A stretch of 64,000 bases of DNA from Pomacea canaliculata (taxonomy: Eukaryota; Mollusca; Gastropoda; Architaenioglossa; Ampullariidae): the NCBI RefSeq assembly GCF_003073045.1, contig NC_037593.1:7679525-7743524 (forward strand), given 5' to 3'. The position numbers and the translations under genes were made by a program. This document shows positions 1-64,000 of the stretch, piece after piece (position 1 is the stretch's first letter; every line of letters begins with the position of its first letter). The notes below the pieces were generated by a model, which was given only the letters and a program-made list of their open reading frames with translations, did no database searches and was not told the DNA's origin.

Positions 1-189
1 TTTGTCATGCACCATGTCTCGGATCTGTACAGAAGAACTGACTTAACGCTGGTACTGAAGAAGCAAATCTTGTGCAGAGATAATGCCTTGGAGTTCCAGA
101 TGGGTCACAGGGTGTGGAATGCAAGCCTGGCTTTATTTAATCCACTTATTACATCTTCATTTGCAGCTCCATCTTTGCTACCTACCAAG
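1..189 (+). CDS. Exon-like segment of an unidentified gene, left end cut by window
   Basis: The first forward frame is open from base 1 and meets a good donor (AAG then GTGGGT) at 190. It encodes about 63 residues rich in Leu and Arg/Lys, including MHHVSDLYRRTDL near the start and SLLPTK at the donor. I do not recognise the family. Later + strand exon-like segments (1878-2008, 2164-2354, 7084-7289, 7820-7924) could belong to the same gene, but their splice phases do not chain cleanly, so no gene model is offered. It could also be a chance open frame. Confidence 0.35.
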
Positions 190-1534
190 GTGGGTGAAGT
201 GGTTAGTGTATGCAACACATTCCCCATGTAGTTTGAACAGGGCTTCTTGTTGTTGATCTGCATTACCTCATTTTCTTGATGTTGTCAGGCCAGTTCATCG
301 CTGCTTCTTCTGATAGAGTGATAGCAGTTCACTAAGTAATAATTTGTGATCATGTACATTTCATATACCAATGGTTCTTTCTGCTGTGCACCTTGTAGAA
401 GTATGTGGGATTTTAGAAAGGGCGTCATAAGCTCATGTAGGCACTGAGCATGACACCATCCTCTGGTTTTGGATGTGCCTCAAAAACAGCAAAAACTCTA
501 GATTGTGCTAGAACACTTCCAGGCCATTTTGCCGCATCAATAAATAGTAAATCAGCATTGCAGATGACCCGATGAAATATATATAAAGCAATTTATTACT
601 AAACTATTCTTTTCTGATCTTTAGAATATTGATTTTTTTAAAGTTATATGTATCATATTTGGCTAGTAAAGGTATGAAAGCAAGAACTGGCTTAAATACA
701 GTGGGGAAGGGCAACCGTGCACATTTATGTCAACAATCTCAAGAATGATCAGTTTTGAAGTGATACTGTACAGGCAGTTTTGATTTCTTTTTACTGTATT
801 AAAAAAAATCTAGGTGGGGTGGGGGAGGGCAGCTATGCTTTATGACATAGTATGATGTAACCATTAGACTGTCAATTATCTATAGCACAGTACACTGTTA
901 ACGGGATATATATTCAATAGCGACTATATACATTCTATGTGAAATGTTGATGCCAGTGTGTATTATATAGTAATAATGAAAAGGTCTTGCAAGGGCCATT
1001 TTCTCACAGCCTGGTGTCAAGCTTAATGCGCTACACAAAAGGCATTCAAAGAAGAACCTAAATATATATATATTGCAATATAAATTTGACGAACATTGAA
1101 ATTTTTTGGTCAAATGAATTTATGCTCGTTTCTCCTCCGTGCATCCCTAACGCTGGAAAATCATCTGAGTTAAAACAAAAATCTAGCCTTATGTCTTGTT
1201 GGCTTCCTATTGATAAGGAAATTGAATCCTCCTCTATGCCCGATCTAGCAGCGCTCTCGTGACTCGGTTAATAATCCGCCCATCCGTTCTGTGGGAGACG
1301 GCCCCACACAATCTGAAATGTCCCCGTCGTGTAAAAAAACGAAGATCTAGACATTTGCAATCTATGACATTCCGTCCTTCGATTCGCAGTTTTTTAAGTC
1401 GCCTTGTATGTCATCGATGATCTCCAGAATGCCATGACCACGAGTATTAATCTGTGATACAGTGTTAAGTCGTCCCAATGAATCGATTGGATAAGCTTTA
1501 TCGCGAAATTGTTTCTGAGAAGGTAATTTCTTAC
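190..1534. other. Intron-like or intergenic DNA without a recognised gene
   Basis: AT-rich, with stops in all frames, short ATATAT runs (about 1060-1075 and 1611-1625) and homopolymers. It begins at a splice-donor-like GTGGGT, so it may be an intron of the gene whose exon ends at 189. No RNA gene, repeat or mobile element was recognised. Confidence 0.4.
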
Positions 1535-1567
1535 CGCTTCACACAGCATCGAGCATCCAGCCGCCAT
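1535..1567 (-). CDS. Possible first coding exon, reverse strand
   Basis: On the reverse strand a CAAAATGGCGGC motif, a common start-site context in animal promoters and YY1-like, opens an 11-codon frame reading MAAGCSMLCEA. It ends exactly at a strong donor, GTAAGA. No following exon was found on this strand between 1 and 1534, so the gene would have to continue left of the window. The sequence shows the motif and the donor; a real promoter here is inference. Confidence 0.22.
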
Positions 1568-1877
1568 TTTGAACGAGCGGGAGCGGGCTGGACAACCTCT
1601 AGCCACCAACTAATTATATATATAAATTATACGTCCGTGCTCTAGCTTAGTGGGTGGATTGACCGGCGGAAGGACCAAAACTTGCGACAGAACTCTCCCG
1701 TTACTAAGAGACTCAACCGGCCTTTAAATCGTTTCGAGCCGCGACAAGATTTCGGCCCCTTGTTAATGTGCTAAAATTCTAGTATCTGCTAGTTTCTAAC
1801 TCATTCTTTATACATATACTTCATTTTTTTTTAATCACTTTTCTAGTGTTTTGCCTTTTTTCTCTCTCTCAATGAAG

Positions 1878-2008
1878 ATGACTGCAAAGAGGACACTGGA
1901 TTCTGTATGAAACAAGAGGATTGCTCTGAAGAAGAATCTGACACATTCTACCAGACTCAGAAGAGAGGGAAGCTAACTCCTAGTGAACCAGTTTGGAACC
2001 ATGTTTAA
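1878..2008 (+). CDS. Acidic exon-like segment with stop and nearby polyadenylation signal
   Basis: It follows a pyrimidine tract (TTTTTTCTCTCTCTC) and an AG at 1876-1877. With one base supplied by an upstream exon, the frame reads about 43 residues: an acidic stretch (DDCKEDTG, then EDCSEEESDTFY) and a basic patch (QKRGKL), then TAA at 2006-2008. AATAAA lies at 2058-2063, so it could be a 3'-terminal exon. Alternatively it is internal and splices out before the stop, because GTTTGG occurs after PSEP. The family was not recognised. Confidence 0.33.
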
Positions 2009-2163
2009 TTTTTTTAATGTTTTAGATCTTAAATTTGACTGTGTTCTAAGTTAGAAAAATAAAGATAGGACAAGTGCTAGTTACAAGAAAATGATAAGGC
2101 AAGTAGTAACTTTACCAAACAAATCGTGTTTATTTAATAGTCTATGGGTATTCATATGTGCAG

Positions 2164-2354
2164 TGACGTACTTAAATCTTCTCCATCACCAGCAGAAGAG
2201 GAAGTGAAGAAAAAGAACGGGTCATTTCCTTCTTTTAGTCACATTACTTTTGATAGTTCTCAGCAGTCAACATCCACCATAACCCCTTGTGTGCATTCTT
2301 CCATTTTTCCAAGCACCTCCTGGACCACTTCAAGCAGCATCAGTTCCAATGAAG
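2164..2354 (+). CDS. Serine/threonine-rich exon-like segment
   Basis: Bounded by a TGTGCAG acceptor and a GAAG|GTAACA donor. The frame is open throughout: DVLKSSPSPAEEEVKKKNGS, then a long Ser/Thr-rich tail ending SSSISSNE. The composition suggests a disordered linker of a nuclear or regulatory protein, but no domain is visible. It enters in phase 2 and leaves in phase 1. The LTR element that follows at 2481 would lie in the next intron. The phase is compatible with the exon-like segment at 7223-7289. Confidence 0.38.
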
Positions 2355-2480
2355 GTAACAAAGTAGAGTGCGTTGCTTGTTCATGTAAAGTAATACTAAC
2401 CAGTGTCGGGGTCACCGAACTGAAGGGGCTTAAGGTCATCGTTAAAAGGCTTTTTTTCTGTTTGTTTCTTTGGCCGTTTA

Positions 2481-2661
2481 TGTGACATAAGGCAAGTGTT
2501 GGCCTTATTCCCAAAATGAACAATCCGTAAAAGGTTTAGTTCCGGTTAAGAGATTCAAATATACTTGGGCGGGAGCCGACATGAAGCTGTCTCTTGTGTG
2601 TTTTCTAACTGGACAGTTTAATGAGTGCCACCTCTAATACCCAGAAACCAATAACACAACA
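2481..2661 (+). repeat. 5' LTR of gypsy copy 1
   Basis: 181 bp, beginning TGTGACATAAGG and ending AATAACACAACA (TG...CA). By eye it is identical to the 3' LTR and is followed directly by TGGTGTCAGAAGTGAG, the likely tRNA primer-binding site. Preceded by the target duplication GTTTA. Confidence 0.92.
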
Positions 2662-5600
2662 TGGTGTCAGAAGTGAGCAGCAAAGTGCTAGCTGTGTGAT
2701 TTCTCCAGAAACTTTCAGGTGGGCACGTTTTTCTCATTTTGAAATATTGCGTCGTACGTTCGCAAAGTGACATTTCTCGCAAGATGGCGGAGACACATCA
2801 GAGACAACACTTCACTGCAAACGTCCCGATTCCCTCAAAGCTGGATTGTCTTCTAACATTGAAGTAAATTGGAAAAAATTTATTCGCCAGTGGCAGAACT
2901 ATGAGGTAGCTACGCGCCTTGATAAAGAAAGATTCAGCTTATCGTTGTGCAGTTCTATTAGCTTGCATTGGTGAGGACGCACAAGAAATCTATGAAGGAT
3001 TATCCTTTGCAGAAGGGGAGAACGACAAAGATATTCAGACTGTCATCGACAAGTTCAACGACTTTTGTTTGGTAGCACACATGAAGTGTATGAGAGCTAC
3101 AAGTTTCATAGCCCGAAACCAAAACAAGGATGAGTCAGTTGATACTTACGTCACAGTTTTACGCAAGTTAGCAAAATCATTGTGATTTCAAAGATGTTGA
3201 CCGCATGATTCGTGACAGACTTGTGATCGGTGTTCAAGATGACACTATGCGCGAAAAATTGTTGCAGAAGAAAACACTCAAGCTTACAGAAGCAATAGAA
3301 ATTTGCAGAGCTCATGAGACGTCCAAGACTCAAGCACACTCGATGTTGGCAAGCAACAGCGAGAGTACAGTTGAGAAAACCATCAACAAGATTCAGAAAG
3401 GTCAGCGAAAAGTTCGTTGCGGTACGAAGCCAGGCCTTCGGGGAAAACCAGAGACTAAGCCATGCTCTAGATGCGGAAAAGGTTCCCACAACAGAGATGG
3501 TTGTCCTGCAAAGAACGCTAAATGCAGAAAATGTTCCAAGATTGGTCACTATGCTGCAGTCTGTCGCTCTTCAGGTTCTTCTAAGATTCACACAGTGGAA
3601 GAGGAAGAAGAAGACGAAGAAGCTTACATGGGTATGATTGTGGGCACTGTGACAACAGATCCTTGGAAAGTCAGTCTCCTGATGGAAGATACAGAGAATG
3701 TATTTAAGCTTGACACCGGAGCTGATGTTACAGTCGTACCTCAGACAGCAGTTCCAGCAGCCAAGCGACCATTGCAGAAAGTGCGCAAGAAACTGTATGG
3801 TCCAGGTCGTGTTGAGATAGCTGTGGAAGGCATGTTCAAGGCAAAACTGACATACAAGAATGTCTCTACACTGCAAGATGTGTATGTCGTAAAAACACTT
3901 GAAGAACCATTGCTAGGTCGACCAGCCATTACAGCGTTGAAGTTGATTGAGAGAATCAACACAGTTATAGAAGACCACGAAAAACAGTACAAGGAAGAAT
4001 TCCCAAAACTCTTCAGAGGACTAGGAAGTCTACAAGATCCTTACAAGATTCGTCTGAAAGAACAAGCTGTTCCATATGCAGTAGCAGCTCCAAGACGCTT
4101 ACCTTTGCCCTTGAAACAGAAAGTCAAGGCAGAATTGGATCAACTTGAAGAACAGGGAGTGATTCGCACAGTCACCAAGCCCAGTGATTGGTGCGCCCCA
4201 ATAGTAGTGGTGCCCAAGAGCGACGAGAGAGTCAGAATCTGCGTCGATCTGAGCAAACTAAATGAAGCAGTTCGCAGAGAGAACTACCCGTTACCGTCAA
4301 CAGATGAAACTGTTAAGCCCAGCTGTCAGGAGCAAAAATGTTCACAAAGCTTGATTGCAAAAAGGGTTTCCATCAACTTCCACTGGATGAAGGAAGTCAG
4401 GAGTTAACAACCTTCATCACACCTTTTGGAAGGTAACTGTTATACACGCTTACCCTTCGGGATAAGTTCAGGGCCAGAAGTATTTCAACGACGATGTCTC
4501 AACTTCTGGCGAACCATGAAAATGTGATTTTGTGACATTGACGACTTGCTCATTTTCGGTAAGAACAAGCAAGAACATGATCGTTACTTGAAGAAAGTGA
4601 TGTCGAACGCTTCAAGAAGCGGGCATTACCCTGAACGACGAGAAGTGCCAGTTTGCCAAGAGAAGATATCCTTTCTCGGGCACATCATCTCGAAAGATGG
4701 GATCGCCATCGACCCAGAGAAACTGTCTGCTGTGAAGAATTTTCCCAAGCCAGAGAACATTTCTGATCTCAGAAGATTGTTAGGAATGGTTAACCACGTT
4801 GCGAAGTTTGCAGGCCCTAACCTCGCAAACGACAGCAAACGCTACGTGACCTGCTCAAGAAAAAACATAGAGTGGTGTTGGACACTGCTCAAGAAACATC
4901 GTTTGAGAGAATTAAGAAACAGCTGACTGAAGCTCCAGTGTTGGCACACTATGGTACTGACAAAACGACCGTCGTCTCAACAGATGCTTCATCTTTCGGT
5001 CTCGTGCAGTATTACTTCAGAAACAGTCAGATGGTCACCTCAAGCCAGTTTTCTACGCATCAAGAAGTATGACGGAAACTGAGCGCAGGTACGCGCAGGT
5101 TGAGCGTGAAGCACTCGCAGTGACTTGGGCGTGTGAAAAGTTCTGTGACTACATCACAGGACTTCGTGATCTGACAATCGAAACTGACACAAAGCCACTA
5201 TTGGCTCTACTGAAAACAAAGAACCTTGAAGATCTACCTCCGAGAATTCAGAGATTCCGGATGCGCCTGATGAGGTTCAAGTACAACATTGTCTACACAA
5301 AAGGCAAGAATCTCGTGACTGCTGACACACTCTCACGAGCCCCAGTAAGAAACACTCAGAAAGATGAGAGAAGTGAAGAAGAAGAGATCTTCATCAAGCA
5401 AGTGATTCAGAGCTTGCCAGCCCAGTGAAAAACGCATCGAAGAAATCAAGAACGAGACTGCAAGAGATACTGTTTGTAAGACGTGCTGTATTATCTCCAC
5501 AATGGATGGCCACGTTCTAGTCCAGAACATGAAGAACTGAAAGCATTTTGGACAGTACGTTTCAGAAGTCACAGAACATGATGGACTTCTTCTCTACAGA

Positions 5601-6894
5601 TCAAGACTGATCATCCTGAAGTACTGAAGAACAGACATTCTCCACAGACTTCACATTGGACATCAAGGCATCGTAAAATGTCGTGCCTTGGCCAGAGAGA
5701 GCGTTTGGTGGCCAAAGCTTTCTAAGCAGATAGAGTCCATGGTACAGAAGTGCACAATTTGCATCAGGAGAGGCCAATTCCCCCTGAGCACTCATTCCCT
5801 CTGTCACACCAGCATTCCCTTGGCAGAAAGTTGGCATGGACATCTTTGAACTGAAAAAAGAACAGTACTTACTAGTGGTGGACTATTATTCACGTTATAT
5901 TGAGTTGGGCACACTTGAAGAAATACTTCGGCGGAAACAGTCATCAACATGTTAAGAGCACTATTTTCCCGCCATGGAATTCCACAAATCGTCATCTCAG
6001 ACAACGGCCCGCAGTTCTCCAGCAAGCAGTTCCAAACGTTCGCTCAACAGTACGAGTTCACTCACACAACAACGCAGCCCGTACTATCCACAAGCGAATG
6101 GCGAAGCGAACGCGCCGTTCAAACTGTGAAATCAATCCTGAAGAAGGCAGATGATCCTTATTTAGCGATTCTCACATATCGCGCTACGCCATTCAGCAAG
6201 GTCTCAGTCCAGCAGAACTGTTGTTCGGGAGAAGACTACGCACCATGGTCCCCACAATACCATCTCAGTTTTCCGAGAAAAAGGAAAAAGAAAGGAAGGA
6301 CTTTCATAAGAAAGACGAGATGCAGAAGTTGAAATATAAACAGAACTTCGACAGAGCACACCGTGCCAGATCAGCCGCTGAGTTGGAACCAGGTCAGCCA
6401 GTTTGGGTGAAGCCAACCAGACACAGGGACAAATCATCAAGTCTCTGCCAACAGATCATATGAGGTAGAGAACCCTACGGTCGCCAACGACGCAACCGCC
6501 GTCTCTTGATTCCCAGAGATCTCAATCCCGAGAATCCCAGACCTATCCCAAAGACTCTGTCGTCCCTTATTCCAACAAACCCAAAGTCCGAAGAGGATCC
6601 CGACCCATTGTCTGGTCTACACTCAGATGATCCAGACGTTACTGTTGACAATCCAGAGCCATGTCCAGGAAGCCGCAGCCAGGAAGGTGCCAGCGTCCAA
6701 AGTCATCGCTCTCCTCCAGACCAGCCTGTCAAGACTACCAAGAGTGGTCGCATCATCAAGATCCCACAGAGACTTGACTTGTAAATGATTGACTCGAATC
6801 AAACGCACATAGACTTGAATAGGAAATTCAAGAATATTAAAATTAATGTTAATTAAGTTATATTGAAACAATGTCCATTTTAAAGAAAGGGAGA

Positions 6895-7075
6895 TGTGAC
6901 ATAAGGCAAGTGTTGGCCTTATTCCCAAAATGAACAATCCGTAAAAGGTTTAGTTCCGGTTAAGAGATTCAAATATACTTGGGCGGGAGCCGACATGAAG
7001 CTGTCTCTTGTGTGTTTTCTAACTGGACAGTTTAATGAGTGCCACCTCTAATACCCAGAAACCAATAACACAACA
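6895..7075 (+). repeat. 3' LTR of gypsy copy 1
   Basis: 181 bp and identical by eye to 2481-2661. It is preceded by a purine-rich stretch (AAAGAAAGGGAGA), the expected plus-strand primer site, and followed by the target duplication GTTTA at 7076-7080. Confidence 0.92.
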
Positions 7076-7083
7076 GTTTACAG

Positions 7084-7164
7084 GACATAATATTGTACCT
7101 CTTCATTAATAATGGTCATCTGCAAAGTCGCAACTTGTCTTGTTTGACCATGGTTGCACTGCAA
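7084..7164 (+). CDS. Exon candidate whose acceptor is split by the LTR element
   Basis: Removing the LTR element and one copy of GTTTA gives a long pyrimidine tract (2449-2475) running into GTTTACAG, a strong acceptor. It is followed by 27 open codons (DIILYLFINNGHLQ near the start) and a CAA|GTAAGC donor at 7164. It is only open when entered in phase 0, whereas the preceding candidate exon leaves in phase 1, so its use is unproven. The family was not recognised. Confidence 0.3.
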
Positions 7165-7222
7165 GTAAGCCATTTTTATGTAAAAACAAGAGAAGAAATG
7201 TTTTTCGTGCCTTTTGTTACAG

Positions 7223-7289
7223 ATGGAATGCAATCAAGATTCCTTTTTCTTCTGGAAGAGCTGCTTGATGAAGTAAAGGTCATTGCGAA
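7223..7289 (+). CDS. Exon-like segment, unidentified gene
   Basis: A strong acceptor (TTTTGTTACAG) precedes 67 bp that are open when entered in phase 1, reading GMQSRFLFLLEELLDEVKVI and ending at a GTGAGG donor. The phase fits exon candidate 2164-2354, with 7084-7164 skipped. It looks like a leucine-rich amphipathic helix. The next exon was not found unambiguously; 7379-7465 has one open frame (HRSKKAERLDADLKADAEKR) that does not connect in phase. Confidence 0.33.
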
Positions 7290-7819
7290 GTGAGGTTAAA
7301 AAAGCATTGAAAGTAATGGAATATATTAGAAACAACACTTCAGGGAGACAATGGATCAGGTTAAACTACCCAGAAGGTTATGAATTCCCCTTGGCATCGG
7401 TCAAAGAAAGCTGAAAGGTTGGATGCAGATCTCAAAGCTGATGCAGAAAAGAGAAGACATCTTCGTATGTTACCATTATTTTCTTCACTTTAGATTCCTT
7501 TAATGTTGTCTTTTAAACTAGCACTTAAATTTGCTTAGGGTATGTATTTGTGAGAGGATATGTACTCAAAAAGGTCACAGTTATTGCTGTATTTCAAAAT
7601 ATCAAATAATAATGACAAGAAATAATAGTAATAGTGACCAATTTATAAGGTGCAAAAACCTAAGGATAAGTTTAGTTCTAAATGAAAGTCATCCTGTTCC
7701 ATTGTTAGTCGCAAGTCGGGTGACGCAAATCACAACAGCAGATAAGAGTTAATATAATCATTATACATAAACCAAGTACTATAAAACAGCTTATTTCATG
7801 ATGATTTTTCTGTTTTCAG

Positions 7820-7924
7820 GAACACTATTTAGCAATGCTTTGGAGGTTTAATTTGAGGTCAGCATTGAAAGCCATCCTGTCAGCTTTATTCTCCACGCAG
7901 CTTGCACGACAGCTAATAATATAA
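7820..7924 (+). CDS. Possible terminal exon, unidentified gene
   Basis: After TTTTTCTGTTTTCAG an open frame of 34 codons (EHYLAMLWRFNLRSALKA at the start) ends in TAA at 7922-7924. It is leucine/alanine-rich and helical in character. The family is unknown, and the link to the segments upstream is not established. Confidence 0.28.
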   Translation, partial: EHYLAMLWRFNLRSALKAILSALFSTQLARQLII

Positions 7925-8971
7925 TGGCTTGAAGGGCAAGAAGGGATTAAGAGCCTGAATTCAATCATGCAGATAATTTACAGTAAGAAATCTAGAGGCA
8001 GTTTGCCCACTGGAAAAAAGAATGATGTTTAGAGCTATTGGCTGATATGTATATATTGTTTGCAGGTTTCAAAGGGTTGAAACTGACAGTTATTATTTTA
8101 TATTAAACCAAAGAAAGGTTACCTAACTTAAGATTAGGAAAAAGAATTACAGGAATGAGTTTAAAAAATAAAAAGAACAAAAAATATCTTTGGAAATAAA
8201 TTATAAATGCACTCATAATTTTGAATTTTGGCAATGTCCACAATTGCAAAACAGCATAACCAGAAAGAAAACAATTGTTGTCTTCCGTTCTTTAAAAAGT
8301 TCTAATATATAATTAACCGTAGTAGCCCTGTCTCTTGCTCCGTACATGAGGCCCGGTCTGAGACAAAAATGGCTACGTGTTGAGTGAACCTTGTGTGTCT
8401 GCCACACGACTTAGCGATCATTTTTATCCCTTTAACATCTCATTGCGACTCCGCCAAAGGGCACATAATTTTTTGTTAAGAAAACTTTATTCCCGATGTC
8501 AAAGTTTTGCAGGCTGTAGAGCTGGCGAGACTGACATTTGGGCTAAATGTCACGCAAGCCTCATTGGGTCAGTCCAACATCGAATTCACATGACCATTGG
8601 AGCAACTGCTTTTACGGAGCTGCTTGTCTTGATTCTGAATATGTGGAATGAGCATCACAATGCAAATATTTCATATCATAATTACAATATTAAATATTAT
8701 ATTTAGCGGGGATGGAAAGGAGATGGATGGAACTAGCAGTTAAAGCTGTCAAAAGCTGCAGCACATGGATGCTGTAGCACAACGATTAGAGATGCTATGA
8801 TACTTAATCCACACAGAATGTGATGATGATGATGTCATTTGTAATGCGCAGGTATCCATTCAGAAGAATGCTCATTGCGCAGAAAAAAACAAGAAGAAGG
8901 AAAAAATAAAGTGAACAAATATATAAAACACCAGTACATATGTGTACTTTAAACCTGTTTATGTTTTTCAG
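7925..8971. other. AT-rich DNA, no recognised gene
   Basis: No domain, repeat or RNA gene was recognised. A short ATGGCT context at about 8370 is closed by a stop after three codons. GATGATGAT microsatellite-like bases occur at about 8822-8835. Confidence 0.4.
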
Positions 8972-9090
8972 CTGCTGTTAGAAAACATTTCCAGGATGCC
9001 ACTGAGGCTGATATTCGATGTCCATTTGTCAAAGTGGCTGAAGCAGAGTACTGCCAGAGACCGGGACTATGGAAGAAGAGAACGCAATAA
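8972..9090 (+). CDS. Possible 3'-terminal exon, unidentified gene
   Basis: The acceptor TATGTTTTTCAG precedes an exon entered in phase 1 that reads AAVRKHFQDATEADIRCPFV and then KVAEAEYCQRPGLWKKRTQ before TAA at 9088-9090. An AATAAA overlaps the end (9089-9094). Clean splice, stop and polyadenylation spacing plus balanced composition argue for a real C-terminus. The last part (from GCCAGAGACCGGGACTATGG) is copied at 22064-22110 in the duplicated region. Family unknown. Confidence 0.38.
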
Positions 9091-9639
9091 TAAACGTCAT
9101 GGTGGAAAAGGCCAATCAATGAAAGAGGTTCAGCACAGGAGAGTAGCCAATGGCAGAGAAGATTGTGGCAACGAAAAGTTAAACTCTTCACAAACGCCAA
9201 TAATATTACAGACACTTTGGAACGAGAACAAATAGTTAAAACAGACACTGCTGGGAAAACTAAGCATTGGCTTTGGTCAGTTTTGGTTGTTATTTGCAAT
9301 GGCGATAAGTGGTTGCTGTGCTAGTTTTAACGCATTAAAATTTAATTTCTTTACATGCAGTGATAATTTACTTGGTGTTTATGGCATAAATTAACCATTG
9401 GCATCCATACCCGAAATTAAATGTCTAAACTAAATGTGCGTATTTGTTCCTACATTACTATATGAATAAGAGCATTGTTGCTCATAGCAGGTTAAAAATA
9501 TAGCTGCTTTTTTTTAATTATTATTTCTTCGTGTTGTCGTCAGATGACATTGTGTGACTGTTCTGAGGCAAAGGTTGTGTGGCTGTGTCAAGTAATTTGA
9601 ATCAAGAACAAGCTTTTGTTTTGTAATGACAAGGATATA
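9091..9639. other. Non-coding DNA, left edge of duplicated region
   Basis: No gene was recognised. Sequence from about 9640 onward is shared with 22136 onward, so the duplication boundary lies near here. Confidence 0.4.
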
Positions 9640-10132
9640 CAGACCGCATTTGTACTGATGGCGTTATTTAACATGAGTGGACACTTTTTTTAGATCAACG
9701 TCCATTATTAGTGTCTGTGTTTTGGTGGGTTTTTTTTTTTTTTTATATAAAGCACTTTGATGGTGGTGTGAAGTGCTAAACCCGGCAGACAATGAAAAAC
9801 AAACATAGAAGGTGCAACGAGAAATCATGAAGCAAACTATATTTTGTTTTTTTTTAATGTTATATTACGGAAATATACTTTATAAATATAAAACTTATTC
9901 ATTTATAGATTTTGGGATAGACTTTATGAAAGGCAGCGATAACAAACTAAGAACGAAAAATATGATAAGAAGATAGAGGGAAGGAAAGAAAGAGATGGTA
10001 GACAGGAAAAAAAATCTTATGGCAATATCTTTCTTATTTTTATTTATTTTTTTAGTGACTCAAAAGGCTTTGTTTCTTTTTTTGCCTCGTCTGTTTCATT
10101 TTTTTTTGCCAATAGTTTTCCATCATATTTTT

Positions 10133-10483
10133 CAGGGTTGTCCATGGGACATATTTTTCTATCCCGTCCCATGGCAATTTATGCCTGTCCCATCCCGTCC
10201 CATCCCACGGGATGTTTCCCATGGGATTCCCCATGGTATTAACAATCCTATGGACAACACTGAAAACCACTTTTCGGCTTTGTTCTATAATTCCTGCTAC
10301 TTCACATACGATAGATGATTCAGAGGAAAGATTTAAATCCTTGATTGAATGACGAATAACAGTAAATTTATTTTGCAATATTCAAATATCGACTACCATG
10401 GGAAATACAAATGTGTGCTATCCCATCCCATCCCATCCCATGGGACGTTTCCCATGGGATTCCCATTCCTATGGACAACACTG
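10133..10483. mobile_element. hAT-like MITE with 8-bp target duplication
   Basis: A 351-bp element with imperfect terminal inverted repeats (left CAGGGTTGTCCATGGGA; right, read inward, CAGTGTTGTCCATAGGA). It is flanked by 8-bp direct repeats ATATTTTT at 10125-10132 and 10484-10491. Inside are TCCCATCCCATGGGA-type palindromic runs and no transposase. CAG...CTG ends and an 8-bp duplication fit non-autonomous hAT elements. The paralogous site in copy C (about 23050) lacks it, so it inserted after that duplication or was lost there. Confidence 0.82.
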
Positions 10484-10780
10484 ATATTTTTCTTTAATTT
10501 CGTTATCTATTCTGAAAGAATATGCTAGATGGTCTCGCTTGAGTAAAAAAAATGTGTTGTTTTTGTGCTAGGCAGAGTTGAGCACGTTTTCAATCAGTGT
10601 TGCAGACATCCATACACTCAGAAACCGCGATCTATTATCAAGAATGCAATCAACGTTTGACACATTAGGGTGAAAGTTACAAAAGCTCGGGTAAATGAAT
10701 GTTGAAACCCTGTTGGCAGCTCTCTCGCCTCTTCTTCTGTGCAGCTGCAGGCCTTTCTTTCACTCTCTACTCTGAAATCT

Positions 10781-11047
10781 GGCTTGTCGTCTTTCGTCTT
10801 CCCTGGCGCCTGGTCTGACGATCAGAGGCATGCTGGAGGCGAATCAGGCGGCGCTGCAGGCGGACCTGATCGCGGAGCGAGCGGCGAGACACGGCTCGGA
10901 ACTCTTGCGGTAGAGGAATGCCGTAGACGGCGACCGGCTCCTCCACCATTTTAATAACAAAAGGTCAAGTCGCCAGTCCAATATCCACCTCGGGAGGGTT
11001 GTCGGTGGGTTCGTCTTCATCATCGTCGTCATCATCATATGGGGACC
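10781..11047 (-). repeat. Exon-like segment X, copy in A
   Basis: On the reverse strand an acceptor (GCGTTAACAG) leads into an acidic run (SPYDDDDDDEDEPTDNPPEV), then a second open stretch, MVEEPVAVYGIPLPQEF, with an Arg-rich tail. Related sequence occurs at 14325-14593 (B) and 23340-23587 (C), where the frames differ by small length changes. The pattern looks like a real coding exon amplified with the duplication. No family was recognised and no copy is uninterrupted. Confidence 0.35.
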
Positions 11048-11385
11048 CTGTTAACGCAGAACAAAATGGGTGAATACAAATTCCGTCGATTACAAAATTA
11101 TCTGAAAATTGCCAGATTTCCAAATCCTTTGCAAGTTAGCTTTAATTTTGACTCATTTTAGGAAGAACATGACTTTTATAACCTTAATAATCGCTGTATA
11201 AAATCTTTGACAAATGAGGTCGAACGTTTGTCCGGTTAAAGTGGATCCCACAGGACACCTTAAATGACGACTGAATGAATTAATAATACGCGAACGACTC
11301 GCTAAACTGCGTACCATAATTGACAAAATAATCACGGCAAGTTTAAAAGTTTTAAAAAAAAAAAAATCCGATGTTTCATCTCAAA

Positions 11386-11700
11386 GGCAACTTGCTCTCC
11401 AGGAATTTCGCCTGTTACAATAACTGTAGTAACCAGCTTTAGCTGAGTCCATGTTGTAAGTGACGTCACGGCTCCCACAATAACCATGGCACATGCTTCT
11501 GTCAGCTGCTGACACACCGGAAATGTTACTCATCTCTACGGCTTCGACGCGGACTCTCACATCGTCATTATTATCATCGAGCTGAACGTTGGATAGCTGC
11601 GTACAGAAAAAATCTGGTCTAAGTTGGTGATAGAAAAACAGCGAGTCAAGGTCCATCACAGCACAACAACGTGTCAACAAAGTCGACGGTGTATGAAGAT
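11386..11700 (-). repeat. Exon/promoter-like segment X2 with CRE, copy in A
   Basis: Conserved in three copies (about 15010-15260 in B; 23750-24010 in C). It contains a perfect TGACGTCA palindrome (11461-11468; 15025-15032; 23761-23768) followed by GGCTCCCACAA. On the reverse strand an acceptor-like TTTTTTCTGTACGCAG leads into LSNVQLDDNNDDVRVRVE. It could be an exon or the regulatory region of an unidentified gene. Confidence 0.3.
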
Positions 11701-12319
11701 GGGGAAGCATGTCAGGTTCGACAAAATGATAAGTACAAGCCGACAACAAAACCCCATTTAATTTCCAGAACATTGTTGTTGACATTCTGGGTAAGCTCGC
11801 TATGCGATCACACAATGGCAGCCAAAAGACAGATGTACCTCCGCAGAAACGTTATTGTGTCCGAGCTTGTATATACCTGTTAAACGTGTGGCTTAGCACA
11901 TCACTTTTTGTTTAATTTGAAGCCACAGATTATTTGCCTACCCAAAACAACAGTATATCTTTTAACGGAAAAAACAATGCAGTTCCTTTTCTCCAATCTC
12001 TTCAAACCCCATTCCCTACCTTCAGAACCCCTTCATGACTGAATAATAATAATAATTTTATGGTGCTTTTCTAATGATTTACTCGCAGCGCTTTATAGAA
12101 GTGATAGACAAATCTGTCCTCATAAGCGGAATCACAAACACCATGTAGCCATATTCGCATGTACCAGACACGCTCACTTCTACAAAGACACACTCACTCA
12201 TAGTCAAGGTAAACACAGACGCAGGTTATGCACGCTCGTGGTCAGGACAGGGTCGCAGTGAATTACAAGGATCTGTTCTGAAAACCTTTTTAACAAAATA
12301 TATTACTGTGACTAATAAA

Positions 12320-12600
12320 AAATAAACTAAAGAAATGCTTATTTCACCAATAATGTTGAATACTGTTAAAAATTACTCTTTTTAATTAAAAAAGATCTAG
12401 CTAATGTCTATATGATGAAAAATTTAGTCAGCCAATTAATGTATTGTAACAATGGCTAAATACGTCCACGTTGATGTTGGTACCCATTTACTTGACTGTT
12501 AACCTCAATGAATAAAAATAAAATCTATGAATTTATTAGCACACTAATTTCTTTACTGAGAGAAACAAAAACTTGTAGAATCAACAAAAGAAAAAAAAAA
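12320..12600 (-). repeat. Inverted copy of THOC6 intron 2 (in copy A)
   Basis: The reverse complement matches 46612-46890 of the THOC6 gene almost base for base, e.g. the stretch around GTAAATGGGTACCAACATC. Homology stops before THOC6 exon 3. The THOC6 promoter, exons 1 and 2 (about 45815-46606) are absent, and the flank resumes directly at 12600. Confidence 0.85.
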
Positions 12601-13034
12601 AGGGTTAGGTGAGACCCCGAAGTTGTATTACATATACACGTTAATGATGAGACGTATTAGCAGTGAAAGCTCGCCATCGGGGCCGATCTTGAGTAAATCC
12701 TCCCTTCTGACAGCCTGTCCCCTCTTTAATGTTATCACGCTATATCTTTTACTTACCCAGCGGACGCCCTCCCTCCACAAACCCCAGGACTCTTACCAAA
12801 CTGTGGCCACTATTGATGTGCACGCCCAAATATGCCCTCACCTGTTTTATTGCTGCTTAATTACAAGCAAAGTCGACCGAATCAGTTGGAGGTTGTCAGG
12901 TCGCCAACTCCAACCCCTAATTAAATGCTTTCGCTTGGGTGACGTCTATTGACTAGGAATGAATGTGTTGAAGTAATCAGAAGTAACACCGTAACTAACT
13001 CTCAAATCTGACATTCATTTGTTTTTCTCCCCAG

Positions 13035-13180
13035 AAGGGGAGTGGGCCAACCCTGGAGTTTCAACATCACCAGGTCTACCCTTAGCAGAGGTGGAACAAG
13101 TCCCTAACCCTCTGTCATGTTCTCTAAATCAGTGTAATATTGAAGTTCCCATATGGGGGACGTATCAGATATTACGCTGA
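13035..13180 (+). CDS. Exon-like segment Y, open copy in A
   Basis: A strong acceptor (TTTGTTTTTCTCCCCAG) precedes 146 bp. Entered in phase 1 they read GEWANPGVSTSPG, PLAEVEQVPNPLSCS and WGTYQILR, then TGA at 13178-13180. The copy at 45239-45384 (opposite strand) has exactly the same length and frame with amino-acid-level differences. Other copies (near 17670, 20360, 20690, 37350 and 40880) are degraded. This is probably the 3'-terminal coding exon of an unidentified gene. No domain was recognised. Confidence 0.42.
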
Positions 13181-13384
13181 TAAGAGCAGAGTTTCACATT
13201 TTTCGAAGAAGTCTTTGAAAACGAAAACAATCCAGTAGAAACTGACTTCGCGTCAGTGCGATTGACTAATGATACCCAATATGTCCTGAAACACGGAAAC
13301 AGTTGCATTTAGATTTACGTAATATTCAGGTTTGGTAACACAACATACTTTTTAAATCACTTTTACTTTAAAATTTCTGCATAA

Positions 13385-13740
13385 CTGTAAGCAAATTTAT
13401 TTTCTAACTGCAGCTGTTATAATTTTACTTTTTCCGTAGTTTTATTTACATTATTCTTTATATCTTAATGTAAGAATTACTTTTTGCAATAATATTTGAC
13501 TTAAGATAGCGTAAAGTGTAAAGGGAAACAACTCTAGATTTTCAGATAGTGTTAGTACATGGGAAGCAACTCGCTACTAAATTTATGAAATGGCAGCTAA
13601 TTATAACAAAATTTTTGGATATCTATTAAAGCAATTTTATTTCTAACGCGGTTGTTATCCTTTATATTTTTTTCCTTAGGTTTATTTGCATTATTTTTAT
13701 ACATTAATGTAAGAAATTACTTTTTCGCATGATATTTAGG
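13385..13740. repeat. Local direct repeat of about 230-bp period
   Basis: About 115 bp at 13385-13500 (A/T-rich with CTAACTGCAGCTGTTAT and TTAATGTAAGAATTAC) recurs at about 13615-13735 with small changes. The same doublet is present in copy B (about 18008-18120 and 18240-18345), so it predates the A/B duplication. Confidence 0.6.
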
Positions 13741-14324
13741 CCTGGATGTAATCTCCACAAGCAGACAAAACTAGAATACATAAGGAGAGAAGGATGAACA
13801 GCGCAATGACAAACATAAAGACAACTTGAATTTTCAAACTTTGTTTTTTTCTCTTCTCGGTATCTTTTATCTGGTCTTTCCTCATAAGCGGGGTATCGAT
13901 ATTCGGCTTGTTATTCGTGATTACATGTTACGGTCTATGTGATCCTGGGAATCGAGGCGCTTAACGTAACGGTGGCGTATTTTTTTGTTGCCCCCGACTG
14001 GCACGGGTGGTGAACGAGGTAAGCTAGACGGTTGTCGCGACAGCGGAGGCCACATGTGGTGCCAGCTGCCCAGGTCACGGTTTGATTGTCCCTACTCTAG
14101 TAATCATTGTTAAAACTAGAAACTACGTTTTGCTACACAGCACCATTCAAAGGGTGAAGGAGAGAGTTAGAGTGAGAGTGGGATGTTGATATTGTGCTGA
14201 TGCTTGTCTGTAAGGATAGAACATCGAAAAACAATTTCCTATATGCTTCATGAGGAGCGACGAGGAGGTCAACAGTACTGTCGTACTTGGAGTACTAAAA
14301 CAAACACAATTCCACTACATTCTG

Positions 14325-17300
14325 GCTTGGCGTCTTTCTTGTCTTCCCTGGCGCCTGGTCTGACGATCAGAGGCATGCTGAAGGCGCATCAGGCGGCGCT
14401 GCAGCGGGCCTGATCGCGGAGCGAGTGGCGTGACGCAGCTCGGAACTCTTGCGGTAGAGGAATGCCGTAGACGGCGACTGGCTCCTCCACCATTTCAATA
14501 ACAAAAGGTCAAGTCGCCAGTCCAATATTCCACCTCGGAGAGTTGTCGGTGGGTTCTTCTTCATCATCGTCGTCATCACATCATATGGGACCACTGTTAA
14601 CGCAGAACAAATGGGTGAATACAAATTTCTGTCGGGTCGATTACAAAATTATCTGAAATTGCCCAGATTTCCAAATCCTTTGCGAAGTTAGCTTAATTTG
14701 ACTCATTTAGGAAGAACATGGACTTTATAACCTTAATCGATCGCTGTATAAAATCTTTGACAAATGAGCAGTCGAACGTTTGTCCGGTTAAAGTGGATCC
14801 CACAGGACACTTAAATGACGACTGAATGAAATTAATAATACGCCGAACGACTCGCTAAACTGCGTACCATCAATTGACAAAATATCACGGCAAGTTTAAA
14901 AAGTTTTTAAAAAAAAAAAAAAAAAAATCCGAATGTTCATCTCAAAGTGCAACTTGCTCTCCAGAATTTCGCCTGTTACAAATAACTGTAGTAACCAGCT
15001 TTAGCTGAGTCCATGTAGTAAAGATGACGTCACGGCTCCCACAATACCCTGGCACATGCTTCTGGCAGCTGCTGACGACACACCGGAAATGTTACTCATC
15101 CTACGGCTTCGACGCGGACTCTCACATCGTCATTATTATGCATCGAGCTGAACGTTGGATAGCTGCGTACAGAAAAAATCTGGTCAAAGTTGGTTATAGA
15201 AAAACAGCGTGTCAAGGTCCATCATAGCACAACAACGTGTCAACAACGTCGACGGTGTATGAAGATGGGGAAGCATGTCAGGTTCGACAAAATGATAAGT
15301 ACAAGTACAAGCTTATGGTTTTAGGGAACAAACATGCGAACGTTAGAACAACGTTCTCGTCGTCTGACAGTTCAGAAAGCGTTTGGCGTTGCGTGTTCTT
15401 TCCAGTTCTTTACGAGAAGAAATAGAAACCCACATGCGTCAAGATCGGATTTCTTGAGCATTTTATGTAATCTTGTCTATCCGTAAATTGCTTTGCCTTG
15501 AATACACTTTAACTAATTCTATTCAGCATTAAAAATTTTCAAGTTATGTATTCACCAGATTTAACTGTGTTTTGTTTTTGGTACTTAAGTAAATCTACAA
15601 AATCTACTATAGTATCTCTTTTTAGCAAACCTCTATCGATAAATCTCATTCCTACAGTCGTGGACTGGGTAAGCAAGTATAGTTTAGCAATGTCAACTGT
15701 AATTTTGCTTTTAAAATTCTTAAGTGCAAATAAAGCTTCCCCAAAAAGTATTTTTGTATGGAAAACCATAAATCAATTGTTTAGTAATTTAAGACAAGTA
15801 GGCATGCATTATTTATGTCCATACATTCGATGACTGAACGATATTGGATCGAATGACAGGAGACGGCACGACTGGTTCGCATCATGAGCTACACTGCTCG
15901 TCTTAAAAACTAACGTCTGCCTACAATTACTGTTGCTCAGTCTCTGTAACTTATCCTGTCATGTGTATATACATATATCTGAGCTACTCTTGTCTAGTTT
16001 CTGTAATGAAGTGTTAGTGCAGCCCTGACTGAGCAACGCACGCGCTTGTGGATTGCCCAAAGGTGAGCCACAATCTTCATCCGCCAACGGTTACTCAAGA
16101 CGTTTCATGGTTATAAGCTTAGGGCAGTCTCATCGAAGAATGAGTTCGTCTGCTAATGGGAAAGAAAGAATTCACAAGCGCTGAATGTTATATGGCTTGC
16201 AAAACTAACCACATCAGATTCGATGGCAAATGTGGCCAATTTTTTCGCAGATGGCGCGAGCTTCTGGTATTGGTAGAAATCAATTATAAACAAAAACCAA
16301 ACAAAAGCAAAATGTCCCAAATCCGACTATATTTTATTTTAAAAATTTTTTTAAATCAATTGACAACAAAAGCCCATTTAATTCCCCAGAACGTTGTTGT
16401 TGACATTCTGGGTAAGGCTCGCTATGCGATCACACAATGGCAGCCAAAAGACAGATGTACCTCCGCAGAAACGTTATTGTGTCCGAGCTTGTATATACCT
16501 GGTAAATAAACGTGTGGCTTAGCACATCACTTTTTGCTTAATTTGAAAGCCACAGATTATTTGCTCCACCAAAACAACAGTAATATCTCTTAACGGAAAA
16601 AAACAATGCAGTTCCTTTTCTCCAATCTCTTCAACCCCTTCCCTACCTTCAGAACCCCTTCATGACTGAATAATAATAATTTTATGTTGCTTTTCTAATG
16701 ATTTACTCGCAGCGCTTTATAGAAGTGATAGACAAAACTGTCCTCATAAGCGGAATCACAAACACCATGTAGCCATATTCGCATGTACCACGACACGCCA
16801 CTTCTACAAAGACACACTCACTCATAGTCAAGTAAACACAGACGCAGGTATGCACGCGCATGGTCAGGACAGGGCGCATGAATAAAGGATCTGTTCTGAA
16901 AACCTTTTCACAAAACTATATTACTGTGACAATTAAAAAATAAACAAAGAAATGCTTATTTCACCAAAAATGTTGAATACTGTAAAAAATACTCTTTTCA
17001 TTAAAAAAAATCTAGCTACTTGTCTGTATGATGAAGCAAAATTAGTCAGCCAATGTATTGTAACACTGGCTAAATACGTCTCGTTGATGTTGCTACCCAT
17101 TTACTTGACTGTTAACCTCAGTGAATAAAATAAATCTATGATTTATAGCACACTATTTTTACTGAGAGAAACAAAAACTGTAGAATCACAAAGAAAAAAA
17201 AAGGGGTTAGGCTGAGACACGAACTTGTATTACATATACAACACGTTAATGATGAGACGTATTAGCAGTAAGCTGCCCATCGGGGCCGAATCTTGAGACC

Positions 17301-18960
17301 TCTCAGTAAATCTCCCTTCGCAGCCTGTCCCCTTTAAATGTTTACCCATAGTCTTTTACTATACCCATCTGACGCCCTCCTCCACATACCCCAGGACTCT
17401 GGTGGGAAGCCAAGTCAACCGATATATAACCAAACTGTGGTCACTATTGATGTGCACGCCCAAACATGCCCTCACCTGTGTTTTATTGCTGCTTAATTTA
17501 AAGCAAAGTCGACAGAATCAGTTGGAGGATGTCAGGTCGCCAACTTCAACCTCTAATTAAATGCTTTCGATTGGGTGACGTCTATTGACTAGGAATGAAT
17601 GTGTTGGGGCAAACAGAAGTAATACCGTAACTAACTGTAAGAGCTTACTTTCATTTGTGTTCCTCCCCACGAGGGGAGTGGGCCAAACCTGGAGGTACTA
17701 CATCACCAGGCCGACCCTTAACAGAGGTGGAGCAAGTCCCTAACCCTCCGTCATGTTCTCTAAATTAGTGTAATATCGAAGTCCCCATGTGGGGGACGTA
17801 TCAGATATTACGCTGAGAACAATTTTTTTAGACGAACGGACTCGCCGCAAGCAACTTGCTGGTATGGCGAAAGTCAGAGAAACTACCCGCATCATTCGCT
17901 ACTGAAACACGGAAACAGTTGCATTTAGCTTTACGTAATATTCAGGTTTAATAACACAACATACTATTTAAATCCCTTTTACTTTAAAATTTCTGCATAA
18001 CTGTAAAAGCATTTTATTTTCTAACTGCAGCTGTTATTTTCTTTATTTCTTCCGTAGTCTTATTTACATTATTCTTTATATCTTAATGTAAGAATTACTT
18101 TTTGCAATAATATTTTGACTTAAGATAGTGTAAAAGGGAGACAACTCTAGATTTTCAGTAGTGTAAGTACATGGGAAGCAACTCGCTACTAAATTTATGA
18201 AATGGCAGGCTAATTATAACAAAATTTTGGATATCTATTAAAGCAATTTACGATTTCTAAACGCGGTTGTTATTCCTTATATTTTTCCTTAGGTTTTTAT
18301 TTGCATTATTCTTTATACATAATGTAAGAATTACTTTTTGCAATGATATTTAGGACTGGATGTAATCTCCACGAGCAGACAAAACTAGAATACATAAAGG
18401 AGAGAAGGATGAACAGCGCAAATGACAAACATAAAGACATCTGAATTCTCAACCTTTTTTTTTTTTTCTCTTTCTCTGTATCTTTTATCTTTCTTTCCTC
18501 TTGAGGGGTATCGATATATTCGGCTTGTAGTCCATGATTACATGTACGGTCTATGTGAGCCTGGGAATCGAGGCCGCTTACGTAACGGGTGGAGTATTTT
18601 TTTGTTGCCCCGACTGGCACGGGTGGTGAACGAGGTAGCTAGACGGTTGTCGCGACAGTCGGAGTCCACTGTGGTGCCTGCTTGCCCAGGTCACGGTTGA
18701 TTGTCCCTACTCTAGGTAATCATTGTTAAAACTAGAAATTACGTTTTCTACACAGCACCAGTTCAAAGTGGTGAGGAGAGAGTTAGAGTGAGAGTGGGAT
18801 GTATATTGATGTTTTATCTGTAAGGATATAGCATCGAAAAACAATTCCTATATGCTTCATGAGGAGCGACGAGGAGGTCAACAGTACTGTCGTACTTGTA
18901 GTACTAAAACAAACACAATTCCTACATTCCCAGCATGTACATAGAATTGATGACGATCGA
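14325..18960. repeat. Segmental duplication copy B
   Basis: Direct tandem repeat of copy A; the junction is inside CTGGCTTG at 14322-14330. It retains the 15306-16362 segment that A lacks. Part of that (15306-15825) is also in C (24050-24545), showing the longer form is ancestral. Like A, it carries an inverted THOC6 intron 2 block (about 16930-17205) and a degraded segment Y (about 17670-17815, reverse match of the U flank). Confidence 0.85.
16156..16509 (+). other. 117-codon open frame of doubtful coding status
   Basis: Begins MGKKEFTSAECYMACKTNHI and ends in TAA. Its second half lies in sequence also found in A (about 11755-11880) and near 26640, where the frame is not kept. No domain was seen. 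It spans the join between B-specific and shared DNA, so a chance frame is likely. Confidence 0.12.
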
Positions 18961-19530
18961 AGCTTGTCTTCCCTATTTCTTATATACTCCAAATCTGTAT
19001 AGCTAAAAATCTCCACAAAGAGACATTTTTTGCAGGGGATTGGGGAGGGGTTCATGTTTTTTACATCTCTCCCTTTATTGTCTGCAAATTTGACATGGTG
19101 CGAGTTTTTGTTTTTACTCTCATGTCGTGCTCCCTGTAATTTCCGAGGTGACTTTAGTATCAACAGTACGTCCTACCACTCTGACAAGAAGTTGTACCAG
19201 AAGTAACAGCATGAGCAGTGTATAGAGTCTTTGTTTGACAGTTCTTCGCAGTCTGAACTTTGAGCTGTACATCTAGGGTTGGTTTCCGTTCAGTAGAACA
19301 CTCGGAATCTTGTCCAAACATACACAAGCGCCACTTCACAGCTGAGGTATGTGCAAAGACCGAAGTTGCATCGTACATCAGTGGCTTGCAGCAGAGGTGT
19401 TTGTGGTTCTGCATTCTTACATCTCTTCCTCTTGTACCAGTCTCAAGCTTCGATCGTCATCAATTCTCGTACATGGCTGGGATGTAGTGGATTGGTTTTG
19501 TTTTTAGTATTTACAAGTACATTTTCGTCC
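18740..19530. repeat. Inverted-repeat junction
   Basis: About 80 bp at 18897-18985 (GTACTTGTAGTACTAAAAC to the GATCGAAGCTTG side) recur inverted at 19442-19520, flanking a 450-bp centre. The centre plus right arm matches 27550-28100 in direct orientation, where it continues into an inverted match of 18740-18900. This is a rearrangement breakpoint between the A/B blocks and the 27.5-30.5 kb block. Confidence 0.7.
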
Positions 19531-19744
19531 TAACCCTGACAAGCATGTTCAGATAGAAGGTATTCACCTCAGCGCTCAGAAACCTACAGCAAGGACTGGT
19601 CGGCGTGAGGAAGACATTTTAATTGCCAGGTCTAGTCGGCGGTGCTGTGATCTTACCCCCTTTTGTCCGGGTAGTAATTGGAGAGATTGGACCGCTAGCA
19701 GTCCGCACATAATACAATCTGGGAGTCATGCTGTAATGTGCAAT

Positions 19745-20560
19745 AAAGGATATGGAATTATATCCTGACACCAAGGGGGACGTATAGGTTTCATGCTGAT
19801 ACGTTCTACGCAATAAACTTTGTACAGTGATCAGTTGTAATGATCCTGAGAAGTACGTAGCCAAAGTAAAACATAGCTTCTGGTACAGATAAGATCAAAT
19901 GAGTATTTTAATATTCTTTTATTATAATTAGCCTGCCATTTCAATAAATTAGTAGCGGAGCTGCTTTCATGTACCAACACTACTGATAACCTAGAGTTGT
20001 TTCCCTTTTACACTTTAACAATCGCAAGCAAAGTATCACTGCAAAAAGTAATTCTTACATTAAGTATTAAAAGATCATGTAAATAAAACACGAAAAATAT
20101 AAAGAAATAACGAGCCGCAGTAGAAATAATTTGCTTTAATAGAATTTAACAATTTTAAGTAAAAAATATTTAAAATATATGTTTGTGTTACCAAGCTGAA
20201 TATTACGTAAAGCTAAATGCAAGTGTTTCCGGTTTGTGGCGATTATTACTCGATTGCCGCGTCATGAAAACTCTCGCACTAGATGACGCCTTGCCACACT
20301 TTTACGCGATGAATCATCTAAACATTTTGCAATACTGTTCGTTATCAGTGTAAGACAAGATAATCGTCCCCCGTAAGGGACTTCAATATTAACGATTTAG
20401 AGAACTGCCTGAGGGTTAGGGACTTGCTCACTCTACCAAAAGGGTCGGCTGGTGACGTAGTTTCTCCAGGACTGGCCAAACGTATCCCTCCGTGAGAAAA
20501 ACAAATGAAAAAACAAGTCAGATTTGAGAGTTAGTTACGGTATACGCTCTTGATTAACCG
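19745..20560 (+). repeat. Diverged partial copy of the U-unit flank
   Basis: Direct-orientation match to 36717-37530 (also 40285-41100 and 44627-45430), from GGAATTATATCCTGACACC through a degraded segment Y. A further piece of the same unit (37590-37735 equivalent) follows at about 21590-21740. The intervening 20560-21590 is not shared apart from a second, partial segment-Y-like stretch at about 20690-20815. Confidence 0.7.
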
Positions 20561-21066
20561 CAGAAGGAGGTTCTCGTCCTTCATAGTTTCATCCGTACAC
20601 CAGTTCCTCTGGATTGTTCACGGCAAAGCGTCATGTATATTAATAAGTTTCTGTTCTTATTCAGCTTTATTTTGTACTTCCATAGGGGGACTTCATAATA
20701 AGTTGATTTTGAGAACATGACGGACGTAATAGGCTTACCCCACTCTGCCACGGGTCGGCCTGGTGTGTTAAATACCACAAGATCGGTCCCTCTCCCTGAA
20801 CTGGGGAGAAAAAGCACTTTAATTGTCTATTTATTTATATATATAACTTTAACCCTATTCGTTCTGTTACTTATATACATTCATTCCTACTCAATAGCGC
20901 GTCACAAAAATGAAAGCGTTAAGGGATTCTAAGGCAAAATAAAACTGCTTAGAATCGCGTAAGGTAGGATAAATTTGACTCTCGTCTATTATATGTGTTC
21001 TGTGAAAATGTTGAAGGTTTTATAGAATGTTGTGTTTAATTAGAAGAATGACACGGGACCTTTTTT

Positions 21067-21348
21067 TTGCTTCCACAGGATCTCGTTTCTCCGTCACGTG
21101 ACCCTATGACGTGTGGTTTCCAAAGTGAGACCATGCTCGAGAATGTGCTGCACCCGACTTGCACGAAAAGATGGAAAGATTCAAAAATTTCTTTCATCAG
21201 TTTCCGACGACAGAGCCTTACAAGCCTTAAACACAGAGTGCGCATACGATTAACAGACGACGTCAATTTCGCAATGATACAGATACAGACACTTCCTGTC
21301 AGAGATGACGTCAACAAGACTCTGACTCAAAGAAGCCTGTCTGCTTGA
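21067..21348 (+). other. 93-codon open frame in non-duplicated insert
   Basis: Preceded by TTTTTTTTGCTTCCACAG, an acceptor-like sequence, and open to TGA at 21346. It reads basic and Ser-rich (e.g. KRWKDSKISFISFRRQSL), and TGACGTCAAC-like motifs lie inside. No family was recognised. It could be an exon fragment or chance. Confidence 0.15.
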
Positions 21349-22063
21349 CTATCTCTGGGAAGCTATCGTGGTACCGGCGGAAGGCAACAAGGGTCGTTTT
21401 CACTGGATTTTTTTCAATTTTTATAAATACGCAACACGAATGTGCAAATAAGTGGTAATTAAGTAAGAACGAATCCTTTGTTTCTCCTGTATTGCTCTCG
21501 TGCTCTGTAATTGTAAACAAATATATTTTTGAAAAATGTTTGACCATGCCCCAGAGCCTTATCACAAGCCTTGAGTATCCCTTTAATTACAGTTGAAGTG
21601 GCGACCCTGACACTCCAGAACTGATTCGACTCGAATTGTTTAAATTAAGCATCAATAAACACAGTGAGGCAAAATTTGGGCGTGCACATCAATAGTGGAT
21701 CACAGTTTGGTTATTATCGGATTGAACTTTGGCATCCCACCAAAGAGATCCTGTCCAAACCGTACACAAAGCCCCCTCACAGCTGAGGTATGGCATAAAC
21801 CGCATCGTACATCAGTGGCTGCAGTAGATGTGTTTGTGGTTATGCATCCCATCCTTCCCTCTCTTTTTCGGTTCAAGCTCGATCGGTCATTCAATTCTCA
21901 ATGTGCAAAAGTTATGATATTAACCAAATTGCATTACTGCCTAAACAAACCCTAGAATAATGCATTCCTCAAACACGAGCACTACTGACTCATGGTTATT
22001 TTGAGTCAGTCTTTGCATTCTTACACTGATGTTCGTGTCTGTTTGTCAACGTGGCTTGAGTTG

Positions 22064-24565
22064 GTGCCAGAGACCGGGACTATGGAAGAAGAGAACGCAG
22101 TAATATACATCAAAGAGGGTGGAAAAGTCCATTATGTCTGATGGCGTTATTAATATGAATGGAACACTTTTTTTTTATATCAAAAGTCCCATTATGGTGT
22201 CTGTGTTTTGGTGGGTTTTTTTTGTTTTTTTTGGTAAAGCACTTTTGATGTGGTGATGTAAAGTGCTACATAAATTAACTTTATTATTTATATTTAATTG
22301 GTTGGGCGCAGGTATGTAAATGTTTGTGTCCAACCAGCTCGTTGACTGTTGAGGCAATAACTGGTTCATCATTTTCTTGACCAATGATTGGAGAGCAGAA
22401 ACCCAACCGTTCTTTCACCCATATCAATGTTGCTAGCTGCGCAAGGAGAGTTCAATTTAGCGGGCTACAGTGACCCTTTGGCTAAATTTCTGGTTAAGCG
22501 CATTAAAACCGCCAAGCTTATGGACTTCTCTTCCTACCACTTAAAAGTTTTCTTCATTGGCTAAAAGATTTAAAAAGTGAGGACTTTCTGTGCTGTCTAT
22601 GAATAATTAAACATTAAATTTATACAAGCGACATGATCACACGAAGGAGCACTCTCCTCAGCATTGATACGACCAGTATGCGTGACAGATAAACAACCGG
22701 CAGACAATGAAAAACGAAATATAGAAGATTGCAACGAGATCATGAAAGCAAACTGATATTTTACTTTTTGTAAATGTTATATTACCAGATAAATATACTT
22801 TATAAATATAAATTTAATTCATTATAGTTTTGGATAGACATAAGATACTTATAAAAGGCAGCCGAAACAAACAGAAAGAAAAATGTTGATAAGAAGAAAG
22901 AGGAAGGAAGGAAGGATGGGTAGACAGGAAAAAAATCTTATTGCAATATATGTTTTTCTTATTTCTATTTATTTTTTTAGTGACTCAAAATGCCTTTGTT
23001 TCTTTTTTGCCTCGCTCTTTGGAGCTTTTTTTTTTTAACCAAATATTGTTCCCTCTTATTTTGTCTTTAACTTCGTATCGTATTCTGAAAGAATATGCCA
23101 AGATGGTTCGCATGAGTAAAAAAATGTTTTGTGTGTGCTGAGGCAGAGGTTGACAGCGGATTTTCAATCAGTCTTTGCAGGCCTCCATACCTCAGAAAAA
23201 CCGCGCATCTTTTTATCAAGAATGCCAATTCTACGTTGACACGGTATAGGTGAAAGTTACAAAAACTCAGGTAAAGAAACGTTGAAACCCTGTTGCAGCT
23301 CTCTCGCTCTTTCAATCTCTGGCCGCGCAAGCCTTTGTTTCACTCTCTACCACTGAATCTGCCTTGTCGTCTTTCTTGTCGTCCCCTGGCCCCTGGGTCC
23401 GGACGATCTGCAGCGCCTGCATGGCGGCGCTGCTGGCGGAACATTCCGGCGTGACTCGCGTCGAAACTCGAAGCGTTCCGGAAGGCCGCTGACGGCGACC
23501 GGCTTCCTCCACCAGTTCGAAAACCACAGGGCGCAGGGAGGGGGCTGTCGGTGGGTCTCATCACATCATCGTATCATTCGGGGACACTGGATCGACGCAG
23601 AACAAATTTGTGTAAAAAATAAAAATCCGCAAGGAATAAAAATTACCGTCGATGAAAAAAATGATGTATTCAGTCTCAAAAGCTACTTGCGCCAGAATTT
23701 CGCCTTTACAGTTACTGTAGCAACCAGCTTAATACTGACCAGCTTCCACTGAGTAGTAAGTGACGTCACGGCTCCCACAAAACCCTGGCACATGCTTCTG
23801 GCAGCTGCTGACCACCCGGAAGTGTTATATCTTCCACGGCTGCGACGTTGGGACTCTCACATCGTCATTATTAATCCGCGAGGAACTGAACGTGGATAGC
23901 TGCGTAAGAAAAAATCTGGTCCAAAGTTGGTTATAGAAAAACACGATGTCAAGGTCCATCACTGCACAACAACGTGTCAACAACGTGTCAACAAAGTCGA
24001 CGGTGTATGGAGATGGGGAAGCATGTCTAGGTTCGACCAAAATGATAAGTACAAGCTAAGGCCAATGGTTTTAGGGAACAACATGCGAACGTTAGAACAA
24101 CTGTTCTCGTCGTCTGACAGTTCAGAAAGCGTTTGGACGTGCCTTTCTTTCCACATTCTTTCGACAAGAATAAAACCCACATGCTTCAGGATCGGATTTC
24201 TTGATCGTTTTATTTAATCCTTCTTATCTATCCGTAGATTGATTTGCCTTGTATACGCTTTAACTACTTCCATTCAACCTGAAATTTTTTAAGCTAGTAT
24301 TCACCAGATTTTAACTGGGTTTTGTTGATATTAAGTAAATGTAAAAATCTACTACAGTATCTCTTTTAGCAAAAACATTTATCGATAAATCTCATCCCTA
24401 CAGTCGTGACTGGGTAAGCAAGTAGTTTGGCAATGTCAACTGTAACATTGTTTCAAATTCTTATGGGCAAAATTAAGGCTTCCATCAAAAAGTATCATTG
24501 TATGGAAAACCATTAATCAATGTTTGTAATTTAAGACAAGTAGCATGCATTATTTAAGCCCATAA
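22064..24565. repeat. Segmental duplication copy C
   Basis: Shared with A at 9050-9110 and 9640-11735 and with B at 14325-15825, but more diverged. It contains the end of the 8972-9090 exon-like segment, segment X (23340-23587) and segment X2 with TGACGTCA (23761-23768). It lacks the hAT MITE of copy A. Confidence 0.75.
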
Positions 24566-25014
24566 CTTTTTTTCTAAAACTTTTTTAAGATGTGTGACAC
24601 TAAAAGAGTTATCTATCCAAAGTAACTTACATTCAGACCCGCATGACCGACAGCAAGTCATCGTAGGGTGTCCACCGTTCGGGTGTTAGGATAACACACA
24701 AAGATCTCCTACGAGCGAAGACGCCATAGGCCACGATCTGTACACACAAACACACAAACATACGCACACCACGTGTTCAAACAACTCCAATATGTATACA
24801 AAAATTGTTCTTTGATGCGAGCCACTTTCCCACGCGCGCGACACACACAACACTGTGTTTAACCTGGAGTGAGCGATAGAGTAGTAAGTTCAAGAACAAT
24901 TTCATTTACAATTGTTCCCATCTCACGTGGCTCTTCAAAAAACTATATGTGGACCGATCAGTAAGCGTAGATAGCGAATACTTTAGAATTTTGAAAAAAA
25001 AAAAACTGACTTAC
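24566..25014. other. Unshared spacer, no gene recognised
   Basis: Contains a degenerate ACACAC/ACACAA simple-repeat stretch (about 24735-24860). No coding, RNA or mobile-element signal. Confidence 0.4.
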
Positions 25015-25218
25015 TGGAGGAGACACGTAGTGAGCGTAGAGATCTTGGATGGGTCCTTGGGCCCATCGGTCTGTTACCGCGAAAGTCTGGACCACTTGTA
25101 CACGGGTGTGGCCAGCTGGGTGCAAAAGGGCCTCCACTTTTCTGTTCGCAGAAGCCATTTTCTTGTGGTACTTGACACAGTCCATAAGGAAAGTATTCGC
25201 TCGGGGATTGTCTCGAGT
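25015..25218 (-). CDS. Well-bounded internal exon of an unidentified gene
   Basis: On the reverse strand a clean acceptor (ATGTCAACTTTCAG) and a consensus donor (CCA|GTAAGT) bound exactly 204 bp, 68 codons in phase 0-0. It reads FLMDCVKYHKKMASANRKVE, then HTRVQVVQTFAVTDRW and DLYAHYVSPP. Balanced composition, aromatic/hydrophobic alternation and both splice sites support a real exon. A second reverse frame is also open but is Ser/Pro/Arg-rich. Neighbouring exons were not found within the surrounding rearranged DNA, so it may be an orphan exon left by the duplications. I do not recognise the family. Confidence 0.42.
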
Positions 25219-27500
25219 CTGAAAGTTGACATAATAAATGTTTTTTATAGAGCACGTTTCGCTGCTAGTAAGTGTGTTCAGGAGATTCAAGATAAGAGCA
25301 GCACGAGTAGGCAAACGTCTGGCGTTATAAGTAGGGGGAGAGAAGAGGGGAAAGAAGATAGAAAAAAGGATGAGACCGAGGATACTCACTGAAAGAGGTG
25401 GGGCTTGTTCAAATACGGCACTGCGAACGATGCACGGTTTTCAAAAGATAGAGTTAGAGAAGGAAAAGAAGTCGCTCTCTATCTCATATATAAGCGTGCT
25501 AGCGATGAAAGATCCATCATGAGCACACTAGAGAACCTACGGCTGTGGGTGTCACCACCTAAAACATTTGTTCTGGATCAGACCCCACGGCGAACGAAAC
25601 CGAAAAGAAAACACAGAAACGAGTGTAAGGAGTTGACCAGTATTTCAATGGCGTGGTTCCAGAAAGCAGCTGGCGCCAAGAGCTTGTTTACGAGATGGAT
25701 TGTCCACGAGCCAAAAATCATGAGGACTCTAAAACGGAGAATCAGGTCCAAGAATATCCTGCCCTGCGCCGGCGCCAGTGGGCTGAATCCGGTCGTGGCT
25801 TGGTGACGAGAGTCGCTTATTATTTCTGCTTCTACTGGGTAGCTTGTGAATGCCAAATGCCAAGTCCCCACCCACAGTTCACCCTCTCTCTCTCTAGAGT
25901 TTACCACCCACAAACAAACCCTTCAACCACCGTTTCATGACGGACCTTTCCTTATATACTAACGAGCTTATTCAGCTACAGGCAAAAGAATACACTAGTA
26001 AACACATGCTCACCCATCTGTGACAGCCAGCCACGTAGATGAACCTCTCATGACCGCGACGCCCTTCTTGCCACCTCGACCACCAGCGTTATCTCTATCT
26101 CTACTATCCTCTTACCAAGCCTCCACCGCCCGTTAATCGCAACTGACGACAAAGGAACGAGAAGCAGCGATGTACTTCATCTTCTCATTTAATACTCTCC
26201 CAGGGCTGGGGAAACGAAAATGATAACACAGAGGGTCAGATTAACCACTTCGAGCTAGCAAGACTCGGTTGTGCGGGCAAGAAACAGCGACGGAAGGTGT
26301 GTAACACGATGGGGAATCTTTTCTCGTATATATCTTGAGACTCGGTTATATAGGGGAAAAGCGTGCTCGTTTCTGACCTCTCTATATATATTCTCTCTAT
26401 TTTGGTGATGATGCTGAAGGTCCACCATTATCTCCGTGTATCGTCTTGACATTCTTCCACCCAATCCTCAAGTAGAGGTCACCACCATCCCGCCCTTTCA
26501 ACACTGTTCCTCAGCACAAGCGTCTAATATAGTACAAATATACTACCGTAGATTACTTCCAGGCTGCATGCAACCGAAGAAGTCCAAAATTTGGACTCAG
26601 TTAACTCTTTCAATCAGATTAATTACAAGACACAAGAGGAAAGCTCGCTATACGATCACACATGTCAGCCAAAAGACAGATGTACCTCCGCAGGAAAGAA
26701 AAATCGTTTATCTCCAGAGCTTGTAAACGTGTGGCTTAGCAACATCACTGTAATTTTTTTAAAACTTTGAAGCCACAAATTATATGCCCCACTTATAACA
26801 ACAGCATTTTTTTTAAACGGAAATAGGAGAGTATAGTTCCTTTTTCTCGATACATCTCTCAAACCCCACTCCCTCTCTTCAGAACTTCTTCAATTATTCG
26901 TGTGCGTGCAGCACATTCTTATTAGAGACTTAGGAGCAACACGTCACACCACACATTAGGTGACAAGGACAATCACAGAACAAGTTGAGAAAAGAGAACG
27001 GAAATCTCGCTAAAATAACCAGTGCATGAGCTGGCATCTAAATGGTGTCGCTTAAGAATGTCGCTCTCACGTGCCTTCCTGTCAGTGATCCCGAGACGAA
27101 ATGCTAGCTGCCTGATATTCGCCAGAAGCAGGCACGTGCACGACTGTCGCGACACTGGAAACTTCTCTGGTGCTCGTGCCTACTGTCTTTGGAACTGCTC
27201 GAGCTGATTGTTGATATGCACGCGGTCTTGTGGGCAGCGGTGATTGCATTAGTGATGCAGTGATACCTCTGCTTGTTATTAGAACATAATATAATAATAA
27301 TAATAATAAAGTTTTTATGCGATTTTCAATGATTACTTACAGCCCTTTATAGAAGTGATAGACAAACCTTTCCTCATAAGTGGAATCACAAACACCATGT
27401 AGCCATATTCGCATGTAACATAGTCAAGGTAAACACAGACGCAGGTTATGCACGCTCATGGTCAGGACAGGGTCGCAGTGAATTATAAGGATCTGTTTCT
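25219..27500. other. Mostly unshared DNA between duplication blocks
   Basis: Several open frames occur (e.g. 25405-25806 +, 133 codons, Arg/Lys-rich; 25578-25913 -), but none has a recognisable domain or a consistent splice pair. A short segment at about 26640-26740 matches part of A and B (11800-11900, 16400-16520). TAATAATAA repeats lie at about 27290-27310, with homology to A (about 12040-12290) until about 27510. Confidence 0.4.
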
Positions 27501-27539
27501 GAAACCTTTTTAGCATACCACAATTAAGTGATGTACATT

Positions 27540-28290
27540 GTGTGGAACAACATGCATGGTTTTCTTACATACTCCCAAATTTATAGCTAAAAATCTCCAC
27601 AAAGAGACATTTTTTGAGGGGATTGGCGGAAGGGTTCATGTTTTACATCTCTCCCTTCATTGCCTGCAAAATTTGACATGGTGCGAGTTTTTGTTTGACT
27701 CTCATGTCGTGCTACCCTACAATTTCCGAGGTGACTTTAGTATCAACAGTACGTCTACACTCTGACAAGACAGTTGTACCAGAAGTAACAGCCATGAGCA
27801 GTGTATTATAGAGTTTTGTTTGACACTTCTTCGCAGTCTGAACTTTGAGATGTACATCTGTAGGGTTGGTTTCCGTTCAATAGACACTCGGATCTTGTCC
27901 AAACCATACACAAGCTAACTCACAGGCTGAGGTATGTCAAAGACCGGAGTGTGCATCGTACATCAGTGGCTGCAGCAGAGGTGTTGTGGTATGCATTCTT
28001 ACATCTCTTCCCTCTTTTACCGGTCTCAAGCTTCGATCGTCATCAATTCTCGTACATGCTGGGATGTAGTGGAATTGTGTTTGTTTTAGTATTACAAGTA
28101 CGACAGTACTGTTGACCTCCTCGTCGCTCCTCATGAAGCATATAGGAAATTGTTTTTCGATGTTATATCCTTACAGATAATTATTGAGATAAAACATCAA
28201 TGTACATCCCACTCTCACTCTAACTCTCTCTTCACCACTTTGAACTGGTGCTGTGTAGAAAACGGAATGTCTAGTTTTAAAGGCCGAAGT
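27540..28290. repeat. Duplicated block continuous with 18990-19520 and inverted 18740-18900
   Basis: 27550-28100 matches 18990-19520 directly, and 28100-28270 matches 18740-18905 inverted. The block is uninterrupted here, so this is likely the older arrangement and 18.7-19.5 kb the rearranged one. Confidence 0.65.
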
Positions 28291-28309
28291 CGAAATGGGC
28301 GTGTTTTCA

Positions 28310-28990
28310 AATGGTTTCGCCCGTGCGAGGGAAGGTAGAGAGTACACGGGGTCAGTACCAGCGGTCAGTTTTCCCTAAATCTACCCTGGCCCCGAGGCAG
28401 GGTGGAGATCGCAAGCGATAAACCGAGCCATAAAACGTGTTTCTCAGCGAGTACTGGTGTTGGCATGTTAGAAAGCTGGAGTGAAAGCGTTTGCAGATGA
28501 ACATACTGTTCAGGGTTAGGACCGACAATTGAATGTATTCTCCATCAAATACAAAAATAGGGAGAAAGCAGATGAACAGCGGAAATGACACAAACACAAA
28601 GACAACCGCAGTTTTAAAACTTTATTTTGAATGCTTTCGTCTATCTGTTTATATCTCTCTATATCTTTCTTCATACTCATAAGGGATGATGATATTCAAT
28701 ATTTTCCCTGGTGACTGACATAGAAATATCTGTTTTGAGTGCAATGTTCGTATTTACAATATAGGCAACAATTACACTACCTGTAACACAGATTCCATCC
28801 ACCATCTACAACAGCGGGCCCCACGCGTTCCATATTTGTCTGTTGGGTGAGTACAGACAAGGTGAATAACATTGTAGGTCACGTGCATACACATTCAGTC
28901 TCGTGCACGCTGCTGGTCAAAGTGAAGATTTCAAAAATGGGTGGACATGTGCTGATCATGTTTGGTTGTCCTAACGGAGGATGACATGTG
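28310..28990. repeat. Inverted, diverged copy of the 43.8-43.2 kb U segment
   Basis: The reverse complement matches 43490-43850 (and 31000-31390), then about 43170-43370, with a gap between. It includes a degraded copy of segment Z. With the direct copies it forms long-range inverted repeats. Confidence 0.65.
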
Positions 28991-29559
28991 CAGCCAGGAG
29001 CACCACTGGTGTGGGTGCGAGAGGATGTAATGAAAGTATGAAATGCCTCAGATGCATCCATTCAAAAGGAAGTTCCTTCGCCGTACCTGGCAATTAAATA
29101 AGTTAGTGAGAACTAGAGTTGTAAGAAACATCGAAACGGAGAGGTGGACGTTGCTAAAAGTTATATAAAGTTGGGATAAAAAAAAAACTGGCACAAGTAG
29201 AAAAGCGAACCTCTGCAAGACTGGCGCCTCAGCTCGTGGACTTTCAGTGGTTCTGAATGTTGATCTAAATATGAGATGAAAGGGGGATCGAAGGTGGTTT
29301 TGAAACTGTGTAAAATAATTAAACGATTTCAGTTGCAACTATATTTAGCAATAAAACGCCTTTCTCAGCCGACTAGTACTTGATGTAGGGTCTAAGAAAG
29401 TGAGGCGAAACGCTTCTATCTGAACATACTGTCTTCCTTCACATCTTTCTTTTTTCATAAGGAGGGGATAATAATATTTAATACTTTCAGTTCATTGCTG
29501 TTCAGCTTGGAAACCGTTTCACTTCAGCTTTCGACCGGGCAACACAAGTACTCAGCTCA

Positions 29560-30480
29560 GAAGACATTGCTTGCTAGGCGAATGTAGAGCCAGTTGACAG
29601 TAGGTTCACATAGAAGCGTTTCGCCTCATCGCTCAGCACCCTGCGGCGTAAGATGGGTCGGGTAGGAAGACGTTTTATGGCCAGGCCACTCGGCGGTGCC
29701 GTCTGATCTCTACCCCGCCTTTGTCCAGGTAAGTAGTAATTTGAGACGACTGGAACAACAAATAGTCAGCACCGCGTGTACTCCTACATTCCCGTGCACG
29801 GGCGAGTACCACTGTCTTTTCCTCCGGACACAAAACTTCGGCCTTTAAGCAATGATTACCTAGAGTATGGGTTCCGGTCAACTGTGAAGTGGGCAGCAGG
29901 CACCACAGTGGCCTCCGACTGTCGCTATCGTCTAGCTACTCGTTACACCCGACACCGAGCCAGTCGGGGCAACGAAAAACTACGTCACCCGTTACGTAAG
30001 CGAAGGCTAACAATTCCCCCACGGCTCACCATAGACCGTACCTGTAATCACGAACTACAAGCGAAAATATATTGATACCCTTATGAGGAAATAAAAATAA
30101 AAGATATAGAGAAAGAAAAAAAAAAAAGCAAAGGTTGAAATTTATTCAGTCTGTCTTTATGTTGTTTGATCATTTTGCGCTGGTTCATCCTTCTCTCCTT
30201 TGTGTATTCTTTTTTCTCTGTTTGTGGAGAATAATCCAGTCCTAACCTGATGGTATGTTACATATAGAAGTTATTTCACCTTAGCGCTCAAACCTCAAGC
30301 AAGGACTGGCTCGGGTGAGGGAAGACTTTTAATTGCCAGAACTAGGTCGGTCGGTGGCCTGTGTCTCTACCGCCTTTTTTGTGCGGGTAGTAATTGGAGA
30401 CGATTGGCCGCTAGCAGTCCGCAAATAATACAATCTGGAAGTATAAGCTGTAAATGTGCGATAAAATCGAAAGGAAAAGG
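29560..30480. repeat. Mosaic of inverted A/B-end sequence and a GTTTCGCCTCA-type repeat
   Basis: 29860-30240 is the inverted counterpart of 13760-14100 and 18370-18720. A block with CTCAGCACC or CTCAAACC, then GGACTGG, ATTGCCAG and TCGGCGGTG appears at 19570-19720, 29625-29760 and 30285-30430. Confidence 0.6.
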
Positions 30481-32077
30481 TAGAGGGGCAGAGCTTGTAT
30501 AGACAACCTCGCGGTGTCTAGTTTGGCTCTGGTGTGTGTTGAATTTTGGACAACCCATTATAAAATGGCGGGTAAGAGAGGGAAGAAAGAGCAACAATAA
30601 CTAACAACAAAGTATAGTTTGCAACTGGAAAATTCATCTATAATTTTATTTGCAGCACAAGTTCTCAAACTCTACTTTACAGATAATATATGTCGCTAGG
30701 ACAACCAACAGATGATCGTACATGTCCACCATTTTTTTGGGAAATTCTTCACTTGGAGTGAAATCGAGGTGCACGAGACTGAATGTGTATGAACGTGATC
30801 TACAATGTCATCACTTGTCGTACTCACCAACAGACAAACATATGGCGCTATTGTTTGGTGAATAGGCTTTGTGTTATCACGGTGTGAATTGTTGGCCATT
30901 TTGTTAAGGTACGAACCTATTGGCCACTGTCCAACAGACAGATTGTACTGATTTGTCAGTCACCAGAGGATTAAACTGAAAATATGTGAAGAATCATCAT
31001 CCTTATGAGAGCAAAGATATGCGAGAGATAAAGACAGATAGGACGAAAGCAATAAAAATAAAGTTTTAAATTCGTTGTATTTGTGTTTGTGGCATTTCCA
31101 TTGTCATCTTTTCTTCCTTATTTTTTTTCTCTATTAATGGAGCATACATTAAATTGCGGTCTAACCACTGACAGCATGTTTCAGTTGCAAACCGTTTCAT
31201 TTTATTTCTAAATTCGTCGCCAACACACAAGTTACGTTCGGTTGAGAAAGACGTCTTTTTATTGCTCGTTTAGTTTCCGCTGTGATCTTCGGACCAGGGT
31301 AGCATTAGTGGAAAACTGACCGCTGGTAAAAGAGTTTAGCAACTGTGTATCATTCTTCCCTGGCACAGGCGAGACACCATTTTAAACACGCTTACAAGAA
31401 ATCGGAAAGACAGCGATGAGAGAGAGAGAGATAAACTAAGTTTTTTAAGATATTGTTGGTACATCAACTTGTGAACATTCCTGTATGTACTCTTTTGTTT
31501 ACATTCTTTATTTCATACTGAGTGATTGTGTTGTATGAGGCAAATGTGAATGTATGTGGTTTCAGAAAGTTATCATTGCGCGACTCTGAGCCACAATACG
31601 AACCATTTACAGCGGTCAGCGGCCTCTAATGCAGCATCACAATCTTCAATCACATCTTTGCCAGCACAATGAAGTATTATTATGTAGAACATAAATAACG
31701 TATAAGCATTAATTTATTTGAATATTTCCAATTATAGATTTCATAAAGAGCATGCGGTCATGTACCATATATCTTTTATTACAAAATAGTAAAGACTTCT
31801 ATGGACTTCTATAGTAATCAACTGTCCGCCGCATCCCCTCACTCCTGATTATTTTTTATTATAAACTCTTAAAGTTTCTAGATGCAACAGAAAATGCAGG
31901 TGTAATATATTAGTGCATGTGACTTGCCTCGTAACAATACATTCTATGCATGTAGGTAAGAAATGAAGTCTACTTTTATTTCTAATCTGTCTAAAGAATT
32001 TTAAGAGCGTTTTGTGGCGTGTGGTGTATGAGACCAAAGTAAGCAGGGACTCAAAATACATAAGTTGACTTCCTTCT

Positions 32078-32257
32078 TGTTGTGTTATTGGTTTGTGGGT
32101 ATTAAGGTGGCACTCATAAACTGTCCAGTTAGAAAACACACAAGAGACACGCTTCATGTCGGCTTCCGCCCCAAGTATATTGAATCTCTTAACCGGAACT
32201 AAACTTTTACGGATTGTTCATTTTGGGAATAAGGCCGAACAATTGCCTTATGTCACA
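32078..32257 (-). repeat. 3' LTR of gypsy copy 2
   Basis: About 180 bp, reverse complement of the 2481-2661 LTR with scattered differences. Flanked on the left by CTTCT. Confidence 0.9.
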
Positions 32258-35200
32258 CCTTTCTTTAAAATGGACATTGTTTCAATATAACTTAATTAAC
32301 ATTAATTTTAATATTCTTGAATTTCCTATTCAAGTCTATGTGCGTTTGATTCGAGTCAATCATTTCAAGTCAAGTCTCTGTGGGATCTTGATGATGCGAC
32401 CACTCTTGGTAGTCTTGACAGGGCTGGTCTGGAGGAGCGATGACTTTGGACGCTGGCACCTTCTGGCTGCGGCTCCTGGACATGGCTCTGGATTGGCAAC
32501 AGGATGTCTGGATCGTCTGAGTGTGTACCAGACAAGGGGTCGAGATCCTCTTCGGACTTTGGGTTTGTTGGAATAAGGACGACTAAGAGTCTTAATGGGA
32601 TAGGTCTGGGATTCTCGGGATTGAGATCTCTGGGAATCAAAGACGGCGGTTGCGTCGTTGGCGACGTAGGGAGTCTCTACCTCATATGACCTGTTGGAAG
32701 AACTTGATGATTGTCCCTGGTGTCCTGGGTTGGCTTCACCCAAACTGGCTGACCTGGTTCCAACTCAGCGGCTGGTCTGGCAGCGGTGTGCTCTGTCGAA
32801 GTTCTGTTTATATTTCAATTCTGCATCTCGTCTTTCTTATGAAAGTCCTTCCTTTCTTTTCCTTTTCTCGGAAACTGAGATGGTATTGTGGGGACATGGT
32901 GCGTAGTCTTCTCCCGAACAACAGTTCTGCTGACTGAGACCTTGCTGAAGTGGCGTAGCGCGATATGTGAGAATCGCTAAATAAGGATCATCTGCCTTCT
33001 TCAGATTGATTTCACAGTTTGAACGGCGCGTTCGGCTTCGCCATTCGCTTGTGGATAGTACGGGCTGCTTGTTGTGTGTGAGTGAACTCGTACTGTTGAG
33101 CGAACGTTTGGAACTGCTTGCTGGAGAACTGCGGCCGTTGTCTGAGATGACGATTTGTGGAATTCCATGGCGGGAAATATGCTCTTAACATGGTTGATGA
33201 CTGTTCCGCGAAGTATTCTTCAGTGTGCCAACTCAATATAACGTGAATAATAGTCACCACTAGTAAGTACTGTTCTTTTTCAGTTCAAAGATGTCCATGC
33301 CAACTTCTGCCAAGGGAATGCTGGTGTGACAGAGGGAATGAGTGGCTCAGGGGAATTGGCCTCTCCTTGAATGCAAATTGTGCACTTCTGTACCATGGAC
33401 TCTATCTGCTTAGAAAGCTTTGGCCACCAACGCTCTCTCTGGCCAGGCACGACATTTTACGATGCCTTGATGTCCAATGTGAAGTCTGTGGAGATTCTGT
33501 TCTCAGTACTTCAGGGATGATCAGTCTTGATCTGTAGAGAAGAAGTCCATCATGTTCTGTGACTTCTGAAACGTACTGTCCAAAACGCTTTCAGTTCTTC
33601 ATGTTCTGGACTAGAACGTGGCCATCCATTGTGGAGATAATACAGCACTGTCTTTACAAACAGTATCTCTTGCAGTCTCGTTCTTGATTTCTTCGATGCG
33701 TTTTTTCACTCGCTGGCAGCTCTGAATCACTTGCTTGATGAAGATCTCTTCCTCTTCACTTCTCTCATCTGTCTGAGCGTTTCTGCTGGGGCTCGTGAGA
33801 GTGTGTCAGCAGTCACGATTCTTGCTTTTGTGTAGACAATGTTGTACTTGAACCTCATCAGGCGCATGCGGAATCTCTGAATTCTCGGAGGTAGATCTTC
33901 AGGTTCTTTGTTTTCAGTAGAGCCAATAATGGCTTGGTGTCGTTTCGATTGTCAGATCACGAAGTCCTGTGATGTAGTCACAGAACTTTTCAACGCCCAA
34001 GTCACTGCGAGTGCTTCACGCTCAACTTGCGCGTACCTGCGCTCAGTTTCCGTCATACTTCTTGAAGCGTAGAAAACTGGCTTGAGGTGACCATCTGACT
34101 GTTTCTGAAGTAATACTGCACCGAGACCGAAGATGAAGCATCTGTTTGAGACGACGGTCGTTTTGTCAGTACCATAGTGTGCCAACACTGGAGCTTCAGT
34201 CAGCTGTTTCTTAATCTTCTCAAACGAGGTTTCTGAGCAGTGTCCAACACCACTCTATGTTTTTCTTGAGCAGTCACGTAGCGGTTTGCTGTCGTTTGCG
34301 AGGTTAGGGCCTGCAAACTTCGCAACGTGGTTAACCATTCCTAACAATCTTCTGAGATCAGAAATGTTGTCTGGCTTGGGAAAAATTCTTCACAGCAGAA
34401 CAGTTTCTCTGGGTCGATGGCGATCCATCTTTCGATATGATGTGCCCGAGAAAGGATATCTTCTCTCTTTGGCAAACTGGCACTTCTCGTCGTTCAGGGT
34501 AATGCCCGCTTCTTGAAGCGTCGACAATCACTTTCTTCAAGTAAACGATCATGTTCTTGCTTGTTCTTACCGAAAATGAGCAGGTCGTCAATGTCACAAA
34601 TCACATTTTCATGGTTCGTCAGAAGTTGAGACATTCGTCGTTGAAATACTTCTGGCCCTGAACTTATCCCGAAGGGTAAGCGTGTATAACAGTACCTTCC
34701 AAAAGGTGTGATGAAGGTTGTTAACTCCTGACTTCCTTCATCCAGTGGAAGTTGATGGAAACCCTTTTTGCAATCAAGCTTTGTGAACATTTTTGCTCCT
34801 GACAGCTGGGCTAACAGTTCATCTGTTGACGGTAACGGGTAGTTCTCTCTGCGAACTGCTTCATTTAGTTTGCTCAGATCGACGCAGATTCTGACTCTTT
34901 CGTCGCTTTTGGGCACCACTACTATTGGGGCGCACCAATCACTGGGCTTGGTGACTGTGCGAATCCTCCCTGTTCTTCAAGTGATCCAATTCTGCCTTGA
35001 CTTTCTGTTTCAAGGGCAAAGGTAGCGTCTGGAGCTGCTACTGCATATGGAACAGCTTGTTCTTTCAGACGAATCTTGTAAGGATCTTGTAGACTTCCTA
35101 GTCCTCTGAAAAGTTTGGGAATTCTTCCTTGTACGTTTTTCGTGGTCCTCTATAACTGTGTTGATTCTCTCAATCAACTTCAAAGCTGTAATGGCTGGTC

Positions 35201-36445
35201 GACCTAGCAATGGTTCTTCAAGTGTTTTACGACATACACATCTGCAGTGCAGAGACATTCTTGTATGTCAGTTTTGCATTGAACATGCCTTCCACAGCTA
35301 TTCAACACGACCTGGACCAATACAGTTTCTTGCGCACCTTCTGCATGGTCGCTTGGCTGCTGGAACTGCGGTCTGAGGTACGACGGTAACATCAGCTCCG
35401 GTGTCAAGCTTAAACATATTCTCTGTGTCTTCCATCAGGAGACTGACTTTCCAAGGATCTGTTGTCACACTGCCTACAATCATACCATGTAAGCTTCTTC
35501 GTCTTCTTCTTCTCTTCACTGTGTGAATCGTAGAAGAACCTGAAGAGCGACAGACTGCAGCGTAGTGACCAAATCTTGGAACATTTTCTGCATTTAGCGT
35601 TCTTTGCAGGACAACATCTCTGTTGTGGGACCTTTTCCGCATCTAGAGCATGGCTTAGTCTCTGGTTTCCCCGAAGGCCTGGCTTCGTACCGCAACGAAC
35701 TTTTCGCTGACCTTTCTGAATCTTGTTGATGTTTTCTCAACTGTACTTTCTCGCTGTTGCTTGCCAACATCGAGTGTGCTTGAGTCTTGGACGTCTCATG
35801 AGCTCTGCAAATTTCTATTGCTTTCTGGAAGCTTGAGTGTTTTCTTCTGCAACAATTTTTCACGCATAGTGTCATCTTGAACACCGATCACAAGTCTGTC
35901 ACGAATCATGCGGTCAACATCTTTGAAATCACATGATTTTGCTAACTTGCGTGAAAACTGCGACGTAAGTATCAACTGACTCATCCATGTTTTGGTTTCG
36001 GCTATGAACTTGTAGCTCTCATACATCTATGTGTGCTACCCAAACAAAAGTCGTTGAACTTGTCGATGACAGTCTGAATATCTTTGTCGTTCTCCCCTTC
36101 TGCAAAGGATAATCCTTCATAGATTTTGTGCGTCCTCACCAATGCAAGCTAATAGAACTGCACAACGATAAGCCTGAATCTTCTTTATCAAGGCGCGTAG
36201 CTACCTCATAGTTCTGCACTGACGAATAAATTTTTTTCCAATTTACTTCAATGTTAGAAGACAAATCCAGCTTTGAGGGAACAGGAACGTTTGCAGTGAG
36301 TGTGTCTCTGATGTGTCTCCGCCATCTTGCGAGAAATGTCACTTTGCGAACGTACGACGCAATATTCAAAATGAGAAAAACGTGCCACCTGAAAGTTTCT
36401 GGAGAAATCACACAGCTAGCACTTTGCTGCTCACTTCTGACACCA

Positions 36446-36626
36446 TGTTGTGTTATTGGTTTGTGGGTATTAGAAGGGTGGCACTCATTAAACTGTCCAG
36501 TTAGAAAACACAAGAGACAGCTTCTTGTCGGCTCCCGCCAAGTATATTTTGAATCTCTTAACCGGAACTAAACCTTTTACGGATTGTTCATTTTGGGAAT
36601 AAGGCCAACACTTGCCTTATGTCACA
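36446..36626 (-). repeat. 5' LTR of gypsy copy 2
   Basis: 181 bp, adjoining on its left the reverse of the primer-binding region (CTTCTGACACCA) and on its right the target duplication CTTCT. Confidence 0.9.
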
Positions 36627-38361
36627 CTTCTGTTATTAAATCCGAGATCTGTATATCTCTAAAGATATCGCGTATTAGCCAAAAATATAATACAAATGAG
36701 AATCAAACCATCTGAGTATATGGAATTATATCCTGACACCAGGGACGTATATAGGTTCATGCTGATACCGTTCGACGCAAATAAACTTTGTAAAGTGAAA
36801 GTAGTAAATTGTTCCTGAGAGTAAGTAGCAAGTTAAACATCGCTCCTGGTCCAGAATAGATCAAATGAGTATTTTTATATGCTTTATTATAATTAGCCTG
36901 CCATCTCATAAATTTAGTAGCGAGCTGCTTCCATGTACTAACACTACTGAAATCTAGAGTGTTTCCCCTTTTACACTTTACGCTATCTAAAGTCAAAATA
37001 TATTGCAAAAGTAATTCTTACATTAGGGTATAAAGAATAATGTTAATAAAACTACGGAAGAAATAAAAAAAATAATAACTCCCGCAGTTAGGAAATAAAT
37101 TGCTTTACATTTATGCAAAACTTTTAAAGTAAAGGTTATTTAAATAGTATTTTGTGTTACCAAACCTGAATATTACGTAAAGCTAAATGCAACTCTTTCC
37201 GTGTTTCATTGTAGGTCGGTCATCGTTCGTCCAATGGGTATTTGGTTCTTTTAAACTGATCTTAGGTGCGCGATCTACGTAAGTGTCAAAACGATGAAGC
37301 ACAAAACACTGTTCTTATCAGCTTGATATCTGATACGCCCCCTACACATGGGGACTTCGATATTACACTGATTTAGAGAACAAGACAGAGGGTTAGGGAC
37401 TTGCGCCACCTCTGCCAAGGGTCGGCCTGGTGATGTACCTCCAGGATTTCTTTACTCTCCTCTAGGGGAGAAAAACAAATCAATGTCAGCTTTGAGAGTT
37501 ACGGTATTATTTCTGATTACCTCAACACATTCATTTCTAGTCAATAGACGTCACCCAATCGAAAGCATTTAATTAGAGGTTGAAGTTGGCGACCTGACAT
37601 CCTCCAACTGATTCTGTCGACTTTGCTTTAAATTAAGCAGCAATAAAACACAGGTGAGGGCATTATTGGGAGTGCACATCAATAGTGGCCACAGTTTGGT
37701 TATATCGGTTGACTTGGCATCCCACCAGAGTCCTGGGGTATGTGGAGGGAGGGCGTCCGCTGGTAAGTAAAAGATATGGCGTGATAACATTAAAGAGGGG
37801 ACAGGCTGTCAGAAGGGAGGATTTCCTCAGAGGTGCTCAAGATCGGCCCCGATGGCGAGCTTTCACTGCTAATACGTCTCATCATTAACGTGTATGCAAG
37901 TTCGTGGTCTCATTGCTTTCTCTCTCCCCCTCTCCGACGACTGGAGCCTTAAGAGTCGACCGGTACTAAGTAAGTGACGATGATGACAGCAAGTGACAAA
38001 TGATTCGGAAACGTCAGTAAAATTATTTTTCCGTTACATGTAATTTAATCTTAATTATTGCTTGTTTCATCTGCAGCTGTTTATCAAATGTGTTTTTTGC
38101 GTACTAGTCCAGTAATGTAAGGTAGTGGTATAGGGTAAGCGCACACTTTTTTTTCTGGCTTCGATGCCTAAGTATGAAAACCTAACACAGGTGATTATTA
38201 TGATTGTGGAGGTAGCAACGAAGTGTTCTTTTGGAAACGATGACCGTTACCTCTCGGCACGTTCTGATGACATCACAGAACAGCTCTTGTCTTGTAGAGT
38301 GGTTTCCCTTGGTGCGACTGGCGTACACAAGTTACAAATTATTTTGGAATCAAATTTCTTC

Positions 38362-38623
38362 ATGCCAGAAGTGAGTTAATCATTATTACAATCAGTTCCG
38401 CTACCTGATTTCTTTTAAAGACATTAATAAAGCTTACAGTAAATGGAAATCAGTTTACTTTGTAAAAATTTTAGTTTTTAAATCCAGGGATATTTTGAAC
38501 CTGACTACAGTTAGTAAACTGAGCTGATTATTCTTAATGAGCACTGTTTGGTCTCATGTAACAGAATAAAGGGAAAACAGGTCGACAGTTCCCATACACA
38601 ATAGTGTACGATCAGTGTTTCTC
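38362..38623 (+). pseudogene. THOC6: Truncated THOC6 head in U1
   Basis: Copy of THOC6 coding exon 1 (ATG CCA GAA, 38362-38370) with its GTGAGT donor, a 194-bp intron and the first 59 bp of exon 2 (38565-38623). After FPYTIVYDQCFS the sequence leaves THOC6 homology and stops within two codons (24 codons in all). The matching TGACGTCA of the promoter reads TGACATCA here (about 38267-38274). Promoter, donor and acceptor are kept, so transcripts starting here could be short decoys or could splice onward to the real exon 2 at 46477. Confidence 0.8.
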
Positions 38624-38729
38624 TGGCTGAGAAATAGGGCCGTTAAGGGAAGTTACACTCCCAGCCCGGCGTGTTTGGGAAGCGTAAAGTGCATCGCCCC
38701 CTTTCGGGTTTTGGGAGAACTCACTCCCT

Positions 38730-38845
38730 CAGCCCTCCAAAGCCCCACCTTAAAAACACCTCGCAGCCCTTCATAGTCCCTCAGCCCTTCAAAGCCCCAC
38801 CCTAAAAACACTTCTCAGCCCTTCAAAGCCCCTCTCAGCCCTTGG
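38730..38845. repeat. Short C-rich tandem repeat (U1)
   Basis: Repeated CCTCAGCCCTTCAAAGCCCC / ACCCTAAAAACACCTC motifs, about 38-60 bp per unit. Duplicated at 42310-42428 in U2. No function was recognised. Confidence 0.7.
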
Positions 38846-38904
38846 TAAATACCACCAGACAAAAAAATAGACATGATTCATCAATTTATTATATACAAGC
38901 AGAT

Positions 38905-39413
38905 ATACATGGTTTTAATATTTATTTACAACAAAGAATTTGTCACAAAGGCAGACCAAAAATATACATTGCAATTTATCATATTCACATACAAGCAAAT
39001 AAAAGGGTTTTAATATTTATTTACAACAAAGAATTTGAGTCTTCAAAGACTTCAGGCTAGTTGTTGCGAATACCTGACCCCCCAAAAAAAGAAAAGAAAA
39101 AAGATCACTACAATCTTCAAAACAATTTATGAGTTAAAAGCAAAAAATAAATATGGATATAATATTTATATACAACAAAGAATTTGTTGCGAATGCCTGA
39201 TCCCGCCCCCCCCCCCAAAAAAAAATGAAAAAAATCATTACAATCTTCAAAACAACTTATCATATGCATATACAAATACAAGGCAAAAAAAAAGGGGGGG
39301 GGGAATATTTATTTAAAACAAAGAATTTGAGTCTTTAAAGTCTTTAAGCTAGTTGTCGCGAATACCTGATCAAAAAAAAAAAAAAAAGTCTTTACAATCT
39401 TCAAAACAAGCTC
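38905..39413. repeat. Minisatellite-like array, about 130-bp unit, about 4 copies (U1)
   Basis: Each unit carries ATTTATTTACAACAAAGAATTTG, GCGAATACCTGA, an A- or C-rich tract and TACAATCTTCAAAACAA. Repeated in U2 at 42500-43001. The homopolymers vary most between units and copies. Confidence 0.7.
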
Positions 39414-39615
39414 GAGCTTGTATAGACACCGCTGTTAGTTTGGCTCTGGTGTGGTTTGTTGAATTTTGGACAACCCAACAAAAGCGAGTAAGAGAGGGAA
39501 AAAGAGCAACAAAAATAACAACAAAGTATAGTTTGTAACTGAAATTCATAAATTTATTTGCACAGTTTCAAACACTTTACAGATAATATATGTCCGCTAG
39601 GACAACCAAAGATGA

Positions 39616-39722
39616 TCAGTACATGTCCACCCATTTTTTGACATCTTCACTTGGAGTGAAATCGAGGTGCACGAGACTGAATGTGTATGAACGTGATCTA
39701 CAATGTCCATCACCTTGTCGTA
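39616..39722 (-). repeat. Exon-like segment Z, copy in U2
   Basis: Same 107 bp as 43210-43316 with one amino-acid-level change (SEDVKKWVDMY). See that entry. Confidence 0.35.
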
Positions 39723-41850
39723 CTCACCTACAGACAAGTTTTTAAAATTATGTTGGACATACTTGTGAACCATTCCTGTATGTACTCTTTTGTTATTACA
39801 TTCTTTATTTCATACTGAGTGATTGCGTTGTGATGAGGTGTGGGCGAATGTATATATATATATGAATAATGTATGTGTATTCAGAAAGTATATCCATTGC
39901 TCGACTGAGCCCACAAAATAGTAAAGACTTCTATGTATTTATAGTCCATCAACTGTGCATTATTTCGATTATTTTTTTATTATAAACTCTTAAAGTTTTC
40001 TAGATGCAACAGAAATCATGCAGGTGTATATATATTAGTGCAGTGACTTGCTGTAACAATACATTCTATGCATGTAGGTAAGAAATGAAGTCTACTTTTA
40101 TTTCTACTGTCTAAAGAATTTAGAGCGTTTTGTGGCGTGTGTGTGTGTAAGACCAAGTACACAGGGACTCAAAATCAGATAAGTTGACTTCCTTCTGTTA
40201 TTAAATCAGAGATCTGTGTATCTCTAAAGATATCGCGTATTAGCCAAAAATATAATACAAATGAGAATCAAACCATCTGAGCATATGGAATTATATCCTG
40301 ACACCAGGGACGTATATAGGTTCATGCTGATACCGTTCTAAGCAACTAAAACTTTGTAAAGTGAAAGTAGTAAATGTATCCTGAGAGTAAGTAGCAAAGT
40401 AAAACATCGCTCCTGGTCCAGAATAAGATCAAATGAGTATTTTTATATGCTTTTATTATAATTAGCCTGCCATTTCATAAATTTAGTAGCGAGCTGCTTC
40501 CCATGTACTAACACTACTGAAAATCTAAAGTTGTTTCCCTTTTACACTTTACTCTGTGTAAAGTCAAAATATCATTGCAAAAAGTAATTCTTACATTAGG
40601 GTATAAAGAATAATGTAAATAAAACTACGGAAAAATAAAAATATAACAGCTGCAGTTAGGAAATAAATTGCTTTTACAGATATGCAGGAATTTAAAGTAA
40701 AAATGATTTAAATAGTATGTTGTGTTACCAAACCTGAATATTACTTAAAGCTAAATGCTACTGTTTCCGTGTTTCAGAAATAGTTGGCTATAGCATGACT
40801 AGTTCTTTAGAATAAAAATAGTTAAAATTGGCAAAGAGAAGCCCTGGTACTTCTTTCCTTGCTTGTTCTTATCAGTGGAATATTTCGTACGTCCCCCGCC
40901 CCATCTGGGGATGTATATATTTCTCTGATTTAGAGAATAAGATGGAGGGTTTTAGGGACTTGCTCCTTCTCTGCCAAGGGTCGGCCTGGTGATGTCATAA
41001 CTTCAGGATTGGCCCCCTCCCCTCCAGGGGAGAAATACAAATGAATGTTAGATTTAAAAGTTAGTTACGGAATTATTTCTGATGACCTCAACACATTCAT
41101 TCCTAGTCAATAGACGTCACCGAATCGAAAGCATTTAATTAGAGGTTGAAGTTGGCGACCTGACATCCTCCAACTGATTCGATCGACTTTGCTTTAAATT
41201 AAGCAGCAATAAAACACAGGTGAGGGCATGTTTGGGCGTGCACATCAATAGTGGCCACAGTTTGGTTATATCGGTTGACTTGGCATCCCACCAAAGAGTC
41301 CTGGGGTATGTGGAGGGAGGGCGTCAGCTGGGTAAGTAAAAGATATAGCATGATAACATTAAAGAGGGGACAGGCTGTCAGAAGGGAGGATTTCCTCAGA
41401 GGTGCTCAAGATCGGCCCCGATGGCGAGCTTTCACTGCTAATACGTCTCATCATTAACGTGTATGCAAGTTCGTGGTCTCATTGCTTCTCTCTCTCCTCC
41501 CCCTCTCCCGACGACTGGAGCCTTAAGAGTCCGATCGGTACTAAAGTAAGTGACGATGATGACAGCAAGTGACAATGATTTCGGAAGCGTCAGTAAAATT
41601 TTTTTTCCGTTATGCATGTAATTTAATCTTAATTATTGCTTGTTTCATCTGCAGCTGTTTAATCAAATGTGTTTTTGCGTACTAGTCCAGGAAATGTAAG
41701 GTAGTGGTAGTAGGGTAAGCGCACACTTTTTTTCTGGCTTCGATACCTAAGTATGAAAACCTAACACAGGTGATTATTATTATTGTGGAGGTATCAACGA
41801 AGTGTTCTTTCTGAAACCATGACCGGCGGTTACCTCTCGGCATGTTCTGA

Positions 41851-41858
41851 TGACGTCA
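41851..41858. promoter_or_regulatory. CRE palindrome in U2 THOC6 promoter copy
   Basis: TGACGTCA, at the same position relative to exon 1 as 46180-46187. Binding by CREB/ATF proteins is known for this motif; activity here is inference. Confidence 0.5.
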
Positions 41859-41944
41859 CAGAACAGCTCTTGTCTGGTAGAGTGCTTTCCCTTGGTGCGA
41901 CTGGCGTACACAAGTTACAAATTATTTTGGAATCAAATTTCAGC

Positions 41945-42207
41945 ATGCAAGAAGTGAGTTAATCATTGTTACAATCAGTTCCGCTACCTGATTTCTTTTA
42001 AGACATTAATAAAGCTTACAGTAAATGGAAATCAATTTATTTGTAAAAATTTTAGTTTTTAAATACAGGGATATTTTGTTGAACCTGACTTCAGTTAGTA
42101 AACTGAGCTGATTATTCTTAATGAGCACTGTTTGGTCTCATGTAACAGAATAAAGGGAAAACAGGTCGACAGTTCCCATACACAATAGTGTACGATCAGT
42201 GTTTCTC
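41945..42207 (+). pseudogene. THOC6: Truncated THOC6 head in U2
   Basis: Exon 1 copy (ATG CAA GAA, 41945-41953) with donor GTGAGT, and the first 59 bp of exon 2 (42149-42207). It then switches to the same foreign sequence as U1, giving a stop shortly after CFSG. Nearly identical to U1, so the truncation happened once and was duplicated. Confidence 0.8.
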
Positions 42208-42499
42208 TGGCTGAGAAATGGGGCCGTTAAGGGAAGTTACACTCCCAGCCCGGCGTGTTTGGGAAGCGTAAAGTGCATCGCCCCCTTGCGGGTTTTGGGA
42301 GAACTCACTCCCTCAGCCCTCCAAAGCCCCACCCTAAAAACACCTCGCAGCCCTTCATTGTTCCTCACCCTTCAAAGCCCCACCCTAAAAACACCTCTCA
42401 GCCCTTCAAAGCCCCTCTCAGCCCTTGGTAAATACCACCAGACAAAAAAATAGACATGATTCATCAATTTATTATATACAAGCAGATATACATGGTTTT

Positions 42500-43001
42500 A
42501 ATATTTATTTACAACAAAGAATTTGTCACAAAGGCCTGACCAAAAAATATACATTGCAATTTATCATATTCACATACAAGCAAAATAAAAGGGTTTTAAT
42601 ATTTATTTACAACAAAGAATTTGAGTCTTCAAAGACTTCAGGCTAGTTGTTGCGAATACCTGACCCCCCAAAAAAAGAAAAGAAAAAAGATCATTACAAT
42701 CTTCAAAACAATTTATCAGTTAAAAGCAAAAAATAAATATGGATATAATATTTATATACAACAAAGAATTTGTTGCGAATGCCTGATCCCGCCCCCCAAA
42801 AAATGAAAAAAATCATTACAATCTTCAAAACAACTTATCATATACATATACAAATACAAGCCAAAAAAAAGGGGGGGGGGTAATATTTATTTAAAACAAA
42901 GAATTTGAGTCTTTAAAGTCTTTAAGCTACTTGTCGCGAATACCTGATCAAAGAAAAAAAAAAAAAAAAAAAAAAGTCTTTACAATCTTCAAAACAAGCT
43001 C
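42500..43001. repeat. Minisatellite-like array (U2)
   Basis: Counterpart of 38905-39413, with differing homopolymer lengths (e.g. A-run at about 42955-42975). Confidence 0.7.
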
Positions 43002-43209
43002 GAGCTTGTATAGACACCGCTGTTAGTTTGGCTCTGGTGTGGTTTGTTGAATTTTGGACAACCCAACAAAAGCGAGTAAGAGAGGGAAAAAGAGCAACAA
43101 AAAAAAAAAAAACAACAAAGTATAGTTTGCAACGGAAATTCATAAATTTATTTGCACAGTTTCAAACACTTTACAGATAATATATGTCCGCTAGGACAAC
43201 CAAAGATGA

Positions 43210-43316
43210 TCAGTACATGTCCACCCATTTTTTGAAATCTTCACTTGGAGTGAAATCGAGGTGCACGAGACTGAATGTGTATGAACGTGATCTACAATGT
43301 CCATCACCTTGTCGTA
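43210..43316 (-). CDS. Exon-like segment Z, possible 3'-terminal exon
   Basis: On the reverse strand, after an AG at 43317-43318, the frame reads RQGDGHCRSRSYTFSLVHLD, then FTPSEDFKKWVDMY and TGA at 43210-43212. An upstream in-frame TGA lies immediately before the acceptor, consistent with an exon border. AATAAA follows about 60 bp downstream (reverse of 43145-43150). Good stop and poly(A) spacing suggests a true C-terminus, but the acceptor has a weak pyrimidine tract and the family is not recognised. Also in U2 (39616-39722) and degraded in U1 and near 28840-28970. Confidence 0.38.
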
Positions 43317-45238
43317 CTCACCAACAGACAAACATATGGCGCTATTGTAGTTGGTGAATAGGCTTTGTGTTACAGGTGTGAATTGTTGGCCATTTGTTAA
43401 GGTACGAACCTATTGCACCCAAACACAGATGTACTATTTGTCAGTCACCAGAGGAATAAACTGAAAATATTGAAAATCATCATCCCTTATGAGTCAAGAA
43501 AGATATAGCGAGATAAAGACAGATAGACGAAAGCAATAAAAATAAAGTTTTAAAATTCAGTTGTCTTTGTGTTTGTGGCATTTCCATAGTTCATCTTTTT
43601 CTCCCTTTTTTTTTTTCTCTATTTTATGGAGCATGCATTCAATTGTCGGTCCTAACCCTGACAGCATGTTCAGTTGCAAACCGTTTCACTTTATCTTTCT
43701 AAACGCCAACACCAAGTACTCGGTTGAGAAAGACGTTTTATTGCTCGGTTTATTGCCTGTGATCTCGGGACCAGGGTAGCAATTAGTGAAAACTGACCGC
43801 TGGTAAAAGTTAGCACTGTGTACTCATTCCTTCCCTGGCACAGGCGAAACCATTTTAAAACACGCTCACAAGAACATCGGAAAGACAGCGAGAGAGAGAG
43901 AACTAAGTTTTTAAGATTATGTTGGACATACATGTGAACCATTCCTGTATGTACTCTTTTGTTATTACATTCTTTATTTCATACTGAGTGATTGTGTTGT
44001 AATGAGGTGTGGGCAAATGTGAATGTATGTGTATTCAGAAAGTATCCATTGCGCGACTGAGCCCACAAACGAAACCTTTACAGCGGTCAGCGGCCTCTAA
44101 TGCACACACAATCTTCAATCACATCATTGCCACCAATGAAGTATTATTATGTAGACATAAATAACCATAATAAAACATTAATTTATTTTGAATATTTCCA
44201 ATTATAGATTTTCATAAAGAGCAGCGTCATGCACCATATATGTCTATCCTTTTATTAGAAAATAGTAAAGACTTCTATGTATTTATAGTCCATCAACTGT
44301 GCATTATTTCGATTATTTTTTTATTATAAACTCTTAAAGTTTTCTAGTTGCAACAGAAATCATGCAGGTGTATATATATTAGTGCAGTGACTTGCTGTAA
44401 CAATACATTCTATGCATGTAGGTAAGAAATGAAGTCTATTTTATTTTCTACTGTCTAAAGAATTTAGAGCGTTTTGTGGCGTGTGTGTGTGAGACCAAGT
44501 ACACAGGGACTCAAAATCACATAAGTTGACTTCCTTCTGTTATTAAATCAGAGATCTGTGTATCGCTAAAGATATCGCGTATTAGCCAAAAATATAATAC
44601 AAATGAGAATCAAACCATCTGAGCATATGGAATTATATCCTGACAGCAGGGACGTATATAGGTTCATGCTGATACCGTTCTACGCAAATAAAACTTTGTA
44701 CAGTGATAGCAGTAAATGTATCCTGAGAGTAAGTAGCAAAGTAAAACATCGCTCCTGGTCCAGAATAAGATCAAATGAGTATTTTTATATGCTTTTATTA
44801 TAATTAGCCTGCCATCTCATAAATGTAGTAGCGAGCTGCTTCCCATGTACTAACACTACTGAAAATCTAGAGTTGTTTCCCTTTTACACTTTACGCTATC
44901 TAAAGTCAAAATATCATTGCAAAAGTAATTCTTACATTAGGATATAAAAAGAATAATGTAAATAAAACTACGGAAGAAATAAAAAAAATAATAACAACCG
45001 CAGTTAGGAAATAAATTGCTTTAGATTTATGCAAAAACTTTAAAGTGAAAAATATTTAAATAGTATGTTGTGTTACCAAACCTGAATATTACGTAAAGCT
45101 AAATGCAACTGTCTCCGTGTTTCATTACAAGTCGGTCATCTCTCTTCCTTGCGGCATTTTCTGATATCCTTGAAAATGTGAAGGTCGCGATCTACGTCAG
45201 TTTCGAAACGATGAAGCACTGTCCAAACAATGTTCTTA

Positions 45239-45384
45239 TCAGCGTAATATCTGATACGTCCCCCATATGTGGACTTCGATATTGCACTGATTTAGAGAAC
45301 ATGATGGAGGGTTAGGGACTTGCTCCACCTCTGCCAAGGGTCGGCCTGGTGATGTAGTATCTCCAGGGTTGGCCCACTCTCCTC
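45239..45384 (-). CDS. Exon-like segment Y, open copy in U3
   Basis: Reverse strand: acceptor CTCCCCAG, then GEWANPGDTTSPGRPLAEVE, QVPNPPSCSLNQCN and WGTYQILR, ending TGA at 45239-45241. Same 146-bp length and phase as 13035-13180. It lies upstream of, and divergent from, THOC6. Probably the last coding exon of an unidentified gene whose other exons are not visible here. Confidence 0.42.
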
Positions 45385-46089
45385 CTGGGGAGAAAAACAA
45401 ATGAATGTCAGATTTCCTCAGAAACACATTCATTCCTAGTCAATAGACGTCACCCAATCGAAAGCATTTAATTAGAGGTTGAAGTTGGCGACCTGACATC
45501 CTCCAACTGATTCGATCGACTTTGCTTTAAATTAAACGCTAATAAAACACAGGAGAGGGCATGTTTGGGCGTGCACATCAATAGTGACCACAGTTTGGTT
45601 ATATCGGTTGACTTAATTGGCATCCCACCAGAGTCCTGGGGTATGTGGAGGGAGGGCGTCAGATGGGTAAGTAAAAGATTTTGCGTGATAACATTAAAGA
45701 GGGGTCGTGCTGTCAGAAGGGAGGATTTCCTCAGAGGTGCTCAAGATCGGCCCCGATGGCGAGCTTTCACTGCTAATACGTCTCATCATTAACGTGTATG
45801 CAAGTTCGTGGTCTCATTGCTTCTCTCTCTCCCCCTCTCCCGACGACTGGAGCCTTAAGAGTCCGACCGGTACTAAAGTAAGTGACGATGATGACAGCAA
45901 GTGACAATGATTTCGGAAACGTCAGTAAAATTATTTTTCCGTTATACATGTAATTTAATCTTAATTATTGCTTGTTTCATCTGCAGCTGTTTAATCAAAT
46001 GTGTTTTTGCGTACTAGTCCAGGAAATGTAAGGTAGTGGTAGTAGGGTAAGCGCACACTTTTTTTTCTGGCTTCGATGCCTAAGTATGA

Positions 46090-46273
46090 AAACCTAACAC
46101 AGGTGATTATTATGATTGTGGAGGTAGCAACGAAGTGTTCTTTTTGAAACGATGACCGTTACCTCTCGGCACGTTCTGATGACGTCACAGAACAGCTCTT
46201 GTCTGGTAGAGTGGTTTCCCTTGGTGCGACTGGCGTACACAAGTTACAAATTATTTTGGAATCAAATTTCAGC
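46090..46273 (+). promoter_or_regulatory. THOC6: THOC6 proximal promoter / 5' UTR
   Basis: Immediately upstream of the THOC6 start. It contains TGACGTCA (46180-46187), a CRE-type palindrome, in less AT-rich DNA than its surroundings. The whole block is conserved in U1 and U2. The exact start of transcription is not visible. Confidence 0.5.
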
Positions 46274-49200
46274 ATGCCAGAAGTGAGTTAATCATTATTA
46301 CAATCAGTTCCGCTACCTGATTTCTTTTAAAGACATTAATAAAGATTACAGTAAATGGAAATCAGTTTACTTTGTAAAAATTTTAGTTTTTAAATCCAGG
46401 GATATTTTGAACCTTACTACAGTTAGTAAACTGAGCTGATTATTCTTAATGAGCACTGTTTGGTCTCATGTAACAGAATAAAGGGAAAACAGGTCGACAG
46501 TTCCCATACACAATAGTGTACGATCAGTGTTTCTCGCCATGCGGAAAGTATCTTGCAGCAGGAAGCAATTATGGGGACATAGCCATTTTCAAGTGAGTCG
46601 GCCCTTTTTTTTTTCTTTTGTTGATTCTACAAGTTTTTGTTTCTCTCAGTAAAGAAATTAGTGTGCTAATAAATTCATAGATTTTATATTTTTATTCACT
46701 AAGGTTAACAGTCAAGTAAATGGGTACCAACATCAACGTGGACGTATTTAGCCATTGTTACAATACATTGGCTGACTAAATTTTTCATCATACAGACAAT
46801 AGTGAAAATAGCTAGTTTTGTTTTAATTAAAAAGAGTAATTTTTTAACAGTATTCAACATTATTGGTGAAATAAACATATTTTTAGTTGATTTTTGATTA
46901 TTTTATTCCAGCATGTCCGCTGCACTTTCTTCAGATGCTACAGAAAAATCTAAACACCCAGTATTCATATTCAAAGGTGTGTTTTTGGAATCTATATACT
47001 TTTCTTTGGAAAACACATTAATAAACATTGCATGGTTTTCTTTTAACCCATCTTAAGTTCATTTCTTTTAAATTTTTTATTCATGCAACAACTGTTTTTC
47101 ACCAGCATTATGCCCCATCACAGTAATTGGATGGATAATATACTGTATGTATGACAATTATTTTCACAAAAAATTAATAGTTATAAAGCACATTTAGAAA
47201 TTATATCAAATAAAACTCACAAGTTTTTGATACTCAAATTGCTTATTTACATCTTGTGAGATGTGCAGTTACTTTTGAGGCAATTCTGAAAAAGTTAACT
47301 TTTTTTCCAGGTTGTAAAGATGGTGGCATCTTTTGTTTAACATCAACAGAGACATTTCTCCTCAGGTATGTCAGCATAACACAACAGCCACAATGTGATT
47401 ATCTCTCATGATTAGGTATTGGCATATTATGTAACAATAGCAACTGAATTAGAAGAAATATATGTGTATGTATGTGAGTTAGTTAGGGGTTGGGACTGAG
47501 TTTTACTTAGTTCCTTAATGTTCTAACTATGACTTATTTCATCTATGTTGATATCATTGATAAATTTATCACATATAACCTTGTTGAAAATTAGATCAAA
47601 CAATATTCTCACATATTCAAACATTTAGTGCAGGAGATGGGGAAATTCAAGCTTGGAGATGGAGTGATTTAACAGCAAAGGTGAGAAACATTTTTTTTTC
47701 TTTTTGCTGCACTTTATTAATGTGATAAAAGATTTTTTTGTCCAGCCATCATTTTATGTACATTATATACCACCTACTATCTTCAGGCTAGAGTAGAACA
47801 AATCCTTGCTGTCTGTTTTACACCTTGAAATCATCTCAGAGCCTGAGCTCATTGCACAATTGTGAATTAATGGTTAAAAATTCTCAAGACCTTCATGTTA
47901 ACTAATTGATGAATATGAGAAATCATTGGATGTTTTTTGCTTCAAATTAGCTTTATCAAGCAAATTATTTAAGAGTTTTGATTCTTCTTAGTTTGGTAGA
48001 ATATTGGATTGGTATGAAAAGCACTAAATATGCTGATAAATTGGATGTATGCTTGTTTTTTTTTTTTTTTTTTTTTTTTAAAGACTGCAAAGTTGGCATG
48101 GTCTCTGACCCTTCCAAGAAGGTGGGTACTACAGTTTGTGTAGATTTGGAGAAACATTGTGTGTGTTTACAAATACTGATGGTATTTTTTGTAATGACTG
48201 CTTGTATTTTGCTTCCACATTTGAACTCTCACTTCTTATAACATCAGCTAATTTATATATTCTACATCATGATTTATTGATAAGATTTAGTTTATTTATT
48301 CTTTAGAATTCTGCAGTCTGAAAGATTTTTAAAAATATGAACTGAATGTCTTGAATAAATCATAACTGGTCTATCATCTTCTGATATTCTGTTTACTTCG
48401 TGTTCTCACAAAAATACTTGGTTTTCTTCTAATTAATCAGATCAGATTGTTTGGATCATGCCAAAATGTGGCAGTGTTGTGTTTATAGTATTAATGTATT
48501 GTGTATTGTTGCCTTAAGATCTTTGAATTAGATTAAAAACAATATTTGAATGCCTAAGGCTTGATTAGTAATTTTGCTTAGTTTATCTTACAGTGGAGTG
48601 CTGGCTAATGCAGAAGTAAACTCCATGATTATTAATCAGCAGTCAGTGAGTAAATCTGCTCTTTTGCTAAACTTTTTCACTGCTACTTTACCTACTGATT
48701 GTTTCAGCTGAAATACATGAAATATAATGTTCATATTTAAGTTCAGTTTTATTGAGACAAACAGTTGTAACTTAGTAATTTGTTTAGCAGGCAGGGTTAC
48801 AGCTGGCTGTCTGACCAGAGGGAATTGTACACTGTATAAGAACTTTGGTCCTGGAAAACAGTAGCTCTCTTTTATTTGAGTATGGTATGATTCTATAACT
48901 ATTTTTAAAATAGTGTAAAAGGTGAAAAGGTGACATTAAAACATTAACTGAAGATGGTAGTCAGAAACCACTATCAGTACATTATGCCTGAAATATTTGT
49001 AAGAACAGCACCTTGCTCATTGACTAATTAATTTATTCACAGAGTTATAGGAATGGAGTTTGGTTGTATCTGAAGAGTGTCTGTGCAGGGCTTCTGCTAA
49101 GGCTAAATTCTTTGGGGTCCCAGGGACCCCTTCTTCAGATTTTTAAGGGGTCCCTGTTCTTCGCCCAGATTTGAATGGGACCCCATTGACAAAAATTGAA

Positions 49201-51922
49201 GCGGTCCTCCGAACTTTTAATGCGTACTGTACGCAATTTTTTGCGTAAGCAGAAGCCCTGGTCTGTGCATTCAGTGTTGAATTCAATACTTGTCTAAGAT
49301 ATGAGTAACGGCTGGCTGCCTTGTCATGACAGTCTTAGCTGCAGGCTTGTTGTAAAACACCAATCCATTTCCCCCTTCTCCCCATTTCCCAAGATAAGAG
49401 TAAAAAATTTGTATCCAGTGGGCTGTTGCTTAGCAAAAATACACAGCATATTGGTATCATTTGTATCTGCAGACTAATGCTTCCTTATTTTCTTTTAAGC
49501 ACAAGTCGTGTCTGTATGCTGGTGGTGGGGACAAAAAAATTCATACATGGGACTTGGAAACTGGACAATATTTGGTGAGATAATGAGTTGTGTTTGGAAG
49601 CCTTTCATGACGCTTGTAATTTCAAACATGTTTGTATGACATGCTCTTTAGCATTTTATTGGCATGTTCTTGCTATATTTTAAGGTACTTTCTCTAGTTA
49701 CTTTGAAATAAGTATAATTTATCAGTACAGAATGGAGTATGCACATGCATATAGATATAAATTTGTATTTGAGAGCATGAATGCATGCATGAACGTGCAT
49801 TCCTGTGTGTGTGTGTTGAGCATCTGAGGTCGTCAAATATATATCTGTACATTACTTTCAACACATTAACTTTTTAAAATTAATACTGGTTCCTGTAATC
49901 AGAGTGCCTTGGAAGGTCACACAGACTACATTCACAAGCTTCTGCTGATGAATGAAGGTCAGGACTGTCTTTCAGCATCAGAAGATGGCACAGTCAGAAT
50001 CTGGGGTAATGGAGTGCTGTCTACTGTGTACTCTTAAACGTTATTTCCAGTTCTTGGCATCTGGTATCATTTTATCATGAAATTGATTTTCAGTTGCTTT
50101 TTTTTATTTTTGATAAATAGACATATAGCCATATGGTGCATTTAATTCAAAGTCCTGACATTTACAAACAAAACTATAAATGTTTTAATTACTTGTTTCA
50201 GACGACATGTATTTTCTTTGTTTTTTTGGTTTTTAAAGATACACGAACAACAGGTGAATCAGTTCAATGCATTGAACCTTTCAAAAATGAGGTAAATAAC
50301 TTTTGCTGCTGACTATTACTAGTAGTAATACTTTTTGATCATATAGATGACTTTATCTGATATTTGATGTGAGATATTTCTGTTGTATAGAAGATTAATG
50401 CCATGGGAGAAAAAATATTAACTAATAGTATTATTATTATTGAATATGATGGTGATGATGATGATGCACAAAGGTATGCCGTAGAGTTTGGTGATTAATG
50501 AATACATTACTATTTGTGACAGCTCTGTGCACGGCCGTTAATGGGCAAGTGGCTGAGATGTTTGGCTGTGGACTCTGAAGAGGGTTGGCTGGTATGCATA
50601 TTTCCTTCACTAACCTGTGTGTGTGTTTTTAGGCTTTGGCAACGGCACATACTCTAGTTTTTAAAATTCCTTGGGATTGTTTTCATTTTCTCTGTATCTT
50701 TTTATTTTATTTTTTTACTTTTATTTTTAGGAGCAGAACTGCTTAATACTAGTTTTAACAAAATGATCTGTGATTTGTTGATGCAACTAATCACATCAGG
50801 GGCAGTAGTGATGGAGCAAAGGTAAGTCATTACCTTTGGGCAACGTAAGGGACTTAAGGACAAGCATCTGGTTTAATATGCCTGTACTTAAGGATATTAG
50901 CCTGTGTGTTTGTTTCAATGTATTATATGTATCATGAACTGGCTTAGTCTTAGCTTGAAATATTTTCTTTGCTTATTATTTAATCAGATTTATTCACTAG
51001 GAAAGATGAAATTTTTTGTTTCCATTTCTTTTAGATATGTGGTGGAGGTCCAAAAATGTCAGCCTGGCACTTACGTACTTTGTCACCAACAACTGTGTTT
51101 GATACCCCCAGTGTCAGTCAGAACGTAGCACTTTTCCATGAAGACTATGTGAGTGAATAAATGTGTAATCAAAAGCATTAAGTTCAAGTCCTATGAAACA
51201 TAAATGATGATATGAAACAATATCCTGTTGACTTTAATCTGGAAATGGGGTCGTATAATGGTGAAACCTTTTTGAAATGCAGCGCTAGATGGATTATATG
51301 CTTGTTTCAGAATTCTTTAACTCAGTATTAGCTATTGGGATACACTGATGGACACAGTTTCCTAGAGGTGGTGTTAACAAAACTGATCTTTCAAGGCTTG
51401 TGGGTTTTATCTTTTTATGATTTGTATTTAATAACACTTTTTCCTTTATTTAAATGAATTTTATCGGCATTTTTGTTTGTTTGTTTTTTTCCCCACAGAT
51501 TTTATCAGCTGGAAGCTTAGCCTGTATGAACCACTGGATGCTCACAGGACAGCTGAAGTCTTCTATTCCTTGCTCCCCTACTTCTGTCTTTAGCCTTAAC
51601 ATCAATAAACGCTCAGATGCAAGCAAGGTGAGGTTTTCAAAAGTTTACACAACTGTGTGCAAACCACACCAAGAGCAACAAGTAATAAATAAACTTCTCA
51701 GAGTTTGAAATCTTAGATTATCTCTTATTTTTCTACTTGACCTATTAAAACCCAAGAAAGCATTTTTGATTCTTCGTTTTCATAAAATGTGTTGGTTGAC
51801 ATCTGTGTAATGTGCTTTTGGTTTTTCTTCAGGTGCTTTGTATAGCTGGAGCTAGTCCTTATATAGACGTGTGCATCAATTTTGGGTACACATCGTTTGC
51901 CCTGGTCTTCCAAGCAGCATAA
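46274..51922 (+). CDS. THOC6: THO complex subunit 6 homologue (WD40 protein), complete, 14 exons
   Basis: Exons: 46274-46282, 46477-46592, 46912-46976, 47311-47365, 47629-47680, 48084-48121, 48594-48645, 49500-49574, 49903-50005, 50239-50291, 50523-50591, 51035-51148, 51499-51627, 51833-51922. All introns are GT-AG, phases chain without a break, and the sum is 1020 nt, 339 aa (human THOC6 is 341). Family-specific stretches in order: CFSPCGKYLAAGSNYGDIAI, ALSSDATEKSKHPV, AGDGEIQAW, GGGDKKIHTWDLETG, LEGHTDYIHK, SEDGTVRIW, CGGGPKMSAWHLR, LSAGSLACMNHW and NFGYTSFALVF. THOC6 is a nuclear WD40 beta-propeller subunit of THO/TREX, coupling transcription to mRNA export. The start is the ATG in a three-codon exon joined in phase to exon 2; an upstream in-frame start is possible. 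AATAAA signals lie at 52006 and 52116. Its 5' end is tandemly duplicated upstream. Confidence 0.93.
48055..48083 (+). repeat. Poly(T) tract abutting THOC6 exon 6 acceptor
   Basis: About 24 Ts directly before AAAG at 48080-48083, serving as an unusually pure pyrimidine tract for the 38-nt exon 6. Confidence 0.7.
49086..49260. mobile_element. hAT-like MITE in THOC6 intron 7
   Basis: 175 bp with terminal inverted repeats CAGGGCTTCTGCTWA at both ends, flanked by GTCTGTG at 49079-49085 and 49261-49267. The eighth base of the duplication is ambiguous with the element end. Internal GGGGTCCC palindromes, no coding capacity. Ends and duplication length fit hAT non-autonomous elements. Confidence 0.8.
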
Positions 51923-52005
51923 ATGTCCACACCAAATGTTTCTTGTTAAATCATATTATTCATGCTGTCTCCATACGCTTATTTTATAGTTCACTAAAAT
52001 CTGCC

Positions 52006-52121
52006 AATAAAAGTGGATTTCCAAACATGAAAACAATGACTTTTATTTACCGATGGAAAGTTTTGAGATTTGAAATATGTATGCATATTATTTTATGTGA
52101 CTATTTTTTTTGAATAATAAA
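52006..52121 (+). terminator. THOC6: Polyadenylation signals of THOC6
   Basis: AATAAA at 52006-52011 and 52116-52121, 84 and 194 nt after the stop codon. Either could define the 3' end. Confidence 0.6.
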
Positions 52122-52129
52122 AGGCAGTA

Positions 52130-53246
52130 CTGCATACTTGTGTCATATTGTCATCAGGATTATCATCATTGTGATAACTTGACATTGAAAGATTAATACA
52201 TATTAAGTTTGAGACTTATACAGTGCTCAGATATGAAAATTGCTGAAGGTGTTGAGGAAGAATGCATGTAATCAGCCCTATTTCACAAAATATATAGGCG
52301 AGCCACAGGCATCTTTTTAAAGTGATTTCAAAATGATGATTAAACAGTTTGTTGTTTAGTTGCAACCGACAAGGTTCCCCCTCGTCCTTGCGGCAGCCAG
52401 CAGGTCTGGTATGAAAAAGTTTGCCCATTTGCCAGCCACTTATCATGATATGTTGAAAGTTTATGAAGTCTTCGCAGCTTTTAGTGTTTGCAGTTACGAA
52501 CCAGCCGACTTAAGTTTGCGCTTTCGGTCTGTAAATGACCCTGATGTAGCCTTGCTGTATGGGGCTCCCTGTCTTGGCCAATGTCGTAAACAGTTTGCTG
52601 TGGGGTCTCTGTCAGCCTTTCTGAAGTCCTCTGTAATGTGACCTGTTATTGTTTAATAACTTGAGATTCATCAAAATATGATAAGTAAAATTAAGTAACT
52701 GGTCATCAAATGATGGTGCTGCAAAATCCACATGGCCACAGATCATATTGCTGCTTTAGCTGGTCTTGCTCGTCTAAGTCGATAGTATTCTGCTGATCTC
52801 CCTTTTGTTTCTAGCTTGGGGCCGTGTCAGTTTCGCGCTGTATATCTTTCGTGTATCTGAGTTGGACAACCTTGTAGTTACTCTTTAGCAGACGATCAAA
52901 CACCCACTTGCGCAGTGATATCAAACCAGAATAGTACAATATCCACATCTCTTTGCTAGCTGCAATAATCTAAACCTATCAAAACCCGAGGATACGAAAC
53001 AAACAAATTTTTCAGTCTCAAATCAAAGCTGCTGAGTAAATATAGAAGCTGACTGCTTAGGTTCAATTCGTTGGGTTCAAATGCCACTTGTAGTGACGTG
53101 GCCCTATTCCACATGGCTAATGCCATGTTTCAGGCTAGCTCTTAAAGGTTTGAGATCTCCCGAGAAAGAAATAAATTTGCAGACATACACTTCCGGTTTG
53201 ACTAAGTGCTAAGCGAGTTCAAGCCAGTTCAACGGTTTTCAGCACG
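52130..53246. other. THOC6-CDIPT intergenic region
   Basis: About 1.1 kb. A 93-codon forward frame (52360-52641; e.g. FAHLPATYHDMLKVYEVFAA, four to five Cys) has no start context, splice partner or domain that I recognise. The CDIPT promoter must lie near 53100-53246, but no motif stands out. Confidence 0.4.
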
Positions 53247-56200
53247 ATGACGGGAAATATTTATCTGTTTGTTCCAAATGTCATTGGTATGTAAAACAAA
53301 CTTTTCAGTTTTATTTCAGTTTGCTAATTCTGATAACCAAACGTGTGGTTTTCGAAGCGAAGGTTATATTTTGATCTACTAGTCTCGTTCGTCGATCGCA
53401 AAATGTGAGAGGAACACAGAAATAATACAGATAAATCAGGAATGTTGGCACTTATCAGACCTGATCATTTGACAACATGAACTACTATTTATTACCCACG
53501 TTTTTTTTTTTCTTTTTGCATTCATTCAATTACAAGCAAACGTGAAGTTTAACCCGTACTGATATGGTCACAGCCAGCTTATTTCGACTCAGAAAACAGC
53601 ACTGACTGTACACTACTAGTCTGCAACTCACTCATGACAGTACACATTAGACTATATTGCCCTGTCTTTTCCGCCAAAGTATGTTTAAGAACTATGCCAG
53701 AAGAAAATTTATCTTTGATTAACCATAGATTATACATTTCACGTGCAACACCATAGATCAACGATTTTAAGATCTCACACCAAAAACAGATGAGATTTAT
53801 ATCACTTAATGAAAAACAGAGTTATCGATAGAACAATTTAACTAAACATTCAAGATGATTGTGGTTTAGGAAAACTGAATATCCAATGTAATCTATTTGT
53901 TCAATAGATATTATTTGTTAGATATTATACAATCAACATTAATTTAGTGGAAAGCGTATAGATATGCCTACTAAGCTGCAAGTAGAATATAGAGATAAAT
54001 TGAAGTACTTAAGATTTCACTATCAGAAGGTAAGAAAAAGCATGGGGGATCTTATTCAGATGTTTGAGATATTTCATGAATGCAATGACATTAATGCAGT
54101 AATCCCTCGCCACTTTGCACCTCACCTTTTTGCAGCTTCACTATTTCGCAGGTTTTTATAAGAAATTAATAGGGAAAATGATTCATGGATCTACACTTTT
54201 TCATGGATTTTCTGCAAAGTTCGATCAGTGGAAAATATATGTATATTTCATGAATTTTTAGATGAAAAATGCCCAAAGTGTATAAAATATATTACTGGAC
54301 AATTTTTTTCACTTTATGTGTGTGGCGGAGAGAGAGAGATTTCTATATTACTGTTCTATTACAGGTACTGTATTACTCTACAGTACATATTATGTGTTTG
54401 TTCTTTTATTTACTGTAAAGGTACAATACATGCGCAGAACAGTGTGGGAAGGGTTATTAAGGAAATGGGAAAGGTTTATTTAGAGTAAAAGTAGGTGTTG
54501 GGTTTATAAAGCCTTAATATTATGAATAAATATATAAATAAATATACCATCTATTTCGTGGATTTTTGGATATCATTTGTGGTTCTGGAACGCATCTCCC
54601 ATGATAAACGAGGGATTACTGTATATATGTATTTTTCTCCTCACCACAAACTTTTTTTTTTTTTTTTTGGAACAGTTTTGATGGTTAAGAAAATAAGCAT
54701 ATGAAAATTCATGTACAGACAATATGAAAATGATTTAACAAGGGCGACACTAAATAGCGAGGCTGTTGCAACAATATCCAGTCCCTATTACTTACTACTA
54801 CTTAAGTACACAGTGTACTGAGCTGACCTCCATGCTTTGAAATAAATTTTACAAACTAATTAATTATTTGTTATTATCATTAGGTAATAAAAAACATGTT
54901 TCTGTTAGACTAACATAATAAATAAAGACACACCAAGTTTGACTTCAAAATGTATCAGTTTAAAAGCATCTACTGTTATTTTGTGTTGTGAACATGCATT
55001 GATAGAAGTACAAAATACTTGCATTCAAAAAATTCACAATTTAATCACATTTTTAAAAAGTTATCATGTCATTAATCATTGTACAGATAGCAGTTTACAC
55101 TAAATGCATCCCAGAATAAATATATCATTATTTTGGCAGTGCTGTACATATGTTCAATTTCAGGAACATTTAATGTACATGTATCTTTAATTTTTCTTCC
55201 TGTAAGGTACACAGATAAAAAAAAGGTTTTAACACTTTGTGAAAACCCAAAATACTTGTAGAATTCATCAACACGACATTCATTGCATGGACAAAATATA
55301 AATAGATATCATTCAAATCATGATGTTTTCACTACACATATGATATGGAAACTTTAAAACATTGCCTTCTATTTTTTTTTTTTTTTTTTTTTTTTTGTGC
55401 AGATTACTTCCGAGTAATCTTTGCTTTTGTGTCTTTTTACTACATGCCTTTTGACTACATAAAGGCGAGTGCTTTTTACCTTCTGAGTGGTTTTCTTGAT
55501 GCATTTGATGGTCATTTTGCTCGAATGCTTGATCAGGGTAAGTATTTGTTTTTCCTTATTGTAATATATATTGTTTAAGATTTTATTTGTTTTGTTCTTA
55601 TTTATAGCTTTGTCAGTGTATTGATGACTGAGTACATTTTTTTCCATTACATCCTTTAAAAATTTGTAAATACATTAATTTGAACAGTTTTCTTGTTCAT
55701 ATGCTAAATGAGAGTAGTGCCCCTTAGCTTAACTGTGTTTAGGATGACTGCAGTCTTGATTACTACTTTTTTATATCTTTCTTCTTTTTGTCAGCGCCAG
55801 TGGATTGTTGTCTGTTTTGGTGTTCACTGTTGCTTTGTCCTGTTGTTAGGTCTTCTGCTTCTGTTCTGGATTGTTTTTCTATTCCTATAACAGGTTTTCT
55901 ACATTACTGCCTAACAGTCAGTACAGCCATATTTGTGCCACTTTGGTTTACTGCATTCTCTCCCCTTCGCTGCAATTTTCGATCTGTGAACTGTTTGATT
56001 TGTACTCCCTTTAATTTCCTTTGCTTATAGACTCTGGATTTATGTGTGTCAACAGTGTAGATTTAACCCTCTGATTTTTTTTCACAATAATTGCTTCCTG
56101 TTTCATAAATTTTCTGGACTGTGAAAATGGACAACCATGTACCCTGTTATTAGCTTTATCATTGTTGCCATTAGGACATGCACTAACACTTGTACAGGGC

Positions 56201-58265
56201 ATCTTTAGCTTTGCACACTGTAATTGCTCTGTCTTCTGCAGAATCTACTGTGATATGTGTCCTTCCAATCATTCAAAGCACAACTGTATGCTCACCTTTT
56301 TCACCTTGCTGTAAAAGGCAAACCTTACTTTGATGCTATATTGTTGTGGCATACTTCATGTGCATGGTTTTCTTTTTCAGTCTTTTAGTTCTGGATGTTG
56401 ATATGTCTCTGTAATTTTTATTTGCCAATTTTCTTGGTATATGTCTGAATAGGTACTATGTGGTTTATGCACATGGATTTATAGTTTGTTTGTGTAAAGC
56501 ATATTTAGTCTACTGTATATCGAAGAAATGCATTATGTAGGTATTTCTTATTTTCATGCTATTTTTATTGCCACCACATTTTTTTTTACTTCTTAAATTC
56601 ACCAGGCACGAAACTTGGTGCCATGCTGGACATGTTGATTGATCGGATCACGACCATGTGTCTGTGTGCTGCTCTCTGCCAGTTTTATCCACGCTACATG
56701 CTCTTTTTCCAGTTTGCCATGGCCCTTGATATCTTTAGCCACTGGTTACATCTTCATAGGTAACAGGTCATTTATACTTAAAGTACAGTTGTACAGCTAT
56801 AACACTACTTGTACTAGCTTGTACATAATAGCTAATATTCTGAAAATGGAAAAAGAGATTGTTTGCTATCCAACTCATTTTCTGAAACAAGTTGCAAACA
56901 TGTGACATCAATGACCTTTTAAAGAAAGTCAAGTACAGGTGGTCTCACACTACAGGGAGGCAACTTCCTATTAGTGGTTAAAAGAATAATTATAAAGTTG
57001 TATTTCTTTGACAAGCCATAAATATTGACTGATACGTGCACCTTTTATTTTGCTAGTTATTTAACTCTATCCCATAAGATCATAAAATATCTTGAAAGTA
57101 TTGTAAAGCGACGCAATAACTGTTTTTAATGCTGCTACTAATAAGTGTGGCTGTCTGTTTGGTGACTTTTGAAAAAAATCCTGTATTTTTTTTTTTTAAA
57201 GGGAAGTAAAAAGGATCATAAAGTGTTGAAGTATGGTTTGCATCATTATCTCTGTTAGTATTTCCTAATCATTGTGTGATTTCTTTTCTTCAGCTCTATG
57301 ATGAAAGGCAGTGATAGTCACAAGAAAATTGATTTATCTGCAAATCCAATCCTTCGACACTATTACCACAACAAGGTAATTTATAAAAGAACACTGTACC
57401 TCTAAAAAATTTTTGCTTTAAAGTATAAAATATTGCATGGATTTTGTGACAGTGTGGTCAGTTTTTTTTTTTAATTTTTTTTTTTATTTCATTAGATGAG
57501 TTCAAGTTTTCAAGAAATAATGAGATAAATATTATCAACTGCTCGTTTCTGTCAGTATACACCTTGGAGGAAGGTACGCTTTTCACGTTTGTTTGAATTT
57601 GTGTTCTTAAAGTTTTTTGAAAAAGGCACTAATCATGCTAGTGATTAACAACCTGAAGAATTGGCCTATTTGCTATGAAAGTAATGTTTAGTCAGTTATT
57701 GGTTGAGGCTTATATTCATGTGCAGTTCATAAGTAATATTTTACATTTCAGACAATCCTGTTTACTATGTGTGCTGCTAATGAGCTTTTCTTCTGTATGC
57801 TGTACCTGGTTCACTTCACACCTGGCCCTGTCGGTAAGTGTGTTTACTCTTACTGTTTAAAAATATGACAAAATATTGGATTATATAAGGGATTTGCATG
57901 AAGAATCTACATTTTTTAAAATAGCACTGACTGAATGTTTTAATAGTATCTAGATGTTTTTTACAAAAAATACCAGTCTAATGGTATATCATATAAAAAA
58001 GATGATGAATAAAGAAAAATGCTTTTTTATATCATTAATGAGAATCTAGACTGCTAGTCACTCTTTTTTTCTTATGATGATTTCAGTGCCTCTTGGACCA
58101 CTTTCTGTAGGCATATTCACCCTCATCCTCTATATTTCGGCTCCAATCTCTTTAGCAAAGAACAGCATCAGCGTTATTCAGTTAATTGCTGCCGCAGAAA
58201 ACATGGCTACCATCGACAGAGAAGAAAGAGTTAAAAAGGCTGCAGAGCAAGCCAAGCAAAAGTAA
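53247..58265 (+). CDS. CDIPT: CDP-diacylglycerol-inositol 3-phosphatidyltransferase (PI synthase), complete, 6 exons
   Basis: Exons: 53247-53286, 55403-55537, 56606-56759, 57294-57375, 57752-57833, 58087-58265; GT-AG throughout, phases chain, 223 aa (human CDIPT 213). It starts MTGNIYLFVPNVI as in the family. The CDP-alcohol phosphotransferase signature DG-x2-AR-x8-G-x3-D-x3-D is complete at D49, G50, A53, R54, G63, D67 and D71, split across exons 2 and 3. Further matches: FYLLSGFLDAFDG, DIFSHWLHLHSS-type segment, SHKKIDLSANPILR, ANELFFCMLYL, SVIQLIAAAENMA. The enzyme makes phosphatidylinositol from CDP-diacylglycerol and myo-inositol in the ER membrane, and hydrophobic segments fit a multi-pass protein. 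The C-terminus is slightly longer and Lys/Glu/Ala-rich. AATAAA lies at 58728. The gene follows THOC6 on the same strand. Confidence 0.97.
54097..54621. mobile_element. pogo/Tigger-like non-autonomous DNA element in CDIPT intron 1
   Basis: 525 bp with terminal inverted repeats CAGTAATCCCTCG (left) and the inverse CGAGGGATTACTG (right). On the right TA follows; on the left the flank is TG, one base off a TA duplication. The left end continues CACTTTGCACC...TTCACTATTTCGC, as in pogo-superfamily ends. No transposase frame. Family call from end sequence only. Confidence 0.7.
55371..55402 (+). repeat. Poly(T) tract at CDIPT exon 2 acceptor
   Basis: About 25 Ts immediately before GTGCAG at 55397-55402. 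Prone to length variation. Confidence 0.7.
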
Positions 58266-61200
58266 ACTTCAATCATGGTGCTTTGATAGATTGTATTGTG
58301 TAGACCACATATGGTTTATTGTTGTTGCGCATAAAGCAGGGTCACTGTAAAAATGTTATTCGCATTGGAGTAACTAAATGTTGAGAACTCTGTTATCTAT
58401 TGCACCCTCAGGAAAGGAAGAAAAGAAACCACACACAAATTTTGCAATTTTTGTTGTTTGTGCGTAGTGTTGATTTAATGAAGTCTATCACCTTCAAAGC
58501 ATTGAACCCAAATGAATGCTGTTTGTTTTAGTATGTACTTTTGGAGAAAATCTTCAAAAGCATCATCCCTTTTGCATATCTTTAGCTTTAAAAGTTATTT
58601 ATATAAAGAATATTTACCCTTCTGTATTTTGGGGTAAATTTTGAAGCAGAAAAAACAAAGGTGTGTTACTGAAATTTTTTAAACAACTAAAGGTTGAATT
58701 GCGGCCCTATGCTCCTTGAGTAACAAGAATAAACAAACAAGGGTTGAATTAAAAATTTTAGAAAGACTATGAGAAGCATGCAGACTTAATTTGTTGTTCA
58801 TCAATATTTTTGACACATACCTGCACCATGAAAAAGGCATCTGGCATTGGTGTTGGATGTTTTGGGGTATGCTACATACATAAGCATACTGATTCTTGAG
58901 ATGGATATCTTAAGCTCTGATAACATTTTGGTCAGTGCACTGGACTTACTAGTCTCAGGTTGTCTGTTCTTGCTTGCCTAACTAGCAGTGATATATCGGG
59001 GAAGGTTAAAGGTAAAGGAGGAGAGTGTGGGACTTAATGGTTTTACTTGTTACTGTGTATGTGTCTCTTAGAGGGAGTGAGGTTTGATATATGTCAATGC
59101 CTAGGTAAAGGAGTGCATATGTATGTACAAAGGAGACAATGCCTGCAAGGTGTCAGTATGCACACACAGATGCTTGAGTTTTAGATAAACTGCATTTTTC
59201 ACAAATTTCTGTTAAAGGCATGGTCATTGTAAGTGTTGAAATTGTTTCTGAAATTCTGCTGTAATCAGGATATAAAAGAAAAGGTTGGCATGGAAGATGT
59301 CTAGATGGAAAATAGATTTATACAGGCAAGTGAAAGCAGCTATACAGAATCACAGGAAGGACATCTTGTAGTACTTTTTTGTCATTAGCAACATATGATA
59401 GTGACAAAAGTCCTGTTGTTGTATACAGTTTAGTATTGTGTATTTATGCATCAGTACTTTACCTTGATATTTAGCATAAGCTTTAGTCTCTGTAATGCTC
59501 ACTTTCCAAAGTTAAATTAGTGTTTAGTCCTGCTATCATTTTACAAACATGCTAAGAATGATGTTCAGTCTGGAGTGGTTATTGAATAATACCATAGACA
59601 ATGTATATTTGCTAGATTGTTAGAATTAACAGTTTGTTTAGAATTTGCAAGAATTAATATAAAAAAGGAGCATGATGTATTTTGTCCGCATTTTGCAAAA
59701 TCTTAGACCCTTGATTTTTCAGTGCATACATTCCTTTACTAGAAAAAATGGTGCAAGAACAAAACCCATCAGTATTCAGTCACTAGTACAAATAGTTTTT
59801 GCCACTGGTGTGTGTGTGAGAGAGAGAGGGAATGGGTGCAGGAGAAGTGCAAATATAAGGCAATTGCTATGAAATTAGGAAAGGAATCAATGGAAGTTTA
59901 TTGTTTCTAAAAGAAAATATTTTTGAATACATTGATGCTGGAGGAATTTTCCTTGTACCAAAATTAAGATTAAAATGAATAATTATAATATTTGTAAGAT
60001 TTTCCACATTTTTTAAGATATACATAGAACATTGATGGCATATTTAGAATAATGAAGACACTGATTAACAGATTAACTTTTAGGACTAATCTGTGAATAG
60101 GGTGAGGTGGGAAAATACCTTTTTTGCCTAATGGCACACTGCCAGAAATTAAACATTTATGATGCATACCGAAGTTGGGGAGATTTCTTAAATTTTCTTA
60201 AAGGGGAGAGTGAAATGTGTTTTCACTACTTTTAGTGAAGCTTACATTACTTATAACAAAGCTTTTATTATTTATAGTGTGGTAGAAACAATTTTGCTTT
60301 GTTTACCTGACAACAGATTGTAAGACCTCTTCATCATAGTAAAGCAGGTATTGTGATTTTTCTTACAGTGTACGAAATGTGTTTTTAAATTCTTTTTGTT
60401 GCCTTCTTAATTTATTGATTTAGATGTATCATGAAAGTTTGGTTTTATTTAAAGATGATTATGATTTCTTATATTTTTATCATCCTGAAAAATATTTGTT
60501 TTGTCAATAAATGTAAAATTAAGCTGCATTCCTTTTTAGTGTTTTACAGAAACTTTAGGATAATTCTAAGCAGAGGTGGCTCTGTTTCTAGGCCCCTCAG
60601 TCTTACAACTGCTATTCTAAATGGAGGTTTAAAAACTGTTCATATTTTGATTGGTTCTTTTCCTCTTGTCAGTCTATCTACAGCTGGTGTGCGCAAGTGT
60701 GATCACTGTCGGGATCCATGGAATTAAAATGCATACTCAAGGTTGCATAATATTTATATATACAACCCAGAACTTACACAAAACTGGTAAAGACCAATAT
60801 TCTAGTAGTACAGAAACAGGAAATCCAGGTATTATGTTGAGTAATCTTGGATGGGCGAAAAAAGCTCGCTGAGATGACACATATCAAACACTGGTATTAA
60901 CTGCAAGGATAGACTGACAGATTTATTGCAAATATTGATCATGCAACTCGCCTGTGACTGCCATTGAATGAAATATACATAATTAATCACATATATACGG
61001 CATGCATTCCTGTGACAACCTTCACACTCTCATTGATGGCTGTTGATGAGGACACAAGCCTTGTGCAACAAAATGGATGAGGACCATGCATGCAAAACAA
61101 ACAACCCCCCTCCCCCTTTCTCCAAATAACAAAAACCAAAATCAAAATTTGAAAAAATTCGGCCGCACTCTGTCACACACGCTGCCACTCAGCACGAGAT

Positions 61201-62438
61201 ATAAAGCATGCAACATGTCAATATAGTAATACAATACCAAATAATAATGCTGCGCTTTAAGTGCGCACTCTGATTATATATAAATAACACGCGATAAACA
61301 TAATTTATTTCTCGCACCAATCTTCTGTGTGCGACTGTCCGACCCTGTTATAAGATTGTTCATCACAAATCCGAGAGAGCTTTCCCTACTGACATGTCAA
61401 CAATCACAATGAAAGGTATCTGAGTGTTATTGGTAATAGATATATGCATGGTATCAGTTAATACATATGTTTCAGAATACTAGAATAGATGTATCCCTAT
61501 GGCGGGGATGGTCACAAGTGCTCAATGTGGGGAGTGGAATGTTTCATTGGTACTGGCCAGTGCACGTGAAAGCACGAAGCAAGACGGTGACAAGCTGGGT
61601 TAGGCCAGGCCTTGACCATGACACAGGACATTTTATTTATGTAGCGGCTACCAAAAAGAAAAACACTAACAACTGATTGTTCATGTGACAGTTTTGTGTG
61701 TGTATGTGAGAGAGGGGAAAAAAGCAACAGCTTCTCTATGTACCCTATGGCACTGCAGTGAATGAAAATGAGAGTTCACTCACATTTCTCTAATGACTAG
61801 CACGTACACTACACTGCTTTTTGTGACCAAGGATAGCAAGGAAGCTATCCACTCGTTGATTCCTGGTTGCAGTGTGCGAGAAGAGACAACAAGAAGCAAA
61901 ACTAGCAAAATCATGTCGGTCATGACCATAGCCACCTTATTAATCGCTGAAGAAAGAAGCAAAAGGCATGTTCAAAATATCTCTACACATGTTTAATTAT
62001 GTTACTGGACTTTGAAAAGTGTATCAAATAACTAATAATTTAAATCTAAGAGGCTAATTTTTTTAAATGAAAGATGGAGACACAATTATTGTCGACGAAA
62101 TCCTCACGGGTAGTTTTCATGAAAAATGTATAAAAATCTACGAGAAACTATACAGTGGTTTGTTCTTTATCTCATCCTCTGTCTATAACAGCACTAATAA
62201 ATAATAAAACATTCTGATAACTAAATTAAAAATACAAATTTCAGCGACATAAAAAATAAAATCCAACATCAATAAAAATAGGAGAAGAATAAAAACAAAC
62301 AAGCAAAACAGAAAAAAAAAAAAAAAAACAGACAATAATAACAACAAAAGCACTCGTATGCTAGCTAATCTATCTGCGGCCTGGGGGAACCAGACTAGCT
62401 TGAAGGACTTGCTTCAAGAAAGTGATGGAGAGACAAGA
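58266..62438. other. CDIPT 3' flank and intergenic DNA
   Basis: No further gene was recognised. AATAAA at 58728-58733 is the nearest CDIPT polyadenylation signal. It contains AT-rich low-complexity DNA and an A-run near 62312-62328. The end nearest 62439 should include the 3' UTR of the reverse-strand SLC5 gene. Confidence 0.5.
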
Positions 62439-62656
62439 TCAAGCGTAGAAGCCCCAGACGAAGATGGCGAGGGTGAGAAGGAGAACGGCGTTGACGTTGA
62501 GCAGGCGGCGCGTGCATGTCTCCTCGTGGATGCTCGTCTGCTTCTCCTCCAGAGCCCGCATCTCGGCGTCCGTCATCTGATGGTCGCCGGCCATCTTCTC
62601 GATGCCACAGATCCACTGGCACATCTTCTTGTACCACGGCAAGCTGTCGTATGGAG
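62439..62656 (-). CDS. SLC5-family sodium/solute cotransporter, last coding exon
   Basis: Reverse strand, 218 bp from the acceptor (GACATGCGCAG) to TGA at 62439-62441. It reads SLPWYKKMCQWICGIEK, then MTDAEMRALEEKQTSIHEE and LLNVNAVLLLTLAIFVWGFY. This is the SGLT-type C-terminus: a cytoplasmic loop with a Cys/Trp 'CGIE' patch, an acidic helix, then the last membrane helix (compare human SGLT1 ending LNVNGIILVTVAVF). Such carriers move glucose, myo-inositol or other solutes with Na+ across the plasma membrane; the substrate cannot be told from these exons. It joins in phase to 63285-63423. Confidence 0.9.
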
Positions 62657-62749
62657 CTGCGCATGTCACAACGAGAAGAGGAAGGCGATGGTAAGAAAAA
62701 GAAGACAACATTCAATAAGATTAACAGCAAGAGGCGTGACAAAATGAAA

Positions 62750-62800
62750 CAACAACAACAACAACAACAACAACACAACAACAACAACAACAACAGCAAT
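62750..62800. repeat. (CAA)n microsatellite in SLC5 last intron
   Basis: About 16 units of CAA/AAC with one CACAACA interruption. Read in reverse it is TTG-rich and makes spurious leucine, cysteine and valine runs. Confidence 0.85.
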
Positions 62801-63284
62801 GCTGGCTTATTCGCTTCACATGCTCAACAAAACACTTAAGTATATTCGTAGACAGTATACATAGAGAATACAAGCTCTGTCTCTGTCTAACGTACATATA
62901 CATATTTATATTTATTCGTGAACGGAAAGATCATGCTTGTCGTCCTAATCTCTATTTTTCTATCCTCCACCCCACGTTTTTGGCAGCTTCACAAACTGTC
63001 ATTGTTTTCTTTAAGCACTTTTCAATAATATTATTTCTGCTACTTGTTGGCGCATTCACAGCTGGACCAAATCTCTTGTATTCCTTACCGCAACGGTCAT
63101 TAACCCCTACACCTACACGTATATTCAGGGTGGGAGTGAATAGTCCATCGAGCTATAGCTGTCGGGTAGGATGTTGACCCCACCACCACCGTGGCGTGTA
63201 TAAACTTGAGCTTTGGTTCGGACAGATAACTCTTATACCTCCCTCCTCTCTTCCCTTATTAACCATGGTGGTCAGCGACCTTAC

Positions 63285-63423
63285 CGTCAGTTATATTTAG
63301 GGGTGAATGTTTCTTGCTCTCCTCTTTCACTGGTTCTGAAGGAGCACTGTCGTCTGCTTCTGCCTCTGAGATGTCAATCCTCTTCAGCGTGCTAAAGCGG
63401 GTCCAGAAGGTCAGCCGTTGAAG
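63285..63423 (-). CDS. SLC5-family cotransporter, penultimate coding exon
   Basis: Reverse strand, 139 bp from an acceptor (AACGGCACAG at 63424-63433) to donor G|GTAAGG. It reads LQRLTFWTRFSTLKRIDISE, then a charged stretch to PLNITD. The LxRLTxWTR motif after a membrane helix is typical of SGLT-type SLC5 proteins and leads into the cytoplasmic loop before the last helix. It leaves in phase 1, completing an Ala codon with the next exon. All earlier exons lie beyond base 64000. Confidence 0.9.
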
Positions 63424-64000
63424 CTGTGCCGTTAGAGAAATATAAAGACAATGGTCATAGCAACAGTCTGCAACTAACCAAAGATCTGATGTATAGCAAA
63501 AGAAACCAAAGAACGGATACCGACCAAAGAAAGTCAAAGAACAGGCAGCGAACAAAGGAAAGAAAGCAGATAGATATTTGATAAAGGAAACACACACAGA
63601 CACACACCAAATGAAACCGAAGAACAGATATCTAACGGAAAAACCAGAGAAAAGATAACCTTACCAAAAAAAAAAAAAAAAAAAAAAAAAAATAGCAAAA
63701 GAAAAAGGAAATAAACGGAAAAGTATCTAGCAAAGGAAACGAAAAAATCTAGCAAAAGAAATACACGGGTAAATATCTAACAAAAGAAACTAATATCTAG
63801 CAAAGGAAAAAAAGAAACCTAACAAAGGAAACCAAAAGAAGGATATAGAAAAGGAAACGATCTCAACTAGACCTTATATTTGGGGGCAGAGTTTACATTA
63901 CAAGCATCCTGAAAAATCATTTTAGGGCTTATTTTCGAGGAAACATGGTGATGATAACAACCAACCAACCAACCAACCAACCAACCAAACAAACAAACAA
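63424..64000 (-). other. SLC5 intron with simple repeats
   Basis: At least 577 bp of intron. Contains a 27-base A-run (about 63666-63692), degenerate AGCAAAAGAAA-type repeats (63700-63860) and (AACC)n passing into (AAAC)n at 63957-64000. No exon was seen. Confidence 0.7.

Follow-up and report, generated by a model that had tools for sequence, protein, structure and literature searches.

Truncated copies of the head of THOC6 precede this gene in the genome of Pomacea canaliculata, and they are most probably (a probability of roughly 75%) the product of recent unequal or template-switching recombination in the cluster of U2-like sequences beside the gene, the head having been carried along as a passenger and probably persisting as a neutral leftover. 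The window analyzed here is the 64,000 nucleotide stretch C4:7679525-7743524, and the genome searched comprised 440 Mb in 24 contigs. Positions without a contig prefix are those of the window, and features lie on its forward strand unless otherwise indicated.

The THOC6 gene comprises exon 1 at 46274-46282, intron 1, and exon 2 at 46477-46592, and extends to approximately 51919. Exon 1, intron 1, and the first 59 bp of exon 2 recur at 38362-38623 (copy A) and, to the same extent and with the start ATG CAA GAA, at 41945-42207 (copy B). The three heads at 38362, 41945, and 46274 that the original prediction had listed were confirmed by sequence comparison, with two substitutions in 262 aligned bases between copy A and the gene and seven in 260 between copy B and the gene. 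The homology of A, B, and the gene ends after 46535, which is base 59 of exon 2, and the break proposed to be common to the two upstream copies is therefore real. Reading A and B spliced as proposed gave MPE.../MQE...NKGKTGRQFPYTIVYDQCFSG*, that is, the dead ends of 24 codons that had been foreseen. The donor and acceptor strings GAAGTGAGT and TGTAACAGAATAAAGG are kept in all five head copies (A, B, the gene, and copies E1 and E2 outside of the window), including the donors that the prediction had described as retained in its three copies. The assignment of the third copy as the real gene was borne out by human THOC6 (7apk_F), of which residues 25-341 of 341 were matched by exon pieces joined by eye (E 6e-87); as judged from its sequence, the gene downstream of the copies looks complete. 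Genome matches to 46600-47320, which covers the rest of intron 2 with exons 3 and 4, were confined to 46602-46900 and to four places, and none of the sequence in this query was found behind the truncated heads.

The extent of the heads had been given correctly, but the segment that is repeated is far larger than the triplicated head. The heads are spaced 3.58 and 4.33 kb apart, the copies are homologous for approximately 2 kb ahead of exon 1, and each repeated unit measures 3.6-4.3 kb, with the order Y-(Ins)-Z-U2-like-promoter-exon 1-intron 1-59 bp of exon 2-X. Besides the THOC6 head it comprises fragments of dispersed repeats together with a U2-snRNA-like sequence; the original prediction overlooked the latter and the membership of the locus in a repeat cluster. 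The spacer behind copy A consists of Y and Z and has no Ins piece (39410-40191), that behind copy B is Y-Ins-Z (42998-44533), and the right half of Y together with Ins is part of another dispersed repeat of approximately 700 bp. In the left part of unit A, Y-Ins-Z (30491-32077) is split off by an LTR retroelement on the reverse strand (32078-36627). A tRNA scan of the window returned none.

At the break, exon 2 is fused to X, at 38624-39409 in copy A and at 42208-42997 in copy B. The exon 2/X junction is identical in 4/4 truncated copies (A, B, E1, and E2), which indicates that it probably had a single origin. X is dispersed, with at least 126 genome matches to the query 38624-39911, a lower bound since 40 of 343 candidates were scored. 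At the left border of X, the dispersed element continues in 10/10 aligned rows, drawn from eight of the nine loci given, and GTTTC occurs near the junction on both sides in nine of these ten rows. X is thus an internal fragment rather than a whole insert, given that the element extends past the ends of X at other loci; a clean transposon insertion into exon 2 was rejected for the same reason. We therefore read the break in exon 2, from sequence comparison, as one rearrangement that fused the exon to part of the interior of a dispersed repeat. In two units, the sequence to the left of Y is a different one, W, which we take as the ancestral left flank; X is missing from W, and its source was accordingly not seen.

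Copies E1 (C4:7661510-7661771) and E2 (C4:7669299-7669574) lie 56-64 kb upstream, on the neighboring contig, which stops at a 100-N gap (7671925-7672024). The end of this left contig matches the start of the contig that holds the window. The match begins approximately 10 bp after the first base of the right contig, includes the last bases of the left one, and is collinear over approximately 30 kb, up to window position 39592. Its cleanest 3.8 kb differ by 0.8% mismatch, and gaps outnumber mismatches in the poorer parts. One unit more (that of E2) than a simple overlap needs is contained in the final 9 kb of the left contig, whose end matches 38685-40578 a second time. Neither of the two LTR elements of the window is present at the corresponding places of the overlapping left contig. 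We read these features as an unmerged overlap of two haplotypes, possibly differing in copy number, in which case E1 and E2 most likely represent the other haplotype; a true duplication of 40-50 kb would be a less likely reading. The indel-rich contig end that contains E2 is possibly chimeric. Like A, E2 has no Ins and carries TGACATCA, and it may therefore be the counterpart of A. Since the contig ends overlap, the copy number in the genome is uncertain, and five separate heads in one haploid genome were rejected as the likely state.

Divergence among the copies differed by module (the figures leave out the poor stretches A0 and E2, which differ by 7-19% in most modules). X, Y, Ins, and Z differ by 0.7-2.9%, close to the heterozygosity of 1-2% published for the species (PMC6129957). 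The 262 bp head differs by 0-2.7%; among A, B, E1, and the gene, the promoter region is 3.0-5.9% divergent and the U2-like module 5.6-15.4%. The U2-like module is thus more divergent than the rest of the unit, which suggests that the unit did not evolve as one block; its separate history is as exchange among U2-like copies would give. The exon pieces of A, B, and E1 show 0, 1, and 0 differences from the gene in 68 bp. This near lack of change could reflect constraint, and selection on the exon pieces was considered, but 68 bases give such a comparison no power. E1 is identical to A over 262 bp, yet their promoters differ by 5.9% and their X fragments by 2.8%. Intron 1 is also unchanged between E1 and A, and gene conversion or allelism therefore fits.

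The mechanism and order of events that we infer would begin with one event in which exon 2, after base 59, was joined to X, a piece from the interior of a dispersed repeat, with spacer Y behind it. The resulting unit [Y-(Ins)-Z-U2-like-THOC6 promoter-exon 1-intron 1-59 bp of exon 2-X] would then have been copied again, and the copied units would have swapped sequence with other copies. The upstream heads would be passengers; they could start transcripts but have lost the exon 2 donor and all that lies beyond it. U2-like relatives also recur at places that have no THOC6 heads, one example being a tandem repeat of 9.75 kb at C4:7.775-7.795 Mb.

A role for the upstream heads as working alternative promoters is rather improbable. 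Under this scenario, transcripts would start at A or B, skip the donor-less exon 2 piece, and splice to 46477 to yield MPE- or MQE-THOC6. A usable donor and a start codon are present in the upstream copies, the donor and acceptor strings occur in 5/5 copies, and the exon pieces are nearly unchanged. Exon definition favors the skipping of exon pieces that have no 5' splice site, and the pieces here have no donor, so that transcripts from A or B might skip to 46477; the short decoys that the original prediction offered as their other fate would likewise be putative. The THOC6-specific promoter region (45817-46273) contains a CRE, TGACGTCA, and full-length matches to 45800-46210 were found only at the five THOC6 heads, with one further weak, partial match (72%, E 8e-12). 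This CRE palindrome, a single motif picked by eye, is intact in B, E1, and the gene, which would favor promoter function, but it is altered to TGACATCA in A and E2, and the promoter regions are 3-6% apart. Most likely, the upstream heads are neutral leftovers with no maintained role.

Two other explanations were considered. One is that the THOC6 head was cargo captured by a U2-like unit, such that units elsewhere continue without the promoter, exon 1, and exon 2; we regard this as decidedly unlikely. Nearly all of THOC6 intron 2 (46602-46900) also stands beside U2-like copies elsewhere with no exons 1-2 between; the segment in question, from the THOC6 promoter to exon 2, is 45817-46601. The matches to 45816 and 46602 are 5-6 bp apart at C2:29.138 Mb and C4:7.647 Mb, which hold the two cleanest copies, and intron 2 of the gene differs from these copies by 2.3% and 3.7%, respectively. 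However, a 785 bp deletion from a THOC6-derived copy explains this arrangement equally, and the distances among the copies at the gene, C2, and C4 are compatible with either direction. The other is that the triplication is an assembly artefact, comprising uncollapsed haplotypes or misjoined repeats. The left contig does overlap the start of the window's contig around the 100-N gap, with indel-rich stretches, and the report on this assembly describes PacBio reads with Illumina correction, a heterozygosity of 1-2%, and the removal of alternative contigs only if these were shorter than 200 kb (PMC6129957). Such an artefact explains the two copies outside of the window but not A, B, and the gene, which follow one another on a single contig without N and each differ from the others. 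The exon 2/X junction is also present on the other contig, and its occurrence on two contigs makes a pure artefact unlikely for the truncated copies; overall, this explanation is very improbable. Recombination within the U2-like cluster thus remains the reading that we prefer for the THOC6 heads.

The U2-like family with its variable heads is the most novel and the stranger part of the locus when compared to the truncated THOC6 heads. The U2-like sequence adjoining the gene (45197-45382) scores 77.4 bits against RF00004, and those of units A (37279-37460) and B (40849-41022) score 51.0 and 34.7 bits, respectively, the latter below the Rfam gathering score of 46. A genome search for U2 returned at least 46 matches, 14 with scores of 186-192 bits and 32 with scores of 47-125 bits, of which at least 10 fall within C4:7.64-7.80 Mb and at least five within C1:33.03-33.22 Mb. 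Upstream is an snRNA-type proximal element, with 20 of 26 bases common to one canonical U2 and one family element. Its distance to the RNA start is 37 bp in the two canonical genes measured and 36-39 bp in four family members, these being the ones where script motifs found both element and start. A start-like motif, chosen by eye, is present in 13 of 19 U2-like copies. The canonical branch-point recognition region GUGUAGUAUC is replaced in 6/6 model alignments (three copies on C1 and those of the gene, A, and B units). The canonical Sm site AUUUUUG (ATTTTTG) was found in 0/19 aligned copies; at its position, 14 of the 19 carry ATTTAGAG and one carries ATTTTGAG. Stem IV and the 3' hairpin are predicted and mostly kept in the U2-like fold, and the program paired stem IIa otherwise. 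Covariation is weak (term -0.25), with a two-sided change in 3 of 44 pairs. The replaced branch-point region, the missing canonical Sm site, and the weak covariation speak against an active U2-like RNA.

Between the snRNA-type promoter and the U2 body stands a variable 5' head of 68-130 bp, located at 45125-45230 in the gene unit, 37209-37309 in unit A, and 40777-40863 in unit B. Comparison of the heads used 20 of 31 rows; the other 11 were doubled, partial, or poor copies or repeated a head already included. Averaged over the 190 pairs, the upstream sequence and the body each showed an identity of 0.85, compared to 0.54 for the head and 0.52 for shuffled heads. Head identity was 0.40-0.90 among 16 chosen close pairs; for example, C9 and C1:33031 share 0.98 and 0.95 upstream, 0.91 in the body, and 0.96 downstream, with 0.52 in the head. 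In 14 of the 16 close pairs, no more than three of 200 shuffles reached the head score, and the heads of these pairs are therefore related, though far diverged. The B-gene and A-B heads are no better than shuffles, and those of pairs b-c and b-d fall to shuffle level once the first 35 bases are removed. Alike heads are found in E1-A (0.90) and C11a-C11b (0.83). Under looser scoring, for which there is no shuffled baseline, heads were at 0.56-0.90. Between the 9.75 kb tandem repeats at C4:7.775-7.795 Mb, head identity is 98.5-100%, and the heads are thus stable over short times. When two of 20 heads were searched in the genome, each matched only itself, and exact 16-mers of 19 heads, compared with both strands of the examined loci (~0.7 Mb), hit family copies only.

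It is possible, although we hold this only tentatively, that the family encodes expressed, diversifying U2-derived RNAs in which the snRNA-type promoter and the 3' body are conserved and the 5' head is hypervariable. In almost every copy, another sequence, perhaps acting as a guide, would then take the place of the end with which U2 reads the branch point, and the expansion of the family would have dragged the THOC6 heads along. In several pairs, the near flanks are better conserved than the body, which argues against simple purifying selection, and conservation of the far flanks varies, down to 0.54. Pseudogenes with exchange in their flanks are a possible alternative.

The THOC6 heads resemble partial tandem (segmental) gene duplications in their common breakpoint, divergence of a few percent, dispersed repeat at the junction, and the intact gene that ends the array. 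They differ in that the copies comprise the gene head only and are set in units with U2-like sequences. Pavelitz et al. are said to have described, in 1999, a tandem array of U2 snRNA genes, the primate RNU2 locus, with remodeled flanking junctions. The snail locus is alike in its tandem U2-related units and in its rearranged junctions with neighboring DNA. In contrast to RNU2, the snail U2-like copies are divergent, with 35-95 bits in the copies examined (186-192 for canonical U2 of the same genome), and their heads are not homogenized. We know of no animal with a set of snRNA-derived RNAs whose 5' end changes fast, and none was found among the best-ranked literature matches. A literature search found nothing on THOC6 in Pomacea, and two papers returned for THOC6 with alternative promoters appeared to be off topic. 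Families of U2 snRNA isoforms are described for fly and mouse (PMC4291461). These are alike in having several U2 variants per genome but appear to be isoforms of working U2, whereas the snail copies carry a variable replacement of the 5' part that includes the branch-point region.

Collectively, these observations present THOC6 as a case in which the head of a gene has become a passenger of a neighboring repeat cluster, and the locus is a warning to allow for overlapping contig ends in any count of copies. Were the U2-like family expressed, it would represent snRNA-derived RNAs with a fast-changing 5' end.

Comparison among copies of the U2 snRNA-like family, one of which accompanies each THOC6-head unit, revealed that the promoter is conserved and that the 3' body is recognisable across copies. 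The variable 5' heads (45125-45230 in the gene unit, 37209-37309 and 40777-40863 in the units of the two truncated THOC6 head copies, A and B) exhibited a mean between-copy likeness that was barely above that of shuffled sequence. A locally duplicated segment, with tandem copies at 11742-14322 and 16362-18929, contains further U2-like sequences on the minus strand (13037-13225 and 17673-17886), and family members were also detected at C1:33.03-33.22 Mb and C4:7.77-7.80 Mb and on C11, C9, and C2. Nearly all of THOC6 intron 2 (46602-46900) recurs adjoining U2-like copies on C2 and C4, at sites without exons 1-2. Downstream of THOC6, a gene with a match to CDP-alcohol phosphatidyltransferase (Pfam PF01066) was identified at 55399-55551.

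C4:7632863-7671923 matches the interval from C4:7672035 to window position 40578, indicating that the two contigs on either side of a 100-N gap share overlapping sequence and, therefore, that ~40 kb is probably represented twice in the assembly. Within spacer Y of the repeated unit, the other contig carries a 3.1 kb insertion (C4:7662699-7665839) with ~8 bp of target repeated. The window contains two copies of an LTR retroelement with LTRs of ~182 bp, at 2481-7075 (plus strand; identical LTR pair, with protease and integrase matches) and 32078-36627 (minus strand). Neither copy is present on the overlapping contig, so both insertions are probably polymorphic.
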